DNA of 64,000 nt from a virus. The translations under genes and the position numbers were made by a program. Of this stretch, positions 1-64,000 are shown in pieces (position 1 is the first letter of the stretch; every line of letters begins with the position of its first letter). The stretch lies in the IMG/VR virus record IMGVR_UViG_3300030333_008334, positions 48,741 to 112,740 of that record; one strand, given 5' to 3'. A model generated the notes under the pieces. It was not told the DNA's origin. It was given only the letters and a program-made list of their open reading frames with translations, and searched no databases.

Positions 1-210
1 TTTGATGTCAGACTGGTATGATACAATAAGGTTGTTTCCATCAATTCTGCATTTGAAACCATCAACTGTTCTAGAATCTAACACTGGATGGCCTTCCTCT
101 CTCTTGAGACCAATTTTAATTGGCTCGCCTTTGTCGTCTAATGCGCCATCATATGCATTAGCAGCTGCCTGGGCGATTCCTCTAACAATATCTAAAGTTA
201 CTTGTGACAT
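1..210 (-). CDS. Conserved phage protein of unknown function, 3' part cut by window edge
   Basis: An open frame begins with ATG at 208-210 and runs off the left edge, giving 70 visible residues starting MSQVTLDIVRGIAQAAANAY. A clear Shine-Dalgarno AGGAG lies 7 bases upstream. The start lies 13 bases inside the end of the preceding C4 protein gene, so translation is probably coupled. The visible part is soluble, with an N-terminal helix and then a charged strand-rich region. I do not recognise a family. A plus-strand frame over the same bases is only its antisense shadow. Confidence 0.7.
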   Translation of the reverse strand, partial: MSQVTLDIVRGIAQAAANAYDGALDDKGEPIKIGLKREEGHPVLDSRTVDGFKCRIDGNNLIVSYQSDIK

Positions 211-590
211 TTATTTTCTCCTGGTCTCCAGCCGTTAAGCCATCTTTTTTCTCTGCCTTCGATATATTGTATGAAACATTTCTCACAACAATCATATTTT
301 AACATGTAAATATCATCCTGAATTGAAAAAGAATATTTCTCGCAAACTGGACAATTTCTATTTGAATCTCTATTAATTAGTTTTTTAGATACTAAAAAAC
401 CATCAATTTCAACCTTTTGTGTTTCTTCTTCATTTGAGCGTTTGGCTAAGTCAATTTTCTTTAACTGTTCTAGATACTCTTTTTCTTTCTCTTCGTCCCA
501 GTTTGATTTAGGATTTAAAATTGCTTCTTCACCATATTTTTGTTTAATGGCTTTTTCCAACTTAGCGATATATTCTAAGTCTTTCTTCAT
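198..590 (-). CDS. Small phage protein with a four-cysteine zinc-binding motif
   Basis: This gene encodes 130 residues from the ATG at 588-590. That ATG forms an ATGA overlap with the stop of the preceding gene, so I prefer it to a start 25 codons further upstream. The N-terminal half is charged and helical (MKKDLEYIAKLEKAIKQKYG). The C-terminal half carries CPVC about 25 residues before CCEKC, a spacing compatible with one zinc ion. The tail is rich in Trp and Arg (KRWLNGWRPG). It lacks membrane segments, unlike its upstream neighbours, and could bind nucleic acid or protein. The function is unknown. Confidence 0.75.
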   Translation of the reverse strand: MKKDLEYIAKLEKAIKQKYGEEAILNPKSNWDEEKEKEYLEQLKKIDLAKRSNEEETQKVEIDGFLVSKKLINRDSNRNCPVCEKYSFSIQDDIYMLKYDCCEKCFIQYIEGREKRWLNGWRPGENKCHK

Positions 591-1051
591 TTCTGAACCT
601 CTACTGCCGCGTAGAAGACGCCTAAAGACAATAAAACGCCAGAGATTATCCCTAAAGAAACCCATAAAGCAGTATAATCATTTGAGTTTTCTGAAGCTAT
701 TTCTTGCAAGCGTTCAATTTCCTGGCTCTTAAGCATTAATATAGAATCAGTGCTTTCTTTTAAAGAATCATATTTTGCCTGTAATGTCGACAACTCTAAG
801 CTATGTTCTGCGTTAAGCTTCTTGGTTTCATAATCTAGTTTAAGCTGACTTTCCATTAAGGAATATTTTTTGTCTGTATTAATTTTTGCTGCGGCGACTG
901 GATCAAGCAAAATACCAGCATACGGTGCTTTTTGATTAATTGAAAGCGCTGTAATTTTTCCTTCCAAAGCGTCGGCTTCTTGTGCCTTTGCTTTAACCGG
1001 AGCGATTATAATACTAAGACTTATTAAAAGGCTCAATATGCATTTGAACAT
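587..1051 (-). CDS. Exported coiled-coil protein with C-terminal membrane anchor
   Basis: This gene encodes 154 residues from the ATG at 1049-1051, preceded by GGAG at 6 bases. An in-frame TTG four codons earlier is less likely. The N-terminus is a typical Sec signal (MFKCILSLLISLSIIIAP, then KAKAQ, a plausible signal-peptidase I site). A heptad-rich coiled coil follows at roughly residues 65-120, and one hydrophobic segment near the C-terminus (ALWVSLGIISGVLLSLGVFY). A signal sequence, periplasmic coiled coil and membrane anchor would fit a unimolecular spanin or another envelope-disrupting protein. No lipobox is present, so a classical o-spanin lipoprotein is unlikely. The role is inferred from topology and position. 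Confidence 0.65.
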   Translation of the reverse strand: MFKCILSLLISLSIIIAPVKAKAQEADALEGKITALSINQKAPYAGILLDPVAAAKINTDKKYSLMESQLKLDYETKKLNAEHSLELSTLQAKYDSLKESTDSILMLKSQEIERLQEIASENSNDYTALWVSLGIISGVLLSLGVFYAAVEVQK

Positions 1052-1052
1052 T

Positions 1053-1430
1053 TTAGACTCCAAATAGTTTTTTCATTTCTTCTGCTATGGCATCCGGATT
1101 TTCATTGTGGTTTTTAACCAAATTTTCAATCTCTCTGCGTTTCTTTTTTGAAAGTTCGCTTACTTTAATGTTATGTTCTTTTTCAAGATTTTTTAAAGTT
1201 TCTTGGTAGATCATTACTATTTCTTCTCTTTTTGCTAACTCTTTTTCATGCGCTAGCTTTACTGTTTCTAATTCTTTTCTGTAACTTTCTTTTGCTATAT
1301 CAAGTACTTTCAAAGCATTCGCATTTGATTTTCGAAACACTAGCCATAGGACAATAGTATAAACCAACACTGCTGGTATATACCAATAGTGCTTTATCCA
1401 AGTCCAAATTTTTTTGATATTAAAAATCAT
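1053..1430 (-). CDS. Membrane-anchored coiled-coil protein, spanin-like (putative i-spanin)
   Basis: This 125-residue protein has one N-terminal membrane segment at about residues 15-35 (WYIPAVLVYTIVLWLVF). A long charged helix of about 90 residues follows, with heptad character and many Lys and Glu. This is the architecture of Rz-type inner-membrane spanins: an N-in anchor with a periplasmic coiled coil. Its ATG overlaps the preceding stop (ATGA), and the next gene follows directly with another coiled coil plus membrane anchor. The pair could bridge the periplasm at lysis. Sequence similarity between spanin families is too low for a firm call. Confidence 0.55.
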   Translation of the reverse strand: MIFNIKKIWTWIKHYWYIPAVLVYTIVLWLVFRKSNANALKVLDIAKESYRKELETVKLAHEKELAKREEIVMIYQETLKNLEKEHNIKVSELSKKKRREIENLVKNHNENPDAIAEEMKKLFGV

Positions 1431-1810
1431 TGTTTAATATAATTGATCCAATTCCACATCTTTCTCGTGTTTAAGTAATCTGATTTTTGATCGTTATCAT
1501 ATGCTTCTTTCTCAAAAGGATTGAGATAATATGCTTTCTTTGCATCGCGATGTTTAATCAACCCAATCAACCAAAATATTCCATACATAAGCCACTGACC
1601 AATAAAAAGCATTTCTAATTGCTGGTGGTAATGTATCGTTTCATGTCTTCGCGTTGTATCATTCAACTTGCCCCTGCAAAATACAAAGCAAGCAAAACTT
1701 AAAGCATAAATTTCTATTGGATTGATCTTCGATAACCAAACAGGAATTTTACTATCTTCAAAAACTATTGGTCTTTTAGAAGAAATACATTTTCTAATTT
1801 TTTCAACCAT
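1427..1810 (-). CDS. Small membrane protein with HExxH zinc-protease-like motif
   Basis: This 127-residue protein carries RHETIHYHQQ at about residues 54-63, matching the HExxH zinc-binding signature. A hydrophobic helix follows immediately (LFIGQWLMYGIFWLIGLI) and then a conserved-looking NPFEKEAYDND segment that could supply the third ligand. An earlier hydrophobic stretch (IEIYALSFACFVFC) lies around residues 32-46. The gene starts eight bases inside the end of the holin-like gene. I infer a membrane-bound metallopeptidase-like protein. Its place among holin- and spanin-like genes suggests action on the envelope, but the substrate is unknown. Some HExxH small proteins are inactive. Confidence 0.55.
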   Translation of the reverse strand: MVEKIRKCISSKRPIVFEDSKIPVWLSKINPIEIYALSFACFVFCRGKLNDTTRRHETIHYHQQLEMLFIGQWLMYGIFWLIGLIKHRDAKKAYYLNPFEKEAYDNDQKSDYLNTRKMWNWINYIKQ

Positions 1811-1985
1811 GCTTCCAAGTCTTAGCTAAATCAACGGCCGCTTGAGAGCCAATGTATACTAAAGTTACAGCTACCCAATCTTCGCTATGCAAAGCACCTT
1901 GTAATGCCAAAGCTGTTGCAGTACCCCAAGCCAGAAGCTTTCTGCTCATTATTTTTCCAAGTAATCCATCAACAAGTTCTTTCAT
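1803..1985 (-). CDS. Holin-like small membrane protein
   Basis: This 60-residue protein has two moderately hydrophobic helices (about residues 17-33 and 37-54) separated by a short acidic turn (HSED). It has a positively charged C-terminal end (KTWKHG). Size, topology and position at the head of an overlapping run of membrane-protein genes fit a class II holin. A strong Shine-Dalgarno (AGGAG) precedes the ATG, and the gap to the upstream recombination gene is only 21 bases. A non-lytic small membrane protein is the alternative. No endolysin lies next to it; cell-wall hydrolysis would have to be encoded elsewhere in the genome. Confidence 0.55.
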   Translation of the reverse strand: MKELVDGLLGKIMSRKLLAWGTATALALQGALHSEDWVAVTLVYIGSQAAVDLAKTWKHG

Positions 1986-2006
1986 GATTTTTCTCCTGTG
2001 TTTTGT

Positions 2007-5000
2007 TTAGTGATTTACGTTTGCAAATCCTTCTTTCTTATCTATAATTATCTGAGTGTCAACAATATCTTTCAAACTATCTAGATGTGAAATAAGTAGT
2101 ACTGTCTTGAACTGATTTTTAATCATATCTAATATTCGAATAAATCCTTCCATATTTTCTTCATCCAAAGCTGTTCCAGGCTCATCTAAGATAAATACGT
2201 CTCCCTTTGGCAAAGTAGAAATATTCAACAAAGCCAAGCGTATAGCCATTGATGCTATCGTCTTCTCTGCGCCTGAACCCATTTCAATGGGCCTAGGATC
2301 ATAACCTGGATGTTTAATTAGGATATCAAGTTTTGTATCTTCATTTAAGAACATAATCTCAAAATCAACAATATTCGTAAGAATTTTTGATACTTCTGAA
2401 TTGATTAAAGGAAGACGTTTTTTGATAATGTCAAACGCAATTCCATTTGCATGCATGCAACGCATAAATAAATCATAAGCAGAATATTGTTCCTGCATAT
2501 CTTTATACTCTTCATGCTCTTGTTCTATTTTATGAAGCTGCTGTTCACACGAGCCGTTGATTTTATACAGATCTAATATGTCTTTTTGACACATCTCATA
2601 TGACTCTTTCTTGAGTGCGATCATTTCTTCTAGCTCTTTCTTTCTTTCAAGAAGGCTTTCTAGATTTTCAATCGCCTCTTTGTTCTCGTCATATTCTTTC
2701 TTTTTACTCTCTAAGTTATTAATAACATTATTGCATTTAAGCATTTTTGTTTTGTTTTTCTCAATGTTTAACTCCAAAGCACTAATTTCATTTTGCGTTG
2801 CTGACTTCTTTTCGACAACTTGTTCATATTTTAAAATATAATCATTTGTCTTGTTCGGTTCCATAGAAGTAATGGAAGTCTGCTTTTCTTTCTTTGAAGC
2901 AGATAGCTTTTCAACAGTCACAAGAGTGCCAGTAATTTTTTCTTTTGCTAAATATGCATCTTTAATAAACTTACAATGTGAATACTCTGATCCACATGGT
3001 ACTTCATTTAAGAGTTGTATTTTCTTCTTTTGTCTTTCTAGTTGTCCTTCGTGCTTGTTTATTTCTTTTTCGATCTTATCGAGTTTGTCATAATTTTCCT
3101 CAATAAGTCTCTGTTTTTCTTCGAGCGAAGACACATCAAAAGTTTCCAAGAAGTTCGCAAGCTTGCTAAGCATTGTTTTGCTTTCGTGCAAATCTTTGTT
3201 TGATGACTCATTTTGTTTTTTAAATGTTGCCAACATCTCCCTTTGATCAATAAGTTCTTTCTTTACCTCGTGAATATTGATTATCTCTGTCGGCAAAGAA
3301 CGAACTTTGGCATCAATGCCAGAAAATTCACTTAACATGTCTTGCGTGTTTTTCTGAATGTTTTGACATTCTCTTTGTTTAATTAATATCGAAGTGTCAT
3401 TTCTGGCAAATTCTGTTCTAGCTTTTTTTATTTCATTTTCAAATTCTCTATCTTCTGACCTTCGTAAAACGCCACGCATATCAGTTGCGTCTTCTTTAGC
3501 TTTGCGAAATTTATTTTCAAATATTTCCAAATCAAGAAACTTTGCAAGAATCTCTTTTCTCTTAGTAGAGCCTTCGTTGATATAGCTTAGAGATCCCAAC
3601 TGAGAGGCCATAGATGTCATCAAGAAATCATCAATAGTGCCAAATATTTTACGAATGTTTTTATCAGTATCTAGCCGACTGAGACCATTCAGTTCTTTCT
3701 CCTCGCCTGTTGCGTTGTCCAAAACTCTAAAATCGACATCTGTCTTGGCTTCTGTAGTTACTTTTCCTTTTAGCTTTTTTTGATATTTCTTACTTGTTCT
3801 TTCAATCATGTAAGTTCTAGTACCCACATCAATTTCTACATAGCCTCTGCAATCTTCTTTGTTCTGATTGATAATGTTGAGATTTTTACGATTATGCTTT
3901 GATGTGGTGTTGTACATTGTATACAGCAAACTGTCAATAATACTAGACTTTCCAGAAAAGTTTTTACCTAAGATGCCAACAATACCGTTCATGTTGGCAA
4001 AATTTATACTATTATTCTCCGCATAGTTAAATAAATTATCCCACTCTAAATGTTTAATTCTCCAATTGACATTGCGACTTACTTCTTCTTGCTCTTCAGC
4101 GATCGCTTTATACTTTCTATTAAGCTCATAAACTTTTTCTAGAGACGCACTGGATGCTTGAAAGTCTTTCAAGTACTCTTCAATTAATTCTTCTTGTATT
4201 CCAAGATCTCTTAAATCTTCCTGAACCAATCCATTTGTTAAATCCTCAACGTTTCCGCGCTCACCAGCAGATCTGTTGACATAAGTAATCGCCTCTGGTT
4301 TAAATCTTACCTTGCTAGCTTCCACAGCTTTTCGCACAACGCCTAAAGGAAGATTGTTTTCAGAAACCAATCGTAACCTTGCGCCTTTTTGCACAGCCGC
4401 GTTTTTTGGAATTCTGCCGGCAGGTGTAAGAACAATTGTCACAAACGGCTTGGGATTTTTAATTGCATAATGCTTGACAGTAAAGTTATCCTTGTCTTTG
4501 ATATCCCAAAGCAAATAACCTTTATCGTTTGTTTCTCCATGATTCTGTTGAATTGTCGAACCAGGATATCGAACCTTTCCTAATTTATCTAGCGCTTGGT
4601 TGGTTTTGTGAATATCACCAAGAAAGCCATAGTCAAAATCATTAAAGATGCTAAGATCATTTTCCCCCCTCTCCATTGTCCAGCCGGCGTCAGTTTGGCA
4701 ATTTGAAATAGATCCATGGTAGAGTGCGATACTTACACAATCTTTGTTGGAGGGCGGCTGCCAATTGTCCTCATCAAATACAGACAGCACATTCAAGGAG
4801 AAATTGTCCCTTAAAGGCACTTCGCCCGAATCACGTAGTAGGTATAGGTTTTCGTGCCCAAGTGCGTTTACGATAGGTGTAAGCGCATCTTGGCGGCTTG
4901 AATTACGCAAGTTGCCATCGTGGTTGCCCAAGATGACATAAGTTGGCGCAATATCTGCCAAATTACGAAAGAAATCAGAACACATTTGCACAAACTCAGG

Positions 5001-5159
5001 ACTAATTTGAGTCTTGGTATGTGCAATGTCTCCGCAATGAATTATATAGTCTGGCTTTTGCTTAGCCAATTTTTTATAGAGCCGCTCAAACACTACTCGA
5101 TACTCTTTATGATATTTGAGATTTCGAATATGCGTATCGGCTAAATGTGCAAATCGCAT
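2007..5159 (-). CDS. Fused SbcD-SbcC (Mre11-Rad50, gp47-gp46) recombination nuclease
   Basis: This 1050-residue protein joins two subunits that T4 encodes separately. The N-terminal 300 residues have the calcineurin-like phosphodiesterase motifs of gp47/SbcD/Mre11: LADTH at 6-10, CGDIAH near 42, GNHD near 78, YHGS near 148, and GDIHK near 181. A Rad50/gp46-type ATPase follows: Walker A GKNFSGKSS near residue 398, long antiparallel coiled coils, and a hook with CGSEYSHC near 720. The signature GSGAEKT lies near 958 and Walker B VFILDEP near 985. The family resects DNA ends for recombination-dependent replication and packaging substrates. I see no stop or frameshift between the halves. A near-consensus sigma-70 promoter precedes it, so early expression is likely. 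Confidence 0.9.
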   Translation of the reverse strand: MRFAHLADTHIRNLKYHKEYRVVFERLYKKLAKQKPDYIIHCGDIAHTKTQISPEFVQMCSDFFRNLADIAPTYVILGNHDGNLRNSSRQDALTPIVNALGHENLYLLRDSGEVPLRDNFSLNVLSVFDEDNWQPPSNKDCVSIALYHGSISNCQTDAGWTMERGENDLSIFNDFDYGFLGDIHKTNQALDKLGKVRYPGSTIQQNHGETNDKGYLLWDIKDKDNFTVKHYAIKNPKPFVTIVLTPAGRIPKNAAVQKGARLRLVSENNLPLGVVRKAVEASKVRFKPEAITYVNRSAGERGNVEDLTNGLVQEDLRDLGIQEELIEEYLKDFQASSASLEKVYELNRKYKAIAEEQEEVSRNVNWRIKHLEWDNLFNYAENNSINFANMNGIVGILGKNFSGKSSIIDSLLYTMYNTTSKHNRKNLNIINQNKEDCRGYVEIDVGTRTYMIERTSKKYQKKLKGKVTTEAKTDVDFRVLDNATGEEKELNGLSRLDTDKNIRKIFGTIDDFLMTSMASQLGSLSYINEGSTKRKEILAKFLDLEIFENKFRKAKEDATDMRGVLRRSEDREFENEIKKARTEFARNDTSILIKQRECQNIQKNTQDMLSEFSGIDAKVRSLPTEIINIHEVKKELIDQREMLATFKKQNESSNKDLHESKTMLSKLANFLETFDVSSLEEKQRLIEENYDKLDKIEKEINKHEGQLERQKKKIQLLNEVPCGSEYSHCKFIKDAYLAKEKITGTLVTVEKLSASKKEKQTSITSMEPNKTNDYILKYEQVVEKKSATQNEISALELNIEKNKTKMLKCNNVINNLESKKKEYDENKEAIENLESLLERKKELEEMIALKKESYEMCQKDILDLYKINGSCEQQLHKIEQEHEEYKDMQEQYSAYDLFMRCMHANGIAFDIIKKRLPLINSEVSKILTNIVDFEIMFLNEDTKLDILIKHPGYDPRPIEMGSGAEKTIASMAIRLALLNISTLPKGDVFILDEPGTALDEENMEGFIRILDMIKNQFKTVLLISHLDSLKDIVDTQIIIDKKEGFANVNH

Positions 5160-5181
5160 TTAGATCCTATTGTGTAGTATT

Positions 5182-5209
5182 ATTATAACTTCCGCAACTT
5201 AAAAGTCAA
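5182..5209 (-). promoter_or_regulatory. Near-consensus sigma-70 promoter for the SbcD-SbcC fusion gene
   Basis: Read on the minus strand, TTGACT (complement of 5204-5209) and TATAAT (complement of 5182-5187) are separated by 16 bases. One mismatch to the host housekeeping consensus is present, in the -35 box. The predicted start of transcription falls near 5175. An AGGATC ribosome site then precedes the ATG at 5159. This 52-base gap is one of the few real intergenic spaces in the window, and it marks an early transcription unit reading from 5159 towards position 1. Confidence 0.75.
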
Positions 5210-5211
5210 GT

Positions 5212-5727
5212 TTAAAATTTCTTTTGACGCGCTTTTTTAGTTGCTGGGCCATCTTTCTCTTCGTAGTAAACTCTTGTTTTCATTAGTCTATCAACCCAAT
5301 CGGTTGTGACTCCCCAATTAGCGTCTTGAGTTTTTCCCATGTGGTGATCATAGTGCCATCTTAAAAAGATCTTTCCCCATATCGGCTGTAAATGTGCATA
5401 TTTGTGAATTCTGTAATACCTGATTGCGCAAAAAATCAAAGTAAGGAAAAACAAAGGAGCATAGTAAGCTAGCGGAAAATGAGCAGCCACTAATAAAAAT
5501 AAGCCAAGCTTTTCTCTAAGAGGCGGGCCTTGCATTCCATCTAAATAATCGTCATCTCTATTCTTATTTTTTCGGCAGCTTTTGTGGTGGGCATGCCAAT
5601 GAAAAGACCAAAAGCTTCCTTTCTTCTTGCCCAAACCATGCAAAATATATTTATGAATAGCCCACTCTGATATCTGAGAATATATAATCGCTAGAGGTAT
5701 AGACAATATATGAAGCAGGTAGATCAT
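5212..5727 (-). CDS. Fatty acid hydroxylase / sterol desaturase family membrane enzyme
   Basis: This 171-residue protein has the clustered histidines of the di-iron fatty acid hydroxylase superfamily: HKYILHG near residue 25, HWHAHH near 43-48, HKYAH near 108, and HYDHH near 125. The histidine pairs sit between hydrophobic segments (residues 1-20 and about 75-105), as expected for an integral membrane oxygenase. Family members use O2 to hydroxylate lipid acyl chains, sterols or carotenoids. It overlaps the upstream gene by four bases. It would be a host-metabolism gene carried by the phage, perhaps changing membrane or lipid A acyl chains. The substrate cannot be read from the sequence. Confidence 0.8.
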   Translation of the reverse strand: MIYLLHILSIPLAIIYSQISEWAIHKYILHGLGKKKGSFWSFHWHAHHKSCRKNKNRDDDYLDGMQGPPLREKLGLFLLVAAHFPLAYYAPLFFLTLIFCAIRYYRIHKYAHLQPIWGKIFLRWHYDHHMGKTQDANWGVTTDWVDRLMKTRVYYEEKDGPATKKARQKKF

Positions 5728-6296
5728 TTTAACTCTTCTGGCACCTCTATAGGATCTATGTCGCTAAGTCGATAGCCAACTGACATGCTGCCCCAACGTG
5801 CAGCTGCAACTTCTTGTACAAACTGGGCTAATCTCATGACTTTATCATAAACTTCTGGTGCATATATTTCTGCACTTTCTGGCATTCTATTCAAAATATA
5901 TTTGGCCAAGCTCATAACATCTTCCCACAAACCCTCTGCGTATCGATACTCGACTTCTGTTAATTCTAGTTTAGGATGTTCTTCAATTTTACTAGCCAAG
6001 CTTCTAATCATAGCAAAGAAACCTCTATCTTGCTGATATCTTTTTGAAGAATTATGCAAGGTGCTCAACTCTTCAAAGATGATGTTCAAAGCTTTGTTGA
6101 CCGCTGGCCAATGAGGAATATTGTCACCTTCTGTAGAAGTTTTTGAAGAAGCTATTCCTTTGCCAAAGCGAAGATCTTGAGGTTGCGATAACGCTGTGCT
6201 ATAATCAACAGCCTTTGATAGATAGCCATCAGCTTCTAAAATTGATTGAGCCTCTTCGTGTATGATCTGTCTTAGTTGTAATTCTGTAATTTTCAT
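5724..6296 (-). CDS. Phage protein with MKITE-type basic N-terminal helix, unknown function
   Basis: This 190-residue protein starts MKITELQLRQIIHEEAQSIL, an amphipathic helix with an LRxII-EE pattern. From memory, I associate this start with several unrelated proteins in marine phage genomes. The rest is helical, soluble and rich in Glu, Ala and aromatic residues, with no catalytic motif I can name. No Shine-Dalgarno lies within 15 bases of the ATG, and a hairpin with a U run ends about 15 bases upstream. The gene ends in a four-base overlap with the hydroxylase. A leader-like N-terminus could target the protein into the prohead, but this is speculation. Confidence 0.7.
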   Translation of the reverse strand: MKITELQLRQIIHEEAQSILEADGYLSKAVDYSTALSQPQDLRFGKGIASSKTSTEGDNIPHWPAVNKALNIIFEELSTLHNSSKRYQQDRGFFAMIRSLASKIEEHPKLELTEVEYRYAEGLWEDVMSLAKYILNRMPESAEIYAPEVYDKVMRLAQFVQEVAAARWGSMSVGYRLSDIDPIEVPEELK

Positions 6297-6310
6297 GTAT
6301 AGACGGAATG

Positions 6311-6340
6311 AAAAACGCCGACCTCGATCGACGCAAAAAA
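6311..6340 (-). terminator. Possible rho-independent terminator or leader hairpin after the primase gene
   Basis: On the minus strand GCGTCGA, a 6-base loop TCGAGG, and TCGGCGT form a 7-bp stem containing two G-T wobbles. Five Ts follow (complement of 6311-6315). The stem occupies 6315-6334 and is a GC-rich patch in otherwise AT-rich sequence. It lies 35 bases beyond the primase stop and ends about 18 bases before the ATG at 6296. With no promoter visible between it and that gene, it may act as an attenuator or processing hairpin rather than a full terminator. Confidence 0.45.
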
Positions 6341-6375
6341 ATCATCACCCCCTTTGTTTTTTATTAGGCAAGAGA

Positions 6376-7314
6376 CTAAATTTTCATAATCTCTTTCAAT
6401 AAATAGTTGTCTTTGTTCATAAATTCTGCTTTCTTTTTTCTTTTCGTATATTCATCTTTAGACATCTCACCAACGTCTTCGAAAGGATATATATCGACTT
6501 TGTAGACTTCTATTCCGTAATCTAATAATTTGTTGATCAAACGCATCGCTTTTTTTTCTGCGTCAGGATCAAGAGCGATATAGACAGGGGTATCGTTGTT
6601 GACAATCTCCTGAAATAATTTAGAGTCCTCTCGAAGGGTTGAGCCTAAGAGAGGGACTGCATTTGGGCCTGCAACAATTGCATCAAAAGTACCTTCTACA
6701 ATTGACAGATCCTCATCAAAATTTAAAAATAGATGATTGAAAATAATATCTCTACTTATAGGAGGGTTAGAATACTTTCTCCAATCATCTGTGTATGTTC
6801 TGGCTGTGAAAAAATTACAATATCCAGCCAAGTTAAAAGAGGGAATTATAATTCTTCCTGCATAAACCCCTGTCTTGCAGTAGCCTATCTTCCATCTTAT
6901 TATATCTTGTTTTGTTATCCCTCTAGACTTTAGGTAATTTCTAGCATAAAGAGAATCGTATGTTAAATTATTATTTGCCAAAGACGCATATTCATTTGGC
7001 AAATCAATTCTTTGCTCTTGTTTGACAAGCTCTCTGAAAAATAAAGCTTCTTCAAATGAAGCTATGTCGACATGCTCAGTTAATTTATCCCAAGAGGATC
7101 TTTGCTTAAAGTCGCCTTTGTTTCTGACGAGTCGCCTTAATGACCTGCCGGTATAATCGCACACCCAGCATTTGAATACATCCTTCTCAATATTAACAGA
7201 AAGCTTTTTTTTATGATGTTCACATTTTGGACAAAAAAACAAATATTCTTGTTTTACCTTATAACAAGAACCTAAAATTTCTTTTAGTATTGAGAGTTTT
7301 TTTGCTTCAGACAT
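6376..7314 (-). CDS. DNA primase with zinc ribbon and TOPRIM domain (T4 gp61-like)
   Basis: This 312-residue protein has an N-terminal zinc-binding motif (CPKC near residue 24, CWVC near 48) followed by basic residues. A linker and a TOPRIM fold follow: the glutamate motif VEGTFDA near 206, and ALDPDAEKKA near 248 in place of the usual DxD. This is the arrangement of DnaG-type primases and phage gp61 proteins, which make RNA primers for the lagging strand with a replicative helicase (gp41 in T4). It overlaps the resolvase gene by 31 bases. The helicase gene is not in the window. It is shorter than bacterial DnaG (about 580 residues) and close to the T4 length. Confidence 0.9.
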   Translation of the reverse strand: MSEAKKLSILKEILGSCYKVKQEYLFFCPKCEHHKKKLSVNIEKDVFKCWVCDYTGRSLRRLVRNKGDFKQRSSWDKLTEHVDIASFEEALFFRELVKQEQRIDLPNEYASLANNNLTYDSLYARNYLKSRGITKQDIIRWKIGYCKTGVYAGRIIIPSFNLAGYCNFFTARTYTDDWRKYSNPPISRDIIFNHLFLNFDEDLSIVEGTFDAIVAGPNAVPLLGSTLREDSKLFQEIVNNDTPVYIALDPDAEKKAMRLINKLLDYGIEVYKVDIYPFEDVGEMSKDEYTKRKKKAEFMNKDNYLLKEIMKI

Positions 7315-7823
7315 TCACACCCTGCTTTTGCAATAACCCAACTGTCAGCTTTATCATAACATCCGGGTTTTGGATTACCTTGCTTAGTATAATCAATAAG
7401 AACGCCTGGCACATTGTCAATAATATATTTTATAACTACTTGTTTTGCTTTGGTTCCTTTAGGCACAACAATTCCACATTTCTTTCTTGCAGAAGTTGCT
7501 GCGATATATTCTGGTTCTAATTCAAATATTGAATAACATAGCCACGAAACAATACCATTAAAGCGCGAAAGTGTAGAAAGTGTCTTCGCTGATGAGAAAC
7601 CACTTCGAAAACTCTGCAGTGATTGTTCTATAAAAACTGCTTCCAGATGAAACATATCGTCTAATTCTAGTATCTTATCTTTGACGAATTTTGCTTTATC
7701 AAAAATAGAAGGAAACTTATTTTTATTTCTTAAATCCCATGCTTCGTTGTAAATGATATTTTCATGCTTATCTAAAACAGTTGCGCCAGTTATGCTGGTG
7801 CTAATATCTAAACCTAAAATCAT
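7284..7823 (-). CDS. RuvC-like Holliday junction resolvase / RNase H-fold nuclease
   Basis: This 179-residue protein has the acidic residues of the RuvC fold in order: LGLDIS at the N-terminus (Asp5), VFIEQ near residue 63 (Glu), and a C-terminal DKADSWVIA pair of aspartates near 155-158. RuvC enzymes cut four-way DNA junctions symmetrically. In phages, such proteins replace T4 endonuclease VII, clearing branches before packaging. The gene sits between a 33-codon membrane gene, which it overlaps by ATGA, and the primase, so it belongs to a replication-recombination unit. A different branched-DNA specificity is possible. Confidence 0.85.
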   Translation of the reverse strand: MILGLDISTSITGATVLDKHENIIYNEAWDLRNKNKFPSIFDKAKFVKDKILELDDMFHLEAVFIEQSLQSFRSGFSSAKTLSTLSRFNGIVSWLCYSIFELEPEYIAATSARKKCGIVVPKGTKAKQVVIKYIIDNVPGVLIDYTKQGNPKPGCYDKADSWVIAKAGCECLKQKNSQY

Positions 7824-7921
7824 AGAGAAATCAAATAAATTCCAACAACCAACAAGACCGGAATGCCTATCGTTATCCCAGCATGTGCCATAAAAAGCAA
7901 TATTTCTTCTTTGCTCTTCAT
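7820..7921 (-). CDS. 33-residue single-pass membrane protein
   Basis: A short frame runs from the ATG at 7919-7921 to a TGA at 7820-7822, which overlaps the resolvase ATG. It encodes MKSKEEILLFMAHAG followed by a hydrophobic segment (ITIGIPVLLVVGIYLISL). A strong GGAGGT ribosome site lies 7 bases upstream, and the gap from the preceding structural gene is 23 bases. The start context, coding density and clean membrane helix argue that it is real. The role is unknown; small phage membrane proteins of this kind may affect host membrane proteins or lysis timing. Confidence 0.6.
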   Translation of the reverse strand: MKSKEEILLFMAHAGITIGIPVLLVVGIYLISL

Positions 7922-7944
7922 CTTTAACCTCCAGAAAAACTATA

Positions 7945-9126
7945 TCATATATCTAGCTTAAGTTTAAAGGTAAATTCATCAGCTTCGCGCTTTCTAACAG
8001 GCGTTGCAAGCTTTGCGATCGCGATTAAATTCTTATTATCATCGTATATGCCAATTCTAGAAATGTAGGTTTGCTTTTCAAAACTAGCCGAATGGTTGTC
8101 ATAATTATTCTTTACTGTATTTTTAATCTGCAAGTCTTTGTTTTCGATGTAAGTGTCAGTTGGATCTTCGCCCCATGAATAAGCCAGCGTTGCTGAGCCG
8201 CTATAGCTGTTTTGTATTTGCTGATTGTGTTTAATAAAAGTAGGATTGTTTGAATGATTCAGTTCTCCTTTTCTAGCATGTGTCAGCATTGTGATTGTCG
8301 GAGTATAAGTTGTTCCTTCAAACATCATATCAAAACTAGAAGAAATAAGATGATTGTTTTGTGAGCCAGTTGAAAAATAATGCAACCAACTAGCGGCCAT
8401 GGCCGAGCTGTCGCCTTCATAAAAATCAGTGGATCCGTTTCCTATATCTCCGCTAGATGTTAGAATCATGAAACCCTCATCGTACAAAGCAATACCGGCT
8501 ACTTTTCCTAATTGTGCAGAATTATAAGTTTCTACTAGTTCTCCATTCTTTCTAGAATCTTCAAGTCTCGCTACCAAAGTACCGGTAATATAATAGTTTA
8601 ATTGTATACTTCCTTTGCGTATGCTAGATCCATAAAATATAGAAGGTATGCTTATTAGATTCAACTCAGCGCTAGAGAAATTACGTTTTAACAGCGATGA
8701 AGAAAATGCACAGTGAGGGCTGTATCTTCTGTGAAAATCGATTGTAGACTTAAGAGCTTTGACTCTACGACGAGGTGAGTCGGCAGTTTCATACTTCCTG
8801 TGTATAGAAGCGCTAAGTGGATATGATCCAGACAGCACATCGCCATAATTAAAATCTGTATTAACGCTAGTAGCTGATACTGTTTTAAAGCTAGTGAGAC
8901 TTCCCTCTTTTGTGATGAAAGGATACACCAAGCCATGTGCATTGGCATCACGATTTACGTTCATCTCATAAAGATTTATGTGCCCATTTGGCGTATTAGA
9001 ATTCTGCTTGTTTTGATGAATGTCGTTATAGTATACGTTATGATTAAAAAGGGTAAACTTTACTTTAGGATAAGCCTTAAGCTGGTTGTAGAAAATATCA
9101 TTTTTTCCAAATTTGTAATACGGCAT
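7945..9126 (-). CDS. Virion structural protein, paralogue of the next upstream gene
   Basis: This 393-residue, Ser/Thr/Tyr-rich protein has many short beta-strand patterns, no signal peptide and no membrane segment. Its C-terminal 70 residues share a layout with the adjacent 370-residue protein: an SRIGIYDDNKNLIAIAKL stretch, then P-x-(R/K)K and an EFTFKLKLD ending. A basic segment, RRRVKALKSTIDFHRR, sits near residue 118. It lies at the end of the tail and baseplate run. I infer a tail, neck or fibre component resembling virion proteins of marine T4-like phages. No enzymatic motif is visible. The AGGAA ribosome site fits the ATG at 9126. Confidence 0.7.
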   Translation of the reverse strand: MPYYKFGKNDIFYNQLKAYPKVKFTLFNHNVYYNDIHQNKQNSNTPNGHINLYEMNVNRDANAHGLVYPFITKEGSLTSFKTVSATSVNTDFNYGDVLSGSYPLSASIHRKYETADSPRRRVKALKSTIDFHRRYSPHCAFSSSLLKRNFSSAELNLISIPSIFYGSSIRKGSIQLNYYITGTLVARLEDSRKNGELVETYNSAQLGKVAGIALYDEGFMILTSSGDIGNGSTDFYEGDSSAMAASWLHYFSTGSQNNHLISSSFDMMFEGTTYTPTITMLTHARKGELNHSNNPTFIKHNQQIQNSYSGSATLAYSWGEDPTDTYIENKDLQIKNTVKNNYDNHSASFEKQTYISRIGIYDDNKNLIAIAKLATPVRKREADEFTFKLKLDI

Positions 9127-9141
9127 GACATTATCTTTTTC

Positions 9142-10254
9142 CTAGTAATCTAAACGTACTCGCAAGGTAAACTCTGTTGTGGGATCTTTTTTGAGTGGCT
9201 CAGATAGTTTTGCAACAGCCAACAATTCATTGTCTGCTGAATATAATCCAACTGTTGTAATATAAGAAACTGGAGTGTCTGTAGAAATATTCTTAACAAC
9301 CAATTTACTATCAGAAATATAACTTGGATTAGAACTATAATTGTATTCGTTATGATGCGCTCTGCAGTAATAAATCGTGGAATTCAACTCAGTAGTATTA
9401 TTAAACTGAATGTTCGATACTCTTCTTCTTACTGAATTGGCAATATTTTGAATAGTAGATCCAGTAACATAACGATATACATATGAGGATTTTGATCCGA
9501 CATTGGTAATGCCGAATGAAGCTGTAGCAAGTCCTGGGCCCGGGCCATCGGCTTGAGAGCCAACAACCCTCTTGTGGCCGAACACAGAAGCTGTTACAAC
9601 TGCGACGCCGGCTTGATAATAGACATGACCCAATGCTGTTTCTGGATGCGCGTTAGCGCCAGTTAAAAGTAGTCCATATTCGCCGGCAGGAGAATTAACA
9701 AAGTAGCTATTTTGTGCGCCATGATCTGATATGCTTAGCACACCGGCAACATCAGATTTTGAAATACCAATTTCACCTACTTCAGATCCAGTAATAAAGG
9801 ACATTGTAAAGGATCCTTTCTTGATTTCGTCTTTAGTTAAAAGTCTAGAGAAGCTAAAAAAGAAAGCTTGATGAAATTTTCTGTTTGCTTGAGCATTACC
9901 ACCTGTTGAAAAATTACCATCTTGATCGAATTTTCTAATTCCGCCAGTTACATCATGACCAACTAAAACCTGCGCCATTTGATTGTAGATATTTGATTTC
10001 TTGGTGTTTTGAGAAAAGCTGCTATTTTGCACCACTGAGGAATGACCAAATGTAATATCAAACAAGTGATTAGCCGAGGAGCTTAAGTAAGGATAATCAT
10101 AAACACTTTGGAACATTCCATGAGAAAAGTCTTTAATATTATGATCATTATAAGTACCTGAAACTAAAGCACCAGTCATCGGAATAGCTTCGTGCAAAAG
10201 TGTTCTTGTCGACGTAACGTCGTTATTCGTTAAAGATTTAAATGATGATGCCAT
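9142..10254 (-). CDS. Virion structural protein (tail/neck-associated), paralogue of its downstream neighbour
   Basis: This 370-residue protein starts MASSFKSLTNNDVTSTRTLL and continues with a YDYPYLSSSANHLFD segment. I recall this N-terminal pattern from virion proteins of marine T4-like phages, though I cannot confirm a named homologue here. Gly, Ser and Tyr are abundant, in alternating hydrophobic strands. The C-terminus (TVGLYSADNELLAVAKL, then EFTLRVRLDY) matches that of the 393-residue neighbour. The AGGAAATAACAA ribosome region precedes the ATG. The role is probably a structural subunit of neck or tail assembly. Confidence 0.7.
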   Translation of the reverse strand: MASSFKSLTNNDVTSTRTLLHEAIPMTGALVSGTYNDHNIKDFSHGMFQSVYDYPYLSSSANHLFDITFGHSSVVQNSSFSQNTKKSNIYNQMAQVLVGHDVTGGIRKFDQDGNFSTGGNAQANRKFHQAFFFSFSRLLTKDEIKKGSFTMSFITGSEVGEIGISKSDVAGVLSISDHGAQNSYFVNSPAGEYGLLLTGANAHPETALGHVYYQAGVAVVTASVFGHKRVVGSQADGPGPGLATASFGITNVGSKSSYVYRYVTGSTIQNIANSVRRRVSNIQFNNTTELNSTIYYCRAHHNEYNYSSNPSYISDSKLVVKNISTDTPVSYITTVGLYSADNELLAVAKLSEPLKKDPTTEFTLRVRLDY

Positions 10255-10279
10255 TTGTTATTTCCTGTTTTTTTTTATT

Positions 10280-11257
10280 TTATGATGAAGGCAGTTTAAC
10301 ATATCTAATAGGAATGTCTATTCTATAGCCTGTCGTAACACCTGTAACGCGAACGTTGGTATCAATGTATTTTGTTGTGGCGCCTAGGCCCATGACGTTG
10401 TTTGAATCGATAGCGCCAAACTTTGTAAATAAATGTGTTGATGTTTGCAGCTCTAATTTTGCGCGTAGGCCAAACTGCAAGAAGCTTCCTCTCGGACCTC
10501 TAATAACTTCTGCTGGAGCAGTGCCGCCGGTGTCAGCTGGATTGGCGCCAATGACTCCCGTATTGCTGTTGTTTTTTACAAAATCAGAATTTGCGTCTGA
10601 GACATAATAACTAGCAATGCTGTCGTCATCTAGAAAAGAATATGTCATGACATTGCCACCTTCCATATTTTCTCCGCCTGTTGCCAGCTGTCCAAGTCTA
10701 TCATCCATCTCAACCATATATTGAGTTTCGTAAAGGTCTTGATCAATTTGCATTCCAGGTGAAATTTCTGTGGTGTCTAGCCCTTGATCGATACGAATGT
10801 AACCACCAACATAATTTTCTGTTTGCGTTGTTCCATTCAACACTCCATTTTTTAGAGTACCGCCGGTGTTCTTGGCAGCTTCTAGTGTTGTAGTGTCAAC
10901 TGCAACTAAAAATGTATTAGCCAACTTTCCAAAATCAGCGCGTTTTGTGGAAGCAGTGTTTAATTTTAAAATAGGCAAATATAAAAGGTTTGTCCTAGAG
11001 ATAGTAATTAGCTTTGACTTCATTGTTGAAGTATTGTTTGTAAATGCCTCTAGTACTGGCGTTTGCAAAATGTTTAGATCAAAATAAGCAGATCCGGAAG
11101 TGTGGGTCTTATCATAAAGACCATAGTTAATCTCGTCATCGCCTAAAGCAAACTTAGTAATCTTAAAACTTCCGTCGCCTCGGGCAAGTCTGAATCGGCC
11201 GGTATCTGTCAATACGGCATCTAAAATAATATCTCCAGAGTTGTCTAGAAAAGCCAT
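10280..11257 (-). CDS. Virion structural protein with GDIILDxxLTDTGR N-terminal module
   Basis: This 325-residue protein begins MAFLDNSGDIILDAVLTDTG and continues to a FALGDDEINYGLYD segment by residue 50. The same pattern, LT-x-x-G, then a Gly-rich turn, then DD-x-I-x-Y, opens the 365-residue protein encoded at 18141-19238. The two probably share an N-terminal domain. The middle is variable and the C-terminus is strand-rich (GYRIDIPIRYVKLPSS). A strong AGGAG site and a longer AT-rich leader precede it. Its position among tail genes and its lack of enzymatic motifs suggest a tail or baseplate-attached subunit. Confidence 0.7.
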   Translation of the reverse strand: MAFLDNSGDIILDAVLTDTGRFRLARGDGSFKITKFALGDDEINYGLYDKTHTSGSAYFDLNILQTPVLEAFTNNTSTMKSKLITISRTNLLYLPILKLNTASTKRADFGKLANTFLVAVDTTTLEAAKNTGGTLKNGVLNGTTQTENYVGGYIRIDQGLDTTEISPGMQIDQDLYETQYMVEMDDRLGQLATGGENMEGGNVMTYSFLDDDSIASYYVSDANSDFVKNNSNTGVIGANPADTGGTAPAEVIRGPRGSFLQFGLRAKLELQTSTHLFTKFGAIDSNNVMGLGATTKYIDTNVRVTGVTTGYRIDIPIRYVKLPSS

Positions 11258-11345
11258 TTATTTTCTCCTATTTTCTTTATAAATAGTATTATGCATTATA
11301 ATCTACTTTTTAAAATTATTTAAAATAATTACTCTTTTTTTATTT
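11258..11345 (-). promoter_or_regulatory. AT-rich 88-base intergenic leader, possible promoter or weak terminator
   Basis: This is the longest gene-free stretch in the window. On the minus strand it holds an AT-only inverted repeat (ATTATTT/AAATAAT) and then TTATAATG, which resembles a -10 box. TATTTATAAAG and the AGGAG ribosome site of the 325-residue structural gene follow. No convincing -35 box is present. The T4 late octamer TATAAATA occurs only in plus-strand orientation, wrong for these genes. It may separate two virion transcription units. Confidence 0.3.
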
Positions 11346-14300
11346 TTAGTATGAAAGAAGAGGTTTTTTGTGTTTATGTTTGAATTCAAAATTAAAATCA
11401 ATTTTTCTTCCTGTTGTCTTGGATGTTAATCTCAACTTGAATTTTTTGCCAGTCATTGCTGAGCCGCTTAAATCTTGACGCGCAAACAAAGACTGTTCTG
11501 TAGCCCCCAGCACGGGATCAATTTTATCCAAATTTAAAGTTGGATTTTCTTCCGAGCCTGGTAGTTTAGATACTTTGTCGTTTATTGTCGATTGCTCACG
11601 GGTTGGTCTTATAAGAATATATTTTCTTACACTGCGTTCAAAATTATCTTTTGTTGGTTTCGGAAAATCATATATCTTAATTTTTGGTAGCACCGCAACA
11701 CGATATGCCTCAGAGCCATCTTCCAAAGTTGTTAGTTCTATTTCATAAACTGGAGATGGATTAGAAATATTACCTCTTGAATCTATACTTCTAAACATGT
11801 AATAATATTTCTTGTTAGGATTGATTTTATCTGTATAACTTGTTTTTGAAGTCGTGAATATCTTTCTACCTTTGAAATCTTGATATGATAAAGGCGGGTT
11901 TACAGTTCTAAAAACTTCAAATGAAACCAAAGGATTATCAGAGTTAAAAGTTATCTCCTCTCCTTCTCCAACAGATTGAGCTAATCTTTGAATATCAAAA
12001 TATTCTTGATCGCCTTCCTCGATTACTGTTGGCAAAACGTTTTCTTTACCAACTGAGCCGTCAAATAAAAACATGATTTTGTCTTTTACAGCCCTAAAAG
12101 GTATTGGCACAATTTGAGGAGGAAGCGGAGGCGCGTCTAACACCATTGAAAAACCGCCAGGGTCTACATTGAAATATGGCAATTCTATCAATTTCAATGT
12201 TGGCTTAACCATCACATTGAACCTCAAAGCCATCTCGGCGTCGGGATAAGGCATTTCTGTTTCCTGATCGTCGAGAGGAGGAGGAAGCATTTCTACGTCA
12301 GATTGCTGCACAACTCCTGTACCACCTTGACCGGTCATTCCTGATCCAACACTAGTGCCTCCATAATCAGTGCCAGTTTGATAAGGAGCAGTACCAACGC
12401 CAACCGGCCCAGGAGTAACAGGAGAGGTGCCATCAGGAGCAGCTACGGCCTGTTCATAGGTATCATCTCCAGAAGGCGATGTTGGTGGACTACATGTATT
12501 TTCTAAGGCACCGAAGCTGCTATACAAAATATTTCCGTTTGAATCGTAACCACTTATAACTATTGAAGAATCATCTTCGCATAATTCTGGTGTTGCAACA
12601 GGGACTTCAACATTTTCTGTTGGAGAATGTATCATAGGCAAATTAGCGCCGCCGGCAAAAACATCCCAGTAGCTGTATTCAGAGCCCACAACTGCGTGAT
12701 AAGCATAAACTCGATATCTATATACAATTCCATATTTAACTTGTGTATCCAAAATATTTGCAATATCAATCTTGTTTGAATTAGGAACATACATGTTTTG
12801 ACAAACTTCATACATTTGTGTTGTTGGATTAAGTTTGCTTTTTTCTATTCGATACAACACAATCTCTGAATCTGCATGTTCTCCTGCCATTATCTCTTCG
12901 TAAGTTCGAGCGCGCTGGCCAATATATTCTTTCATTTTACTTTTGAACACAGCTAGCAAAATTGTCTTAACAATAGAAGAAGAAGGATCTGAAAAGTCTA
13001 ATTCTTTTGTGCTAAAAAATACTGTATGAAGGTCTGATTTTTCATTTATATAATCTTCGCCCATTGTACGATAGCCGTTCATTATTTTTTCTAGATCCCA
13101 CACATTTCTAATTGTCTCTTCGAACTTTTGATTTTTTACCAACTTAGAATCTTGTGCTGGGCTTTCATCAATGGTATATCGATCAGCCATTTCGACAAAT
13201 TGTTTAGACCTTATACCCAGCATTGTATTATCTTTGTCTGAATCTGGCATATTGACATCTGTTATCTCAACAACTTTTTCAATAATTGCTGGCATCAAGA
13301 AAGATTCATTAAGGAGATTTGTCAAATCAACATCTCTGTCAGTTCTAAAAGTGATCTCAGTTGACATAGGAAAAGAAGATTTAAATTCAGAAAATTCACG
13401 CAACATATCCGCAGTCGATTCCGTAAAGACTACATTTTCATATGCAGAAGAATCATCCATAACTGATTGTGCTGCGCCGTCGCCGGCGGCTGCGTTTGCC
13501 AAGACTTTCGACAATACGTATGAGTATATGTTATAATACCTTTCTTTATCCATTGTGTGAAGAGCATCTCTCAAATCAATTTCTGGAAATAGTTTTTCTC
13601 CTTTATGATTTACTGCAATTTGCAACTGATTGGATAAAGTAATATTTGAAGTTATATGTCCTACCTTATTTGTAAACGTTGAAACTTCGTCTTCTTTTTC
13701 AGATAAAATCAAAAATGAATATAGGTTTGGTAAGGTATACTCATTGACCTCGGACGAAGCAATTGTGTCAATATAATTATCAAAATTAAAATTTGGAGAG
13801 TAATAAGTTTTTATATCCGCAGCTGTTGCGCCTGGTCCGGAATTCATTTTTTCCAGCTCTAAATTAGAAAAAGGTGCTACTGCGATAAAAGAATTGCTAT
13901 CAAATACTTTAATGTTACTAACAGTAGATTCATGAATTATAGGAGGATTATCGCCTGTTCCGTAGACATAGCCTCTCCACTCATCGATCGCGCTATAAAT
14001 TTCATCAAATCTTGTATTGCCGACATTTAAAGTAACAGAGACAGAATAAAGTTTTGCCCCTACCTGTTTTGCTAAATTATAAGATTCCGGGTATGCAGCT
14101 GCTTTGCTTTCTGGCACCTCGCCAAGATGCTCAATATTAATTGGCAATTGTCCTTGAATTGCTTTTGCCACTGATATTCCTTTATCTCCGGATTCACCAA
14201 TGACGCCGTTGCCAAAGATATTATATTTTAATCTATGCGCATACCAAAATCTTGTCCACAAACCTATGGGATATCCATAAATTAATTTTCCAGGAGCTTC

Positions 14301-14576
14301 AGGTTTTGCAGGATCAATTGGCACACCGGCAGATTCACCAGGCTTAATTAAATCCCAGTAGTTGCCCATTTCTATTCTAAATCTATCTCTAGAGTTATAT
14401 TCTGGACCCCATATGCGAAAATCAACACCGTAAAAAGAAGATCCGTTAGGCGTTGGATTTTCTGAATTTAAATCACCATATATATCTTTATCGATAACCA
14501 GTGTATTTTTACCTACACCGGAGGCATGATTCTTTGGAATATAAATAGATGAATTTTTCTTATCTTCTTTTGACAT
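11346..14576 (-). CDS. Large virion structural protein with fibronectin-type repeats
   Basis: This 1076-residue protein shows two segments like fibronectin type III strands: KYGIVYRYRVYAYHAVVG near residue 625 and KKYYYMFRSIDSRGNISNPS near 925. Between them, roughly residues 700-775, lies a low-complexity linker rich in Pro, Gly, Thr and Ser, followed by an acidic proline-rich stretch. The C-terminus is basic. Fibronectin-like modules are common in tail fibres and baseplate appendages that touch the cell surface. It is followed, 10 bases upstream in sequence, by the 1185-residue structural gene. It is likely a fibre or baseplate-peripheral protein. Confidence 0.7.
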   Translation of the reverse strand: MSKEDKKNSSIYIPKNHASGVGKNTLVIDKDIYGDLNSENPTPNGSSFYGVDFRIWGPEYNSRDRFRIEMGNYWDLIKPGESAGVPIDPAKPEAPGKLIYGYPIGLWTRFWYAHRLKYNIFGNGVIGESGDKGISVAKAIQGQLPINIEHLGEVPESKAAAYPESYNLAKQVGAKLYSVSVTLNVGNTRFDEIYSAIDEWRGYVYGTGDNPPIIHESTVSNIKVFDSNSFIAVAPFSNLELEKMNSGPGATAADIKTYYSPNFNFDNYIDTIASSEVNEYTLPNLYSFLILSEKEDEVSTFTNKVGHITSNITLSNQLQIAVNHKGEKLFPEIDLRDALHTMDKERYYNIYSYVLSKVLANAAAGDGAAQSVMDDSSAYENVVFTESTADMLREFSEFKSSFPMSTEITFRTDRDVDLTNLLNESFLMPAIIEKVVEITDVNMPDSDKDNTMLGIRSKQFVEMADRYTIDESPAQDSKLVKNQKFEETIRNVWDLEKIMNGYRTMGEDYINEKSDLHTVFFSTKELDFSDPSSSIVKTILLAVFKSKMKEYIGQRARTYEEIMAGEHADSEIVLYRIEKSKLNPTTQMYEVCQNMYVPNSNKIDIANILDTQVKYGIVYRYRVYAYHAVVGSEYSYWDVFAGGANLPMIHSPTENVEVPVATPELCEDDSSIVISGYDSNGNILYSSFGALENTCSPPTSPSGDDTYEQAVAAPDGTSPVTPGPVGVGTAPYQTGTDYGGTSVGSGMTGQGGTGVVQQSDVEMLPPPLDDQETEMPYPDAEMALRFNVMVKPTLKLIELPYFNVDPGGFSMVLDAPPLPPQIVPIPFRAVKDKIMFLFDGSVGKENVLPTVIEEGDQEYFDIQRLAQSVGEGEEITFNSDNPLVSFEVFRTVNPPLSYQDFKGRKIFTTSKTSYTDKINPNKKYYYMFRSIDSRGNISNPSPVYEIELTTLEDGSEAYRVAVLPKIKIYDFPKPTKDNFERSVRKYILIRPTREQSTINDKVSKLPGSEENPTLNLDKIDPVLGATEQSLFARQDLSGSAMTGKKFKLRLTSKTTGRKIDFNFEFKHKHKKPLLSY

Positions 14577-14586
14577 AATCTTATCC

Positions 14587-17500
14587 TTAGTAGCCTCCGC
14601 CGCCTCCGCCGTAACCAGAGCCGGCTACTGGTGTTGTTGTTTTCATCGTAGCGTCTGCTAAATTTATAGTGAAATACTGGTTCATAATTGGAACATCAGT
14701 CGTTAATTTTGTTTCACTGACATTAAAGTCGTCGTTATAGTATCTTCTTAGGCGACATACTATTTCGCCTGCGCCGTTGGCTAATAAAGATTCCATTAAT
14801 TGATTTGTCAGCGGCGCCCAGTTTGGTGCGGCCATATGCTTTATTTGCATTTTCTTTTTTTGACCTAGATGATCTACGTATCTTTCGTCTGTCTTGAAGC
14901 CAATTAAAGCCTCGACTGCAACTATGTTCTTATATATCATCCAACTATAAGGAAAACTTGAGCCTTGCAAATCTTCAATTCCGAGCATGCCGCGGCGAAG
15001 AGCAGAATTCGATCCATACTGTGTTGGCTGCTGCTCCAATAGCATTGTCCAAAGCGGCAAAGGAAGATTGTTGACATATTGCTTGCCTTCAGGCTTATCA
15101 ACCAAGATCTTTGTCATCCTTGCCTCTTGTGAGGCTAAATTATAATCTAGTTTATTATCTAGATGATTTGGAAATATATTTGCCATCATGATACCAACAG
15201 ATGACATGATACCCGGTATTTTATCTTCTTTTGTACCCATGATATAATCATATTTTCTGCCAGTAGATGATTTTATATTTGATTGACGTTGTTTGTGAGC
15301 AGCATTGCCTGCCGGTGTTCCTTCTAAGAGTGGGTTTAATATCTCATTACCATCTTCATCGAGAATATAAATTCCCGTCTGAGATTCATATGATACATAC
15401 AAGAAATTATTCTCAGACGGTTTGTCCTGCAAGACATAGTTTCGGTGTTCATCGGTATCTTTAGGTACAATATGGCAATTATATTTTTCTAACACACTTA
15501 AATAAGTGTCTAATTTTCTTTCAACTGCAGTGCCATATAGTATTGATACTCGTTGATTAAAAGTTTTGTTATCAATAAATCTCGTGCTATAAGAACCAGC
15601 AACAACATGTTGCACTAGAGATATAACTGCTTCGGTAGACAGAGCTTTGACGTTAGTCTCTGACTGATAAAATCCAGTATACTGGCCCTCCAGCAGATCT
15701 GCAATCCCGCCAGTAAATCTAACTCCTGTAGGTGTCAAATATCGTGTGGCAATATCATAAGCATTTACAAAGTCACTATAAAAACGTTGTTTTGGAGCAC
15801 CTGCCGTAGAAGGAACAGTAGGGTCGTGATATATAACAGCCATCTCAAGATTATCTTTTGAGGTGTTTTGTGTTACATTCGGCAATATGTACTTTTCTAT
15901 TTCTTTAGACACCCTTACGTCATATTCTGCACGACTCATTTGTTTAATTCCAGGCTTGGTTTGCCACGTATTTAATAAATTTGCCACGCCCTGCATCGAT
16001 GAGCCAAGAAATTCATATCCACTAAAACTATTCATGAAATTAACTTCTAATATGTCTGAAAAAGTATACTCGTGCTCAAATATGCGTCGGCTAGAGGTGC
16101 CTTTGTTTTCCACGCTTACAGTATTTTGATTAAAACCTAAGCCATCTTTATCCAGTGATGGAACGCTTCCTAGTACATCTGTCAACGTTACAATAAATTC
16201 TTCTATTAATCTTATAACAGTATCGATGCCTTTTGGACTACCAGTTCTTGGTGCGCACATGTTTTTTAAATTCTTTCTTGTGCCCTCGACTGAAAATAAA
16301 TCGCCTGAATTATCATAAACCAATTGTGCGCAGTCTAAATAAGCATCGATTGCATTTTCCCAAGTTGATTCTCTGCCAGCCATTGAGCCAATGAATTGTT
16401 TTGTAAATCTTTTGTATATGTTATCCCATGAGCCAGCGCCTTTGTTGTCTGCGCCCTTTGAAGCCATGGCTCTGTAACTTCGAAGCGGCCTTAAATGACT
16501 GCGCAACGTAGAAATCTTATTCATTAAATATGAATGCACACCATTTCTAATTCTTAGTTTAATTGTGTATTGATATGTACCGCCAGATAAATTCGAAACA
16601 CTTCCGTCAGTTAGAGTAAAAAAACGAGCACCATCGCCAGTGCTTTCTAATAAATTAGTATTAGTTATTTCTCGAATACTACCAACAGATACTTCTGAAT
16701 GTTTTTCTAAATTTCCATGCTTTGTGCTGTCTGTACCGTATGAAATTCTTTTTGTCTGCAGTTTTGAAATCAATTTTTTATTGGAAGAATCTGACGTCGA
16801 CACAATCAACTCTGGTGGTATATTTTCGTCAACATCCAAAATGGTTTCTAGCGCTTCTGATTTATTTACTAATTTTTCTCTATAAACTTCAAGCAATAAT
16901 ATTTCACTATAAGAAAGAATGTCTTCTATTCTTTTTCTATCTTTTAGCTTTTGTGGAAAATCTAATAACGATGGGAAAAGAGAATTATTCTTTATCATCT
17001 TTCGATAATCCATGACAAAAAACATGTTGTTTATTGTTCCATTTCGCGTTGATACAGCTGGAGTCATATAAAGTTCTGACATATAAGATAGTTGTTTTCC
17101 AGCGTAAAGGGGTTTCTCAGAGGTCATTTTCAATCGATTATTGAATTGTGACATTAAATTCTCAATCGAAGTAAAATCTAAAACCCTAGGATTAGTAAGT
17201 CTCTCTATTCTTCTAAAATCAGTTATCTTATTGTTTTGTATTCTTTTTTTAGATAAATCTACTGATGTTGCACTCATTTTATGGCCAGTCATATATTTGC
17301 CGGCTTGATCTGTATTCTCCGGAGGATGATAGTGGATCGGGCCGGCCCAGGGCATGCCATCAGGCGTAACAAAATAATCTGTTGTTGATGCGACACCGGT
17401 CGAGGAGAGAACACGCTCTATCAAAGGAGCACTGTAAATAACATCAAAATTTGTTGGATTTATTCCAAACTCATCAACTAAAGGATTGCCTTCGCCACTA

Positions 17501-18141
17501 TTGTTTAAATCGACACTTATAAAAGAAACTAACATTAAATTTGATTGTGTGTCTGGGATTTCAAACGTAACAGTATAAGGCACATAATAAACATTTTTTC
17601 TAGTGTTAGGATCATATTTTGCGTAGGAAGAGCCAGTCGCTCTTCGACGTGGGCCTGTAGACGAATCATTTGCTCCTGACTCTACTTCAACTTCATTTAA
17701 ATTAATTTTAAAGTGTCTTACCTTATTTGTTTCTAGATCGGTGAAGGATTCGCCTCTAATTGTTTTTTCTATGTGCTTGGCTAAAAAATCATCTAGTGTT
17801 TTTGTATCTTTTACAGCGACAATATTAATTGCTAGAAACTTCTTAATCATATCACTATCAATCCACATTGGAAGATCGCTCTTTCCAGTCAATTGATCTT
17901 GCACAAGAACTGTTACTGTTACTTTAGTATTTCCGTCAGTTGAAACAATATTATGTATTTCCGCTTTTGGCTGCGAATTACCCAAAGCATATTTAATAAG
18001 CTTTCCGCTGATCGGGTCGTTTACCACCATATATTGTGTTTCCTCATTTATATGAGGGTTATCTTTCAATTTTTTATTATATCCAGCAGTGCCAGACTCT
18101 AAAACAATCTTATCAACAGACATGGAAGGCAATATATTCAT
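14587..18141 (-). CDS. Large virion structural protein with glycine-rich C-terminus
   Basis: This gene encodes about 1184 residues from the ATG at 18139-18141, which shares a base with the preceding stop (TAATG). A TTG two codons earlier is possible. The protein is a mosaic of strand-rich regions, with a basic TGPRRRATGSSY segment near residue 185. Its C-terminus ends in a flexible glycine run (GSGYGGGGGGY). No enzymatic motif is visible. Its size and context between the 365- and 1076-residue proteins suggest a baseplate or tail-tip subunit. It remains a virion protein of unrecognised family. Confidence 0.7.
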   Translation of the reverse strand: MNILPSMSVDKIVLESGTAGYNKKLKDNPHINEETQYMVVNDPISGKLIKYALGNSQPKAEIHNIVSTDGNTKVTVTVLVQDQLTGKSDLPMWIDSDMIKKFLAINIVAVKDTKTLDDFLAKHIEKTIRGESFTDLETNKVRHFKINLNEVEVESGANDSSTGPRRRATGSSYAKYDPNTRKNVYYVPYTVTFEIPDTQSNLMLVSFISVDLNNSGEGNPLVDEFGINPTNFDVIYSAPLIERVLSSTGVASTTDYFVTPDGMPWAGPIHYHPPENTDQAGKYMTGHKMSATSVDLSKKRIQNNKITDFRRIERLTNPRVLDFTSIENLMSQFNNRLKMTSEKPLYAGKQLSYMSELYMTPAVSTRNGTINNMFFVMDYRKMIKNNSLFPSLLDFPQKLKDRKRIEDILSYSEILLLEVYREKLVNKSEALETILDVDENIPPELIVSTSDSSNKKLISKLQTKRISYGTDSTKHGNLEKHSEVSVGSIREITNTNLLESTGDGARFFTLTDGSVSNLSGGTYQYTIKLRIRNGVHSYLMNKISTLRSHLRPLRSYRAMASKGADNKGAGSWDNIYKRFTKQFIGSMAGRESTWENAIDAYLDCAQLVYDNSGDLFSVEGTRKNLKNMCAPRTGSPKGIDTVIRLIEEFIVTLTDVLGSVPSLDKDGLGFNQNTVSVENKGTSSRRIFEHEYTFSDILEVNFMNSFSGYEFLGSSMQGVANLLNTWQTKPGIKQMSRAEYDVRVSKEIEKYILPNVTQNTSKDNLEMAVIYHDPTVPSTAGAPKQRFYSDFVNAYDIATRYLTPTGVRFTGGIADLLEGQYTGFYQSETNVKALSTEAVISLVQHVVAGSYSTRFIDNKTFNQRVSILYGTAVERKLDTYLSVLEKYNCHIVPKDTDEHRNYVLQDKPSENNFLYVSYESQTGIYILDEDGNEILNPLLEGTPAGNAAHKQRQSNIKSSTGRKYDYIMGTKEDKIPGIMSSVGIMMANIFPNHLDNKLDYNLASQEARMTKILVDKPEGKQYVNNLPLPLWTMLLEQQPTQYGSNSALRRGMLGIEDLQGSSFPYSWMIYKNIVAVEALIGFKTDERYVDHLGQKKKMQIKHMAAPNWAPLTNQLMESLLANGAGEIVCRLRRYYNDDFNVSETKLTTDVPIMNQYFTINLADATMKTTTPVAGSGYGGGGGGY

Positions 18142-19238
18142 TAGCAAATTTCTCCTGAAGCCTCAGCGTCTTCTTTATCGGTTTCATAAATATCTTCTGA
18201 GTATTCATGAGACTGATCTAAATCTGCACAATCAATAAATTCGTCACCAAATATACCCTTTGACCGGTCAGTTATATGCTGACATAAGACTTCTGGTGAG
18301 ATCTCGTCATCTACAAAAATATCAAAATAATATTCTACATCTCGCGGTGTGACATCTGGAGTTAATAATTCTAATTCTTGTTCATCAAGTATGGCGCCAT
18401 TGTCTAGATTAGAAAAATCATTATTTCTATTATCATAACCTTGATTAATTAAAAAATTCAAAGGTATGAGATTTTCATCGCCTGTTTTAATATTGGCTGT
18501 GTTGACAACATCTTTTATCTCTTCTATTTCAAAAAGTTCTATATCAAAATTTTTGAGCAAATATTGAGTATTTTTTTCTTCAATATTGATCAACAAGAAA
18601 TCTTCTTCTACTGTTATTAGTCCTGAGCCGGCTTGGCCAGGTACGTTTAAATCTATATCATCTGGCGTCAACATACCGGCAGCTAAAGCATGTGTGTCTA
18701 TTGTCTCTAAATTAATTGATGTTTCATAGACGGCTTGGCAATCAATTTGTGGATAATTTATTACCCTGTCCATATTAGTTTTGTTGCTGTTGCCGGTGAT
18801 ATGTGTATAATTTTTCGACTGGATTAATTCACCTTTATAAAACTTTACAAACCAAGCAGCTGCTTTATCAATATTTAAATCTGTCGTACCTAAAGGGCTG
18901 ACTAACGCGTGATGCTTATCGTTTGAAGGCTGAATACTTTCTGCACCTAAATCAACCCTTTCAGAAGTTAATTTAGATCTTACCATTTCATTTATTCTCT
19001 TAACTTCTGTTTCTATGCCACTATAGACATATTGTGTTTTTAATCGAGGAGTTTCTGAACGTATTCTGTCTTCTGAAGTGTTTTGCTCTTCTGTAACTCC
19101 AGCGTAGTTAGTATCATATAAGATATCGTCATCATAAAAAGCATAATACGCCGGTTTCATTCTACCTTTTGAAAGTAAATATTTTCCATATTGCGTTAAT
19201 TCTAGGTCGATGACATCTTCTTTTCGATCAAAAAACAT
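18141..19238 (-). CDS. Virion structural protein sharing the LTxxG-DDxIxY N-terminal module
   Basis: This 365-residue acidic protein opens MFFDRKEDVIDLELTQYGKY, then LLSKG and YAFYDDDILYD. This resembles a conserved start I associate with marine phage virion proteins, and it matches the layout of the 325-residue protein at 10280-11257. The remainder is acidic with many Asp, Glu and Thr, and no hydrophobic membrane segment. The AGAGG site lies 8 to 9 bases before the ATG. A 44-base AT-rich gap separates it from the 3884-residue gene. It probably belongs to the baseplate or tail periphery. Confidence 0.7.
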   Translation of the reverse strand: MFFDRKEDVIDLELTQYGKYLLSKGRMKPAYYAFYDDDILYDTNYAGVTEEQNTSEDRIRSETPRLKTQYVYSGIETEVKRINEMVRSKLTSERVDLGAESIQPSNDKHHALVSPLGTTDLNIDKAAAWFVKFYKGELIQSKNYTHITGNSNKTNMDRVINYPQIDCQAVYETSINLETIDTHALAAGMLTPDDIDLNVPGQAGSGLITVEEDFLLINIEEKNTQYLLKNFDIELFEIEEIKDVVNTANIKTGDENLIPLNFLINQGYDNRNNDFSNLDNGAILDEQELELLTPDVTPRDVEYYFDIFVDDEISPEVLCQHITDRSKGIFGDEFIDCADLDQSHEYSEDIYETDKEDAEASGEIC

Positions 19239-19282
19239 TTACTTGTTCCTCTTTGTAATAATTAGAAAACAATATGATTTTA

Positions 19283-22200
19283 TTATAATTCATATTCAAC
19301 GCTTAATTTCGCAGTCTCAACCAAACTAAAGAAATCATAAGGCCAGTTATAATTATAACGCGATTGCAGCCTGACATCTTCGGAGACTGATGAGCCTCCA
19401 GCAAGATTACCAACGTTATCAACTTGAAATAGTGAAGAAACTTCATTTTTATTTTTCAGCTGTCTCATTGACATATTAGCGCGTTTTTTAACTTTAAAGA
19501 TCAACCATTTAACGCCACCGTATTGTTGTGTTGGCCCAAATATTTTTTTAAGCGTTTTGGAATTTTCGTTGATGTTTTCTTGACGATGATTGCCCGACCA
19601 TTGACCTTCGGCTATTTTTGTATTTAAATGGTCTAATCTTCCCCAGAATTCATAATTTGATCTGTCACCACTCATGGCATGGCTTAATACCGAAGCTTCT
19701 TTCTTCGCTCTCATTCCCGCATCAGGCAAAAGATTTTGCCATATATCTCCTAAGTCTTTGTTGTCTAATTGCCTAGAGAATTCATGTATATACATGATAA
19801 ATGGATCAATTCCATCTTCTTGATTATTCATAAATCTTTGACGCGTCAGAAGATATTTTTTGCCCGAAGGTAAATCTTTCGATCCTATTCCTCTATGATA
19901 AAAGTCTAATTCTGGTGGTATAACATATTGATCCATCATGTTTATCATTCTAGAAATACTAGTTTCTCCAATATCTTCGGCCGGGAACGTCAAATCCATT
20001 TTTGAATGCGCGTTTTTCGAACCCAAGACCTGGGAAGCCAAATCAACATGCACGGCCGGCTTTCCACTCGTAAAATTTTCGTATTGAGCGTAATACTCAT
20101 CTGGGTGAATTTTAATAAAGTGAATATTGACTCCATATTTTGTGAAAGGCGAGTATGTAACCCCGGGAAGTTCATTTTCTAAAAATGGAATTGCAACAAT
20201 AGCTTCTGTGACTGTCTTAGAGTTTGCAATTTGTCCAATATATTTAGATAACTCTTGCTCTTCGTCGGCGTTTGGACCATTTCTAAAGCCAGCCACATTT
20301 AACAATGATTCTTCTGGATTATTTGTAGCATCTGAAAGGGTAATTTTAACTCCTCTACGCGGGAATGAAACAACTGTTCCGTCGCTTAAAGTAGTAGTTT
20401 CATTTCCAAATCCATCAACATTATCAGTATTGGAATATCCCATCCAAATTGATCTTCCTGTTCTGTCGCTGAAGTATCCTTTATTAGCATTGTCTTTTTG
20501 CTGTTCGTGTGTTAAATCAGGTCTATGACGACCGGTGCCAACATAACTGCTTTCAGCTAAATTAATCACAGGGCATTCAAATTTAGTACTAATCTCCCAT
20601 ACCTTTTCTTTCTTCGTGCTACCGTCCGGGGCTTGAAAAAGCACTTCTTTAATCTTAAACAAATCTAGAGAAGACGAAACCTTCATTCTATGTTTGTAGG
20701 CAGTATGTCCTCTGGATCCAGTAGATGGACTACTAGAATCTAAAGTAAGAGCCACATCTTTAGCTAATACAGGAGTGCCGTCGTCGCGATAATATACCGG
20801 CCTGTCAAACAAATTATATTCTTCACTTACAGAATTTGTTTGAATATTGGTTATAATTTCTTCCAGTGTTGGAATAGCGGCTTGCATCGGAGCAGCTCCA
20901 AGAGCACCATCTACTTCAGCCACGAGGTTGCCTAATTGGCTACCGGCATCCGGTTGGTGGGTATAAGCCATCTTGTAAACTGCTTTTCCATAATAATACG
21001 GGGGAGTGTAAGGTGCATAACAAGGATCTGTTTCGTGACTTGTTAGATTATATAATTCGCCGCTTGTGCCATATGATGTGCCTTCTACATCTGGTTGAGC
21101 ACTGTCTGTAGCGATCAAAGTTGTAATTGATCCAGTGGCAGTTGGGCCGCCGGTCCAACTCTTGCCGTTAGATGCATCAGCTTTGTCACTCCATTTAAGC
21201 AATGCTGGTCCGAATATTGAGCCGCGGCGGGGCAGAGGTTGATATTGTGTCTGTCTGTCTGTAATTGGCACTAGTGGCTTTCTTGGCCCCTCTGCCATGA
21301 CAAATTCGCTGCCGGCTTGGGGACTTTCTGGGCTTGGACCTCCGGGGCGATATTGATCAAATATTTCGATAGATACATTCATTAAGTATGTGCGGTCTCT
21401 AACCATTGGCTTGATTTGTGAAGATCTTGCTGAAGTGAAGCTGGTTAGGCCAGAATTCTTCAAAAAGAAATTAGGAATTTCAGACAAGAAATTATTTGCG
21501 GCTTTTTCATAAAGTGGGCCGCGTTCGCCAGTCCAAGCAGCATAAAAAGAGCCAGCCATTTCTTTGCCTAACTTCGCATTTCCTTGGTCATCAGTACCGC
21601 ACATGTGCCATGTCGGTTCGGTATAATAAATTTTTGGTACCTCTCCGAGCCCTTCGGGCGGGGCGCTTGGAATATTACTTAAGTCATATAATGTCTCAAA
21701 AGGTAATCTATAATTTGGAGCGTCAATTAATATTGCGCCATCTGTGTGATCTTTAAGTTTTATACCGTCACCAATTTCTGTAACAAAATTTGTAACGGCC
21801 GGCTCTCTCTGATTGATATAGATTGGGTAATCAACTGCAACTCCTGATTTGATTGTGTTAAACATAATACCAGGGGCAAAGGTTGGCTGTAACATAGACT
21901 GCATTTTTCCGGCTTGATGTACGTCAATTAATGCCTGTTTCCATCCCTTGGCGCCTTCGTGTCCAGCAGCAGCTAAATCAAAAAGTCGAGTTGAGAAATG
22001 AACGCCATCTTTGAGGCCGTAGTTTAAACCGCGGTGAGGGTATGATGTTGTGCCTTTGCTACCCATTAGTTCATATGTAGGATGCGCACTAGCAGTAATA
22101 AATTCTGCGCCTCTTTCTACATATGTTCCAGCAGGAGTATAAGCTATGCCACCAGACACTGCGTCGCCGTGTTCCCATACCTCTTTACTATGGTGGTAAC

Positions 22201-25200
22201 CTAGATAAGTTTTCTTATTAACTGAAAGATTGTCTAAACTGCAGCTTAAGAACGGACCGATTGACTGCGAGAATAAAGTTGCTAACTGCATGGTTCTAGT
22301 AACAGGATAGAAACCATAATATGGCATTAATTTCGTAATCGCATCAAATCTTAAAGTGATGGCTCTTGGTCGGGCGCCGCCTCCGAGCGAAATATCTTCA
22401 CCAACTTTGTTATGCATATAGTCCATAGAATCTGATATGCAATAGCGCCTTAAGAATTGTTCTCTCATTACACCAGTATTTTTGTATTGCTCTGTTAAAA
22501 TTGAAGTGCCTGGGGGGAAATACAAGCTAGATGACATAGACCCTTGACCTCTTAAAGTAAACAGGCCCGGGTTTGGCTTTGTATAGTCAAAATTATATTG
22601 GGCGTATTCATCCATATTTTCTGACATATTAAACTCAGCTAAAACTCCATAATCTTTTCCAAACACCCTAACATCTTCTATATAATCTTCGTAAGAATCA
22701 TACCATGGATTTTTATTAGCAATCTTATTTGCACGATAATAAGGAGCGGTCTTGACATAGCCCAAGGCGCCTGAGAAATCTAATGTATTTGCAATATATT
22801 CTCCATTGCCGTTTGTGAAAGTATAGTGTTCGCCTATGATATTTGACTGAGAACTAACAATGGCGTGACCTAGCCTTCCTGCTTTATGAATTGTCTCTGC
22901 ACTGCCACTTTCTTTACCTGCGGGCGCGCCAGAAAAAGAAGAAGAAAGGCCGGCGACATTAAAATTATTGTAAGGATCTCTGAACAAGCACGGAGAAGCA
23001 TAAGGCCTACGATAGCCGCCTCTGAACATTGTATCAAAAGTTGGAGGCGGCATGTTTCTATATCCCTTCTGGCTCCATTCCGAGCCGCTATGAATTGTCA
23101 TATATGCAGTATTGTCACTTATACCGCCCATAGCCGCATAATTATGCCTGGCGCCGAAACTGTTGTTTGTATTTGTTTTCCAATTGTAAGCTCTAGAATT
23201 TATACTCGTTATTCTTCCTACAGTAGCAACACCGGGCTTGATTGTTCCTGTGCCAAAATTATCTACTCCAGCTGCTTTTCCAACATATGGATCCATAAAC
23301 GAAGCAGTGCCGCATGCCCAGTTTGCCGAGGCCCATGAAGTAAGAAAGTTCATCGATGGATCTTCCGCTAATTCTCCTTTCATTCCAAACGTGCCTGACG
23401 TAAAATGATTGCCAAAAGTTGAACCAGAAATAAGATTATAGCTGCCGCGGAAAGTATGAGCTTTGAAGTATTGCCCCGTGGGACTAACGGCGGAGCTGCT
23501 AGTATCGACATGATGTCTCAGCACACCTTCATTGTCTCCTTCTTGCGCAGGGGGCAATCCAGAGCCGGCAGGTCGTGGCAAAACGCTTGATCGATTTAGA
23601 GAATCTAGTTCAGCACTTGAAGAAAATATTACAAGCCAATCCTGTTTATAAGTTGGGCCGTAATAACCTCCCTGTGGGATTAGTGGGGTATCGCCATGAA
23701 AACGATTATTTGTTTCTAATATGCCGCCGTATTTGCCATCATCCAAAGGCCAGGCTGATAAAGGCATGTCCATAAACGTAGATCCAATACTGGGATTACA
23801 GAACGGCAAAACAGTACCGCCAAAATCCATATTTTCACTTGCTGAAACCACATGATTGGTTAGTCGACCTTGAGCGACTGAAACTGCATCACAGAAAGGC
23901 ATTGGCTTGCTTGGGTGGTAATCCATGAAATATGTACCATCAGACATTTTTGGGCCGCCAAAACGGCTAATACGCCAGCCCATTGAATTCGAAGCTGAAC
24001 CTTCAGTTCTTAATCGATCTGGACTGTCTATTGTATGGCGATTTTTCCAGAAAGTATTATGTGAAATTCTATCATAGCCTTTTTTACTGTGGCCTTCTAT
24101 TTCTGAATATTCTGTTCTTACTCTTGTTTTATTTAAATACGTATGTTGTGCGCGGGGCCAAACAGTTTCTGTGTATCGATGTTTAAATACACTAGTATCA
24201 TTTGCCATAACTTCGTATATTTTGTTTTCTGTTGACTCGTGATAATCATCGATTTCATCTAGTTGCAGTCTGGTATTTAATGCTTTATTGTCAAATTTAA
24301 CAAGATTATTAGCATATGAATAGACATATGTAAATCCGGATTTTTCCGCAACCATAGGCTTAAATTTAGAAGAAACTGGAGGTTCCGTATACTTGTGTAT
24401 TTTTAATCCGTCTGATTTAATCTTGCGATGCAAAAGAGATATCTCAGCCGCCAATGAGCCAAACTCTCTAGCTTTGTGCCAATCATAAGGCCTGGTATCG
24501 CCAATAACCCCTTCTTCTGTGGTCAGAGTAATAATATTACTTCTGCGTTGATGTCTAACGATTGGATGTTCCCCAGTTCTAATTTGTTTCCAAGAAGGAT
24601 AATGGTAAGGGCCATTTCTATGGTGAAGCAAGCTATTCAAAATGCTTCCCGGCATTTGACTGCTTACGACCGCATCATTAGATGCTTTCCCTACGTAACC
24701 TAGGTGAAAAGCTGTAGGGTATGGGTTTTTTAGGCTGCCGGCGGAGGTGCGCAAACTCGGGTCGACAAAGTGGCCCAAAGTATTGGCGCTGGAAGTTATT
24801 GGCTCGTGAATGTTAATATTTAAACCTATAAAATCATTAACAAAAAATCTAGCATTCAAAGGAGTCCCATCGGCTGTTACTCCTAGAACAGGATTAGTAA
24901 CATGCGTCGTGACGTATGATCCAATTTCGCTTGCAGATAAAAATGTAAATTGATGAGATGCAGTTGCATGGCCCCATGGAGCAGTTGGCTTGTTGCTGTT
25001 TGCGCTTGAGGCCAGTGCGTATACATGATTATAAGGCTGTTTTTGTTTTTGACTTAGAGATCTCCATATCCAATTATATTGAGTATCGCTTCTTGGAATT
25101 GTATGTTGCACAAGCCAGTTATCATTTTGTGTCTTATAGGAAGTTGCTTCTTGGCCATCATAATTGTACTCATAATCGGCTTGTGGATTATAAGGCCTTA

Positions 25201-28200
25201 AGTAACCACTTCCTGAAGTGTAAAGTCTATAGCCAGGATTTCTATTTATTTTGTGGTAAGAAGCAGTTAAGAAATATCCTGTGTCTCCGTAGCGAGAAAC
25301 TGGATTTTCAGCACCTGGGGCGGTATGAGTTGCGCCATCTCGCAGTCCAAATTTCTCACTGTGACGTACTAGAAGGCTAGCGGAACCATAGTTTGCTAAG
25401 AATCTTCTAGTTGCCCAGTTTCTCCACGGCAAAGCGTTGTATACAGAAAAAGTCTCAGAAGCCCTATCTAGATATCCCCTAGACAAAGTTGCGGGATCGC
25501 CTGGAGCGGAGAATCTTTCAGCAATGACTGTTTTGTTTCTGCTGCCATCTTTTAATTTTCCTCGATCGACTAATTGATAATCTTGGATGCCTAAGACTGC
25601 ATCTAATTTGGATAATTCATCAGTAACACCGCCTTCTCCGTCGACACCTTCACGAATCCATAGGTTGTTGACATTTCTACCTGAAGTTTGTACAACTTGG
25701 TAGTTATGTTCATAATTACCTATAATTGTTGGTAGCTTTTGATGACCTTTTTGTTCCTCAACCACAACCTCGCCATTGTTTTTCGCAACAGCACCCGGCA
25801 ATTCGGTCGCGGCCTGATGCTTGATATTTCTAATATTAACCGGTCGTTTCGCGTATTCATCTCGATACATTGTTGCGCGGGGGCGATCTAAGTTTATAAC
25901 CAGTCCAGAATTAGCATCGTATCTAAGCATTTTTTTATAGTTAATGTCGTATAATGACATTTCTGCGTTTTCAGTTACAAAGGCAGTTAAATTGATATTA
26001 TCAATCGCAACATAGCCCAAATATCCATAAGCAGGATGTCCAAAATTAACAAATCTTATGTGAAAACTGGTACCTATGTAAGAGGTCAAATCAACAGTCG
26101 CTTGACGCCATGCAGAGCCTTGGGCACCTAATAAAGAAGTTGCGCTGACGCCATTCCAACTAGTTGTCAAGGTTGTATAAGTAGATTTATCTGCTGTGTG
26201 CTGTAGTAAGAGTTCACCAGGATTTGGCCCTATCATTAAATAGAAAAATGTCAACTTTGGCCCGGGTGTTTTAGCGGGATCAACATTCGTTAAATCAATC
26301 TTCGGCGTTGTAAACTGAAACTCTCTTACGTTACTATAGTTTGTTGTTTGCTCAATGGTAGTTGCCGGTGGAATAATCGTTGTGCCATGGCCAGCATTGC
26401 CGACAATAACCGCAGTGGTATAATTTTCTGGAGTTACTAGCATTCGATAGCCATTTTGAGACGAATAGCTCGTTCCGCCGTGAATAAAGTTATTTTTTAA
26501 ATTAAAACCAAAGGAAGGAATTCCTGCTCCGGGGCCTCCATAATCTATATACTTTTCAGATGAATTTGTTTTTGGACGATTATCAAAACCGCTGTCAGCG
26601 TTAAATTCAGTCACTGAACTATAGCCATCAAAATCTTCTTTCAAAAGATTGACAAGTGTTGTGTTGTTATATGGCTTTCTAAGATACCAGCCCTCTGGGC
26701 GTGTGGCTTCGGTATCAATACCGCGAATAGAAGAACTGTAATTTATATCAATATGTCGATATTGTAAACCACCGACATATTTTTCAGTAAATGGGCCTTG
26801 CATTGGCGCCTCATTTCCAATAGTATATTTATCTTCATGAATATTCGTTATATCTATCCTAGAGGCAGTAACAAATGAAGCATAGCCTCCTTCTCCCAAA
26901 GAAGAAGAATATACAGCGAATGGAACAATTAAATTAGCTTTTGATTTACCATAAGAATCTTGTGTATTTGTATCTGTAGAAACTCCTTTGCTAAAGACTT
27001 CGGCAGTTCCTTTTATCTTTACCTTATTGTTTAAAGTCTTATCATCTTTACATACTGGATATTGTGATGAATCTTTCTTAATTGTAATAAAGGATGTTCC
27101 GTCTTTAAATTTAATTGCTTGTCGATGATATCCAAAAAGATTATTTGAGTCTTTATTAGACCCACCATCTAAATGCTTAGAAGTGTCAATAGCGAACTTA
27201 TAAGGCTTAGACAATCTTCGAAGAGCATATGTTGACCCTTTATATGTTACGCCGGCGGCGTCTTTTCTGCGAGGACCTGAAGCACTGTTTTCTGTTGTTA
27301 CAACATCTTTTATAGTATTTCGTTGGCTGTCGACTGTTGTGTTGCCAGAAGTTAATGCAGCTGAATCTCTTTCGGCGCGCTCTGAAAACCACAGACAGCC
27401 TTTGTCTTGACCCAAGGAAGAGGTAGCATGACCAAATTTCCAATTATAGGTAAGTTCATTAATACCAAAAATCTTACCCTCGGGTGGGTCTTGGTTCATC
27501 TCTAGAGTTGGAAACTTATTCCAGTATTTGTTTCTTTCCAGAACATGACTTTCGATCATGTTTCTTAAACTATCACTCACGTTAGCAGATGCCGGCAGCA
27601 AATCGTGGATCATGCTTATAATTGCTGAATCAAACCACTTGTAATAATTTAAATATTTCTCTATATCTGGAGTGTTTTGAACTTTTTCAAAGAAAAGCTG
27701 GCGAAGCTTGGCCATCTCTTTGTAGTCTTGTCGGTATCTATTGACAGGATCGCCAATCACATTGTTGAAATACTCTACAGTATCAAAGAAGTTTATCATC
27801 TCTTGAGAGATCGTTTGATACATACTTTTCTCTAGAGCAACATAATATTGAATTGGTCGACTTTCTCTTGTGAATACATCATCATCTTGAGAGACAATGT
27901 TAATCATATCATCAGAATTGATTAATTCCGGCAATTGTTTTTTTGCAGCTGGAATATAAAATTTATCAACAATCTTATTGCTGCTGGTTACAAAGAACTG
28001 TCCTTTGGCGTCATGTTGCTTATCAACAATATTGGCAAACAAAGTTGGATATCTAGATCTATAATTATTTGAACCTGAAGAATAGTCAACCACATGAAAC
28101 GTTCCGTCAGCAGCCGAAGAAGTTACGTTTTCAAAATCCCAATTTAATATTAAAGTCTCTATTGGTCGAATTCTAGATCCAGACATCTGTGTCTGGCTAA

Positions 28201-30937
28201 AAAGAGAATTTCCATAATCGTGAGGACGTCCAAAGTTTGCGGGATCTAGAGCATGCGCCTTCACAGACCCTGTTGTAAGATGGTCTAGCCAGGCACGTAC
28301 ATGGCCTATTTTCACGTCGGAAGAGATTAGGGTACTTCCGGTAAAGTCTAAGCGTTGGGCGCCGGCATACATCCTTTTCGGGGCCGATACGAACTTTCTA
28401 CCAGATTGATAATCCAAGCTCTTTGTAAGGTGGAATTCGTTGATAATATGTCCCAATTCTCTGTTGACGCCATAAAATTCTAATTTATAGCCAGTAGTTG
28501 CGTCAATAGATCCAGAGGAGCCAGATACCAAGTCGATATATTTCTTTTCAGGGCTAACTGAGACTGCAAAATTCCATTTTGAGTTATCGTAGACTTCATT
28601 AAAATAACCAGAGGATAGTGTCACAGATCCACTTAGATCAACAGCGAAACGTGCATCAAAAGGATTAGTCTGACTCTTTACAGAGTAAACTTTAAACTGC
28701 GCGTGATCATTTGCCGAAGTGGCTCCGTCCATCCACTTGATAGTAGTTGCACTATTATTATCGACCTGTCGAGCACCAAAAATAGAACTTGTGCCTAGAA
28801 TTGGCACTTCTCCAAAAATTTTATTATTTGTAACTTTTTTTGGAAAAATAGCTTCGGCTTCCGCAGAGAAAGAAAAACCATGTAAATATTCATCATTGAA
28901 AATATTTGTACCACTAATAAAGTTAACAGAATTAGGATTGGATGCATCAGTGCTTTGGTAAACTGTTGCGTCAAAAGCAGTTTGATTTAATGGTGCTTTA
29001 AAAATAAAGTCATTAAAGTCAACATATTTGTTGTCAACTGAAAGTTCTCTATAATTGTCCTCAAACAGATAAGTTGTATTATCCCCATATAGATTTATTT
29101 TAATCAACTCATCGTCGATCCCAAAACATCTTAAAACATTACGTAAGGATCTTTCTGTTCCTTTTGATTTATAAATTGGCGTTAGATTATTATATATATT
29201 TTGATATATAAAGTTCTTAAGCTCTTCTAGCTTCATTCCGAAAGATGCACTTTCATTACGATCGTAAAACCTTTCCAAGGCTGTTACGTCTGTAAAAATT
29301 TGTGAAGTATCAAAACCGTAGGAATGCAAAAGTTTTTCAGTAAAAGGTTTTGGCTTATCAGTAAAAGTAGCTCCTAGGCTGCTGCTAGGATATCCTAGAT
29401 TTTTTAATTTAGGCACTTCATCGATTTGAAGCTGAACAGTGTCAAAATGACTGGCCAATATTTGTGTTAACTTTTTCAGTACTTCTGAGCCACCTATTGT
29501 AGGATCGGTATCGCCTTCTATAATCCAGGAAGGCAAAGTATTGAAAATAGCAGAATTATTTTCTTGATCCCACTCTTTACCTTCTTGCACTTTTCTTGCA
29601 TAGTAAGAACTAACACTTGGATGACTTGAATATATAATAGGATCTTTATATTCAGAAGTAACATGTCCAGATTCTACCATCGCAGATTCTGTGTGTCGTG
29701 AACCTGCTTGATATCCAACCCAATTTCCGTTTGATATTCTACCAGAATAATCTAATACAACAGAGTCTTTAGTTGAATTTCCAACAACACCTTCATTAAA
29801 TTTAAAGTATACGCCCAGATTCACATTAGAAGTGTCTGTGTTGGTGCCGCCTCCAACTTGAAATTTCCAAAACCGTCTAATTTCTTTTGGAGTCCTGGCT
29901 GTCTTCCAAAAGCGAAATTCATCCAAGGAAGCAGAAAGTGTATTCCATCCTAAATCGCCAATCGCTCCACTAACTGCGGCTTGAGCACCAATCGTAGCAA
30001 AGTTTCCATTGAATTGTCCAAAAGTTTTGCTGCTTTTTATTTCAGACTTTTGTACACCATCAGTAAAAAGTCTAACACGTGTTTGATTACTTTCTTCATC
30101 AAAAACAAAAGCATAATGATGCCAAGTTGAATCTTTGAAATCAGCCAACCCAGAAGCAATTGGTAATTCAAAATTATCATGTGCGGGGCCTGAACCAGAG
30201 TGACACATAATATAGAAATTAGCATCGGCCGACGACAGACTAATTCGCAAACGACCATTATCCCACGCTGGATTTCCGTCAATAGAGCTACTAGTCCATA
30301 AGTCGAATATTGTCTCTTTAAGAACTCCTGGGGATGAAGAATGGTCAGCAGCCCAGCCAGTCTTTTTCATCCAAAATTCAATTGTGTTTCCACGAGTTGC
30401 AAAATCTACTTTTAGATTACTATCACGATTTGATCCAGTGTGCCAAATATTTGCTTTACTTAACTTAATATCATCTTTATAAGTGTAAGCACCTTGAGGA
30501 CCATGAGGGCCGCCTTTAACTAAAATATATTCTGGATTGTTATTTTGCCAGTTTTGCGATGAAATGCTTGATGCATTAATAGAGAAATTTTTACCAATCT
30601 CAACATATCCATTTGTTCTTGGGTATTCTTTTTCAAAAATAAATCTCTGTAAAAAAGACCCAGTGTTGTGCCAAGATATTTTTTCTTTTAATGAGCCGTC
30701 ATATGGAAAAGTTTTATAAATATTGCTAATAGTATCGGCATAGTACATTTCTGCCGAGCCATATCTTGCAAATGCTTGTGGCTTGGTAAAATCTACATTA
30801 GGAAAAAATCTTTCAGTATCTTTTTTATATTCCGCAACAAAGCTGGCAGATTCCATGCCATCATCTAGAAGGTTATCTAGTGTTTTGGAAGAAATGATTT
30901 TTCCACCATTTTTATTAAAATAATCTTTAACGCTCAT
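19283..30937 (-). CDS. Giant 3884-residue virion protein with LamG lectin domain
   Basis: This single uninterrupted frame covers 11.7 kb. Residues about 183-360 form a laminin-G/concanavalin-like domain (NTIEFWMKKTG, then WHHYAFVFDEESN, then LDEFRFWKTARTP). Near residue 595 the segment YKSKGTERSLRNVLRCFGID resembles a motif of phage baseplate wedge proteins of the gpI/gp7 type. Residues about 1535-1655 form a jelly-roll or MAM-like domain (LTFFYLMIGPNPGELLLQHT, then YVAIDNINL). The remaining two thirds are Tyr, Gly, His and Ser-rich with no known motif. It begins inside the end of the preceding gene (11-base overlap). I infer a baseplate-to-fibre scaffold carrying carbohydrate-binding modules. 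Confidence 0.75.
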   Translation of the reverse strand: MSVKDYFNKNGGKIISSKTLDNLLDDGMESASFVAEYKKDTERFFPNVDFTKPQAFARYGSAEMYYADTISNIYKTFPYDGSLKEKISWHNTGSFLQRFIFEKEYPRTNGYVEIGKNFSINASSISSQNWQNNNPEYILVKGGPHGPQGAYTYKDDIKLSKANIWHTGSNRDSNLKVDFATRGNTIEFWMKKTGWAADHSSSPGVLKETIFDLWTSSSIDGNPAWDNGRLRISLSSADANFYIMCHSGSGPAHDNFELPIASGLADFKDSTWHHYAFVFDEESNQTRVRLFTDGVQKSEIKSSKTFGQFNGNFATIGAQAAVSGAIGDLGWNTLSASLDEFRFWKTARTPKEIRRFWKFQVGGGTNTDTSNVNLGVYFKFNEGVVGNSTKDSVVLDYSGRISNGNWVGYQAGSRHTESAMVESGHVTSEYKDPIIYSSHPSVSSYYARKVQEGKEWDQENNSAIFNTLPSWIIEGDTDPTIGGSEVLKKLTQILASHFDTVQLQIDEVPKLKNLGYPSSSLGATFTDKPKPFTEKLLHSYGFDTSQIFTDVTALERFYDRNESASFGMKLEELKNFIYQNIYNNLTPIYKSKGTERSLRNVLRCFGIDDELIKINLYGDNTTYLFEDNYRELSVDNKYVDFNDFIFKAPLNQTAFDATVYQSTDASNPNSVNFISGTNIFNDEYLHGFSFSAEAEAIFPKKVTNNKIFGEVPILGTSSIFGARQVDNNSATTIKWMDGATSANDHAQFKVYSVKSQTNPFDARFAVDLSGSVTLSSGYFNEVYDNSKWNFAVSVSPEKKYIDLVSGSSGSIDATTGYKLEFYGVNRELGHIINEFHLTKSLDYQSGRKFVSAPKRMYAGAQRLDFTGSTLISSDVKIGHVRAWLDHLTTGSVKAHALDPANFGRPHDYGNSLFSQTQMSGSRIRPIETLILNWDFENVTSSAADGTFHVVDYSSGSNNYRSRYPTLFANIVDKQHDAKGQFFVTSSNKIVDKFYIPAAKKQLPELINSDDMINIVSQDDDVFTRESRPIQYYVALEKSMYQTISQEMINFFDTVEYFNNVIGDPVNRYRQDYKEMAKLRQLFFEKVQNTPDIEKYLNYYKWFDSAIISMIHDLLPASANVSDSLRNMIESHVLERNKYWNKFPTLEMNQDPPEGKIFGINELTYNWKFGHATSSLGQDKGCLWFSERAERDSAALTSGNTTVDSQRNTIKDVVTTENSASGPRRKDAAGVTYKGSTYALRRLSKPYKFAIDTSKHLDGGSNKDSNNLFGYHRQAIKFKDGTSFITIKKDSSQYPVCKDDKTLNNKVKIKGTAEVFSKGVSTDTNTQDSYGKSKANLIVPFAVYSSSLGEGGYASFVTASRIDITNIHEDKYTIGNEAPMQGPFTEKYVGGLQYRHIDINYSSSIRGIDTEATRPEGWYLRKPYNNTTLVNLLKEDFDGYSSVTEFNADSGFDNRPKTNSSEKYIDYGGPGAGIPSFGFNLKNNFIHGGTSYSSQNGYRMLVTPENYTTAVIVGNAGHGTTIIPPATTIEQTTNYSNVREFQFTTPKIDLTNVDPAKTPGPKLTFFYLMIGPNPGELLLQHTADKSTYTTLTTSWNGVSATSLLGAQGSAWRQATVDLTSYIGTSFHIRFVNFGHPAYGYLGYVAIDNINLTAFVTENAEMSLYDINYKKMLRYDANSGLVINLDRPRATMYRDEYAKRPVNIRNIKHQAATELPGAVAKNNGEVVVEEQKGHQKLPTIIGNYEHNYQVVQTSGRNVNNLWIREGVDGEGGVTDELSKLDAVLGIQDYQLVDRGKLKDGSRNKTVIAERFSAPGDPATLSRGYLDRASETFSVYNALPWRNWATRRFLANYGSASLLVRHSEKFGLRDGATHTAPGAENPVSRYGDTGYFLTASYHKINRNPGYRLYTSGSGYLRPYNPQADYEYNYDGQEATSYKTQNDNWLVQHTIPRSDTQYNWIWRSLSQKQKQPYNHVYALASSANSNKPTAPWGHATASHQFTFLSASEIGSYVTTHVTNPVLGVTADGTPLNARFFVNDFIGLNINIHEPITSSANTLGHFVDPSLRTSAGSLKNPYPTAFHLGYVGKASNDAVVSSQMPGSILNSLLHHRNGPYHYPSWKQIRTGEHPIVRHQRRSNIITLTTEEGVIGDTRPYDWHKAREFGSLAAEISLLHRKIKSDGLKIHKYTEPPVSSKFKPMVAEKSGFTYVYSYANNLVKFDNKALNTRLQLDEIDDYHESTENKIYEVMANDTSVFKHRYTETVWPRAQHTYLNKTRVRTEYSEIEGHSKKGYDRISHNTFWKNRHTIDSPDRLRTEGSASNSMGWRISRFGGPKMSDGTYFMDYHPSKPMPFCDAVSVAQGRLTNHVVSASENMDFGGTVLPFCNPSIGSTFMDMPLSAWPLDDGKYGGILETNNRFHGDTPLIPQGGYYGPTYKQDWLVIFSSSAELDSLNRSSVLPRPAGSGLPPAQEGDNEGVLRHHVDTSSSAVSPTGQYFKAHTFRGSYNLISGSTFGNHFTSGTFGMKGELAEDPSMNFLTSWASANWACGTASFMDPYVGKAAGVDNFGTGTIKPGVATVGRITSINSRAYNWKTNTNNSFGARHNYAAMGGISDNTAYMTIHSGSEWSQKGYRNMPPPTFDTMFRGGYRRPYASPCLFRDPYNNFNVAGLSSSFSGAPAGKESGSAETIHKAGRLGHAIVSSQSNIIGEHYTFTNGNGEYIANTLDFSGALGYVKTAPYYRANKIANKNPWYDSYEDYIEDVRVFGKDYGVLAEFNMSENMDEYAQYNFDYTKPNPGLFTLRGQGSMSSSLYFPPGTSILTEQYKNTGVMREQFLRRYCISDSMDYMHNKVGEDISLGGGARPRAITLRFDAITKLMPYYGFYPVTRTMQLATLFSQSIGPFLSCSLDNLSVNKKTYLGYHHSKEVWEHGDAVSGGIAYTPAGTYVERGAEFITASAHPTYELMGSKGTTSYPHRGLNYGLKDGVHFSTRLFDLAAAGHEGAKGWKQALIDVHQAGKMQSMLQPTFAPGIMFNTIKSGVAVDYPIYINQREPAVTNFVTEIGDGIKLKDHTDGAILIDAPNYRLPFETLYDLSNIPSAPPEGLGEVPKIYYTEPTWHMCGTDDQGNAKLGKEMAGSFYAAWTGERGPLYEKAANNFLSEIPNFFLKNSGLTSFTSARSSQIKPMVRDRTYLMNVSIEIFDQYRPGGPSPESPQAGSEFVMAEGPRKPLVPITDRQTQYQPLPRRGSIFGPALLKWSDKADASNGKSWTGGPTATGSITTLIATDSAQPDVEGTSYGTSGELYNLTSHETDPCYAPYTPPYYYGKAVYKMAYTHQPDAGSQLGNLVAEVDGALGAAPMQAAIPTLEEIITNIQTNSVSEEYNLFDRPVYYRDDGTPVLAKDVALTLDSSSPSTGSRGHTAYKHRMKVSSSLDLFKIKEVLFQAPDGSTKKEKVWEISTKFECPVINLAESSYVGTGRHRPDLTHEQQKDNANKGYFSDRTGRSIWMGYSNTDNVDGFGNETTTLSDGTVVSFPRRGVKITLSDATNNPEESLLNVAGFRNGPNADEEQELSKYIGQIANSKTVTEAIVAIPFLENELPGVTYSPFTKYGVNIHFIKIHPDEYYAQYENFTSGKPAVHVDLASQVLGSKNAHSKMDLTFPAEDIGETSISRMINMMDQYVIPPELDFYHRGIGSKDLPSGKKYLLTRQRFMNNQEDGIDPFIMYIHEFSRQLDNKDLGDIWQNLLPDAGMRAKKEASVLSHAMSGDRSNYEFWGRLDHLNTKIAEGQWSGNHRQENINENSKTLKKIFGPTQQYGGVKWLIFKVKKRANMSMRQLKNKNEVSSLFQVDNVGNLAGGSSVSEDVRLQSRYNYNWPYDFFSLVETAKLSVEYEL

Positions 30938-32465
30938 CTTTCTCTATTCTAAACCTAAATTTTTCGTTTTGCTCGTGATATTGGCCATTTGAATAATATG
31001 AAAATTTTATTTCATACATATAATCTGATTCTAGCAAGCTCATATCTAAATCAAAATAGTTACCTGAAACATCTATAGAAAGTCTAGTGTTGTACATTTG
31101 ATTAGAGCCTGTACCATACGGAATAACTTCTAAATCATCCGCCACTCTTATAACTTTATAGAAAGCATCTTCAACCGGCTCTGCTGTTGCTTTTGCTGAC
31201 GCTTTAGTATATATTGTCGGACACCAGTTTTTAGCCCTAGTAAATAATCTTAATCTAGGTATTTCATCTCTATTGTAAGCCGGCTTAAGATTTCTAATAT
31301 TTGTCACGTAACTATCTGATGGGTCATTATAACTGTTGGCAGAATAATTTTTAATCTTTAAAGTTCCTGTGAAGTATTGATTACTTCCACTGAACCAGAC
31401 ATCATGCAAAATAGACGCAGTAGTATTGACTGCGATGCTGGCAGAATATATGCCAGTCTTATTGTTGCATATGCCGCCAGTAACAGGTGTAGTTGGCAAT
31501 ATGGTTAGAGGGTCGCCAACAGGAGATCCATTTGAATCAGCATAAAGATTCACATATATGTTTTGTGAATTATTGCCTAGAGGAATATTTTTAAGCTGCC
31601 CTCTGACGTAATTATAAAGATAAATTTTATTTAGATTATCTGCTGGGGATACTAAAGAACTGCTAGCATAAAAATCTGATCTTCTATCTTTTATTGAAGA
31701 ATCCCATTGTGCTTCAATGCATGGTTTTTTATAAAAGAACTGCGTTCCCCTAGCAAAAAACTTTTTAGTGTAGTATGATCTGCGAGGATTGTAACTGGCG
31801 CTTTCATAAGCGCCAGACAGTCTAATCAGCAGACCATCGTATTTCTGGTGGTTAGAACCGCTTGGACAGTTTCGTAACCAGGCCTCGACCCAATTTGTCA
31901 TATCAACATTTAAATCTTCATTGCCTTTTTCAAAGTATGCGCTAGCAGTCAGCACAATTCCAGAAGAATCTAGCCTGTGATAATCTAAATCTCCCGAAGC
32001 GCCCAAGGCATTCCATTGCTGATCAGTTCTAGCATTTTCCCAGTTAGAAGACCCAGAATTCGTATAGCCTTCCATGTCCAAGCCATAACCCTCTGTCCAG
32101 CCTTCATTCTGCTGAGGATCGACGCTTTCCGGCCAGTGCTGTGTATTGATTGGTAAAATATGTAAATAATATTTTTCTGGTAGTGTTTGTGAATGTTTGG
32201 CATTAAACATTTTAAGATAGAACTTAACGTCGCCTAAAGCAGGAATATCTTTTCTATTACGAGAAGCAGAAATTTCTGCAATGGGAAAGCTTATTAAAAT
32301 TCTAGATTGCTCTAAAGATTGACTGCTGGCTTGACCATAAATTGAAAAAACTTCTAGAATATCAGACGCACCCATATTTGCCTGACTACCAGAATCAATT
32401 AAGTTTGATTTATAGGCATTAGTTATTGTATTGTCTTTATCAGCGTAAAACCTTTTGATTCCCAT
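30927..32465 (-). CDS. Virion structural protein, DNRLRE/jelly-roll-like
   Basis: This 512-residue protein follows the gp6-like gene with one intervening base. Its N-terminal half has the pattern of DNRLRE-type surface domains: an initial DSGSQANMGASDILEV, LISFPIAEI strands, and VDMTNWVEAWLRN near residue 205. This module is common in secreted and viral surface proteins. The C-terminal half is made of strands and ends in a basic peptide. In T4 the gene after gp6 is gp7, a wedge component. By position it may serve a wedge or peripheral role here, but I see no convincing gp7 similarity. Confidence 0.65.
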   Translation of the reverse strand: MGIKRFYADKDNTITNAYKSNLIDSGSQANMGASDILEVFSIYGQASSQSLEQSRILISFPIAEISASRNRKDIPALGDVKFYLKMFNAKHSQTLPEKYYLHILPINTQHWPESVDPQQNEGWTEGYGLDMEGYTNSGSSNWENARTDQQWNALGASGDLDYHRLDSSGIVLTASAYFEKGNEDLNVDMTNWVEAWLRNCPSGSNHQKYDGLLIRLSGAYESASYNPRRSYYTKKFFARGTQFFYKKPCIEAQWDSSIKDRRSDFYASSSLVSPADNLNKIYLYNYVRGQLKNIPLGNNSQNIYVNLYADSNGSPVGDPLTILPTTPVTGGICNNKTGIYSASIAVNTTASILHDVWFSGSNQYFTGTLKIKNYSANSYNDPSDSYVTNIRNLKPAYNRDEIPRLRLFTRAKNWCPTIYTKASAKATAEPVEDAFYKVIRVADDLEVIPYGTGSNQMYNTRLSIDVSGNYFDLDMSLLESDYMYEIKFSYYSNGQYHEQNEKFRFRIEKDER

Positions 32466-32466
32466 T

Positions 32467-34260
32467 TTATCTGACCGTCCCTCTTATATCTTTCAAAGGA
32501 AATTTGAGTTCCATAATTGTATCTTCTGGTACATCAATAAATCTTCCATCTGGTGAAATATGATGATCCATGTTAAAAACTACATTAGAGTATGGATTTC
32601 CACTTAAATTTCTTATCTTCACTGTCACTACGTCGACTACGCCTAGTGTATCATTTATTACATCATAAATTCTAGTTATTGCTAGCGGTTCCCCCATGTC
32701 ATAGGGATTCTGCATAAATTCTCTTAAACTACTGATTATATTATTAAATACATCGTACTTGTTAGTACCAGTTTCCGAAACGGCAACAAAATCAATTCCA
32801 AAATTAACAATCTTTCCATCCATTATATCAATGGTGTCGTTAATCATTTTATATTGACCTAGCCAAGTTTTTAAGTTATTTTTAATAGTGGGATTAGCGT
32901 TAGTTAAATTTCCGTCAGTATTTTCTGACAAGATATATAAATTTAAATTTCTCTTAAACGAATCATTATCGTGAGTTATATTGCAGCGCTTAATTGCTCC
33001 AAATCTAGGTGGCATTGCATAAATTAAACTAGTATAATCATTTCTTGTTACAGCTCTATTTTGAGCAGCAAAAAAATCTTTTGCGCGTCGCTTCAATTCT
33101 TCGCTATTAGGAATAGAGACGTCTCCAATTATTGGCAATTCGTTTACAACTTCCAATGACGACCTTACTAGAGATTTTTTTATTCCCGAAGATGCATCTT
33201 GATGAAATCTATAAATTGCCTCAGAGACGCTTGTAACAGTGCCGACTCCTGAATTAACTGTATTAAGTGAGTTTCTTCGTGTCAATACCGTTAAAGAGGT
33301 ATTTGTTGGTACTACTCCAAACTTGTCTGTAGAAAGAATTTTTGAAGGATCTAGATAATTTAATGTTTCGTAGGAGCGACCATGTCTTTTCATAACCAAA
33401 TTGCTAGGATGTACTATTGGATTGCTTCTAATTTCTGAATCTGATCCATACCCAAACCTCATATAAGTTGCGCCGGCTGAGTCTCTCTCAATCACGTATC
33501 TTCTAGGCACGCTCAATGCTTTTAAAATATTTGGAGCTAAGAATCTATCATCTCCAGTTGTAGGAATCGATCGATAAACTATATTTTGCGTCAAGTAATC
33601 AACTTCGTAATATGGATGACCTTCCTCATCAAATACAGAAATAACTTCTGTTACATTATCAATTGGAATTTCAAGTCTTAAGAACTTTTCAAATTCTCCT
33701 ACTTCAAGAACAACCTGCTCTAATTCTCCTGACATTACTTGACCGTAAGTTTTTATTGCATATCTACTAGGCGTTCCATCAACGCTTTCTGCTACAACAA
33801 CTTGATTATCTGGGCTGGCAAAATCTACATCATCGATAAGCACATATGTGGCGCCCGAATCAGAAGTAAATCTTGAGCCGCGGCGCAAAACTGGACAATA
33901 TGTAGCGTCTGGACCGGCGCCATTGCTAGCAGCAGGAGCTAAAATATAAAGAGCAATCTCACCAAAGGCGGCGCCGGGGCCTGGAATTTTATATCCCAGT
34001 TGCTCTGCGTGCTTTATAATATTATTATATTCAATGGCAGTTGTCATGAAAGATTCATTGACATTGTAATCTAAATAAAACGATAATATATCGCCAACGT
34101 ATGAAACAGTGTCTAGCATCAAGGATGCGAAGCCGGCATCAGAAAAATCCTTAACCGTATCCGGATAATATATTTTTGCGTATTCTTCTAGATCTTTTCT
34201 GATCGAAGAAAAGTCTCTACTAGTGTAGTCAATAGGGATTAACTTCTTCTCTTTGGCCAT
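32467..34260 (-). CDS. Baseplate wedge protein, gp6 / baseplate J family
   Basis: This 597-residue protein has the N-terminal signature of T4-type gp6 wedge proteins: IDYTSRDFSSIRKDLEEYAK, the DAGFASLMLDTVSYVGDILS region, and SFMTTAIEYNNIIKHAEQLG by residue 90. The C-terminal part contains the FFAAQNRAVTRNDYTSLIYA segment usual in this family. gp6 dimers form the inner ring of the baseplate and join the wedges around the hub. The gene lies next to the gp25-like gene, the conserved order in T4-like phages. Length is slightly below T4 gp6 (660 residues). A good GAGGAAATAAG site precedes the ATG. Confidence 0.9.
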   Translation of the reverse strand: MAKEKKLIPIDYTSRDFSSIRKDLEEYAKIYYPDTVKDFSDAGFASLMLDTVSYVGDILSFYLDYNVNESFMTTAIEYNNIIKHAEQLGYKIPGPGAAFGEIALYILAPAASNGAGPDATYCPVLRRGSRFTSDSGATYVLIDDVDFASPDNQVVVAESVDGTPSRYAIKTYGQVMSGELEQVVLEVGEFEKFLRLEIPIDNVTEVISVFDEEGHPYYEVDYLTQNIVYRSIPTTGDDRFLAPNILKALSVPRRYVIERDSAGATYMRFGYGSDSEIRSNPIVHPSNLVMKRHGRSYETLNYLDPSKILSTDKFGVVPTNTSLTVLTRRNSLNTVNSGVGTVTSVSEAIYRFHQDASSGIKKSLVRSSLEVVNELPIIGDVSIPNSEELKRRAKDFFAAQNRAVTRNDYTSLIYAMPPRFGAIKRCNITHDNDSFKRNLNLYILSENTDGNLTNANPTIKNNLKTWLGQYKMINDTIDIMDGKIVNFGIDFVAVSETGTNKYDVFNNIISSLREFMQNPYDMGEPLAITRIYDVINDTLGVVDVVTVKIRNLSGNPYSNVVFNMDHHISPDGRFIDVPEDTIMELKFPLKDIRGTVR

Positions 34261-34288
34261 CTTATTTCCTCATATAAATTAAGTAGTT

Positions 34289-34681
34289 CTATCTTTCAAT
34301 TATCATATCCAATACATCAACAGATGAAAGTGGTACAACTTCGTAAATTACTCTCACATTTAAAATTTCTTCTGCATATAATTCTTCAGTTTCTGTACCA
34401 GGATATTCTACGTCAATTAAATTTACGTAAGGTAAATATTGCTCTGTTTGTTGGTGTATTCTGCCTTTTAAAGAAGTTTTAGCATCTTCTCTCATTTCAA
34501 ATAAAAATCTTTTTATGCCTACGCCAAAATCAATATTCATCATTCTCTCACCAGGATTTGTAAGTAAAAGATTTTTAAAGTTTTGCTTTACCGTTTTTTT
34601 GTAAGTTTTTATAGATGCAAATTTCCCATCTCGTGGATTTATTGCTAAAGGTAACAATGGCGTTATTCCATAAATTGGCAT
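34289..34681 (-). CDS. Baseplate wedge subunit, gp25-like lysozyme fold
   Basis: This 130-residue protein matches the GPW/gp25 family: NFKNLLLTNPGERMMNIDFG near the middle, followed by GVGIKRFLFE. This is the family hallmark of a turn of the form NPGER plus a phenylalanine-rich helix. gp25 is a small conserved wedge component that initiates sheath polymerisation; it has a lysozyme-like name but no catalytic role. Length is equal to T4 gp25 (132). An AAGGAG ribosome site precedes the ATG. Its pairing with the gp6-like gene fixes this part of the window as the baseplate cluster. Confidence 0.92.
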   Translation of the reverse strand: MPIYGITPLLPLAINPRDGKFASIKTYKKTVKQNFKNLLLTNPGERMMNIDFGVGIKRFLFEMREDAKTSLKGRIHQQTEQYLPYVNLIDVEYPGTETEELYAEEILNVRVIYEVVPLSSVDVLDMIIER

Positions 34682-34698
34682 ATTTTTACTCCTTTATT

Positions 34699-37600
34699 TT
34701 AGAATGGTGATACTGTGCAGGCGTCTTGTGGTGAGCCATCCTTATATTCTTCTATTATACTCTGTTTCTTGCCGTCCAGATCATCAATAACTCCTTCAAT
34801 AATAAGTAGTAAACAATAAATAAAACCAAAGCTTGTCATCGGAGGACCAACACCTGGTCCGAATGGAGGTGGCGGGAATAAGAAACCAAATGGAATCATC
34901 GATGGCATCTGTGCGAAAGAGATACCAGGAACTATATATGGAGATAAAGCTTCGACAACACCTTTGATTGTGTTAATAATATCACTCACTTCTTGTTCAA
35001 ATACGTTTAACGTGTCCCTAGCTTCACCAAGAGCATTTTCTGCAGTCGCTATTGTTTCGTTAACAGTATTTACTGCTTTCTCAGCCTCTTCAAAATCTTG
35101 CCTCAATTGATCTATAAACACTTCATCTCTAGGTTGTGCTGCTTCAGCTGTTGCTACAGCTAATTCTGCAATTTCTACTGCAGAGTTGGCTAGTTCTAAT
35201 TCTTGTTTCAGAATGTCTATCTGGCCTTCTAGTTCGCTAATAACAACATTCATGCTAGCAACCGAACCATCACGTACCTGTTCTGCAACTGTAATTGATG
35301 TCTGTACAACTGTCATGACTAAATCATTAATTGCTATCGCTGTACTGACGCACGGATCCGTCAAAGTAACAACCCCCTTCAATATGAGGCGCGGTGCTGT
35401 ATATAGCATCCTCAAAGCTATATCTGTCCACGCAGTATCCGGGGCACTTGTACTAGTACCGCTATGTCCAGCCTTATAGTTAGAAACACTTCCATACTTT
35501 TGCATAGAAAACGGCAATTCTTGCTGATCAATCATAGACATAATAAAATCTAGTATAGTTTCGCGTGTAGCTTTGAACCGATTTTCCATTCGAACATCTT
35601 GGTTGCTTAAGCCTGTATGCATGCAAGTAAGTGACAATAATCTTTCGTATGGGAAAATATGATCAAACAATAGAGTATATTCTGGCGTGCTTCTTAATTT
35701 TTGCAAAAGTATAGGCAATGCGTCATAGTAGCCAGACATTAAAGTGCCGCGGCCTCCGGCTTCTTGTGGCTTAAAAGAAGAAAACTCTAACGGGCCTGCA
35801 GTGCAATATATGTATTCGACATTTACACGCACATCTGCCATTGGAATCGGATGCAGTCGCCAACTTTGTTTTGAATAAGAATCAACATCTAGATTAGTAT
35901 CAGCTTTTTGATTTGGCATGTACTCTGTGATATCAAAAGCTTTTGAAGCTAAATAAGCATTTGACAAATCTTTCAATCCGGTATTTGCCTTTCCTTCTAA
36001 ATTATTCTGTTCTATTCTAGAAATTAAATTATCAAACGCTTCATCGACTTTTGATATAATCTTTGTATTTTCTTCTATATTGGTTGTATCAGGCCACATA
36101 CCATATGGCTTTGATGGAGGAACGTAGAGCAATCGAAGCCCATACTTCATACAATCAAAATAGTCAGCAAAATATTGTAGAGTAATAGCATCTACAGACT
36201 CTTTTGCAGGATAAGTAACTGTTTCATACTGGCCTGTCCAGAAAGTCAACCTTGCACCTCTAGATTGATCAATATCCGGATCTGCCCATAGAGGGTCGCC
36301 GGCTAGCTCTCGTTCTTTACTTACGATAGCATTCCAATTCACAGTGCCGGTCTCATAGCCAGCAGTAGATGTCTCAGTATTTTGCCCGTATTCTAAATAT
36401 AATCTTGGAAACGCTCTTCCCAAGGCCAAGGGGCCTTCTTGTTCATTAACGCCATATAGCCAAGCTCCACCGCCCGTCACTGAATTTCTATATTCATCAT
36501 TAGTGACCATGATCCATTGAGCCCAATCGATAACATCTTGCCAAGTTATAACTTGAGTATTTGAAGTTGGTATTCTTATATCACCTAGAAAAAATGGAGT
36601 AGTTGCTGAAGATGGTCTTATAATAACTTGATCATGGACGCCGCGGTCAGCAAACTCATTGCTTAAATTTGTAGTTTCTGGTGCAGAATCTATAGTTTTT
36701 TGTACCATGAAATCCATACCGAAATCATCTTCTTTTCCTTCAGCCTTTTGTTTTTCTAAAGCTGCTGGATTTTTCTTAATGTTATTGAAAGTAAAGGCCA
36801 GAAAAGCTACGTGATCAAATGCGGCGCCGAGCGCTCGGTGTTCAGCTCTACTAATTTTTTGACTATAACTATCTTTTTGAACCTGGGAGTAGCCGCCAGT
36901 CATTGGGTCAATTGGATTGAACAGTCCCTCGGCGCTGACCAAAGTTTCGTCAGTGGTTATTCCGTCTAATACAAAGCCCGGAGTTATACCGACGTTAACA
37001 GCGCCATAAGTTATTCCTTCTTCTTTGTAAAATTGTATTCTATATGCTTTAAGAGCCCTAAGATATTGTTTATAGATGCTTTGAAAAGTAATTGTTCCAG
37101 TATAGTTTGGATTTTGCACAGGAAAATGACCTAAATCATGCGCCTGCACGTTTCCAGTGCCATCTTCATTTAAATAAATTTCATCAATTGTGCCATCTTC
37201 ATTTAAACCAAGCTCAAAAGCTATATTTGGAGCGCCCATATCTTTAATATACGAATTATATGTTTCATGAGCGTTTTTACCGCTGGGAGAGGCGAAAGGA
37301 AAACTTACGTCGCGCCAGCCGGTTAGATTATCTAATCCGGCAGATTCTAAAGTTTCTTGTGTAGCAAAAGGCAATCCACTAATATCAAATTCCAAATCAT
37401 GTGTGGCAGCATAGTGTCTTGAGCATGGCACACCAACTTTGATAAACGCTTGACACTCTCCTGCATACATCGAAGCACGTGATTCAGATTTCATAATCTC
37501 TTCCAACATTGTAGTGTTGTATGAGTTTGGAGCTGTAGGGTCTACTATTCCACTCCATGTATTTTGATACCACATGTCATGATTTGTTTTTCCGGCATTG

Positions 37601-40600
37601 CTTAATTGGTCTATATTTTCTGTGTTAGTGTCAGAATGATAACTAAAATGTCCTTGACATGGACGCATGCTATCAAACATATATATTGTACTGAACCATC
37701 CATTAATTTTTGGTACAACGTTGTTCCAAAAAGCTGGATTTTCTTTCGGATGTAAGCCCACGTTGTTCCACATCAGTGACGTGTCGAAATTCCAACCTAA
37801 AGGTCTTCTGGTGCCTAAAGGTGTTTCGGCTTTGGCTGTGTATAAATAATCAAAAGACCCTCCAATCAATTGAAGTATATCGTCCCAAAATTTTATACTA
37901 CTAACACCATATTCATTGAGCTTCTCTTTTGGACGTCCTTGATCCTGAAAATACTGTACAAATGGATCTGAATTTACCAGCTGGTCGTAATCAAAGCTAT
38001 AAAAATCACCACTGCTTGGATCAGGTTGTGGATATTCTACGGGAGTTCCGTCTGCCTTAACTCTGTTGAAAGCTACATCATATATTTTTGTATTTTGACC
38101 TGGTTCATGTTTTCTGCCCAACTTGTCTTTATGTTGCACATAAATGTATGGCTGCAAAACAAAACCACCCTCTGAAAACAGTTCTTTTTCACTCTCGAAT
38201 GTATAAAAAGATTTTCCATATATATGAGAGCCGTCAGACATTAGCGCTCCGCCGACTTTACGATCACCTTGATTCAACACGCCACCTTCTGTGTATGTTA
38301 TCAACTTATTATCCGGATCATTCATATTAATAAACAACTGACCAGATTCTTTATCATTGCCGGCTGGGTTGATTTCTTCTCCTTCTTCAAAGTATGAAGG
38401 TTGAAAAGTATCATATAATTGATAGGGATTTAGACCAGTGGTAAATCGCATTGAAGTTAATTTCTCTGCATATTCCTCTTGTGTTTTAATTCTGTAGTTA
38501 GCATAACCTAATTCATCCATCAGATTATTGATCGTTGTAACAATTAGAGTATATTGCCTATCAAAAATTACTTCTAATGCTAGCTCTGGCTCATACCTAC
38601 GATGCTTGCTTTCTAATAAGTGTTTGTGGCTATAATTTTTTTCTAAATCTTCGTTGTACCATGCAGTGTGAACCAGGTAATTCTTGATTCTGTGTCGATG
38701 GGGCCGGCCATATCCTTTCGGATCCGCCCCGGGTTCAATTATTTCTACAGCCCAGCCATCTCCATTTTCATCAATTTCGTATGTATGTTTATGATAAGAT
38801 TTGTCTGGATGATTAGTTATGCCGGATCCGCCTTCTAATTCATCCAATATCACAGCGCTGCAGCGTGATGCTATCAATTCGTAATACTCTTCAGACTCTT
38901 GCATCAGCTGGTTTCTTACTCTTTCAAAAGCTGTTTTTCTAAAAAATTCTCTGGATAGTACAAATGTGGTATCAAATACAGAAGCTGTTGGCATATACTC
39001 AAACATTATTTGCAGCGCGGAGACTCGAAGTCTTAACTGCACTAAGCCGTCTAATACAGCTTCTTCGATTGGTTCCAAGCCCAAAGCCTCGTCTCTACTA
39101 TCTTCAACTAGTTTTTTATAATTTGCTCTTTCTTTAGCTATTTTCTCATCTTCAGTTGAAATCTCAAACGGTTGACGGCATAACACTTCTCTCAATCTTT
39201 CATCAACTTGTTCTCTGAGTGGTCCTATTCCTAATAGTTTTTCAGAAACTGTACCGCCTGTAAATTCACAAATATCGGACCATGAATTCAAAAACAACTT
39301 TTGCAAAAACTTGTCAACAAACTTAAGATCAAAGAATGGAGACAATAAGGTTCTTTCTCTAAATTCATTTAAAATTCTATTTGTTTCTTTGGGGTGAATA
39401 TACCTTGCAAACACTTCTTTTATCTCTTCCTCTGATTCTCTTGGAAAAGTAAAGTCGCGAGGGGAGGTTAGAGATCTTGGAGATGCACCTGGTATCTTAT
39501 TTTTAATTTTGCTTACGACCAGCATACCAAATAGTTCTGCAATTGTTTTTGGATATTCGCCTTCTGGCATTCCAAGAACTTCCAGTAACGACGTGAAGTA
39601 TTCTGGATATGCATTTCTTTCGAGCTGTTTTGCTAATGTTAGACCGCCGTTTTTAACCTTAACCATGCATACATCATCATGTACATGAGTATTTGGCAGT
39701 AATTCCGACTCGATTAATTCGTATTCAATACTAAGTTCAGAATTAGCCAGACGATCCATTATTTTTGTGACAGATTTTTCCTGTTGTTCTGTGTAATCAG
39801 ATGTTGGATCTGGCTTGCCAGTAACTGCCATTGATACGACGCCGCGAAGGGCTTTGGCGGCTTTTGGATCAGCCTGACCAAGAGAATTAAGAACATCGGC
39901 GCCAATTGCATTGTTTTGACGATTATTGTCGCCAGTCTTATCAGGAGAAAAACTGCTATTTCCTAATACATCTAAAGTATGTTGACTGGCTAACTTTTTC
40001 GGTATCTTGAAGATATGCTTAGTAGTCATCTTTTCAGCATTAATTTCATACCTAGGCGGTATCCATTCTCCCGGTTTTTTATATGAACCTTCCACCCATA
40101 CAGGCTCGCTGTTTGGATCCGGCTGCTGCCAATATCCCTCAGTCCAAACTTCTTCCTCGCCATCTATAGGCATATATTTACCAGGTACTAAATTCCTAGT
40201 ATAACTTTCTTGTGTACCTAGATATGATGGATTTGATAGAGTATCTCTCAATCTTTGAAAGGGAAAAATACGCGGACGACTATCCATTAAGCTAGCAAAA
40301 TCTTGCGTCGGCATAGAAAAGACTAAACCATGATCGCGTAAATCTTGTAACGGAATTAGAAGAGAGCTATCCTGAAGGACCATTTTACTATATTTATCAT
40401 GATTCGGCTGGCCATCAGGGTCGACGCCGCCCTGGCCAAAGGGATTTTTACCGTCTTGTTGGTATCTGAAATATTCAATTTCTTGGCCCTCGGTTGCTCT
40501 TCGCGGGTACATTACAATATCATAAACATATTTTTTGAAACTCTGTACAATCCTTTGATGATTGATTGGAAATGTACCGAATCCTTCCGGAAACTCTAGA

Positions 40601-43600
40601 CCAGCAAATGTTTCTTCTTGAAAAGTTTCCCACATTTTATAGTTTTCGCTTCCAAATTGAACGTTAGCCGGCAAAGGATACCAGCCTTTTCCATACTGAA
40701 TGAAAAAATCAAATAAAGCACGTATATTATCTTCATACGCGAAATCAACAATAGCTTTATAATTTTTTGCGACATGTCTATTCTGTCCTACTTCTCCCAA
40801 CCATTCACATTGATTATTTAATATAACGGCAACATTATTATTATATCGATGTCGATTTCCATTTCGACCACGTGGCCAGTTTTGCATCCATCGATTCCAC
40901 CACTCATCTTCGTGTAATAATACTGCTGGTGTTCTTAATTTTAATGTTGGGCCATCATAATAATTTTTATCTGGCTCATTATACATGTCTGCATAGACAC
41001 CTTCTATATCTTTCATATCCGGACCATCTTCGTCAGCATGTTCTTCGATAACCGCATTTTGTCCATTCCATGGAAGACCTTTTAGCACCATACATTTTCC
41101 GTCAGGCTCTGACATGTGTGTGACTAGTCGACCTCGGCCTGGCATGATTGTAGAGCCGTCTTGCTCGCCGGTCGTGTGATCAATTGTTGATCTCAAAGTA
41201 CCATCATATTGACGGGGGTATCTCTCGACGTCATATGCGCTAGCAACATACTCGTCCATTTCTCCCATGATTTCAGCCATTTCTGCTGCAGCTGAAGCTT
41301 CACGAGCGGGGTCAGGACTAATAATTGCCTTGAAAGAACCGGCTTCTTTTTCAAATATCGTTTTAATACCATCAAAGATTGTATCCAAGACAATTTTGTT
41401 GCTTCTGGCAACTGACGGTAAAATACCTCCCGGTACCAAATCTTCACATTTAAAAGAAGGCATTTTATCTTTTAGCATGCTTGAAGGATCTTGTCTCATT
41501 AATGCCATTAAGTCTTTAATTTTATTCAAGTTTTCGTTTAATTCGTTTCGCAATTGTGCTTGAATTTCTTCTTCAGAAAAACCATGTTTTTCAAGCGCTT
41601 TTCTTTTGCCGGCCATTGAGTCAAAATCTTCACACAGATCGTCAACATAAGGAATATATTGTTCAAATTCATCACACACTTTTAAATCGATAAAAGCACC
41701 AACATGAGTAAAGAACATGCGTATATCTGGCAAAGTGCTCAAGGCAGGTAGATATTCTTGAAAATCTTTTTCGATCAAACCTCTAATCAAAATTAAAATA
41801 CTCTGCGGGCTTATTCCGTTGAAAAGATTACACATTTCTCTACCAGTCAGCATCTTAGCAACTGCTTTCATAAATTTAGCAGAATTATCAACCGGCAAAT
41901 TATAATTATCGAAAGCCTGAGTTAAAGCTGGACTTGGGGCAATAGCGTTTGCAAATGCAGGAACTTGATTTTCAAAAGCACCATACTCGCCTTCTCCGAC
42001 ATTTGGACCGGGGCCTTCTTCCGTCAGACATGCATTCATTAATTCTGACATCGCGCCGTCCATCAGTCCAGAAATAATACCAGCAGTCACTTTCCAAAGC
42101 GCATCCTCGTAAACATCCATTAAGTCGCCGTTCTCGCTAGTTACTTTTCCTAATTCCGGAAATACAAACTTAGGAGGAGTTGGCAAATCAGGTACAAAAT
42201 CTTCTAAGAATTCCCAATCAAAACTTCCGTCTGGCGTTGTGAAGTCATGTAGAACAGCTCCGGGGTCATCAAAAAAGTCGCCTGGAAGGTCTAAAACAAA
42301 TTGTGTAATATCAGCACATACTTTTTTAAAATCCAAGAACTGCTTTAGTTCTTCTATAAATGTGTCTATCTCGTTGCTAGCTATAGAAACATCAGACATA
42401 AATTGAGCGACGTCGCCTGTGGCACTAGCAACTTGGCCGGTCTGATCTTTGCTTCCGCCGGCCGCATATTCTTCATATCCTAAATTAGCAATTGCTCCAG
42501 TAGAATCAGCTGCTAATTCATGCTCAGCAAGAGCACCTTGAGCAGCTAGTTTTCCAGCTGCAGCTGCAGAAATATCATCCATTCTTTGCAAGCCCTGTTG
42601 TATAACACTAGGACCAGAAGCGGTTTCTCCTAAGAATATTTCTTCCGGAGTGCCTCCGAAGGCTGATGTTGTAATTCCGTCAACCATACCCATTGCCATG
42701 GCTCCAGAAACACCAAGCATTTTTCTCATCTCGCCGATGCCAATTGCTTTAAGAATTTCTCTAAACAGGTATTCACACAATGCTTCTCCGGTTAAGGGGA
42801 TACCGGCCAAGTTTGACAAGCATTTCATAATCTGCGCCCAGACATTCTTCATGTCAACTTGATTAAGAAGCTTTAGATAGATTTCTTCAAAGTCTCTCCA
42901 CTCTTGAGATTCTAGAAAAGATTTTTCAAAAATAGGATCATCATCTGAATCCATAATTCTCAAGCGCTCTGCTAACAATGCTGCTCGATCACGTATGGCC
43001 CATGGCCTATTGAGAAGTTCTAACTGTCTGTCTCTTTCTTGCCTGGTTAACACACTTTTTTTGTTTAACTCCATCAACTCGGCTTTTTCAGCTTGATCAT
43101 CTGATGGTGCTTCTTTTCCAGAGGGATATATTTTAATAGCGGGATATATTACAGCTGATATAAACTCTTGCCATTTGTCAGTATTCTTACTCCTTGCATC
43201 AAAAGAAATAATGTCCTTATAAAGAAAAGCCAAGTGCATGGTTGTAGGAGATATGTTGTCTCTTAGGCATTCGATTCCGACACTACATATGTTTAACGCA
43301 GCTGTATCTTGTCCAAATGCAATATGCATTAATTGCATATTATCTCCTCTAGCCATCAATTCAAGCATGCTGTTTTCTGTGGATAATCCATCAGGAAATC
43401 CTTCTGGATTATAGCCTTGGCCTGGATATTTTAAGAAGTCGTCTAACTGTCTAGGCAATCTTTCTAACTGCTTAGCTTCATGCTCTAAATCTACATGATC
43501 GATTGATCCGCCAGATGATTTAAAATTATCAACTCTCTTCTTGTATTTTCTTAGTATATTTGCAACTTTTTTCATCGCACTGTCGAACGACATCGCATTT

Positions 43601-45138
43601 AAATCATAAAACGCCTCAAAACAACCGCCATGTTGTTCACATTCGTTTTCATAATCAATTAATTTTGCCTTACTTATATCTCCATCAAAAGGTACACTAT
43701 CTAAAAATTTTCTAGGGCACGCTACTAAAATATAATGTTTTCCGTCGCGGGGCGATCGATAAATACCATAAGGGCCAGGCTTTTGTGATGGCGGCAAAAT
43801 GCCACTAATAAGCTGTACATCAGAATTAGGAATATGAGCAACTATATTTGTAACAGGCGCATATACCTCATTCCCGGGAACACCATCAGGAGAATATGGA
43901 TCTTGCTCTGATATTTTTGCTTCTAATTTTTTTGTGTCTCCTAGATCAACAGCCGATAAATCTTTCTTAAAAAATTTAAATATTTTCTGTATACCTTCTG
44001 TGCGCGCCATTAAATGTCCAGCAGCGCTGCCTACAACCTTGGTACACCAAAATTCTTCTCCCTGAAGACTGGGATCAGGCACTTCTAAATCAGGATCTTG
44101 CGACAAATAATCCCATTGCCAAGTTCTCAGCTGCAGCATTCTTAAGCGCCAGCCACTTAGGCCCCACTGTGGCTTTGTTGGCAACGGCGCGCTCGTTAAT
44201 CCTTCGGGTAGAAGAATATTTGGATTAGCTAATACCTTTTCGTAGCCATGATAATTTAATTGATATTCGCGAGTTTGAATTGCATCTAAGTTTTGTTGAG
44301 GGGTCGGAAGCGCTATTTGATCTAATTTTGGCCCCCAGCGTTCGCCTTTAATATAAGGACCATGCTTGTCTTTTGGCAAGCCAGGATAATATGTAGCGAA
44401 TGTCGGCAATCTAGTTAATATTGGAGTGCATAAATCCATTTCCTTGGCCCAGTTATAGCCACTCATTTTATCTAGAGAATTTGCTATAGGCTGTCCAGAG
44501 GGTAATAAATTCTGTGGCTCTGCACTTGGAACCGGGCGGGGATGCCATGGCGTATTTTGCGTCGGGGTCGGAGCATCTTCAGCTATTTCTTCTGCTTGAA
44601 TAGAAGCTGCTAATAAATTTGAAATTGCATTTCCAAAATTAGTTTGATCTAAAATAATTTCAGCATCATATGTAAAATTGTTACCAGAACCGGCGCCGCT
44701 AATCGCACTAAATGTAGTTCCACTCCAATTTGATTTCCAGCTAACAACAAAATCTGGGCTGCCTGACCATCCAGAATCAAAATTAGGCCAATCTTGTGCG
44801 ACTGTATCATCTAAATTAAGAACAAATAAGTCAGATAATGTCTCTGAATAGTTTATAGCGTCTGGTGCGGAAATATTATGATTTCCATTTGGACCTTCTG
44901 GAATTCCAACCGCTGCTCTTTGTATTTTTCTTTCATCACTAATTTGTGTAAAGAAATCAAAAAACGCGTTTGATATTGCCTGTCTGGCGCCTTTGATAAT
45001 TTCTCCCTTCGCCAGGTCGGACATTTCACTATTCCAGGCGCCGTTAACCTGTTGATATTCTTTCCAAAAAGCGCTGTGGTCTTGAATCTGACCGGCAAAC
45101 ACTGTGGCGGCGGCATTTATTTTTATTGTGTAACCCAT
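34699..45138 (-). CDS. Giant 3479-residue virion protein with C-terminal coiled coil
   Basis: This single frame of 10.4 kb lies between the spike-associated and gp25-like genes. No catalytic motif is visible. The N-terminal third has helical segments, one rich in Ala and Gly (near residue 850-920: AGKLAAQGALAEHELAADST). Central parts contain HxHxH-rich stretches (NHPDKSYHKHTYEID near residue 2105). Residues about 3255-3400 form a long acidic coiled coil. A Pro/Gly-rich hydrophobic region follows (FGFLFPPPPFGPGVGPP, FGFIYCLLLIIEG), which could insert in a membrane. Location suggests a hub or tail-tip component or a very large tape-measure-like protein. The function is unknown. Confidence 0.75.
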   Translation of the reverse strand: MGYTIKINAAATVFAGQIQDHSAFWKEYQQVNGAWNSEMSDLAKGEIIKGARQAISNAFFDFFTQISDERKIQRAAVGIPEGPNGNHNISAPDAINYSETLSDLFVLNLDDTVAQDWPNFDSGWSGSPDFVVSWKSNWSGTTFSAISGAGSGNNFTYDAEIILDQTNFGNAISNLLAASIQAEEIAEDAPTPTQNTPWHPRPVPSAEPQNLLPSGQPIANSLDKMSGYNWAKEMDLCTPILTRLPTFATYYPGLPKDKHGPYIKGERWGPKLDQIALPTPQQNLDAIQTREYQLNYHGYEKVLANPNILLPEGLTSAPLPTKPQWGLSGWRLRMLQLRTWQWDYLSQDPDLEVPDPSLQGEEFWCTKVVGSAAGHLMARTEGIQKIFKFFKKDLSAVDLGDTKKLEAKISEQDPYSPDGVPGNEVYAPVTNIVAHIPNSDVQLISGILPPSQKPGPYGIYRSPRDGKHYILVACPRKFLDSVPFDGDISKAKLIDYENECEQHGGCFEAFYDLNAMSFDSAMKKVANILRKYKKRVDNFKSSGGSIDHVDLEHEAKQLERLPRQLDDFLKYPGQGYNPEGFPDGLSTENSMLELMARGDNMQLMHIAFGQDTAALNICSVGIECLRDNISPTTMHLAFLYKDIISFDARSKNTDKWQEFISAVIYPAIKIYPSGKEAPSDDQAEKAELMELNKKSVLTRQERDRQLELLNRPWAIRDRAALLAERLRIMDSDDDPIFEKSFLESQEWRDFEEIYLKLLNQVDMKNVWAQIMKCLSNLAGIPLTGEALCEYLFREILKAIGIGEMRKMLGVSGAMAMGMVDGITTSAFGGTPEEIFLGETASGPSVIQQGLQRMDDISAAAAGKLAAQGALAEHELAADSTGAIANLGYEEYAAGGSKDQTGQVASATGDVAQFMSDVSIASNEIDTFIEELKQFLDFKKVCADITQFVLDLPGDFFDDPGAVLHDFTTPDGSFDWEFLEDFVPDLPTPPKFVFPELGKVTSENGDLMDVYEDALWKVTAGIISGLMDGAMSELMNACLTEEGPGPNVGEGEYGAFENQVPAFANAIAPSPALTQAFDNYNLPVDNSAKFMKAVAKMLTGREMCNLFNGISPQSILILIRGLIEKDFQEYLPALSTLPDIRMFFTHVGAFIDLKVCDEFEQYIPYVDDLCEDFDSMAGKRKALEKHGFSEEEIQAQLRNELNENLNKIKDLMALMRQDPSSMLKDKMPSFKCEDLVPGGILPSVARSNKIVLDTIFDGIKTIFEKEAGSFKAIISPDPAREASAAAEMAEIMGEMDEYVASAYDVERYPRQYDGTLRSTIDHTTGEQDGSTIMPGRGRLVTHMSEPDGKCMVLKGLPWNGQNAVIEEHADEDGPDMKDIEGVYADMYNEPDKNYYDGPTLKLRTPAVLLHEDEWWNRWMQNWPRGRNGNRHRYNNNVAVILNNQCEWLGEVGQNRHVAKNYKAIVDFAYEDNIRALFDFFIQYGKGWYPLPANVQFGSENYKMWETFQEETFAGLEFPEGFGTFPINHQRIVQSFKKYVYDIVMYPRRATEGQEIEYFRYQQDGKNPFGQGGVDPDGQPNHDKYSKMVLQDSSLLIPLQDLRDHGLVFSMPTQDFASLMDSRPRIFPFQRLRDTLSNPSYLGTQESYTRNLVPGKYMPIDGEEEVWTEGYWQQPDPNSEPVWVEGSYKKPGEWIPPRYEINAEKMTTKHIFKIPKKLASQHTLDVLGNSSFSPDKTGDNNRQNNAIGADVLNSLGQADPKAAKALRGVVSMAVTGKPDPTSDYTEQQEKSVTKIMDRLANSELSIEYELIESELLPNTHVHDDVCMVKVKNGGLTLAKQLERNAYPEYFTSLLEVLGMPEGEYPKTIAELFGMLVVSKIKNKIPGASPRSLTSPRDFTFPRESEEEIKEVFARYIHPKETNRILNEFRERTLLSPFFDLKFVDKFLQKLFLNSWSDICEFTGGTVSEKLLGIGPLREQVDERLREVLCRQPFEISTEDEKIAKERANYKKLVEDSRDEALGLEPIEEAVLDGLVQLRLRVSALQIMFEYMPTASVFDTTFVLSREFFRKTAFERVRNQLMQESEEYYELIASRCSAVILDELEGGSGITNHPDKSYHKHTYEIDENGDGWAVEIIEPGADPKGYGRPHRHRIKNYLVHTAWYNEDLEKNYSHKHLLESKHRRYEPELALEVIFDRQYTLIVTTINNLMDELGYANYRIKTQEEYAEKLTSMRFTTGLNPYQLYDTFQPSYFEEGEEINPAGNDKESGQLFINMNDPDNKLITYTEGGVLNQGDRKVGGALMSDGSHIYGKSFYTFESEKELFSEGGFVLQPYIYVQHKDKLGRKHEPGQNTKIYDVAFNRVKADGTPVEYPQPDPSSGDFYSFDYDQLVNSDPFVQYFQDQGRPKEKLNEYGVSSIKFWDDILQLIGGSFDYLYTAKAETPLGTRRPLGWNFDTSLMWNNVGLHPKENPAFWNNVVPKINGWFSTIYMFDSMRPCQGHFSYHSDTNTENIDQLSNAGKTNHDMWYQNTWSGIVDPTAPNSYNTTMLEEIMKSESRASMYAGECQAFIKVGVPCSRHYAATHDLEFDISGLPFATQETLESAGLDNLTGWRDVSFPFASPSGKNAHETYNSYIKDMGAPNIAFELGLNEDGTIDEIYLNEDGTGNVQAHDLGHFPVQNPNYTGTITFQSIYKQYLRALKAYRIQFYKEEGITYGAVNVGITPGFVLDGITTDETLVSAEGLFNPIDPMTGGYSQVQKDSYSQKISRAEHRALGAAFDHVAFLAFTFNNIKKNPAALEKQKAEGKEDDFGMDFMVQKTIDSAPETTNLSNEFADRGVHDQVIIRPSSATTPFFLGDIRIPTSNTQVITWQDVIDWAQWIMVTNDEYRNSVTGGGAWLYGVNEQEGPLALGRAFPRLYLEYGQNTETSTAGYETGTVNWNAIVSKERELAGDPLWADPDIDQSRGARLTFWTGQYETVTYPAKESVDAITLQYFADYFDCMKYGLRLLYVPPSKPYGMWPDTTNIEENTKIISKVDEAFDNLISRIEQNNLEGKANTGLKDLSNAYLASKAFDITEYMPNQKADTNLDVDSYSKQSWRLHPIPMADVRVNVEYIYCTAGPLEFSSFKPQEAGGRGTLMSGYYDALPILLQKLRSTPEYTLLFDHIFPYERLLSLTCMHTGLSNQDVRMENRFKATRETILDFIMSMIDQQELPFSMQKYGSVSNYKAGHSGTSTSAPDTAWTDIALRMLYTAPRLILKGVVTLTDPCVSTAIAINDLVMTVVQTSITVAEQVRDGSVASMNVVISELEGQIDILKQELELANSAVEIAELAVATAEAAQPRDEVFIDQLRQDFEEAEKAVNTVNETIATAENALGEARDTLNVFEQEVSDIINTIKGVVEALSPYIVPGISFAQMPSMIPFGFLFPPPPFGPGVGPPMTSFGFIYCLLLIIEGVIDDLDGKKQSIIEEYKDGSPQDACTVSPF
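37157..37207 (-). repeat. In-frame 18-base direct repeat, 33-base period
   Basis: GTGCCATCTTCATTTAAA occurs at 37157-37174 and again at 37190-37207 on the plus strand. The period of 33 bases equals 11 codons. In the minus-strand gene this gives two NEDGT motifs, within GLNEDGTIDEIYLNEDGTGN. It looks like a local tandem duplication in the 3479-residue protein gene. Confidence 0.7.
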
Positions 45139-45148
45139 ATTCTACTCT

Positions 45149-46156
45149 TTAATTTGTTAAATTATACCGGCTCAAGTGCGGCCACAGACCTTCATTTAAA
45201 ATTTTGTTATATTCTGATATTGGCAAAGGCTTGCTACCTAAACCCCAGTTTACTTTTAGATTTTTGAGTCTCTGCTGGTATTTGGACAATTCAGCTTTTT
45301 GTTGTTTTACTAATTGTAACTGAAGATTGGGTATTGTTTTAAGCAGTTCTTTAGAAATAGTAGTGTCTGTAAAATAAAACCCATAATGTTCATGTTCAAC
45401 TATATACTTCCACGACTGTATCAACCGGCTTAATGAGGCATCGAGTAATTCTGAAAGTTCTAACATATAATCAATTATCTTTTCCAATAAGACATTTAAG
45501 TTGAAGCCCTTAACTAATGGCTGTACAGCTCCAAGAATATATTTATCTGTTGCTGTTGACGTTTGATTTCCGGCTATTAAGTGAATTCCTCCAACTGATT
45601 TTATTTTTCCATTCTTCGGACCTCTAGAATCATAAGGATCTGTATACGTAACTAGTTTAATTGTACGGCGGCCAACGACTCTAACATCGTCGGCTTTAAT
45701 TCCAATTCCCGAAAGTGCTTTGGAATGAGGACCTTGTTTAATATTCAAATAATCATCTATGTCAGTCTTTTGGCTAATATAAATTCTTGCTGCATCATTT
45801 CGAAAATTAACATTTGTAAACATTTCTTCGCCATTTTTATAAGCTTCTGTTGATCGACCAACTACAATATCAATTGCGCCGCACTGTGTGTCGCCTAGGC
45901 CGCTGTATCCGCTAGCAACAGAACTTCTTCGATCGCGTCCTAAAACCACATAGCAATTGTTGACTTTACTCGATCCCGGCACTGTTTCTTCGCATGCAGC
46001 TTTAATATAAGTAGCAGAATTATCAATAGTTATATCACCTTGTATGCCACTTATTTTAGCAGCTGCAAGATCGATCGGAGACGCATTGTTGTGTACTCTT
46101 TGCTGCTCTGGACTTAAATTTTCATCTCTTTTGATAGCGGGTTTTTTTTCTGACAT
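45149..46156 (-). CDS. Spike-associated virion protein, probable baseplate hub component
   Basis: This 335-residue protein is encoded directly after the OB-fold spike gene. Residues about 35-180 are beta-rich and repetitive (GAIDIVVGRSTEAY, ARIYISQKTDIDDYLNIKQG, GIGIKADDVRVVGRRTIKLV), resembling a beta-helix or prism such as the gp5 C-terminal needle. A helical C-terminal half follows, with KIIDYMLELSELLDASLSRL and a Lys/Gln-rich coil. In T4, spike and needle are one protein (gp5). Here the needle-like part may be a separate chain. That is inference from the pattern and gene order. Confidence 0.65.
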   Translation of the reverse strand: MSEKKPAIKRDENLSPEQQRVHNNASPIDLAAAKISGIQGDITIDNSATYIKAACEETVPGSSKVNNCYVVLGRDRRSSVASGYSGLGDTQCGAIDIVVGRSTEAYKNGEEMFTNVNFRNDAARIYISQKTDIDDYLNIKQGPHSKALSGIGIKADDVRVVGRRTIKLVTYTDPYDSRGPKNGKIKSVGGIHLIAGNQTSTATDKYILGAVQPLVKGFNLNVLLEKIIDYMLELSELLDASLSRLIQSWKYIVEHEHYGFYFTDTTISKELLKTIPNLQLQLVKQQKAELSKYQQRLKNLKVNWGLGSKPLPISEYNKILNEGLWPHLSRYNLTN

Positions 46157-46165
46157 TTATATACC

Positions 46166-48631
46166 TTACTTTCTCAGTTCTTTTATCATATCAATAATTG
46201 AAGTATTGACATGATTTCCATTAGATAACATTTGTGCTGCAGAAGGAACTCCATTGAATAGACATAGCCAATCAGCTGCATGAGTGCTTTGTGTTTGTAT
46301 CATGGCTTCAAAATTACCCCAAACTTGCCTGGTCTTCGGATCTTGTCTTCCTGTGCCTAACACCGGAGCAAACGCAACGCCTGCTCGGTTTGCTAATTCC
46401 CAATTAGTTTTCCATTTCTTTGTCTGTGTATTTGCTCCGCCGGTTTCGCCTGACGAATATTGCATTGGAGAAAAAATATCAAACATTTTATTAATTTGTG
46501 TTTGCACTGGCTTTAATGCCGGCTGGGCTCGATATGTCATACAACAGTTAGCCAATGGTATACCCGGAGCCACAGCTCTAAAGGCTTTAAGAAACTCAGC
46601 TAAACGACCAGCGGGATCTTCATAGAAGGGCTGACCTTCAACTCCACACCAGTGTTTTTCTGCATTAACCCAGTGACATTTAGATCCGAGCGCTTTGGCT
46701 GCTTTTCCTGCCACAGTACCTTCAACCTTTGCTCTCTCATAATCAGTCGCATAAACCCATGACCATGTATGAAAAGAAATACCAGCTGACTCGCACAGGC
46801 GTTTTTGTTGCTTCGATTGTTCTAAGAATTTAGAACTATTTCTTCCGTCAGCGCATTTAGCCGCCATAAACGACAAATGCTTTAGATTTTCTATTTCCAA
46901 TACCGGGCCTTTAAGCCCGCTGACTGTGTTCATAAGCCCAACTGCAGGGCCGTTTTCTTTTCTTTCTACGGCTGCGGCTACTTTTCCAGCTAATGGTCTG
47001 TGGCTGTAAACTCGACATGGACGACATTCTGGGGGCTTTGGCCACTTTTCAAGTTTGTTTTGCAAATCTTCTATTAGCTTTTCTGTTGCAGCTAATTCAT
47101 CTTTTAGGCTTTGCGGAACATCTGTGCCGGCAGCTTTTATTTTGTCCTGTATTTCTTTTCTCTGTTTTTGTAATCGGTTTAAATCATTGACAACAGCGCT
47201 TCTAGAGGAGCTGTTGATTTTCTGACCCATTTTTTTGTACGCTTCTTTCATTCCGTCAATTAAGCTTTTCTTTTTCTCATCTTTCTCTTTGGCTGTAGCG
47301 TCAGAGCCCTCTTCTTTAACTTCTTTAGCAGATTCTTTTCCTTCGGCGCCGGGGGCTGGCTTCGCTGCTCTTGCAGTTGCGCCAAATTTTACTGCAATGC
47401 TTGAAACATATTCTTTTGCACCTTCGGGATCCATATGAACACCATCGCCCGTTGTTTTTCTAGCCATATAATTCGGAACAAACTTTTCCCAATTTTTAAT
47501 TGGATCAATAAAGTGAAGTTTGGATCCAAAACCCCACATTTTTGCCAGTTCCTTTCTCATATTAGAATTTACAGTAGACCGGTAAGTAAATGATCCGGGA
47601 TTATTAATTTGATGTGATTCTCCACTTACTCGGCCGCCGGGTACAACCGGGGGGCAAGCTGCAACAATAATAACTCCAGATGTAGTTCCACTAGTCCAGC
47701 CACATTCTTGTCGTATTCTTTTTACCAAAGTAGCAATATCTGTGCCAGCTTTCGCGGTGTCGTCACCTCTGTTATTGCCGCCCAAGCTAATAAAAATTAA
47801 ACCAGGCTTGTTTTTTTTAAAATAATCTTTTGCACAGCCCCATAATTTAAAAGCAGTCTTATTACATCTTTCTCCTGCTAGCCAGGCTGAAACTTTTGCT
47901 CCGGAGCGGCCGATGCGTTCTGTTTTCCATCCAGTGCTTTTCATATACGCCTGCATTGTTTTGCCTAATTCTAATTTTATCTGACTATCGCCAATTATTA
48001 AACACTTATCGTTGCCTTTTTTTGGCACCAAAGAACCTTTTGCAATTGGAAAAGTACTAGTATCTATTGTGCTAGACTTAGATTTGGCTGGCTGCAGGCA
48101 TCCATCAACGCAAACCTCGCCAGCGATGCGTGCTGACGTAGTAGTTGCCGGCTGGCCGATGAGTGAACCCAGCGGAGGCTGCTCGATCGGACCTAAAAGT
48201 ATTGCGCCCTTCCAAGTTTGTTTGTTTTGAAAATCAACCCAGACTAAATCACCAACTTTTGGTTCAAAAACATTATTGTCAGTGGCCGTAAAAGTATGGT
48301 GCATATCAATCACATGGTGATCTTCAGAATTTTTAGGTTCAGGTATCGGAGCGTGAACCTCTGGAATTCTTACTTTTACCTGTGTTCTTACAGAAGCCTC
48401 GGCCTGTTTAAATCCTGAATCAGTCGGATCCCAACCATGAGTTTCGATACGTAAAACATATCCTAAATATGGACCTGTATTATGAAAAACATCCGATTCG
48501 TAATGTTTTTCCGAAATCCGCAACATGGCTCTGACCCAATTGTTATCAGTGCTGTCTTTTCTTTCAGCAGAGCCAGGCTTCAAGATTGGATTTAGTTGGC
48601 CCCATGCGTATTTTGGAAAGGGAATACTCAT
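46166..48631 (-). CDS. Multidomain baseplate spike: OB fold, SGNH esterase, barrel-like C-terminal domain
   Basis: In this 821-residue protein, residues 1-170 resemble the OB-fold start of gp5/gpV spikes (LGYVLRIETHG, VKVRIPEVHAP, KVGDLVWVDF, GAILLGPIEQPP). Residues about 205-410 carry the SGNH hydrolase blocks: GDS near 212, GGNN near 282, and DGVHMD near 395 supplying Asp and His. A Lys/Glu-rich coiled segment (about 430-540) leads to a 240-residue domain with alternating strands and helices (LEIENLKHLSFMAAKC, FHTWSWVYATDYE, DIFSPMQYSS, VAFAPVLG). This suggests a glycosidase-like barrel. T4 gp5 carries a lysozyme in this place. The enzyme pair probably opens host surface polysaccharide during infection. 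Confidence 0.75.
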   Translation of the reverse strand: MSIPFPKYAWGQLNPILKPGSAERKDSTDNNWVRAMLRISEKHYESDVFHNTGPYLGYVLRIETHGWDPTDSGFKQAEASVRTQVKVRIPEVHAPIPEPKNSEDHHVIDMHHTFTATDNNVFEPKVGDLVWVDFQNKQTWKGAILLGPIEQPPLGSLIGQPATTTSARIAGEVCVDGCLQPAKSKSSTIDTSTFPIAKGSLVPKKGNDKCLIIGDSQIKLELGKTMQAYMKSTGWKTERIGRSGAKVSAWLAGERCNKTAFKLWGCAKDYFKKNKPGLIFISLGGNNRGDDTAKAGTDIATLVKRIRQECGWTSGTTSGVIIVAACPPVVPGGRVSGESHQINNPGSFTYRSTVNSNMRKELAKMWGFGSKLHFIDPIKNWEKFVPNYMARKTTGDGVHMDPEGAKEYVSSIAVKFGATARAAKPAPGAEGKESAKEVKEEGSDATAKEKDEKKKSLIDGMKEAYKKMGQKINSSSRSAVVNDLNRLQKQRKEIQDKIKAAGTDVPQSLKDELAATEKLIEDLQNKLEKWPKPPECRPCRVYSHRPLAGKVAAAVERKENGPAVGLMNTVSGLKGPVLEIENLKHLSFMAAKCADGRNSSKFLEQSKQQKRLCESAGISFHTWSWVYATDYERAKVEGTVAGKAAKALGSKCHWVNAEKHWCGVEGQPFYEDPAGRLAEFLKAFRAVAPGIPLANCCMTYRAQPALKPVQTQINKMFDIFSPMQYSSGETGGANTQTKKWKTNWELANRAGVAFAPVLGTGRQDPKTRQVWGNFEAMIQTQSTHAADWLCLFNGVPSAAQMLSNGNHVNTSIIDMIKELRK

Positions 48632-48636
48632 TTAAT

Positions 48637-48933
48637 CTATTCCTGATTGATTAAATCAAATAATTCTTCTTTATCTTTATTTGTTAGGCCAGCTTCAGCG
48701 TTATTTTTCTTATGCATAAGACCGGTTATTTTCACCAACTGTTCGTTCGATCTCTGCAATGTTTCTAGATATTTGGCCGCTACAGGGCCAAAATATTGGT
48801 GCTTAGAATCATCAGTTTTAATATGATTCATAAGATCAGTTAGCAATTTCATTGCCACTGCACGGTCATGCTTTATATTCTGTATTGCATCGACAATACA
48901 TTCTTCAGCATCTATATTTCGCCCCTTTCCCAT
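48637..48933 (-). CDS. Small helical phage protein of unknown function
   Basis: This 98-residue, fully helical, charged protein starts MGKGRNIDAEECIVDAIQNI and contains a GPVAAKYLETLQRSNEQLVK segment in its middle. It starts 22 bases inside the end of the late sigma factor gene and ends six bases before the spike gene. It could be a small chaperone or assembly factor; small terminase-like proteins are also helical and of this size, but no DNA-binding motif is clear. The ribosome site is weak, so expression may depend on translational coupling. Confidence 0.65.
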   Translation of the reverse strand: MGKGRNIDAEECIVDAIQNIKHDRAVAMKLLTDLMNHIKTDDSKHQYFGPVAAKYLETLQRSNEQLVKITGLMHKKNNAEAGLTNKDKEELFDLINQE

Positions 48934-49613
48934 TTTTTTCGAAAAACCCTATATTTGATTCTCATTTTGTTTAAGTTGTTTACAACTTGTTTGGTATTAA
49001 GGCCAGTAATTTCCCTAATATATAGATAAATAGCTTTTTTATTAAAAATTTCAATTTGATCGGAAGTTTCGAAAAGAATTTTAATTGCTTCTAGCACTTT
49101 GCGCTCATTATCTTTGAGCTTCATTTTTTCCCAACTTTGAATTTCAACCCAAAAATTGTTCCAAAATTCATATTGTTCGCGGGCGTGGGCATATGCGTTG
49201 TCTATAGACAAATATTCACACTCTAGATCATTTGTCAAATCATCCATATGGACTTCTCTTTTAATACTTCTAGCGTTTTTCTTAGTCTTGTGAATAAACC
49301 AATTTTTAGTTATAACGCTGAAATATGAAAAAGCTTTTGATCCTTTCTTGGGATCATATTTGTCCAATATAGTAGTAAGCCATATCTTACATTCTTCCTT
49401 TAAGACATCAATATTCGGAAGATTGGTGAACTTATATGTGTATACTATCTTGTCAACCATTTCATTAAAGGCCGGCTGGATCCACTTTATGTAAAGCTCT
49501 GTTCTTATTTTATTATCGTTTGTAGAAGCATATCTTACAATTGCCTCTTCGTGAATTTTTGTAAAGTAATCGTTTTTAGTTCTGCGGCGACGGCGTTTTT
49601 TCTTCTGTATCAT
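48912..49613 (-). CDS. Late-transcription sigma factor, T4 gp55-like
   Basis: This gene encodes about 233 residues from the ATG at 49611-49613, which has AGGAAG six bases upstream. An ATG six codons earlier lacks a suitable site. After a very basic N-terminus (KKKRRRRRTK) comes a compact sigma-2-like region: FTKIHEEAIVRYASTNDN, a tyrosine- and tryptophan-containing helix (CKIWLTTILDKYDPKKGS), and AFSYFSVITKNWFIHKTKK, close to gp55. The C-terminus has a helix-turn-helix-like part. gp55 directs host RNA polymerase to late promoters with gp33 and the gp45 clamp. The gene stands just ahead of the virion block it would activate. It overlaps the upstream membrane protein gene by 38 bases. Confidence 0.85.
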   Translation of the reverse strand: MIQKKKRRRRRTKNDYFTKIHEEAIVRYASTNDNKIRTELYIKWIQPAFNEMVDKIVYTYKFTNLPNIDVLKEECKIWLTTILDKYDPKKGSKAFSYFSVITKNWFIHKTKKNARSIKREVHMDDLTNDLECEYLSIDNAYAHAREQYEFWNNFWVEIQSWEKMKLKDNERKVLEAIKILFETSDQIEIFNKKAIYLYIREITGLNTKQVVNNLNKMRIKYRVFRKKWERGEI

Positions 49614-49962
49614 CTGTTTCTTCCTGTTCATCTTCTAAAAAGAAATATTTTTCCCTATAGAAAGAAATTTCATCGATTACTACGCCCATATGTTGAATTA
49701 AAGCTTCTAAAGTTGGGTCACCGTAAAACATTTCCATTTCGTATATCTCTTGCAGATGATTCTCAAAGCCCGACATGCCGCTCAGCATTTTATAAAAATC
49801 ATCATCTATTTCATTATAGTGAGCCATAGTTTTTCTTATGTACCACACTAAGCCACAAACTATTAATATTGTTATAAAAAGCAGTAATTCTACGTATCCT
49901 ATAACATATCCTATTAAAACGGCGTTAATAAGCAATGATATTCCTATTAATATTTGTGTCAT
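49576..49962 (-). CDS. Small two-helix membrane protein with acidic tail
   Basis: This 128-residue protein has two close hydrophobic segments at residues 3-22 and 25-42 (LIGISLLINAVLIGYVIGYV, LLLFITILIVCGLVWYI). A soluble part of about 85 residues follows, containing EIYEMEMFYGDPTLEALIQH, and a tail of Glu, Asp and Thr. Its ATG overlaps the preceding stop (ATGA). Proteins of this design are common in T4-like marine phages near the late sigma gene. I recall the FYGD-type motif but no assigned function. It may act at the inner membrane. Confidence 0.65.
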   Translation of the reverse strand: MTQILIGISLLINAVLIGYVIGYVELLLFITILIVCGLVWYIRKTMAHYNEIDDDFYKMLSGMSGFENHLQEIYEMEMFYGDPTLEALIQHMGVVIDEISFYREKYFFLEDEQEETDDTEEKTPSPQN

Positions 49963-50213
49963 TTATATTCTCTTTCCTTGAGCGCTTGCTTTTCTTCTCT
50001 TACTTCTTGCTTAAATTCTTCTATCTTGCTTTTGACAACACTTCCTACTTTTTGAGTAGAGCTATCTTTCTTCTCGGTCATTAAAAAAGAAGGGACTCTA
50101 AAAAGAGCCCCCTCAGTATCACATTTCTTACAATCTTCTAAGCGATCAGAAATAGAATGAAAAGTCTCAAATTCATCATTGCAACTATTGCAGCGATAAA
50201 TATACCTAGGCAT
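49959..50213 (-). CDS. FmdB-like zinc ribbon protein
   Basis: This gene encodes 84 residues from the ATG at 50211-50213. A GTG six codons earlier is possible, but family members start MPxYxYxC, as seen here (MPRYIYRCNSC). The N-terminal 45 residues hold CNSC and CKKC pairs separated by about 20 residues, the FmdB/zinc-ribbon pattern. The rest is a Lys/Glu-rich helix. The start lies inside the preceding gene. FmdB-like ribbons are suspected to bind nucleic acid or polymerase; the proximity to a sigma factor gene makes a regulatory role conceivable. Confidence 0.75.
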   Translation of the reverse strand: MPRYIYRCNSCNDEFETFHSISDRLEDCKKCDTEGALFRVPSFLMTEKKDSSTQKVGSVVKSKIEEFKQEVREEKQALKEREYK

Positions 50214-50391
50214 TGTTATCTTCTTCGTCACTAAATTTAAGCAATGGCGGATTCATGACAAAAAGCTCTTTATTCTCACTCACCTTGAAGTCAAAGCCTT
50301 TTAAGACAGGGACAATATCTGTCTGCTCTAATAATGATTTTTGAAGAGCCATCATTACTGCTCCCAAAGCTTCGTCAGATAGTTTTAACAT
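50206..50391 (-). CDS. Small phage protein of unknown function
   Basis: This 61-residue protein starts MLKLSDEALGAVMMALQKSL, an amphipathic helix, followed by a strand segment (FKVSENKELFVMNPP) and an acidic end. A strong AAGGAG site lies seven bases upstream, partly within the stop of the HAD gene. It has no cysteines or membrane segments. I do not know its function. Conserved start, coding position and overlap with the zinc ribbon gene support a real gene. Confidence 0.7.
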   Translation of the reverse strand: MLKLSDEALGAVMMALQKSLLEQTDIVPVLKGFDFKVSENKELFVMNPPLLKFSDEEDNNA

Positions 50392-50694
50392 TTATTTCTC
50401 CTTAAAAAATACTTCTGAATTTATGTTTTTATCATCTATAAAAAGATCATAGACCGGCTTTCCCAATCTTAGTTCGTGACATTTTACACCCCACTCACTA
50501 AATTGTTTTTCAGTAACTTCTCTCCAGTCAATACCAGAGCCAGTGCCACGAGCGGTCCAATAAATAATTGTATCTCCATTATCGTACAATTCATTAATTT
50601 TGTTAATATTTTTTTGTATTGGTTTTGCTAGTGAATAATCTCTGCTAGGCGGAGATATACAAATTGTCTCATCTATGTCTACATATATAATCAT
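50392..50694 (-). CDS. HAD-superfamily phosphatase, small carbohydrate-type
   Basis: This 100-residue protein has HAD motif I near the start (YVDIDETI, with DxD at residues 5-7), a motif II-like WTARGTGSG near 46, and FIDDKNIN near 86 as motif IV. Small HAD proteins of this shape are frequent in capsule and nucleotide-sugar clusters, where they dephosphorylate sugar phosphates. The gene lies beside the carbohydrate island, matching such a role; it could be the phosphatase step in nonulosonic acid synthesis, but substrate choice cannot be read. A GGAGG ribosome site precedes the ATG by seven bases. Confidence 0.75.
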   Translation of the reverse strand: MIIYVDIDETICISPPSRDYSLAKPIQKNINKINELYDNGDTIIYWTARGTGSGIDWREVTEKQFSEWGVKCHELRLGKPVYDLFIDDKNINSEVFFKEK

Positions 50695-50697
50695 TTT

Positions 50698-50880
50698 TTA
50701 ATCCTCCAGCTTTGTAAGTTTTTTTCCTTGAGCGTCGGTTACCCAAGCAGTTAAATCAGTTAATTGCAGATCTCTAGATATCTTTTGAGCTTCTTCCATG
50801 GTCATCAACGGAGATATAGTATAAACCTTGCCGTCGCGCGTCAATACTTTTACCATATATCCTTTTTTATCGATAGACAT
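50698..50880 (-). CDS. Small protein of unknown function
   Basis: This 60-residue protein may start at either of two adjacent ATG codons (50881-50883 or 50878-50880); I use the second. It begins within the last codons of the glycosyltransferase-like gene. The sequence has strands (YMVKVLTRDGKVYTISPL), a helix (MEEAQKISRDL) and a short C-terminal strand, giving a compact alpha/beta fold. No cysteines, signal or membrane segment are present. I do not recognise it. Confidence 0.6.
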   Translation of the reverse strand: MSIDKKGYMVKVLTRDGKVYTISPLMTMEEAQKISRDLQLTDLTAWVTDAQGKKLTKLED

Positions 50881-51715
50881 CATATAACCAACGGCCGCAC
50901 CCGGGACTGTTCAACTGTTTCGTCGGATCATTTAAATATAGTATTTCAATATTATTTTCTCGTAAATGCTTGTCAAGCTGATATTCTACATTATCACCCC
51001 AATCTTTTTGATATTGTTTATATTTTTCTATAGGGGGATAGGCTTTTTCTTTTTCGTAAAGTGAGCAATAAACATCCATTGAAGATGGAGCGCCCATAGA
51101 AAAACCATCAAATAGAAAATTATCCATAAAACGATTGCCCTCGGGGCATTTCCAGCCACCAAAAACAAATATCTTATTTTCCAAGTCTCCCACTAAAGCT
51201 GCAGTCTTTTCTATATCTATAAACGTTTTGAAAGTTGAGTCAAATCGACTGCGTATTACCAAATCATATTCTATATTATTTTCTTTTTCATATTCACGCA
51301 TCAAATTATTACATGCATGCATTTTATACAATTGTCTTTTCTTTAGCCATTCCCACTTTGTTATTTTTTCTATTTCGTTATTGTCTTCGTTGATATCTTC
51401 ACTTTCTATCACAAGTTTTTTCAGCTGTTCGCCATAAACTTTATTTATCTTCTTTTCTAGTTTGTCTATCTCTACATTGTATATTTTGCCATATGTGCCA
51501 AGCATTTTTCGCCAGCCTACATGGCCAGGAAGATAATCAATTACAATTTCGTCTCTTGGTGGTATATGAGGCTTTAAATTTCTTTTTTGAGATACTGCAT
51601 CAGAAGTATGGATGAATATATCTACCTGATTATTTTTTATAAAAGCTTGCTTGTGATTTTCATAAACATCCCAAAAGCGACCTACATGACCTGAATAACA
51701 TAACGCTACTTTCAA
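50867..51715 (-). CDS. Glycosyltransferase-like protein of the carbohydrate island
   Basis: This 282-residue protein starts with TTG at 51713-51715, within a TTGA overlap after the cytidylyltransferase stop; AGGAAAAAAA serves as ribosome site. The N-terminus (MKVALCYSGHVGRF) and YDLVIRSRFDSTF near residue 150 fit a GT-A-like group of capsule transferases, where the (R)xRFD segment could correspond to the DxD metal site. Also present are GAPSSMDVY and DNVEYQLDKHL near 210-250. I infer transfer of a sugar onto a glycan. No signal or membrane segment is present. Confidence in the superfamily is moderate. Confidence 0.6.
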   Translation of the reverse strand: MKVALCYSGHVGRFWDVYENHKQAFIKNNQVDIFIHTSDAVSQKRNLKPHIPPRDEIVIDYLPGHVGWRKMLGTYGKIYNVEIDKLEKKINKVYGEQLKKLVIESEDINEDNNEIEKITKWEWLKKRQLYKMHACNNLMREYEKENNIEYDLVIRSRFDSTFKTFIDIEKTAALVGDLENKIFVFGGWKCPEGNRFMDNFLFDGFSMGAPSSMDVYCSLYEKEKAYPPIEKYKQYQKDWGDNVEYQLDKHLRENNIEILYLNDPTKQLNSPGCGRWLYDVYR

Positions 51716-52401
51716 TTTTTTTTCCTATTTGCCAAATATAATTTTTCAGCTACTTCAAATTGCCAGTCATAATCAATATCAAAACATTCGCGCTCAGGCA
51801 TCGAGAATAGCTCAATATCGCCATCTTTGCGAAAGTCACCCATCCATATGCCTTTGCCAATTAAATCCATTCTACCGGCATATAAGCAGTGTGCTGCCTC
51901 ATATGTAACATCAACCACTTTTGTATTCATTACAGCACCTTTGAGAGTTGTCAAACTCTGGCCCTTATCATTCCAAAAGTAGTTTTTCTTTTCCATAACT
52001 CCAAACATTCCAACAGAATCTGAATTCAAATATGCCTCGATAAAGCCATCGATTGTTTCAGGCTGCAAAAAAGGAGCGCATGCATTGATTAAAACACAAT
52101 ATTTATAAGGTAATTTATCCCACCAATCGTACATTTCAGTCATTGGAGTTCCTTCTGAATTAGCAGACGCTTCTGATCGATCAAATATATTCAAGCCGTG
52201 TTTTAGTGCAATATCTTTTAGCTCTGTTTCATATGCAGATAAAAAGAAGTTTTCTTGCTTAAGAACTTTACATTCTTTAATCTTTGCCATGGCAATATCT
52301 GTTAATGTAGTTCCGGCAAATGGCTTTGTCATCTTCCGCGGAACTCTTTGAGATCCCATCCTTGCTTGAATTATAAAACATACGTCATTAATATCTTTCA
52401 T
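51712..52401 (-). CDS. CMP-nonulosonic acid synthetase-like cytidylyltransferase (NeuA/PseF type)
   Basis: This 229-residue protein has the cytidylyltransferase signature near its N-terminus (FIIQARMGSQRVPRK), then NACAPFLQPETID near residue 91 and DIDYDWQFEVAEKL near the end. The last is typical of acylneuraminate cytidylyltransferases, whose Asp residues bind metal. Such enzymes join CTP to sialic, pseudaminic or legionaminic acid to give the CMP-activated donor. A sialic-acid-type synthase is encoded in the same island, strengthening that reading. The family also includes SpsF-like enzymes for other sugars, and ARMGS is closer to that branch. An AAAGGAAAATA site precedes the ATG. Confidence 0.8.
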   Translation of the reverse strand: MKDINDVCFIIQARMGSQRVPRKMTKPFAGTTLTDIAMAKIKECKVLKQENFFLSAYETELKDIALKHGLNIFDRSEASANSEGTPMTEMYDWWDKLPYKYCVLINACAPFLQPETIDGFIEAYLNSDSVGMFGVMEKKNYFWNDKGQSLTTLKGAVMNTKVVDVTYEAAHCLYAGRMDLIGKGIWMGDFRKDGDIELFSMPERECFDIDYDWQFEVAEKLYLANRKKN

Positions 52402-52410
52402 TATTTTCCT

Positions 52411-52899
52411 TTATTGTGTCTTGTTTTCCCATAAATATTTAAAATGCTTTAGGAAAATTGAACTAAATTGTCTACTTCTTATTAACATATAACTTTCGTC
52501 ATGACGGTTTATGGAAGCGTTAAAAAAATTACAAGTCCCTGTTAAAGCTTTCTCTTTATCAATTATAATCATCTTATGATGTAAGAGTTCGCCATTGTAC
52601 ATTTTAATTTTATTTTTATCTATCCCATTGGCTATTAAATATTTTGGTATGTTTGTTTCTCTTTTTTGGTCTACATCTTTTATTTTATCTTCAAATGATC
52701 TCTTATCTAAGATAATTTTAACATCTACGCCACGGTGAGCGGCTCTTAAAAGAGCATTTGCAATCGGAATCCAAGTAAACCAAAATACCATAATATGTAT
52801 TTTTTTTTCAGCTTTATCTATTTCCTGAATTACGAAATGCTCAATGTCTTGCTCAGGCCCAAGTAAAAGATCTTCTATATTAACTAAGAAATTCTTCAA
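52411..52899 (-). CDS. Single-HKD phospholipase D-like protein (nuclease or transferase)
   Basis: This 162-residue protein carries one HKD motif near residue 107 (HHKMIIIDKEKALTGTCNFF), preceded by the usual strand/helix pattern (KIHIMVFWFTWIPIANALL, RGVDVKIILDK). Single-motif PLD proteins of about 160 residues, such as the Nuc family, act as dimers to cut DNA or RNA. No signal peptide is seen. The apparent start is TTG at 52897-52899, overlapping the nucleotidyltransferase end by 20 bases, with GGGAGA somewhat distant. It sits unexpectedly among sugar genes. Hydrolysis or transfer of a phosphodiester in a glycan is an alternative role. Confidence 0.75.
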   Translation of the reverse strand: MKNFLVNIEDLLLGPEQDIEHFVIQEIDKAEKKIHIMVFWFTWIPIANALLRAAHRGVDVKIILDKRSFEDKIKDVDQKRETNIPKYLIANGIDKNKIKMYNGELLHHKMIIIDKEKALTGTCNFFNASINRHDESYMLIRSRQFSSIFLKHFKYLWENKTQ

Positions 52900-53272
52900 T
52901 TAAATTAACGTCTCCCAAATCTTTTTCTTTGTTCGAACTTCTTTTTCTTTCTAAAAGCAAATTCAAATTAACATATTTATAGTCACCATTTTTTAAATGA
53001 TTTTCTCTATTATCTAATATAAGATCATCTGTAAGATTGTCATCTATAAAAAACCAATTTTCACCAACTATCTCGATATTTTTACTTATTTTGCATGACT
53101 TATGTGACAAAGATAAATCTTTTCTTACAGATTTTCTAACAATAATGTCAACATCATTATTTTCTCTTATTTCGTGTAAAGCTAAAATAGCCGAGCCAAC
53201 AATACAGACGTCATTTTTATCTATTTGATACTGGTTCAAAATCGTTTCCAATTCTTTTAAATATTTAACCAT
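52880..53272 (-). CDS. Minimal nucleotidyltransferase-fold protein
   Basis: This 130-residue protein resembles small nucleotidyltransferases: a VGSAILALHEIRENNDVDII segment near residues 25-45, where Gly-Ser begins the fold and DVD can bind metal. The rest is charged (many Lys, Asp, Asn) with a helix-rich end. Such proteins move a nucleotide or phosphocholine-like group onto a protein, antibiotic or sugar, or act as antitoxin partners. It lies between the ParB-like and PLD-like genes, overlapping both. Substrate unknown. The third catalytic acid expected in this fold is not obvious to me. Confidence 0.6.
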   Translation of the reverse strand: MVKYLKELETILNQYQIDKNDVCIVGSAILALHEIRENNDVDIIVRKSVRKDLSLSHKSCKISKNIEIVGENWFFIDDNLTDDLILDNRENHLKNGDYKYVNLNLLLERKRSSNKEKDLGDVNLIEEFLS

Positions 53273-54236
53273 TTATAAACTCGCCGTGTGAAACAAGAGT
53301 CTTCTTGATATGATCTGTATGTTCATAGTTGTCTCCGGCATGAATAATAATATCGTAAAAATAATCTTCAATTTGAGATCTATATCTGTTCCTTATCTCG
53401 CTCTTTAGTGCTTCTATATCTTTAGATATAAATTTACCTTTTGCCTTTGTTTTTTCTCTATATTCAGTAGAAAATAAATCTAAATATAAAATACGAATAT
53501 TGCGACAGCCTACCATGTGCGATAATTTTTTATTTATTTTCCACTGCTCTATATCATCAACCTGGTATACATCATTGACAAAATTTATATAACGATTATG
53601 GTCTTGAAATTGACAGGTAAAAGCTTCTAGTATATCATAATTTTTTTCTATATCTTTTTCAATTTTATCATACAAATCTTGTGCTGGTCCCCACAACATC
53701 ACAACATAATGTAAGTTTGTTTTTAGAAATATTTCTTTTCTCTTTTGCTCTATTAGATTCAGCTCACTAGGTAAGAATCCGTTTTTTTCAAACCATTCTT
53801 TTCCATAGTGAAAATATGTTTTTTCAACAGGCTTCTTACACTCTAAATGCTGCTTCCAATCTTCCACTACCTCATATGGAATCTTCTCTATATCGAAAAA
53901 TAGACTGCAAGCAGCTCGGTGAGAAGAATTAATTAAATGCCTTTCAGGGTTCACCACTAAGGGATAACTCTTATCATACCCGCGTGTTCGAAAGCTTTTA
54001 AGTAAATCGATAAAACTAGCATCATAAGTAATGTTATCTCTATGTAAAGTATCACCAGTTCTCTGTTTCTGCATTTTGAGATAAAGGTCTTTGCAATCTT
54101 CAAAAGATTTCGGCATTTTATTGAGATTATGATATGTTTCTAAAAACATATATCGTACAACCAAATCTAAACGACTAAATTTATTTTCATACTTTTGAGA
54201 TAAAAGTAAATCTCTTTGAGATATAAGTTTAGTCAT
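53265..54236 (-). CDS. ParB-like N-terminal domain protein with an unassigned C-terminal domain
   Basis: In this 323-residue protein, residues about 70-130 look like a ParB/sulfiredoxin fold: LLKSFRTRGYDKSYPLVVN, then HLINSSHRAACSLFF, then IP. The typical GxHR/SHR nucleotide-binding motif is present. Residues about 170-323 form a second domain (NLHYVVMLWGPAQDLYD, IEQWKINKKLSHM, FYDIIIHAGDNYEHTDHIKK). I associate this domain loosely with capsule clusters but cannot name it. ParB-like domains outside partition systems can act as CTPases or kinases. Here it may act on a sugar or nucleotide. It overlaps the nucleotidyltransferase gene by eight bases. Confidence 0.55.
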   Translation of the reverse strand: MTKLISQRDLLLSQKYENKFSRLDLVVRYMFLETYHNLNKMPKSFEDCKDLYLKMQKQRTGDTLHRDNITYDASFIDLLKSFRTRGYDKSYPLVVNPERHLINSSHRAACSLFFDIEKIPYEVVEDWKQHLECKKPVEKTYFHYGKEWFEKNGFLPSELNLIEQKRKEIFLKTNLHYVVMLWGPAQDLYDKIEKDIEKNYDILEAFTCQFQDHNRYINFVNDVYQVDDIEQWKINKKLSHMVGCRNIRILYLDLFSTEYREKTKAKGKFISKDIEALKSEIRNRYRSQIEDYFYDIIIHAGDNYEHTDHIKKTLVSHGEFING

Positions 54237-54237
54237 T

Positions 54238-55278
54238 TTATTTTTCCAACGGAAAAGCTTGACGAGAGATATCTGTCGTCATATTGAAAGGATGGCCTTC
54301 TCCTAAATTTTGAAATTTAATCTTTTTATGTGCTTGCAAGTCGTTTAAAATATAATCCCAAAAAGCTACATATTGACGTCGAAACATATTATAATCCAGC
54401 GATTTCTGGCTATATCTCTTGTCTTTCTGAAAAGCATGATTATGCAAATCTCCTCTTTTTGTACTCTTGGACATACCGTCAAAGCCTATAAAATGTATTT
54501 CTCTTGGTTGTAGGTCGACAGCCAAAGCAATCAAACGCGGAGCAGATCCAATCTTTCCTCTATATCTAGTATGCAAAAACATTGCTCTAGTTGGATATCT
54601 TTCTGTTAAAATTTTAAAATCTTCTTTCTTTTCTTGCAAAATATTATTGTGTTGGTCGTCGATACAAACTAAAGTATCGTTATTATCTAAATATTTGAAT
54701 ATTTCATCATCTTTATTTTTTTTACGAAAATCAATCTCGCCGGCAAAAGTTGATAATGTAACATTATGTTCTTTAAGTTTCTTATTTAAATAAAAATGAT
54801 TACAAGAAAAGACATGATCATATTCTTTCGGATCCCAATCATATTCGCTAGCAGTTGGGCCGGCAGCGACGATCAACAATTTTGTTCCTCTTACTTCTTT
54901 TAGTTTTTCCTTATTTGAATAAAACATCTCATTGTTACAGACAATATTATTATCAAAATAATTAAAAAAATGTCTTTTAACAAATCCTATATCTAATCCA
55001 TTTCCAATAATCCACTTTTCCCTAGGTGTTAGAAAATATGCGCTCTTTGAATCATATGATTCTCTAGTAGCATCAGTAGAAAAAACATTCTTAGTATCTA
55101 AATCAAGCCACAATGATTCATATTCTTCTTTTTCTGAATATAGATTAACAAACTTTCTTATGGCGTCTTCTATGGCCGCAGGTGGAATGCTGCAATGTTT
55201 AATCAGTGCTTGCCTTAGACTATTTATGTTATTTATCTTATAACAGTTATTCCAAACAACATTATCTAGATTTTGCAT
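54238..55278 (-). CDS. Sialyltransferase-like protein (CstII/GT42 or Maf-type fold), paralogue A
   Basis: This 346-residue protein has a Rossmann-like glycosyltransferase core from residue 132: LLIVAAGPTASEYDWD, then YDHVFSCNHFY (153-163), then PREIHFIGFDG (258-268), and NHAFQKDKR with a conserved His at 281. The same pattern and order is present in Campylobacter CstII as I remember it: a GxGPSxxEID start, a CNQFYF motif, and a late GIDFY, plus a catalytic histidine. The Maf flagellin pseudaminyl transferases use a related domain. It ends with a hydrophobic helix. The next gene is a shorter paralogue. Donor choice is inferred from the CMP-sugar genes nearby. Confidence 0.65.
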   Translation of the reverse strand: MQNLDNVVWNNCYKINNINSLRQALIKHCSIPPAAIEDAIRKFVNLYSEKEEYESLWLDLDTKNVFSTDATRESYDSKSAYFLTPREKWIIGNGLDIGFVKRHFFNYFDNNIVCNNEMFYSNKEKLKEVRGTKLLIVAAGPTASEYDWDPKEYDHVFSCNHFYLNKKLKEHNVTLSTFAGEIDFRKKNKDDEIFKYLDNNDTLVCIDDQHNNILQEKKEDFKILTERYPTRAMFLHTRYRGKIGSAPRLIALAVDLQPREIHFIGFDGMSKSTKRGDLHNHAFQKDKRYSQKSLDYNMFRRQYVAFWDYILNDLQAHKKIKFQNLGEGHPFNMTTDISRQAFPLEK

Positions 55279-56164
55279 TTTGCCTCATCCCTTGTGAAAC
55301 ATTGTGATCGCTTGTTTCTGCTAAATTTTCATATTCAACCTCTGGCAATAAATTTTGAATATAATGCCAAAATACAAACGTTTGCTGATCAAACCGATAT
55401 TTATCAAAATAAGGCGGCGGTGCTTTTTTCGGCTCAAATGCATGCGCCTTCATATTAGCATCTTTAAAACCATCAAAACCTACGTAGCCAATTTTGTTAG
55501 CTCCGAGTAGCGATGCAATTGCAATTACTCTTGGAATATATCCCAGGCGTGAAAAATATCTTGTCAAAAACAAGAATACATTTGCACCTCTGCTTTTAAA
55601 ATCATTCAGAGGATCAATTGACCTGTGATCTGAATGTTCAAATCCTATTAGAGGATTATATTTTTCTACACATTCGACTAATTTTGGATCGTGCAAATTT
55701 ACCTGATGTCCTAAGAGCATTAAATCAGGTCTAATATCCTTAAATCTAGGAGTCTTGTAGAAATAATTACATGTGAAAACATAATCATATTCACATATTT
55801 TTTCCAAATCAAATTCTTTTGAGGAAGGACCTCCGCCTACTACTAACACACTAGAATTATTAAACTTTTGAAAACTCGGGTTTCCAGTAATAATAATTTC
55901 TGGAGATAGAATCAAGTTTTCATAATCATCATACTTGTGTCGAGGGCCAAAATAACGATTGAAAAACTCTATTGCATAAGAATCTAGCCAAGTTTTTGCG
56001 TCAGTATTAAAATTAAACCAGCCGCCTGGATATGCTTCGTTTCTGTTGTTGTACCCAAATATCTGATCGCTTTCAGTGTCTAGCCATTCATTATTATTTT
56101 CTGTTGCAACAAAACGTTTATTCCATTTATCTTGTAGCGTAAGTGATAATTCTTGATCCGCCAT
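55262..56164 (-). CDS. Sialyltransferase-like protein (CstII/GT42 or Maf-type fold), paralogue B
   Basis: This 300-residue protein shares key residues with its neighbour: VLVVGGGPSSKEFDL (106-120), YDYVFTCNYFY (126-136), ANKIGYVGFDGFKD (222-235) and AHAFEPKK with His at 241. Both also share a QTFVFWHYIQN-type helix after it. The N-terminal 100 residues differ from paralogue A. Its ATG follows an AGAGG site and overlaps the methyltransferase gene by 38 bases. Two side-by-side paralogues suggest two linkages, or two acceptors, for one donor. A hydrolase or a catalytically dead form cannot be excluded without a structural alignment. Confidence 0.65.
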   Translation of the reverse strand: MADQELSLTLQDKWNKRFVATENNNEWLDTESDQIFGYNNRNEAYPGGWFNFNTDAKTWLDSYAIEFFNRYFGPRHKYDDYENLILSPEIIITGNPSFQKFNNSSVLVVGGGPSSKEFDLEKICEYDYVFTCNYFYKTPRFKDIRPDLMLLGHQVNLHDPKLVECVEKYNPLIGFEHSDHRSIDPLNDFKSRGANVFLFLTRYFSRLGYIPRVIAIASLLGANKIGYVGFDGFKDANMKAHAFEPKKAPPPYFDKYRFDQQTFVFWHYIQNLLPEVEYENLAETSDHNVSQGMRQNAKSR

Positions 56165-56879
56165 ATATCCTCTTGCTCTTAAATTTAGTAAATCCTTTAG
56201 TTGCTAAGTATTGCTCTAGAAGTTGTATATTACAAGACCAATAGGTAGTAAAATCACCATCAACTTCGTCACCTGGATAATATATCATAATCGGCTCAGA
56301 AGAACCGTCCTGCCTTGCCGGCAATGGCCACTGTCGACGCCATGCGTGATACTCAGCATTAATTGTCTCTACAACCACCGTTTCTTTAGCCACAGAGATA
56401 ACTTTGTCTAAAATAGCTAGTGGGTTAGGGAGATGATAGAAAACGCCTAAAAACAGTGCTATATCATGCTCTCCGACAGTTTCTGGAGATAGTTGGTCCA
56501 AAGGCACAACACTATCCTCAACTTTAGATTCTAAAATCTCTCTAGCTAAAAGAAAACCTTTTTGTTGGCTCCAAATCTCTCCTTGACTTTTTTCGTCTAA
56601 TTCTTGAGATCCCCAACGATACGGGTCAACAGCCAAAACACTTGTTGCGCCAGATTTCTCTGCGAAGAATGAAAAACAGCCATCGCATGCACCAATATCA
56701 ATTACGCTCTTTCCTTCAAAAAGATCAGGCGTCATTTCCCACTCTCTTAAATCCACAGCGGTGTCTTTTTTACCTGGAGTGATCTGTCCATTTCCCAAAT
56801 CAATTTGCTGGCGCCATTTGATTTCTGCAACCCTAGGGTCATGATTTGGATCTGTATACTTAAAATTAAATCCTGACAT
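56127..56879 (-). CDS. SAM-dependent methyltransferase, CmoB/DUF1698-like
   Basis: This 250-residue protein has an N-terminal region that includes IKWRQQIDLGNGQITPGKKD. A class I methyltransferase motif follows: VIDIGACDGCFSFFAEKSGA at about residues 59-78, AVDPYRW as the ribose-binding acid, and LFLGVFYHLPNPL near 140. The TPG motif before the SAM site and YHLxxPL resemble the CmoB family, but the usual tRNA context is missing. In this island it more likely methylates a sugar or hydroxyl group of the glycan, a common capping step. Substrate unknown. Confidence 0.8.
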   Translation of the reverse strand: MSGFNFKYTDPNHDPRVAEIKWRQQIDLGNGQITPGKKDTAVDLREWEMTPDLFEGKSVIDIGACDGCFSFFAEKSGATSVLAVDPYRWGSQELDEKSQGEIWSQQKGFLLAREILESKVEDSVVPLDQLSPETVGEHDIALFLGVFYHLPNPLAILDKVISVAKETVVVETINAEYHAWRRQWPLPARQDGSSEPIMIYYPGDEVDGDFTTYWSCNIQLLEQYLATKGFTKFKSKRIYGGSRIITYATR

Positions 56880-56880
56880 T

Positions 56881-57708
56881 TTAATTACCTCTTAGTTTCT
56901 TACGTATTGGCTTTTCGCCTTCAGTTACTTTCTTTACGCCGTCGCCAAAAGCCATTTCTAGCTCTCGCACGCCTTTTACCAGTTTAATTAAGCCCTGCGG
57001 CTCAACTGAGGACATGTGATCAGAACCCCACATTGTACGGTCTAGAGTAATGTGCCTTTCTAGAATTGTCGCACCAAGATAAACTGATGCAACTGTAGTA
57101 CCTAATCTAAATTCATGACCACTATATCCAACTTCACAATTGTAACGGTCTTTTAGCATTTGTATACAGCTAAGATTTAACTCGTCGAGTGGTGCTGGAT
57201 ATGTAGAATTGCAATGCAACAAAGCAAAATCAGTACCTTTTAGAATCTCGACAGCTGCATCAATCTCATCTAAAGTGCTCATACCGGTAGATATAATGAT
57301 TCTCTTGCCGGTATCAACAGCTGCTTGTAAAAGCTCATGGTTTGTCAGCATTGCTGATGGCATCTTTATGTACGGTACACCATATGAAACTAAAAAGTCT
57401 AGACTATCTAGATCCCAAGGAGAAGCAGTCCATTGAATTTTCTTTTCCTTACAATAAGCATCAATTTGATCATATTCATGTCGACCAAATTCTACTTTAT
57501 ATTTGTATTCCAAATATGTCATAGGGCCCCATGGGGTATCCCTCATAACTGACTTTTGATGTTCTGGAACACAAACATCCGGGTTTCTCTTTTGAAACTT
57601 GACTGAATCACAACCTGCTACAGCTGCAATATCAATAAGTCTTTTGGCTATTTCTAAACTTCCGTTATGGTTAATACCAATCTCTGCTATAATGTGTGTC
57701 TTCTTCAT
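56881..57708 (-). CDS. Sialic-acid-type (nonulosonic acid) synthase, NeuB family
   Basis: This 275-residue protein has family motifs in order: IAEIGINHNGS (7-17), SVKFQKR near 35, IQWTASPWDLDSLDF near 92, IKMPSA near 114, IISTGMSTLDEID near 138, LLHCNSTYPAP near 161, VGYSGHE near 190, and ERHITLDRTMWGSDH near 216. These belong to the TIM-barrel that condenses phosphoenolpyruvate with N-acetylmannosamine-type or 6-deoxy-hexose-type substrates. The C-terminal antifreeze-like (SAF) domain usual in bacterial NeuB/PseI (about 350 residues) is absent; it ends at KPIRKKLRGN. The stop overlaps the ATG-bearing end of the downstream start by one base. The sugar made is not readable. Confidence 0.88.
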   Translation of the reverse strand: MKKTHIIAEIGINHNGSLEIAKRLIDIAAVAGCDSVKFQKRNPDVCVPEHQKSVMRDTPWGPMTYLEYKYKVEFGRHEYDQIDAYCKEKKIQWTASPWDLDSLDFLVSYGVPYIKMPSAMLTNHELLQAAVDTGKRIIISTGMSTLDEIDAAVEILKGTDFALLHCNSTYPAPLDELNLSCIQMLKDRYNCEVGYSGHEFRLGTTVASVYLGATILERHITLDRTMWGSDHMSSVEPQGLIKLVKGVRELEMAFGDGVKKVTEGEKPIRKKLRGN

Positions 57709-59768
57709 TTTTTCTCCAACAATTTTCTTGGCACATCTTCATGAACGTGTGAGCCTTTTGTGCATATATGTACATTAACATTCTTGCTTTTTAGCCAATT
57801 TGAAAAATCTCTACTTAATTCTATATTCTTTTCAATTTCATTTGGTCTCATAGGATCTGACTTTCTGATTAGATCAGGCTTATCTTTATCTCCATCGTAG
57901 AAACGAATCGATTCTGTCTGGCCGATCTTTTCATGATCCCAACCAATTGCATATAAATCTGATACTCCCAAATGCTCAGCTAAAAACAATGCTACTTCAT
58001 AAATTATTCCAGGCCCCCAAGGACGCTCAACGCTCTTATCTAGTGTATAGTTATCAAATTCTTTAGTGTTTGCCAAAGCTTTGCTAAAATCTTGATTTGA
58101 ATTTACTATAGGCATGAATATATCATACTCTTGTGCGTTTGTCCAGACATTTCTTGAAATAATTTCTTCCGGCTCGCCAGCTGTTGTTAAAACAATCGGA
58201 TTATTATTAGTGTATTCATATAGCTTAAAATTATTACAGTTAAACAAATGAAAATCTACTATTTCTGGAACGTAATCATAGCCTTGCTTAATAGCAATTA
58301 CTAACTTATCCTTCAGCTTTTCTTTTAAAAATTCAGGTGTATATTCTTTAAGCGAAGGTCCACATGTAACAAGATAACATTCTTGCCCTTTAAAAGAATC
58401 TTTCAATAAGTCTAACTTTTCTCTTGTTGTCTTTACATTACTGATTCTTCTTTTTAAGAAAGAAACCTTTGGATTATTTTTCTCGACGCGAATGTCGGCC
58501 ATTTGCTTTTCTGAATCTTTGTCAATCTTGTATTCGCTTTTAACAATATCAACAAACTTTCTACCAATAGTTTGTAAATCCATATTTAAACTATTGACAT
58601 GCTCATAACCAATAGCGCCTTTTTCTTTCAACGAATCGTGCTTCCACATTTCATAAGCTCTTCTTAATTCTTTTCTAGCACTTAATATGTGAGGTTCAAA
58701 CCAGTTCATATCACAATGATATTCTGGCCTTGCAAGATATGGACTCCAGTGGCCGTCGACAAAAAACGCTGCGTTTTGATGAGTAAAATCCATATATCCA
58801 GTTGCTCTAGGTACTAAAACAGGAGTTTTATGCAAAAGTGATTCAGCAATAGTCAAGCCAAAACCTTCGCCGCGTGTTAATAAGGCAAAAATATCTGATT
58901 TCTCATAAAGCCAAGAAATTTGTTCAAACGGTAAAGCATCTGCTAATAATAGAATATTTGCTTTTGAAGGTTGTCCGTCATGCATATAGACAGAAGATTT
59001 TAAATCTTTAATCTCTGACGCTATCATATCTCTCTGTTTTTCTAGAGGTACTTGCTTAAGGTAATCCTCCATTAAATTTAGATAAGTTTTTATGACTAAT
59101 ATAGCATCGTCTTGGCCAGAGAACTCCATTGAAAAAGATTGAACTAGTTTGTCGAATCCTTTACGGTTATTCCACTGAGACATTGAAAACACAACAAATT
59201 TGTCTTTCAGCACTTTTCCTAAATGAGGCATCTCAACAGGATTTACGATACTGTCATCCATCACATGAGGTAATAAATGACATGGGCGATCGCCTATCCT
59301 TGGAGAAAACACTTCTTGATTCCAACTACAAGGAACTATAAGCGCATCAGTCTTTAATTGATCGTATGTAGAAACCCATGGTTGAGGGATATCATCAGCT
59401 TCCCAAACCGTTAGATTAATATTTCGATTAGCGTTTGTGATTAATTTTAAACCTGCGCGCCACAGAGGATCCAAACTACGTCGATGGATCAAATAAATCA
59501 TTGGCGCCGGCATATGCCACACAACTAGATAATCTTTTTTACAATACTGATCGACTTCTTCTTCTGAATCAAACTCATATTTTGATATGAGAGCTTCTTC
59601 TTCTGCTGTCAATCGATTATTAGAGTTTTCTACTGGGACTGTATGTACTTTGAAATCAAATTCACCAGGATTATCTTTCAAATAAGTGTCAATAGATTTC
59701 AGGTACCCTCTAGCTGCGACAGCATACCCACTGCAGTCTCTAAACTGACTTACATATACTATATTCAT
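57705..59768 (-). CDS. Fusion of GT4 glycosyltransferase and sialyltransferase-like domain
   Basis: In this 687-residue protein, residues 1-430 are a GT-B retaining glycosyltransferase of family 4: FVVFSMSQWNNRKGFDKLVQ near 200 and TRGEGFGLTIAESLLHKTPV near 294-313, with the ExxxxxxxE nucleotide-sugar motif. Residues about 455-687 form a second domain: CYLVTCGPSLKEYTPEFL, IAIKQGYDYVPEIVDFHLF, then VSDLYAIGWDHE near 600 and a late SRDFSNWLKSK. Its GPSLKE start and GxDHE place match the two sialyltransferase-like paralogues. Together it could add a hexose and then a CMP-sugar. It overlaps the NeuB-like gene by four bases (ATGA). Confidence 0.75.
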   Translation of the reverse strand: MNIVYVSQFRDCSGYAVAARGYLKSIDTYLKDNPGEFDFKVHTVPVENSNNRLTAEEEALISKYEFDSEEEVDQYCKKDYLVVWHMPAPMIYLIHRRSLDPLWRAGLKLITNANRNINLTVWEADDIPQPWVSTYDQLKTDALIVPCSWNQEVFSPRIGDRPCHLLPHVMDDSIVNPVEMPHLGKVLKDKFVVFSMSQWNNRKGFDKLVQSFSMEFSGQDDAILVIKTYLNLMEDYLKQVPLEKQRDMIASEIKDLKSSVYMHDGQPSKANILLLADALPFEQISWLYEKSDIFALLTRGEGFGLTIAESLLHKTPVLVPRATGYMDFTHQNAAFFVDGHWSPYLARPEYHCDMNWFEPHILSARKELRRAYEMWKHDSLKEKGAIGYEHVNSLNMDLQTIGRKFVDIVKSEYKIDKDSEKQMADIRVEKNNPKVSFLKRRISNVKTTREKLDLLKDSFKGQECYLVTCGPSLKEYTPEFLKEKLKDKLVIAIKQGYDYVPEIVDFHLFNCNNFKLYEYTNNNPIVLTTAGEPEEIISRNVWTNAQEYDIFMPIVNSNQDFSKALANTKEFDNYTLDKSVERPWGPGIIYEVALFLAEHLGVSDLYAIGWDHEKIGQTESIRFYDGDKDKPDLIRKSDPMRPNEIEKNIELSRDFSNWLKSKNVNVHICTKGSHVHEDVPRKLLEKK

Positions 59769-59772
59769 TTTT

Positions 59773-61083
59773 TTACAACATCATGAATTTTGATTCTGGC
59801 TCTTCACCATTAATCTGTGGAGTGCTTAATTTAACAATTTCTTTTTGCTGATAACATGCAGCAATGCTATCATTAAATTTGTTATACATTTTTTCTGCAG
59901 AGAAATTAGTGTTAATCCACTTCTTTAATTCTGTTGCTTGCTTCTTAAAACGACCATAATCTTTATATACTTCTTCTAATTTATGCCTATATGAACTTTC
60001 TTCTGGGAAGCACCACATTGAATCAGCAACAATTACTCCGTCCCAAACAGAATTTTTCTGTACAGGTCTCATTGTATAATCGATTCTTGAGAACATAGCT
60101 TTGTTCTTTACCTTTCCTTTTTTATCCTTTGTTGGCTTGTAAAGGAAATCAACATGACCACTCCAGTCTGGAGCAATGACTGGAATTCCACTATAAGCAG
60201 CTTCAAAAATAGGCAAGCCAAAGCCTTCTCCATGAGTCGTTGTCACATACGCTTTGACTTTTCTGTTTGTATAGAGAGAATGAATCTCCTCATCAGTCAT
60301 ATCGCCATGCAAAAGATAGACTTTGCATTTTCGATCTGGGTATTTTGTTAATAAATCTTTTAGGCCGGCCTCTAGAGCATTTCTATCTAATAGATTGTTC
60401 TTAACAATATTTGATTTTATAATCAAGCCAGCATCTTCGTTGTCTGCAAACTCTTTAACAAAACCATGCACAGTCATTTCCATATTTTTTCGTGGACCCC
60501 ACTGTGCAACCGTGAGAAAATTAAAGTTAGTTTTCAAATCTAAATCAATCTTAGCAGATTCGAACTTCTTAACTGGATAATGCACAACATCGATTGGAGT
60601 CGTGCATCTAAAATTAGGAATGTTCTGTCCTGTGTCTCTATTCGTAACATTATAGCTTGTGTTGTTGTAGACATTCTTTGAATGTTCCGACACGACAACA
60701 ATTCTGTCCATTATTCTAGATTTATCTAACCAATCAACAGATACTTTTGTTGTTTCAATTCCAGCAGTTACACCAATATTTACTTTTGCAATCTTTTCCC
60801 ATTCGTTAGGAATGGTCACTTGAAGTGACAAATCATATTGAGCAGGGACATTTTGTTGCTGACATTGTTGGTGATATACGATTGTTTTTTGCAAAAGTGA
60901 ATCGATATATTGCCTTTCTTCAGAATTATCGTTTAGCCACCCGGTCTTACCCCAATTTGTAGTAGTAACGTATATATCATACTTCTCTTCTTGACTTCTT
61001 AGTGAGCGCAAGACAAATCTAGCATGCTCGCCATATCCGCTTCTGGTAAGCAGCGGGCCTCTTAAAATTACTCTCTTCTTCAT
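59773..61083 (-). CDS. GT4 family glycosyltransferase
   Basis: This gene encodes 436 residues from the ATG at 61081-61083, which shares a base with the preceding stop (TAATG). GGAG lies six bases upstream. A TTG seven codons earlier is less likely. The start MKKRVILRGPLLTRSGYGEH includes the glycine loop of the acceptor domain. FLTVAQWGPRKNMEMTVHGF near 192 is the linker into the donor domain. HGEGFGLPIFEAAYSGIPVI near 283-303 contains the E-x7-E donor site. It is a GT-B, likely retaining, transferase. The host glycan acceptor is unknown. No membrane segment. Confidence 0.85.
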   Translation of the reverse strand: MKKRVILRGPLLTRSGYGEHARFVLRSLRSQEEKYDIYVTTTNWGKTGWLNDNSEERQYIDSLLQKTIVYHQQCQQQNVPAQYDLSLQVTIPNEWEKIAKVNIGVTAGIETTKVSVDWLDKSRIMDRIVVVSEHSKNVYNNTSYNVTNRDTGQNIPNFRCTTPIDVVHYPVKKFESAKIDLDLKTNFNFLTVAQWGPRKNMEMTVHGFVKEFADNEDAGLIIKSNIVKNNLLDRNALEAGLKDLLTKYPDRKCKVYLLHGDMTDEEIHSLYTNRKVKAYVTTTHGEGFGLPIFEAAYSGIPVIAPDWSGHVDFLYKPTKDKKGKVKNKAMFSRIDYTMRPVQKNSVWDGVIVADSMWCFPEESSYRHKLEEVYKDYGRFKKQATELKKWINTNFSAEKMYNKFNDSIAACYQQKEIVKLSTPQINGEEPESKFMML

Positions 61084-62339
61084 TATAGCTCCATTAATTT
61101 CCAAGATTGATAATTTTTACGTGTGTCCCATGAGCCTAAATTCTCATGAACACTGGTAAGTAACTCATCCCAATTTTTACTGTAAGTTTCAAAATTGTAG
61201 TTGTTTTCTACATGTTGCCGGCCTTTACGGCCCAACTCGCGTCTTTGCTCTTTTGTCATATTATACATCTTCTCTAGAGCTTCGACAACCTTCTCCTCAT
61301 CTAATCTATCTTCATAGATCCATGGGATCTCTTGCGAGCCAATAATTGCCTTTGAAGAAGGTTCTAAACCAATACCAAACCATTCTTCTCCGTCTGTTAC
61401 TTGCTCTTGCAATCCGCCCGTCATATTTACAAGAATCGGAGTCTCACATGCTAAAGACTCTAGAGTCGCCAATCCAAACCCTTCTGCGTCTGAAACGTTT
61501 ATTGTACAATCTGCAACGTTGTACAAGGTCGCCATTGCGTCAAAAGGCAATTTCTCTTGCGAAAATCTAACTTGACCGTCAGTCAAACCAATTTCACTAA
61601 TTATTGCTTCTAAGTCTTGCCCATTAGGATCTTTGACGTCAGTATGCATCAAAAGCATAGCTTTGTCATGACCAACTTTATCTAAAAAGCTCTTAAACCA
61701 AAAAATCAAAGATCCACTTTGTTTTCTTCTAGCATTTCTATTGTTCCAAAAGAAGATAACCTTATCACTGTCTTCTTCTCCAAAATGCATATTTTTAAAT
61801 TTTTCTACTGTTTCATCGTCCATTTTCTTAAAGACGTCAGTATCAATTGAATGAGGAACATAAGTGCTTTGTACCGCAGGCGATACATTCTTAACGATAT
61901 CGTCTGTAACTTTAGAAATAGTTGCTATAACATCTGTAGAATCATACCAAACTTTATTAAACTTCGGATAAGGATAATTATCCCAAACATGATAATATAT
62001 CATCGGAGCTACTGCGCGGACTTCATTTTCAATTTCCCACAGCCAACCAAAAAATCTAGGATCTGTCATAAACCAAACAATATCTGGCTTTTCAGATCTT
62101 AAAATCGAACGTATCATATCCTGATTTCCATAACCATCAACAGGATAAATTACCCATTCATTTCCCCACTCTTCAGTAGTGACTGGTTTGTAATCACGGT
62201 GTTTTATTGCACCTCCAAAACTTATAAACTGATATTTACCAGTTTTTAGCATTGCTTCGATCATATTCTTTGTTTGAATTCCCACTCCAGAAGGAGAGAG
62301 GGGATGATCACTTAAAGTTAATATTTTGATTTTTTTCAC
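61083..62339 (-). CDS. GT4 family glycosyltransferase
   Basis: This 418-residue protein uses GTG at 62337-62339, preceded by GAGGAAAAA. The N-terminal domain opens MKKIKILTLSDHPLSPSGVG, the donor-site loop is IFFWNNRNARRKQ near 200, and SDAEGFGLATLESLACETPI near 281-302 holds the E-x7-E motif. A C-terminal helix (YNFETYSKNWDELLT) is typical of GT4 enzymes. This is the first sugar-transfer gene read in the island. It follows the nuclease gene by 12 bases, which suggests one transcript. The sugar transferred is unknown. Confidence 0.85.
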   Translation of the reverse strand: MKKIKILTLSDHPLSPSGVGIQTKNMIEAMLKTGKYQFISFGGAIKHRDYKPVTTEEWGNEWVIYPVDGYGNQDMIRSILRSEKPDIVWFMTDPRFFGWLWEIENEVRAVAPMIYYHVWDNYPYPKFNKVWYDSTDVIATISKVTDDIVKNVSPAVQSTYVPHSIDTDVFKKMDDETVEKFKNMHFGEEDSDKVIFFWNNRNARRKQSGSLIFWFKSFLDKVGHDKAMLLMHTDVKDPNGQDLEAIISEIGLTDGQVRFSQEKLPFDAMATLYNVADCTINVSDAEGFGLATLESLACETPILVNMTGGLQEQVTDGEEWFGIGLEPSSKAIIGSQEIPWIYEDRLDEEKVVEALEKMYNMTKEQRRELGRKGRQHVENNYNFETYSKNWDELLTSVHENLGSWDTRKNYQSWKLMEL

Positions 62340-62351
62340 TTTTTCCTCTTT

Positions 62352-63116
62352 TTATGAACAAAATTTTGTTTTGTAAAACTCGCAACCGTAGCCGCTAGTG
62401 CAGGCAAGGCGATTTTTAACAAAATTATTTTTTTCTATATTATACAACGCTTTGTTCAATAATTTAAGAGCATTTTCAGTTTTCTTTGGTCCGCTAGTTA
62501 CACGAAATATTTCAATAACGTTTTTCTTAGCAGTCCTTTTCATCAAGGCAAAATGAGTTTCAATATCCCTAACATCGATTGAATGTTTCTTTGCAAAGAA
62601 ATATTTATAAAGAGTTAACTGATATGTTGTCATTCTATCGCTTTTTCTCTTCGAGTCCCATCCCCATGAACATGTTTTCCAATCAATAACATGATACTTT
62701 CCGCCTGATTTAATCACCAAATCGACGTATCCTTTAAATTTTGGATCATAATCTTCTATATCTTCATATAGCATCTCTTCTGTAGAGACTACTTCATAGT
62801 CTTCAAAATATTCTGAAAGGGCCGGTAAAATATTCTCAATCAACATTGGCGCTTGTTTATACATGCCTTTGATTAAATCTTTGCTTTTATCAATGTTAAG
62901 TTCTTCAAGTCTTTCAGTAAAATCACTATTAAAAACCTCAACAGGATTTTTTAAACCTTCTACCAAAAGCTTTTCTGCGACATTATGTAACGCTGTTCCA
63001 AAAGCAGTATATTCATTGCCTTCAAAAACATTAACGCGATCAATATACGCCAGCTTCTGCTTATACGGGCATTCATTCCAAGTCTTAAGCTCGGAAAACG
63101 AAATATGTTTTTGCAT
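62352..63116 (-). CDS. Cas4/RecB-type PD-(D/E)XK nuclease with candidate Fe-S cysteines
   Basis: This 254-residue protein starts with SELKTWNECPYKQKLAYIDR (Cys16), a usual RecB/Cas4 opening. GYVDLVIKSGGKYHVIDWKT near 128-147 is the PD-(D/E)XK core, with GTALHNVAEK before it (residues 40-50) and a QLTLYKYFF helix after. The C-terminus holds CTSGYGC and a final FC: Cys at 239, 245 and 253. With Cys16 this makes the 4Fe-4S arrangement of Cas4 and AddB. Such nucleases act in recombination or end processing. No cas gene is near, so a replication or recombination role is likelier. A GAGGA site precedes the ATG. Confidence 0.82.
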   Translation of the reverse strand: MQKHISFSELKTWNECPYKQKLAYIDRVNVFEGNEYTAFGTALHNVAEKLLVEGLKNPVEVFNSDFTERLEELNIDKSKDLIKGMYKQAPMLIENILPALSEYFEDYEVVSTEEMLYEDIEDYDPKFKGYVDLVIKSGGKYHVIDWKTCSWGWDSKRKSDRMTTYQLTLYKYFFAKKHSIDVRDIETHFALMKRTAKKNVIEIFRVTSGPKKTENALKLLNKALYNIEKNNFVKNRLACTSGYGCEFYKTKFCS

Positions 63117-63515
63117 CTATTCCTCTTTTTGTGCTCGTCTAGAAGATGAATTAGATGCTCTTTTTGTTCGAGATTTACGCGAACTAGTTCTACTATGAAC
63201 TACCGGAGGCTTTGTACTAATTGTTTCTTCAGCTTCAACTGTAGGAACAATTTGCTTTGTTTTAATAGTTTTTGTAATAGAAGAAGCTTTTTTTGGTATC
63301 AAAAATTCCCACTGTGCCTGCAGTCTGTCAGGATTGGTATTCCATAATTCTGTCGCAACAACACACTTACCAAATTTAACATTTTGTTTTGCTAATTCTT
63401 TCTCAACATCTTTAGTAGTTACTAAAATTCTCTTACCGTTTGTTTTTCTAACCGAAGGAACATCGACTGTAACAATAATATGATTGTCTTTTTTTTCTAT
63501 TGATTTAATTTTCAT
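63117..63515 (-). CDS. Small protein with basic Ser/Arg/Lys-rich tail, unknown function
   Basis: This 132-residue protein has an N-terminal part of about 75 residues with strand-helix alternation (HIIVTVDVPSVRKTNGKRIL, WEFLIPKK). A disordered, basic tail follows with RTSSRKSRTKRASNSSSRR near the end. The tail suggests binding of nucleic acid. GGAGATG serves as ribosome site and forms the end of the preceding gene. The gene runs directly into the nuclease start, which shares the GAGGAATAG stretch. It could be a recombination or replication accessory factor, but no family is recognised. Confidence 0.65.
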   Translation of the reverse strand: MKIKSIEKKDNHIIVTVDVPSVRKTNGKRILVTTKDVEKELAKQNVKFGKCVVATELWNTNPDRLQAQWEFLIPKKASSITKTIKTKQIVPTVEAEETISTKPPVVHSRTSSRKSRTKRASNSSSRRAQKEE

Positions 63516-63516
63516 T

Positions 63517-64000
63517 TTACATCTCCATGTTATATAAGTAGTTGATTTTTTGATATAATTTTGGACTTATAGATTTTAGATATTTAGAATCGCCCAATAT
63601 ATATTCTTCAAAACCATTAGCAAAATACTCACGCAATGAAGTTGCAGCATATGCTGAAGCATAAAGGCCTTCAGTTATTGCATTTAAAACAGGATATCCT
63701 ACTGTTTCGTAAAAAAACATATCTAATCCTTCTGAATACGAAGGGTCATAAAAATTATATTTTTCTACATCATAACCATGGTGTTTTAACAAGCTTTTTA
63801 ATCTATCGCGTTTGCCTAAAAATTCTTGCTCTATCTTACCATCGGTATATAATTCACCACCGTATTGTTCTTCCAAACCATGTGACACCTCATGAACGAT
63901 ATCATCTACTAAATCTTCAGTACCATCTTGCTCATTTGTTATATATATTGCACCGTCTTTGTACATGGCATTAATCGATCGATCCTTAAGAAAGGAAAAA
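63517..64000 (-). CDS. HExxH metallopeptidase-like protein, 5' end cut by window edge
   Basis: The frame remains open to the right edge, so the N-terminus is missing or lies just outside. An internal ATG at 63964-63966 could be a start, but the sequence before it is open. Residues (counted from that ATG) 24-30 read VHEVSHGLEEQ, a HExxH zinc site. Later YFANGFEEYILGD and REYFANGFE supply a possible third ligand. The rest is Tyr- and Gly-rich with helices and no membrane segment. A zinc protease of unclear substrate, perhaps acting in virion maturation or on a host protein, is the most likely reading. It precedes the basic-tail gene by one base. Confidence 0.65.
   Translation of the reverse strand, partial: FSFLKDRSINAMYKDGAIYITNEQDGTEDLVDDIVHEVSHGLEEQYGGELYTDGKIEQEFLGKRDRLKSLLKHHGYDVEKYNFYDPSYSEGLDMFFYETVGYPVLNAITEGLYASAYAATSLREYFANGFEEYILGDSKYLKSISPKLYQKINYLYNMEM

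What the first reader, a model, noticed from the sequence alone, without database searches (positions are those of the whole stretch)
46166..48631. Baseplate spike with an esterase and a barrel-like domain instead of lysozyme
The OB-fold N-terminus marks the protein as a gp5/gpV-type spike. Where T4 has a lysozyme, this one has SGNH hydrolase blocks (GDS, GGNN, DGVH) and a coiled linker. A further 240-residue strand-helix domain suggests a glycosidase-type TIM barrel. A spike removing acetyl groups and cutting glycan would act on surface polysaccharide, which may link to the nonulosonic acid island.
Basis: partly seen in the sequence, partly recalled or inferred. Interest (0 to 1): 0.7.

Follow-up and report, generated by a model that had tools for sequence, protein, structure and literature searches.

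The report
Phage spike with esterase and glycosidase
An uncultured phage carries, on the protein that pierces its host's wall, two different enzyme domains (one that probably strips acetyl groups and one that probably cuts sugar chains), and its relatives carry other wall-cutting enzymes at the same place, which suggests the pair works together on the bacterial cell wall rather than on the outer sugar coat.

Summary
The 821-aa ORF (minus strand, 46166-48631) has an OB-type N-domain, an SGNH hydrolase domain with the complete catalytic set (S216, G244, N286, D396/H399), a helical linker and a (beta/alpha)8-like C-domain. A full-length relative (L168, 50% identical) conserves all of it. The OB domain is the constant N-terminus of a baseplate cassette in about 100 lineages of uncultured phages, fused to exchangeable modules. 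Nearly every recognisable module cuts peptidoglycan (VanY/M15, amidase, M23, SLT, phage lysozyme, GH25). SGNH occurs in eight lineages, always with a second module in the same polypeptide or a tandem paralogue; where Pfam recognises the partner, it cuts the glycan backbone. My best reading: the SGNH domain removes O-acetyl groups from peptidoglycan so that the neighbouring glycosidase-type domain can cut the wall, as Ape1 does for LtgA in Neisseria. NeuB-type nonulosonic acid genes are not enriched with SGNH spikes (3/7 vs 11/26), so that link is unsupported. No activity was tested; capsule or LPS deacetylation stays open. SGNH domains in tail lysins are precedented (phi11/80alpha Tal), so this is a new variant of a known kind.

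The parts
46166..48631 (-). Baseplate spike/hub protein, 821 aa: OB domain + SGNH hydrolase + helical linker + TIM-barrel-like domain
48137..48631 (-). N-terminal OB-type domain (residues 1-165; strands 55-148), conserved in 133 ORFs of related contigs
47387..48019 (-). SGNH/GDSL hydrolase domain (residues 205-415)
47984..47986 (-). Predicted nucleophile Ser216 (GDSQ)
   Evidence: conserved in the SGNH spikes as GDS or GAS
47435..47446 (-). Block V D396-G-V-H399 (predicted Asp and catalytic His)
   Evidence: DGxH or PGVH in all SGNH spikes
47045..47293 (-). Helical, probably coiled-coil linker (residues 447-529)
46169..46954 (-). C-terminal (beta/alpha)8-like domain (residues 560-821), predicted glycosidase
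   Evidence: conserved in L168 (43%)
46658..46660 (-). Glu658 in VNAEK, directly after predicted strand 4 of the barrel: candidate catalytic acid
   Evidence: topology; conserved in L168; role inferred
48637..48933 (-). 98-aa protein of the cassette, upstream of the spike
   Evidence: conserved in about 100 related ORFs
48912..49631 (-). 239-aa conserved protein (called sigma-like in my notes by appearance only), marker gene of the cassette
45149..46156 (-). 335-aa conserved protein directly after the spike (inferred baseplate/spike partner)
34289..34681 (-). gp25-type baseplate wedge protein
   Evidence: GPW_gp25, E 5.4e-10
32467..34260 (-). gp6-type baseplate wedge protein

Best explanation
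This is the cell-piercing hub/spike lysin of an uncultured contractile-tailed phage. The OB domain anchors it in the baseplate, as T4 gp5 is anchored. After contraction the protein is pushed into the periplasm. There the SGNH domain removes O-acetyl groups from peptidoglycan (MurNAc C6-O-acetyl is the obvious candidate), and the TIM-barrel-type domain, tethered by a helical linker, cuts the glycan strand that is thereby exposed. It would be a one-protein version of the Ape1 esterase plus LtgA transglycosylase pair of Neisseria. Shown here: domain layout, complete SGNH catalytic set, conservation in a relative, baseplate locus, peptidoglycan hydrolases in the same slot of relatives, SGNH never without a second module. 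Inferred: the peptidoglycan substrate, the order of action, the activity of the C-domain, trimeric assembly.
For: The slot after the same OB domain holds, in 93 related ORFs, VanY 23, Amidase_2 8, M15_4 8, Phage_lysozyme2 6, M23 3, SLT 3, muramidase 2, and one each of phage lysozyme, M74, GH25 and GH19; long members add VanY and amidase, both in one protein in L183. A TIM-barrel muramidase (GH25) sits there in L207. SGNH is in eight lineages, all with a second module, against 20 of 93 others (Fisher p 1.5e-5; the test is partly favoured by the length rule used). The recognised partners cut glycan: SLT in L199 (E 5e-5, above cutoff), Phage_lysozyme2 in L017 (2.1e-19), L018 (2e-4) and, weakly, L026 (0.01). 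In all, 4 of 4 recognised SGNH partners, against about 11 of 45 modules elsewhere (p about 0.006). Published: O-acetylation of MurNAc blocks lysozyme, and Ape1 is an SGNH O-acetylpeptidoglycan esterase (PMC6174289); O-acetylation also blocks transglycosylases, and LtgA and Ape1 form a complex and stimulate each other (PMC7083599).
Against: No activity data. The C-domain has no convincing sequence match in Pfam, NCBIfam or PDB, nor in the phage, plasmid, viral-contig or genome collections apart from L168. It is modelled from two sequences only; folded alone it is poor (pLDDT 47). The SGNH fold cannot tell peptidoglycan esterases from capsule deacetylases or transferases. The partner test uses few lineages and a Pfam tally. 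The host, and whether its wall is O-acetylated, are unknown.
Confidence: 0.52

Rival explanations
1. Surface polysaccharide processing: the SGNH domain deacetylates capsule, O-antigen or a sialic-acid-like sugar, and the C-domain cuts that polysaccharide.
For: A phage SGNH tailspike that deacetylates capsule is proven (Aristophanes gp41, PMC8471582), and Vi and c341 phages deacetylate O-antigen (PMC5380687). The window holds NeuB-type (56881-57708), cytidylyltransferase (51712-52401) and MptE/Maf-like genes. Foldseek also hits GH79 heparanase/glucuronidase.
Against: The known cases are tailspikes or fibres, not the OB-bearing central hub. Peptidoglycan hydrolases dominate this slot in relatives. 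NeuB occurs in 3/7 SGNH and 11/26 non-SGNH contigs.
Confidence: 0.2
2. The SGNH domain is a lipase/phospholipase that helps the spike pass a membrane, and the C-domain is the wall-cutting enzyme.
For: SGNH proteins include lipases, and PAF acetylhydrolase is the top SGNH hit.
Against: Fold hits include the peptidoglycan and polysaccharide SGNH enzymes (PatB, an LPS acetyltransferase domain) within a factor of about 25 in E-value, so the fold does not favour lipids; recognised partners are glycan-cutting enzymes.
Confidence: 0.12
3. The C-domain is no enzyme but a TIM-barrel-derived glycan-binding or structural domain, with the SGNH domain as the only active enzyme.
For: Position 656 is Asn where a DxE pair would be expected in GH18/GH25-type sites (my reading of known motifs); no family match.
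Against: Glu658, the region around it (LGSKxHWVNAEKxW) and H621, T622, W623 are conserved with L168.
Confidence: 0.16

Closest known systems
T4 gp5 (baseplate hub and tail lysozyme)
   Same: OB N-domain followed by a wall enzyme, encoded among baseplate genes such as gp6
   Different: SGNH plus barrel domain in place of the lysozyme; no C-terminal beta-helix in this protein; a separate conserved 335-aa protein follows; sequence relation of the OB domains is weak
Staphylococcus phage phi11 Gp44 / 80alpha gp59 (Tal)
   Same: SGNH domain in a tail-tip lysin, suggested to act on the cell wall (PMC7048315; phi11 Gp44 endopeptidase + SGNH, PMC5380687)
   Different: Gram-positive siphophage, gp27-type rather than OB N-terminus, no barrel domain; its enzymatic activity was also not shown
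Neisseria Ape1 (peptidoglycan O-acetylesterase) with LtgA
   Same: SGNH esterase working beside a glycan-cutting enzyme; fold hits include the related PatB
   Different: bacterial, two separate proteins in a complex; substrate proven there, inferred here
Acinetobacter phage Aristophanes gp41
   Same: phage structural protein with SGNH domain that deacetylates a polysaccharide
   Different: tailspike of an Autographiviridae phage acting on capsule; no glycosidase domain reported in the passages I read
GH18/GH25/GH79 TIM-barrel glycosidases
   Same: alternating strand/helix barrel with Glu after strand 4; GH18 and GH79 among the PDB fold hits
   Different: no significant sequence similarity; Asn in place of the Asp of a DxE pair

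Membership tests
SGNH/GDSL hydrolase | Ser in block I, Gly in block II, Asn in block III, Asp-x-x-His in block V | tested here: met
   S216, G244, N286, D396/H399; S, N and block V aligned with the other SGNH spikes
SGNH/GDSL hydrolase | alpha/beta/alpha SGNH fold | tested here: met
   model pLDDT mostly 77-95 over the domain; PDB hits PAF-AH, PatB, Cj0610c with TMt 0.55-0.64
SGNH/GDSL hydrolase | Pfam curated cutoff reached | tested here: not met
   Lipase_GDSL_2 23.7 bits against cutoff 32.9; a divergent member, and the cutoff is not itself a defining feature of the superfamily
T4 gp5-type OB spike | N-terminal OB domain related to gp5 | tested here: inconclusive
   five strands modelled; profile-profile match to nine gp5 OB domains P 0.0017, score 25.8 vs best of 50 column shuffles 17.6, in register, but hhalign probability only 15%
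T4 gp5-type OB spike | encoded with baseplate wedge genes | tested here: met
   gp25 and gp6 downstream; OB gene in a conserved cassette in 111 of 127 loci
T4 gp5-type OB spike | lysozyme domain | tested here: not met
   no lysozyme family match
T4 gp5-type OB spike | C-terminal triple-stranded beta-helix | tested here: not met
   C-terminus is alpha/beta in the model
TIM-barrel glycosidase | (beta/alpha)8 fold | tested here: inconclusive
   strand/helix order fits eight repeats and PDB GH hits occur, but pLDDT 42-88 and only two rows of alignment cover the domain
TIM-barrel glycosidase | catalytic Asp/Glu pair of a known GH family | tested here: inconclusive
   E658 conserved with L168, but N656 instead of Asp; no family match
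Peptidoglycan O-acetylesterase (Ape1-like) | hydrolysis of MurNAc O-acetyl | not testable with these tools
   needs an enzyme assay

The most novel reading that the evidence does not exclude
The central spike of a contractile-tailed phage carries a dedicated peptidoglycan de-O-acetylase fused to an undescribed TIM-barrel muralytic family, so that the phage removes the wall's O-acetyl protection and cuts it with one protein; the same slot works as a cassette in which uncultured phages exchange wall enzymes.
Probability: 0.4. Interest if true: 0.68.

Novelty: new variant of a known kind. Interest (0 to 1): 0.5.

Why it matters
Peptidoglycan O-acetylation is a known block to lysozymes and transglycosylases, so phages that meet it should need an answer; I found no paper in the library that shows one in a phage spike (limited search). 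The SGNH spikes are a concrete, small, expressible set for testing it, and the OB cassette with about 100 lineages gives a ready comparison of exchangeable wall enzymes in phages whose spikes have no relatives in the GenBank phage collection searched.

Tried and rejected
Direct tblastn of the whole protein or its domains in GenBank phages and of the C-domain in plasmids: no match. C-domain pattern scans of viral and genome contigs: only L168. PDB sequence searches with the full protein, the C-domain, the OB profile and the 335-aa profile: only chance hits. C-domain folded alone: pLDDT 47, not used for fold search. Profile match of the C-domain to the GH25 spike L207: none. Profile match of the 335-aa family or the OB family to the Mel-JY01-type spikes: weak. 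A regex for lysozyme-like modules was too loose (it matched the window protein itself) and is not used as evidence. Rejected: the SGNH-nonulosonic acid link, by NeuB counts.

Full report
What is there. The ORF at 46166-48631 lies on the minus strand and encodes 821 aa. It starts 5 nt after the stop of a 98-aa gene. The window is part of a 112.7-kb viral record. The protein has no tblastn relative in 50,697 GenBank phage records.

Domains. Pfam finds a weak GDSL match over residues 271-405 (E 7.7e-5, below cutoff). The four SGNH blocks are complete: S216, G244, N286 and D396/H399. AlphaFold2 on a 30-row alignment made from the window and related contigs gives an OB-type region (five strands, 55-148), an SGNH region (205-415, pLDDT mostly 77-95), helices at 447-529 and a strand-helix series from 563 to 820. 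Foldseek with that model returns SGNH structures (PAF-AH, PatB, Cj0610c, an LPS acetyltransferase periplasmic domain) and TIM-barrel glycosidases (GH79, GH18) in the PDB. The output gives no query ranges, so the assignment of each hit to a domain is my inference from target type and length. The C-domain rests on two sequences; alone it folds badly.

Relatives. GenBank phages Mel-JY01, LR756508 and immuto share the neighbouring baseplate genes gp25 and gp6 and the 239-aa gene upstream of the spike. Scans of IMG/VR with those neighbours gave 160 loci. Iterated profile search then found the OB domain in 133 ORFs (120 distinct). An OB domain lies between the 239-aa gene and the 335-aa gene in 111 of 127 loci. 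A scan with the OB alignment found L168, whose 840-aa protein is 50% identical and has all three domains. Codon third positions change most in every domain, as expected of a protein under selection. The OB family itself matches no Pfam or PHROGs family convincingly. It shows a weak but in-register profile match to T4-like gp5 OB domains, above 50 column shuffles.

What sits after the OB domain elsewhere. Of 93 members scanned, Pfam recognises VanY in 23, Amidase_2 in 8, M15_4 in 8, Phage_lysozyme2 in 6, M23 in 3, SLT in 3, muramidase in 2, and single cases of phage lysozyme, M74, M15_3, GH25 and GH19. Ten long members give VanY or amidase in most, both in L183. L207 has a GH25 barrel. Exceptions include a tyrosine-phosphatase-like module in L037. 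So the slot is mainly one for peptidoglycan enzymes.

SGNH in this slot. A model built from nine SGNH domains finds them in the spikes of the window, L168, L015 (with L170, L177), L199 (two), L035, L018, L017 and L026, plus a separate gene right after the spike in L197. Merging near-identical loci gives eight lineages with SGNH in the spike, all with a second module, against 20 of 93 other lineages (Fisher p 1.5e-5). The criterion '450 aa or more after OB, or a tandem paralogue' favours SGNH proteins that are long anyway, so the p-value is only a guide. Where Pfam recognises the partner it cuts glycan: SLT in L199, Phage_lysozyme2 in L017, L018 and weakly L026. L015 and L035 look transglycosylase-like by eye only (one search gives a sub-threshold Transglycosylas hit for L015). 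The partner of the second SGNH spike of L199 is not identified.

Mechanism. O-acetylation at C6 of MurNAc blocks lysozyme, and the SGNH enzyme Ape1 is an O-acetylpeptidoglycan esterase (PMC6174289). The modification also blocks transglycosylases, and Ape1 and LtgA form a complex and enhance each other (PMC7083599). A spike with an SGNH domain tethered to a glycosidase-type domain would do both steps at the site of penetration. This is inference; the substrate is untested. Capsule deacetylation by a phage SGNH tailspike is proven elsewhere (PMC8471582), so it remains the main rival.

Nonulosonic acid island. NeuB-type genes are present in the window and L168, but over the contigs searched they are in 3 of 7 SGNH contigs against 11 of 26 others. 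Many contigs are fragments, so this shows no link rather than excluding one.

Verdict. SGNH in a tail lysin is precedented (PMC5380687, PMC7048315); the combination with an OB hub and a barrel domain, and its recurrence with glycan-cutting partners, is the new part.

Noticed in passing
L037:4863-6602: OB-spike whose C-terminal module carries a tyrosine/dual-specificity phosphatase signature (HCTHGADRTG; Y_phosphatase3 E 2.5e-4, just below cutoff), an odd cargo for a phage spike.
   Followed up: partly
L017, L018, L026, L066 (three each), L035, L037, L194, L199 (two each): Two or three tandem OB-spike paralogues, in several loci with different enzyme modules; they might build a mixed trimer.
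   Followed up: partly
L021:10901-14878 and L025:10984-14211: Spikes with a long region that looks alpha/beta-hydrolase-like by eye; in L021 it precedes a VanY domain (Pfam E 2.7e-7).
   Followed up: no
L197:7463-8692: Separate SGNH gene directly after an OB spike (model E 4.7e-8; GDSQ, GGND, DGLH).
   Followed up: partly
window 34699-45138 and 19283-30937: Two giant ORFs (3479 and 3884 aa) flanking gp25/gp6; the first shares only patches with relatives, the second is well conserved.
   Followed up: no
window 51712-52401, 54238-56164, 56881-57708: Cytidylyltransferase, two MptE/Maf-like proteins and a NeuB-type protein: a sugar cassette; NeuB is 88% identical in the contig of L168.
   Followed up: partly
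window 52411-52899: Short PLD-like protein (PLDc_2, E 2.3e-25) inside the sugar cassette, without relatives in the fetched loci.
   Followed up: no
L200:5911-8637: OB spike with a long C-terminal region that looks barrel-like by eye and matches no Pfam family.
   Followed up: no
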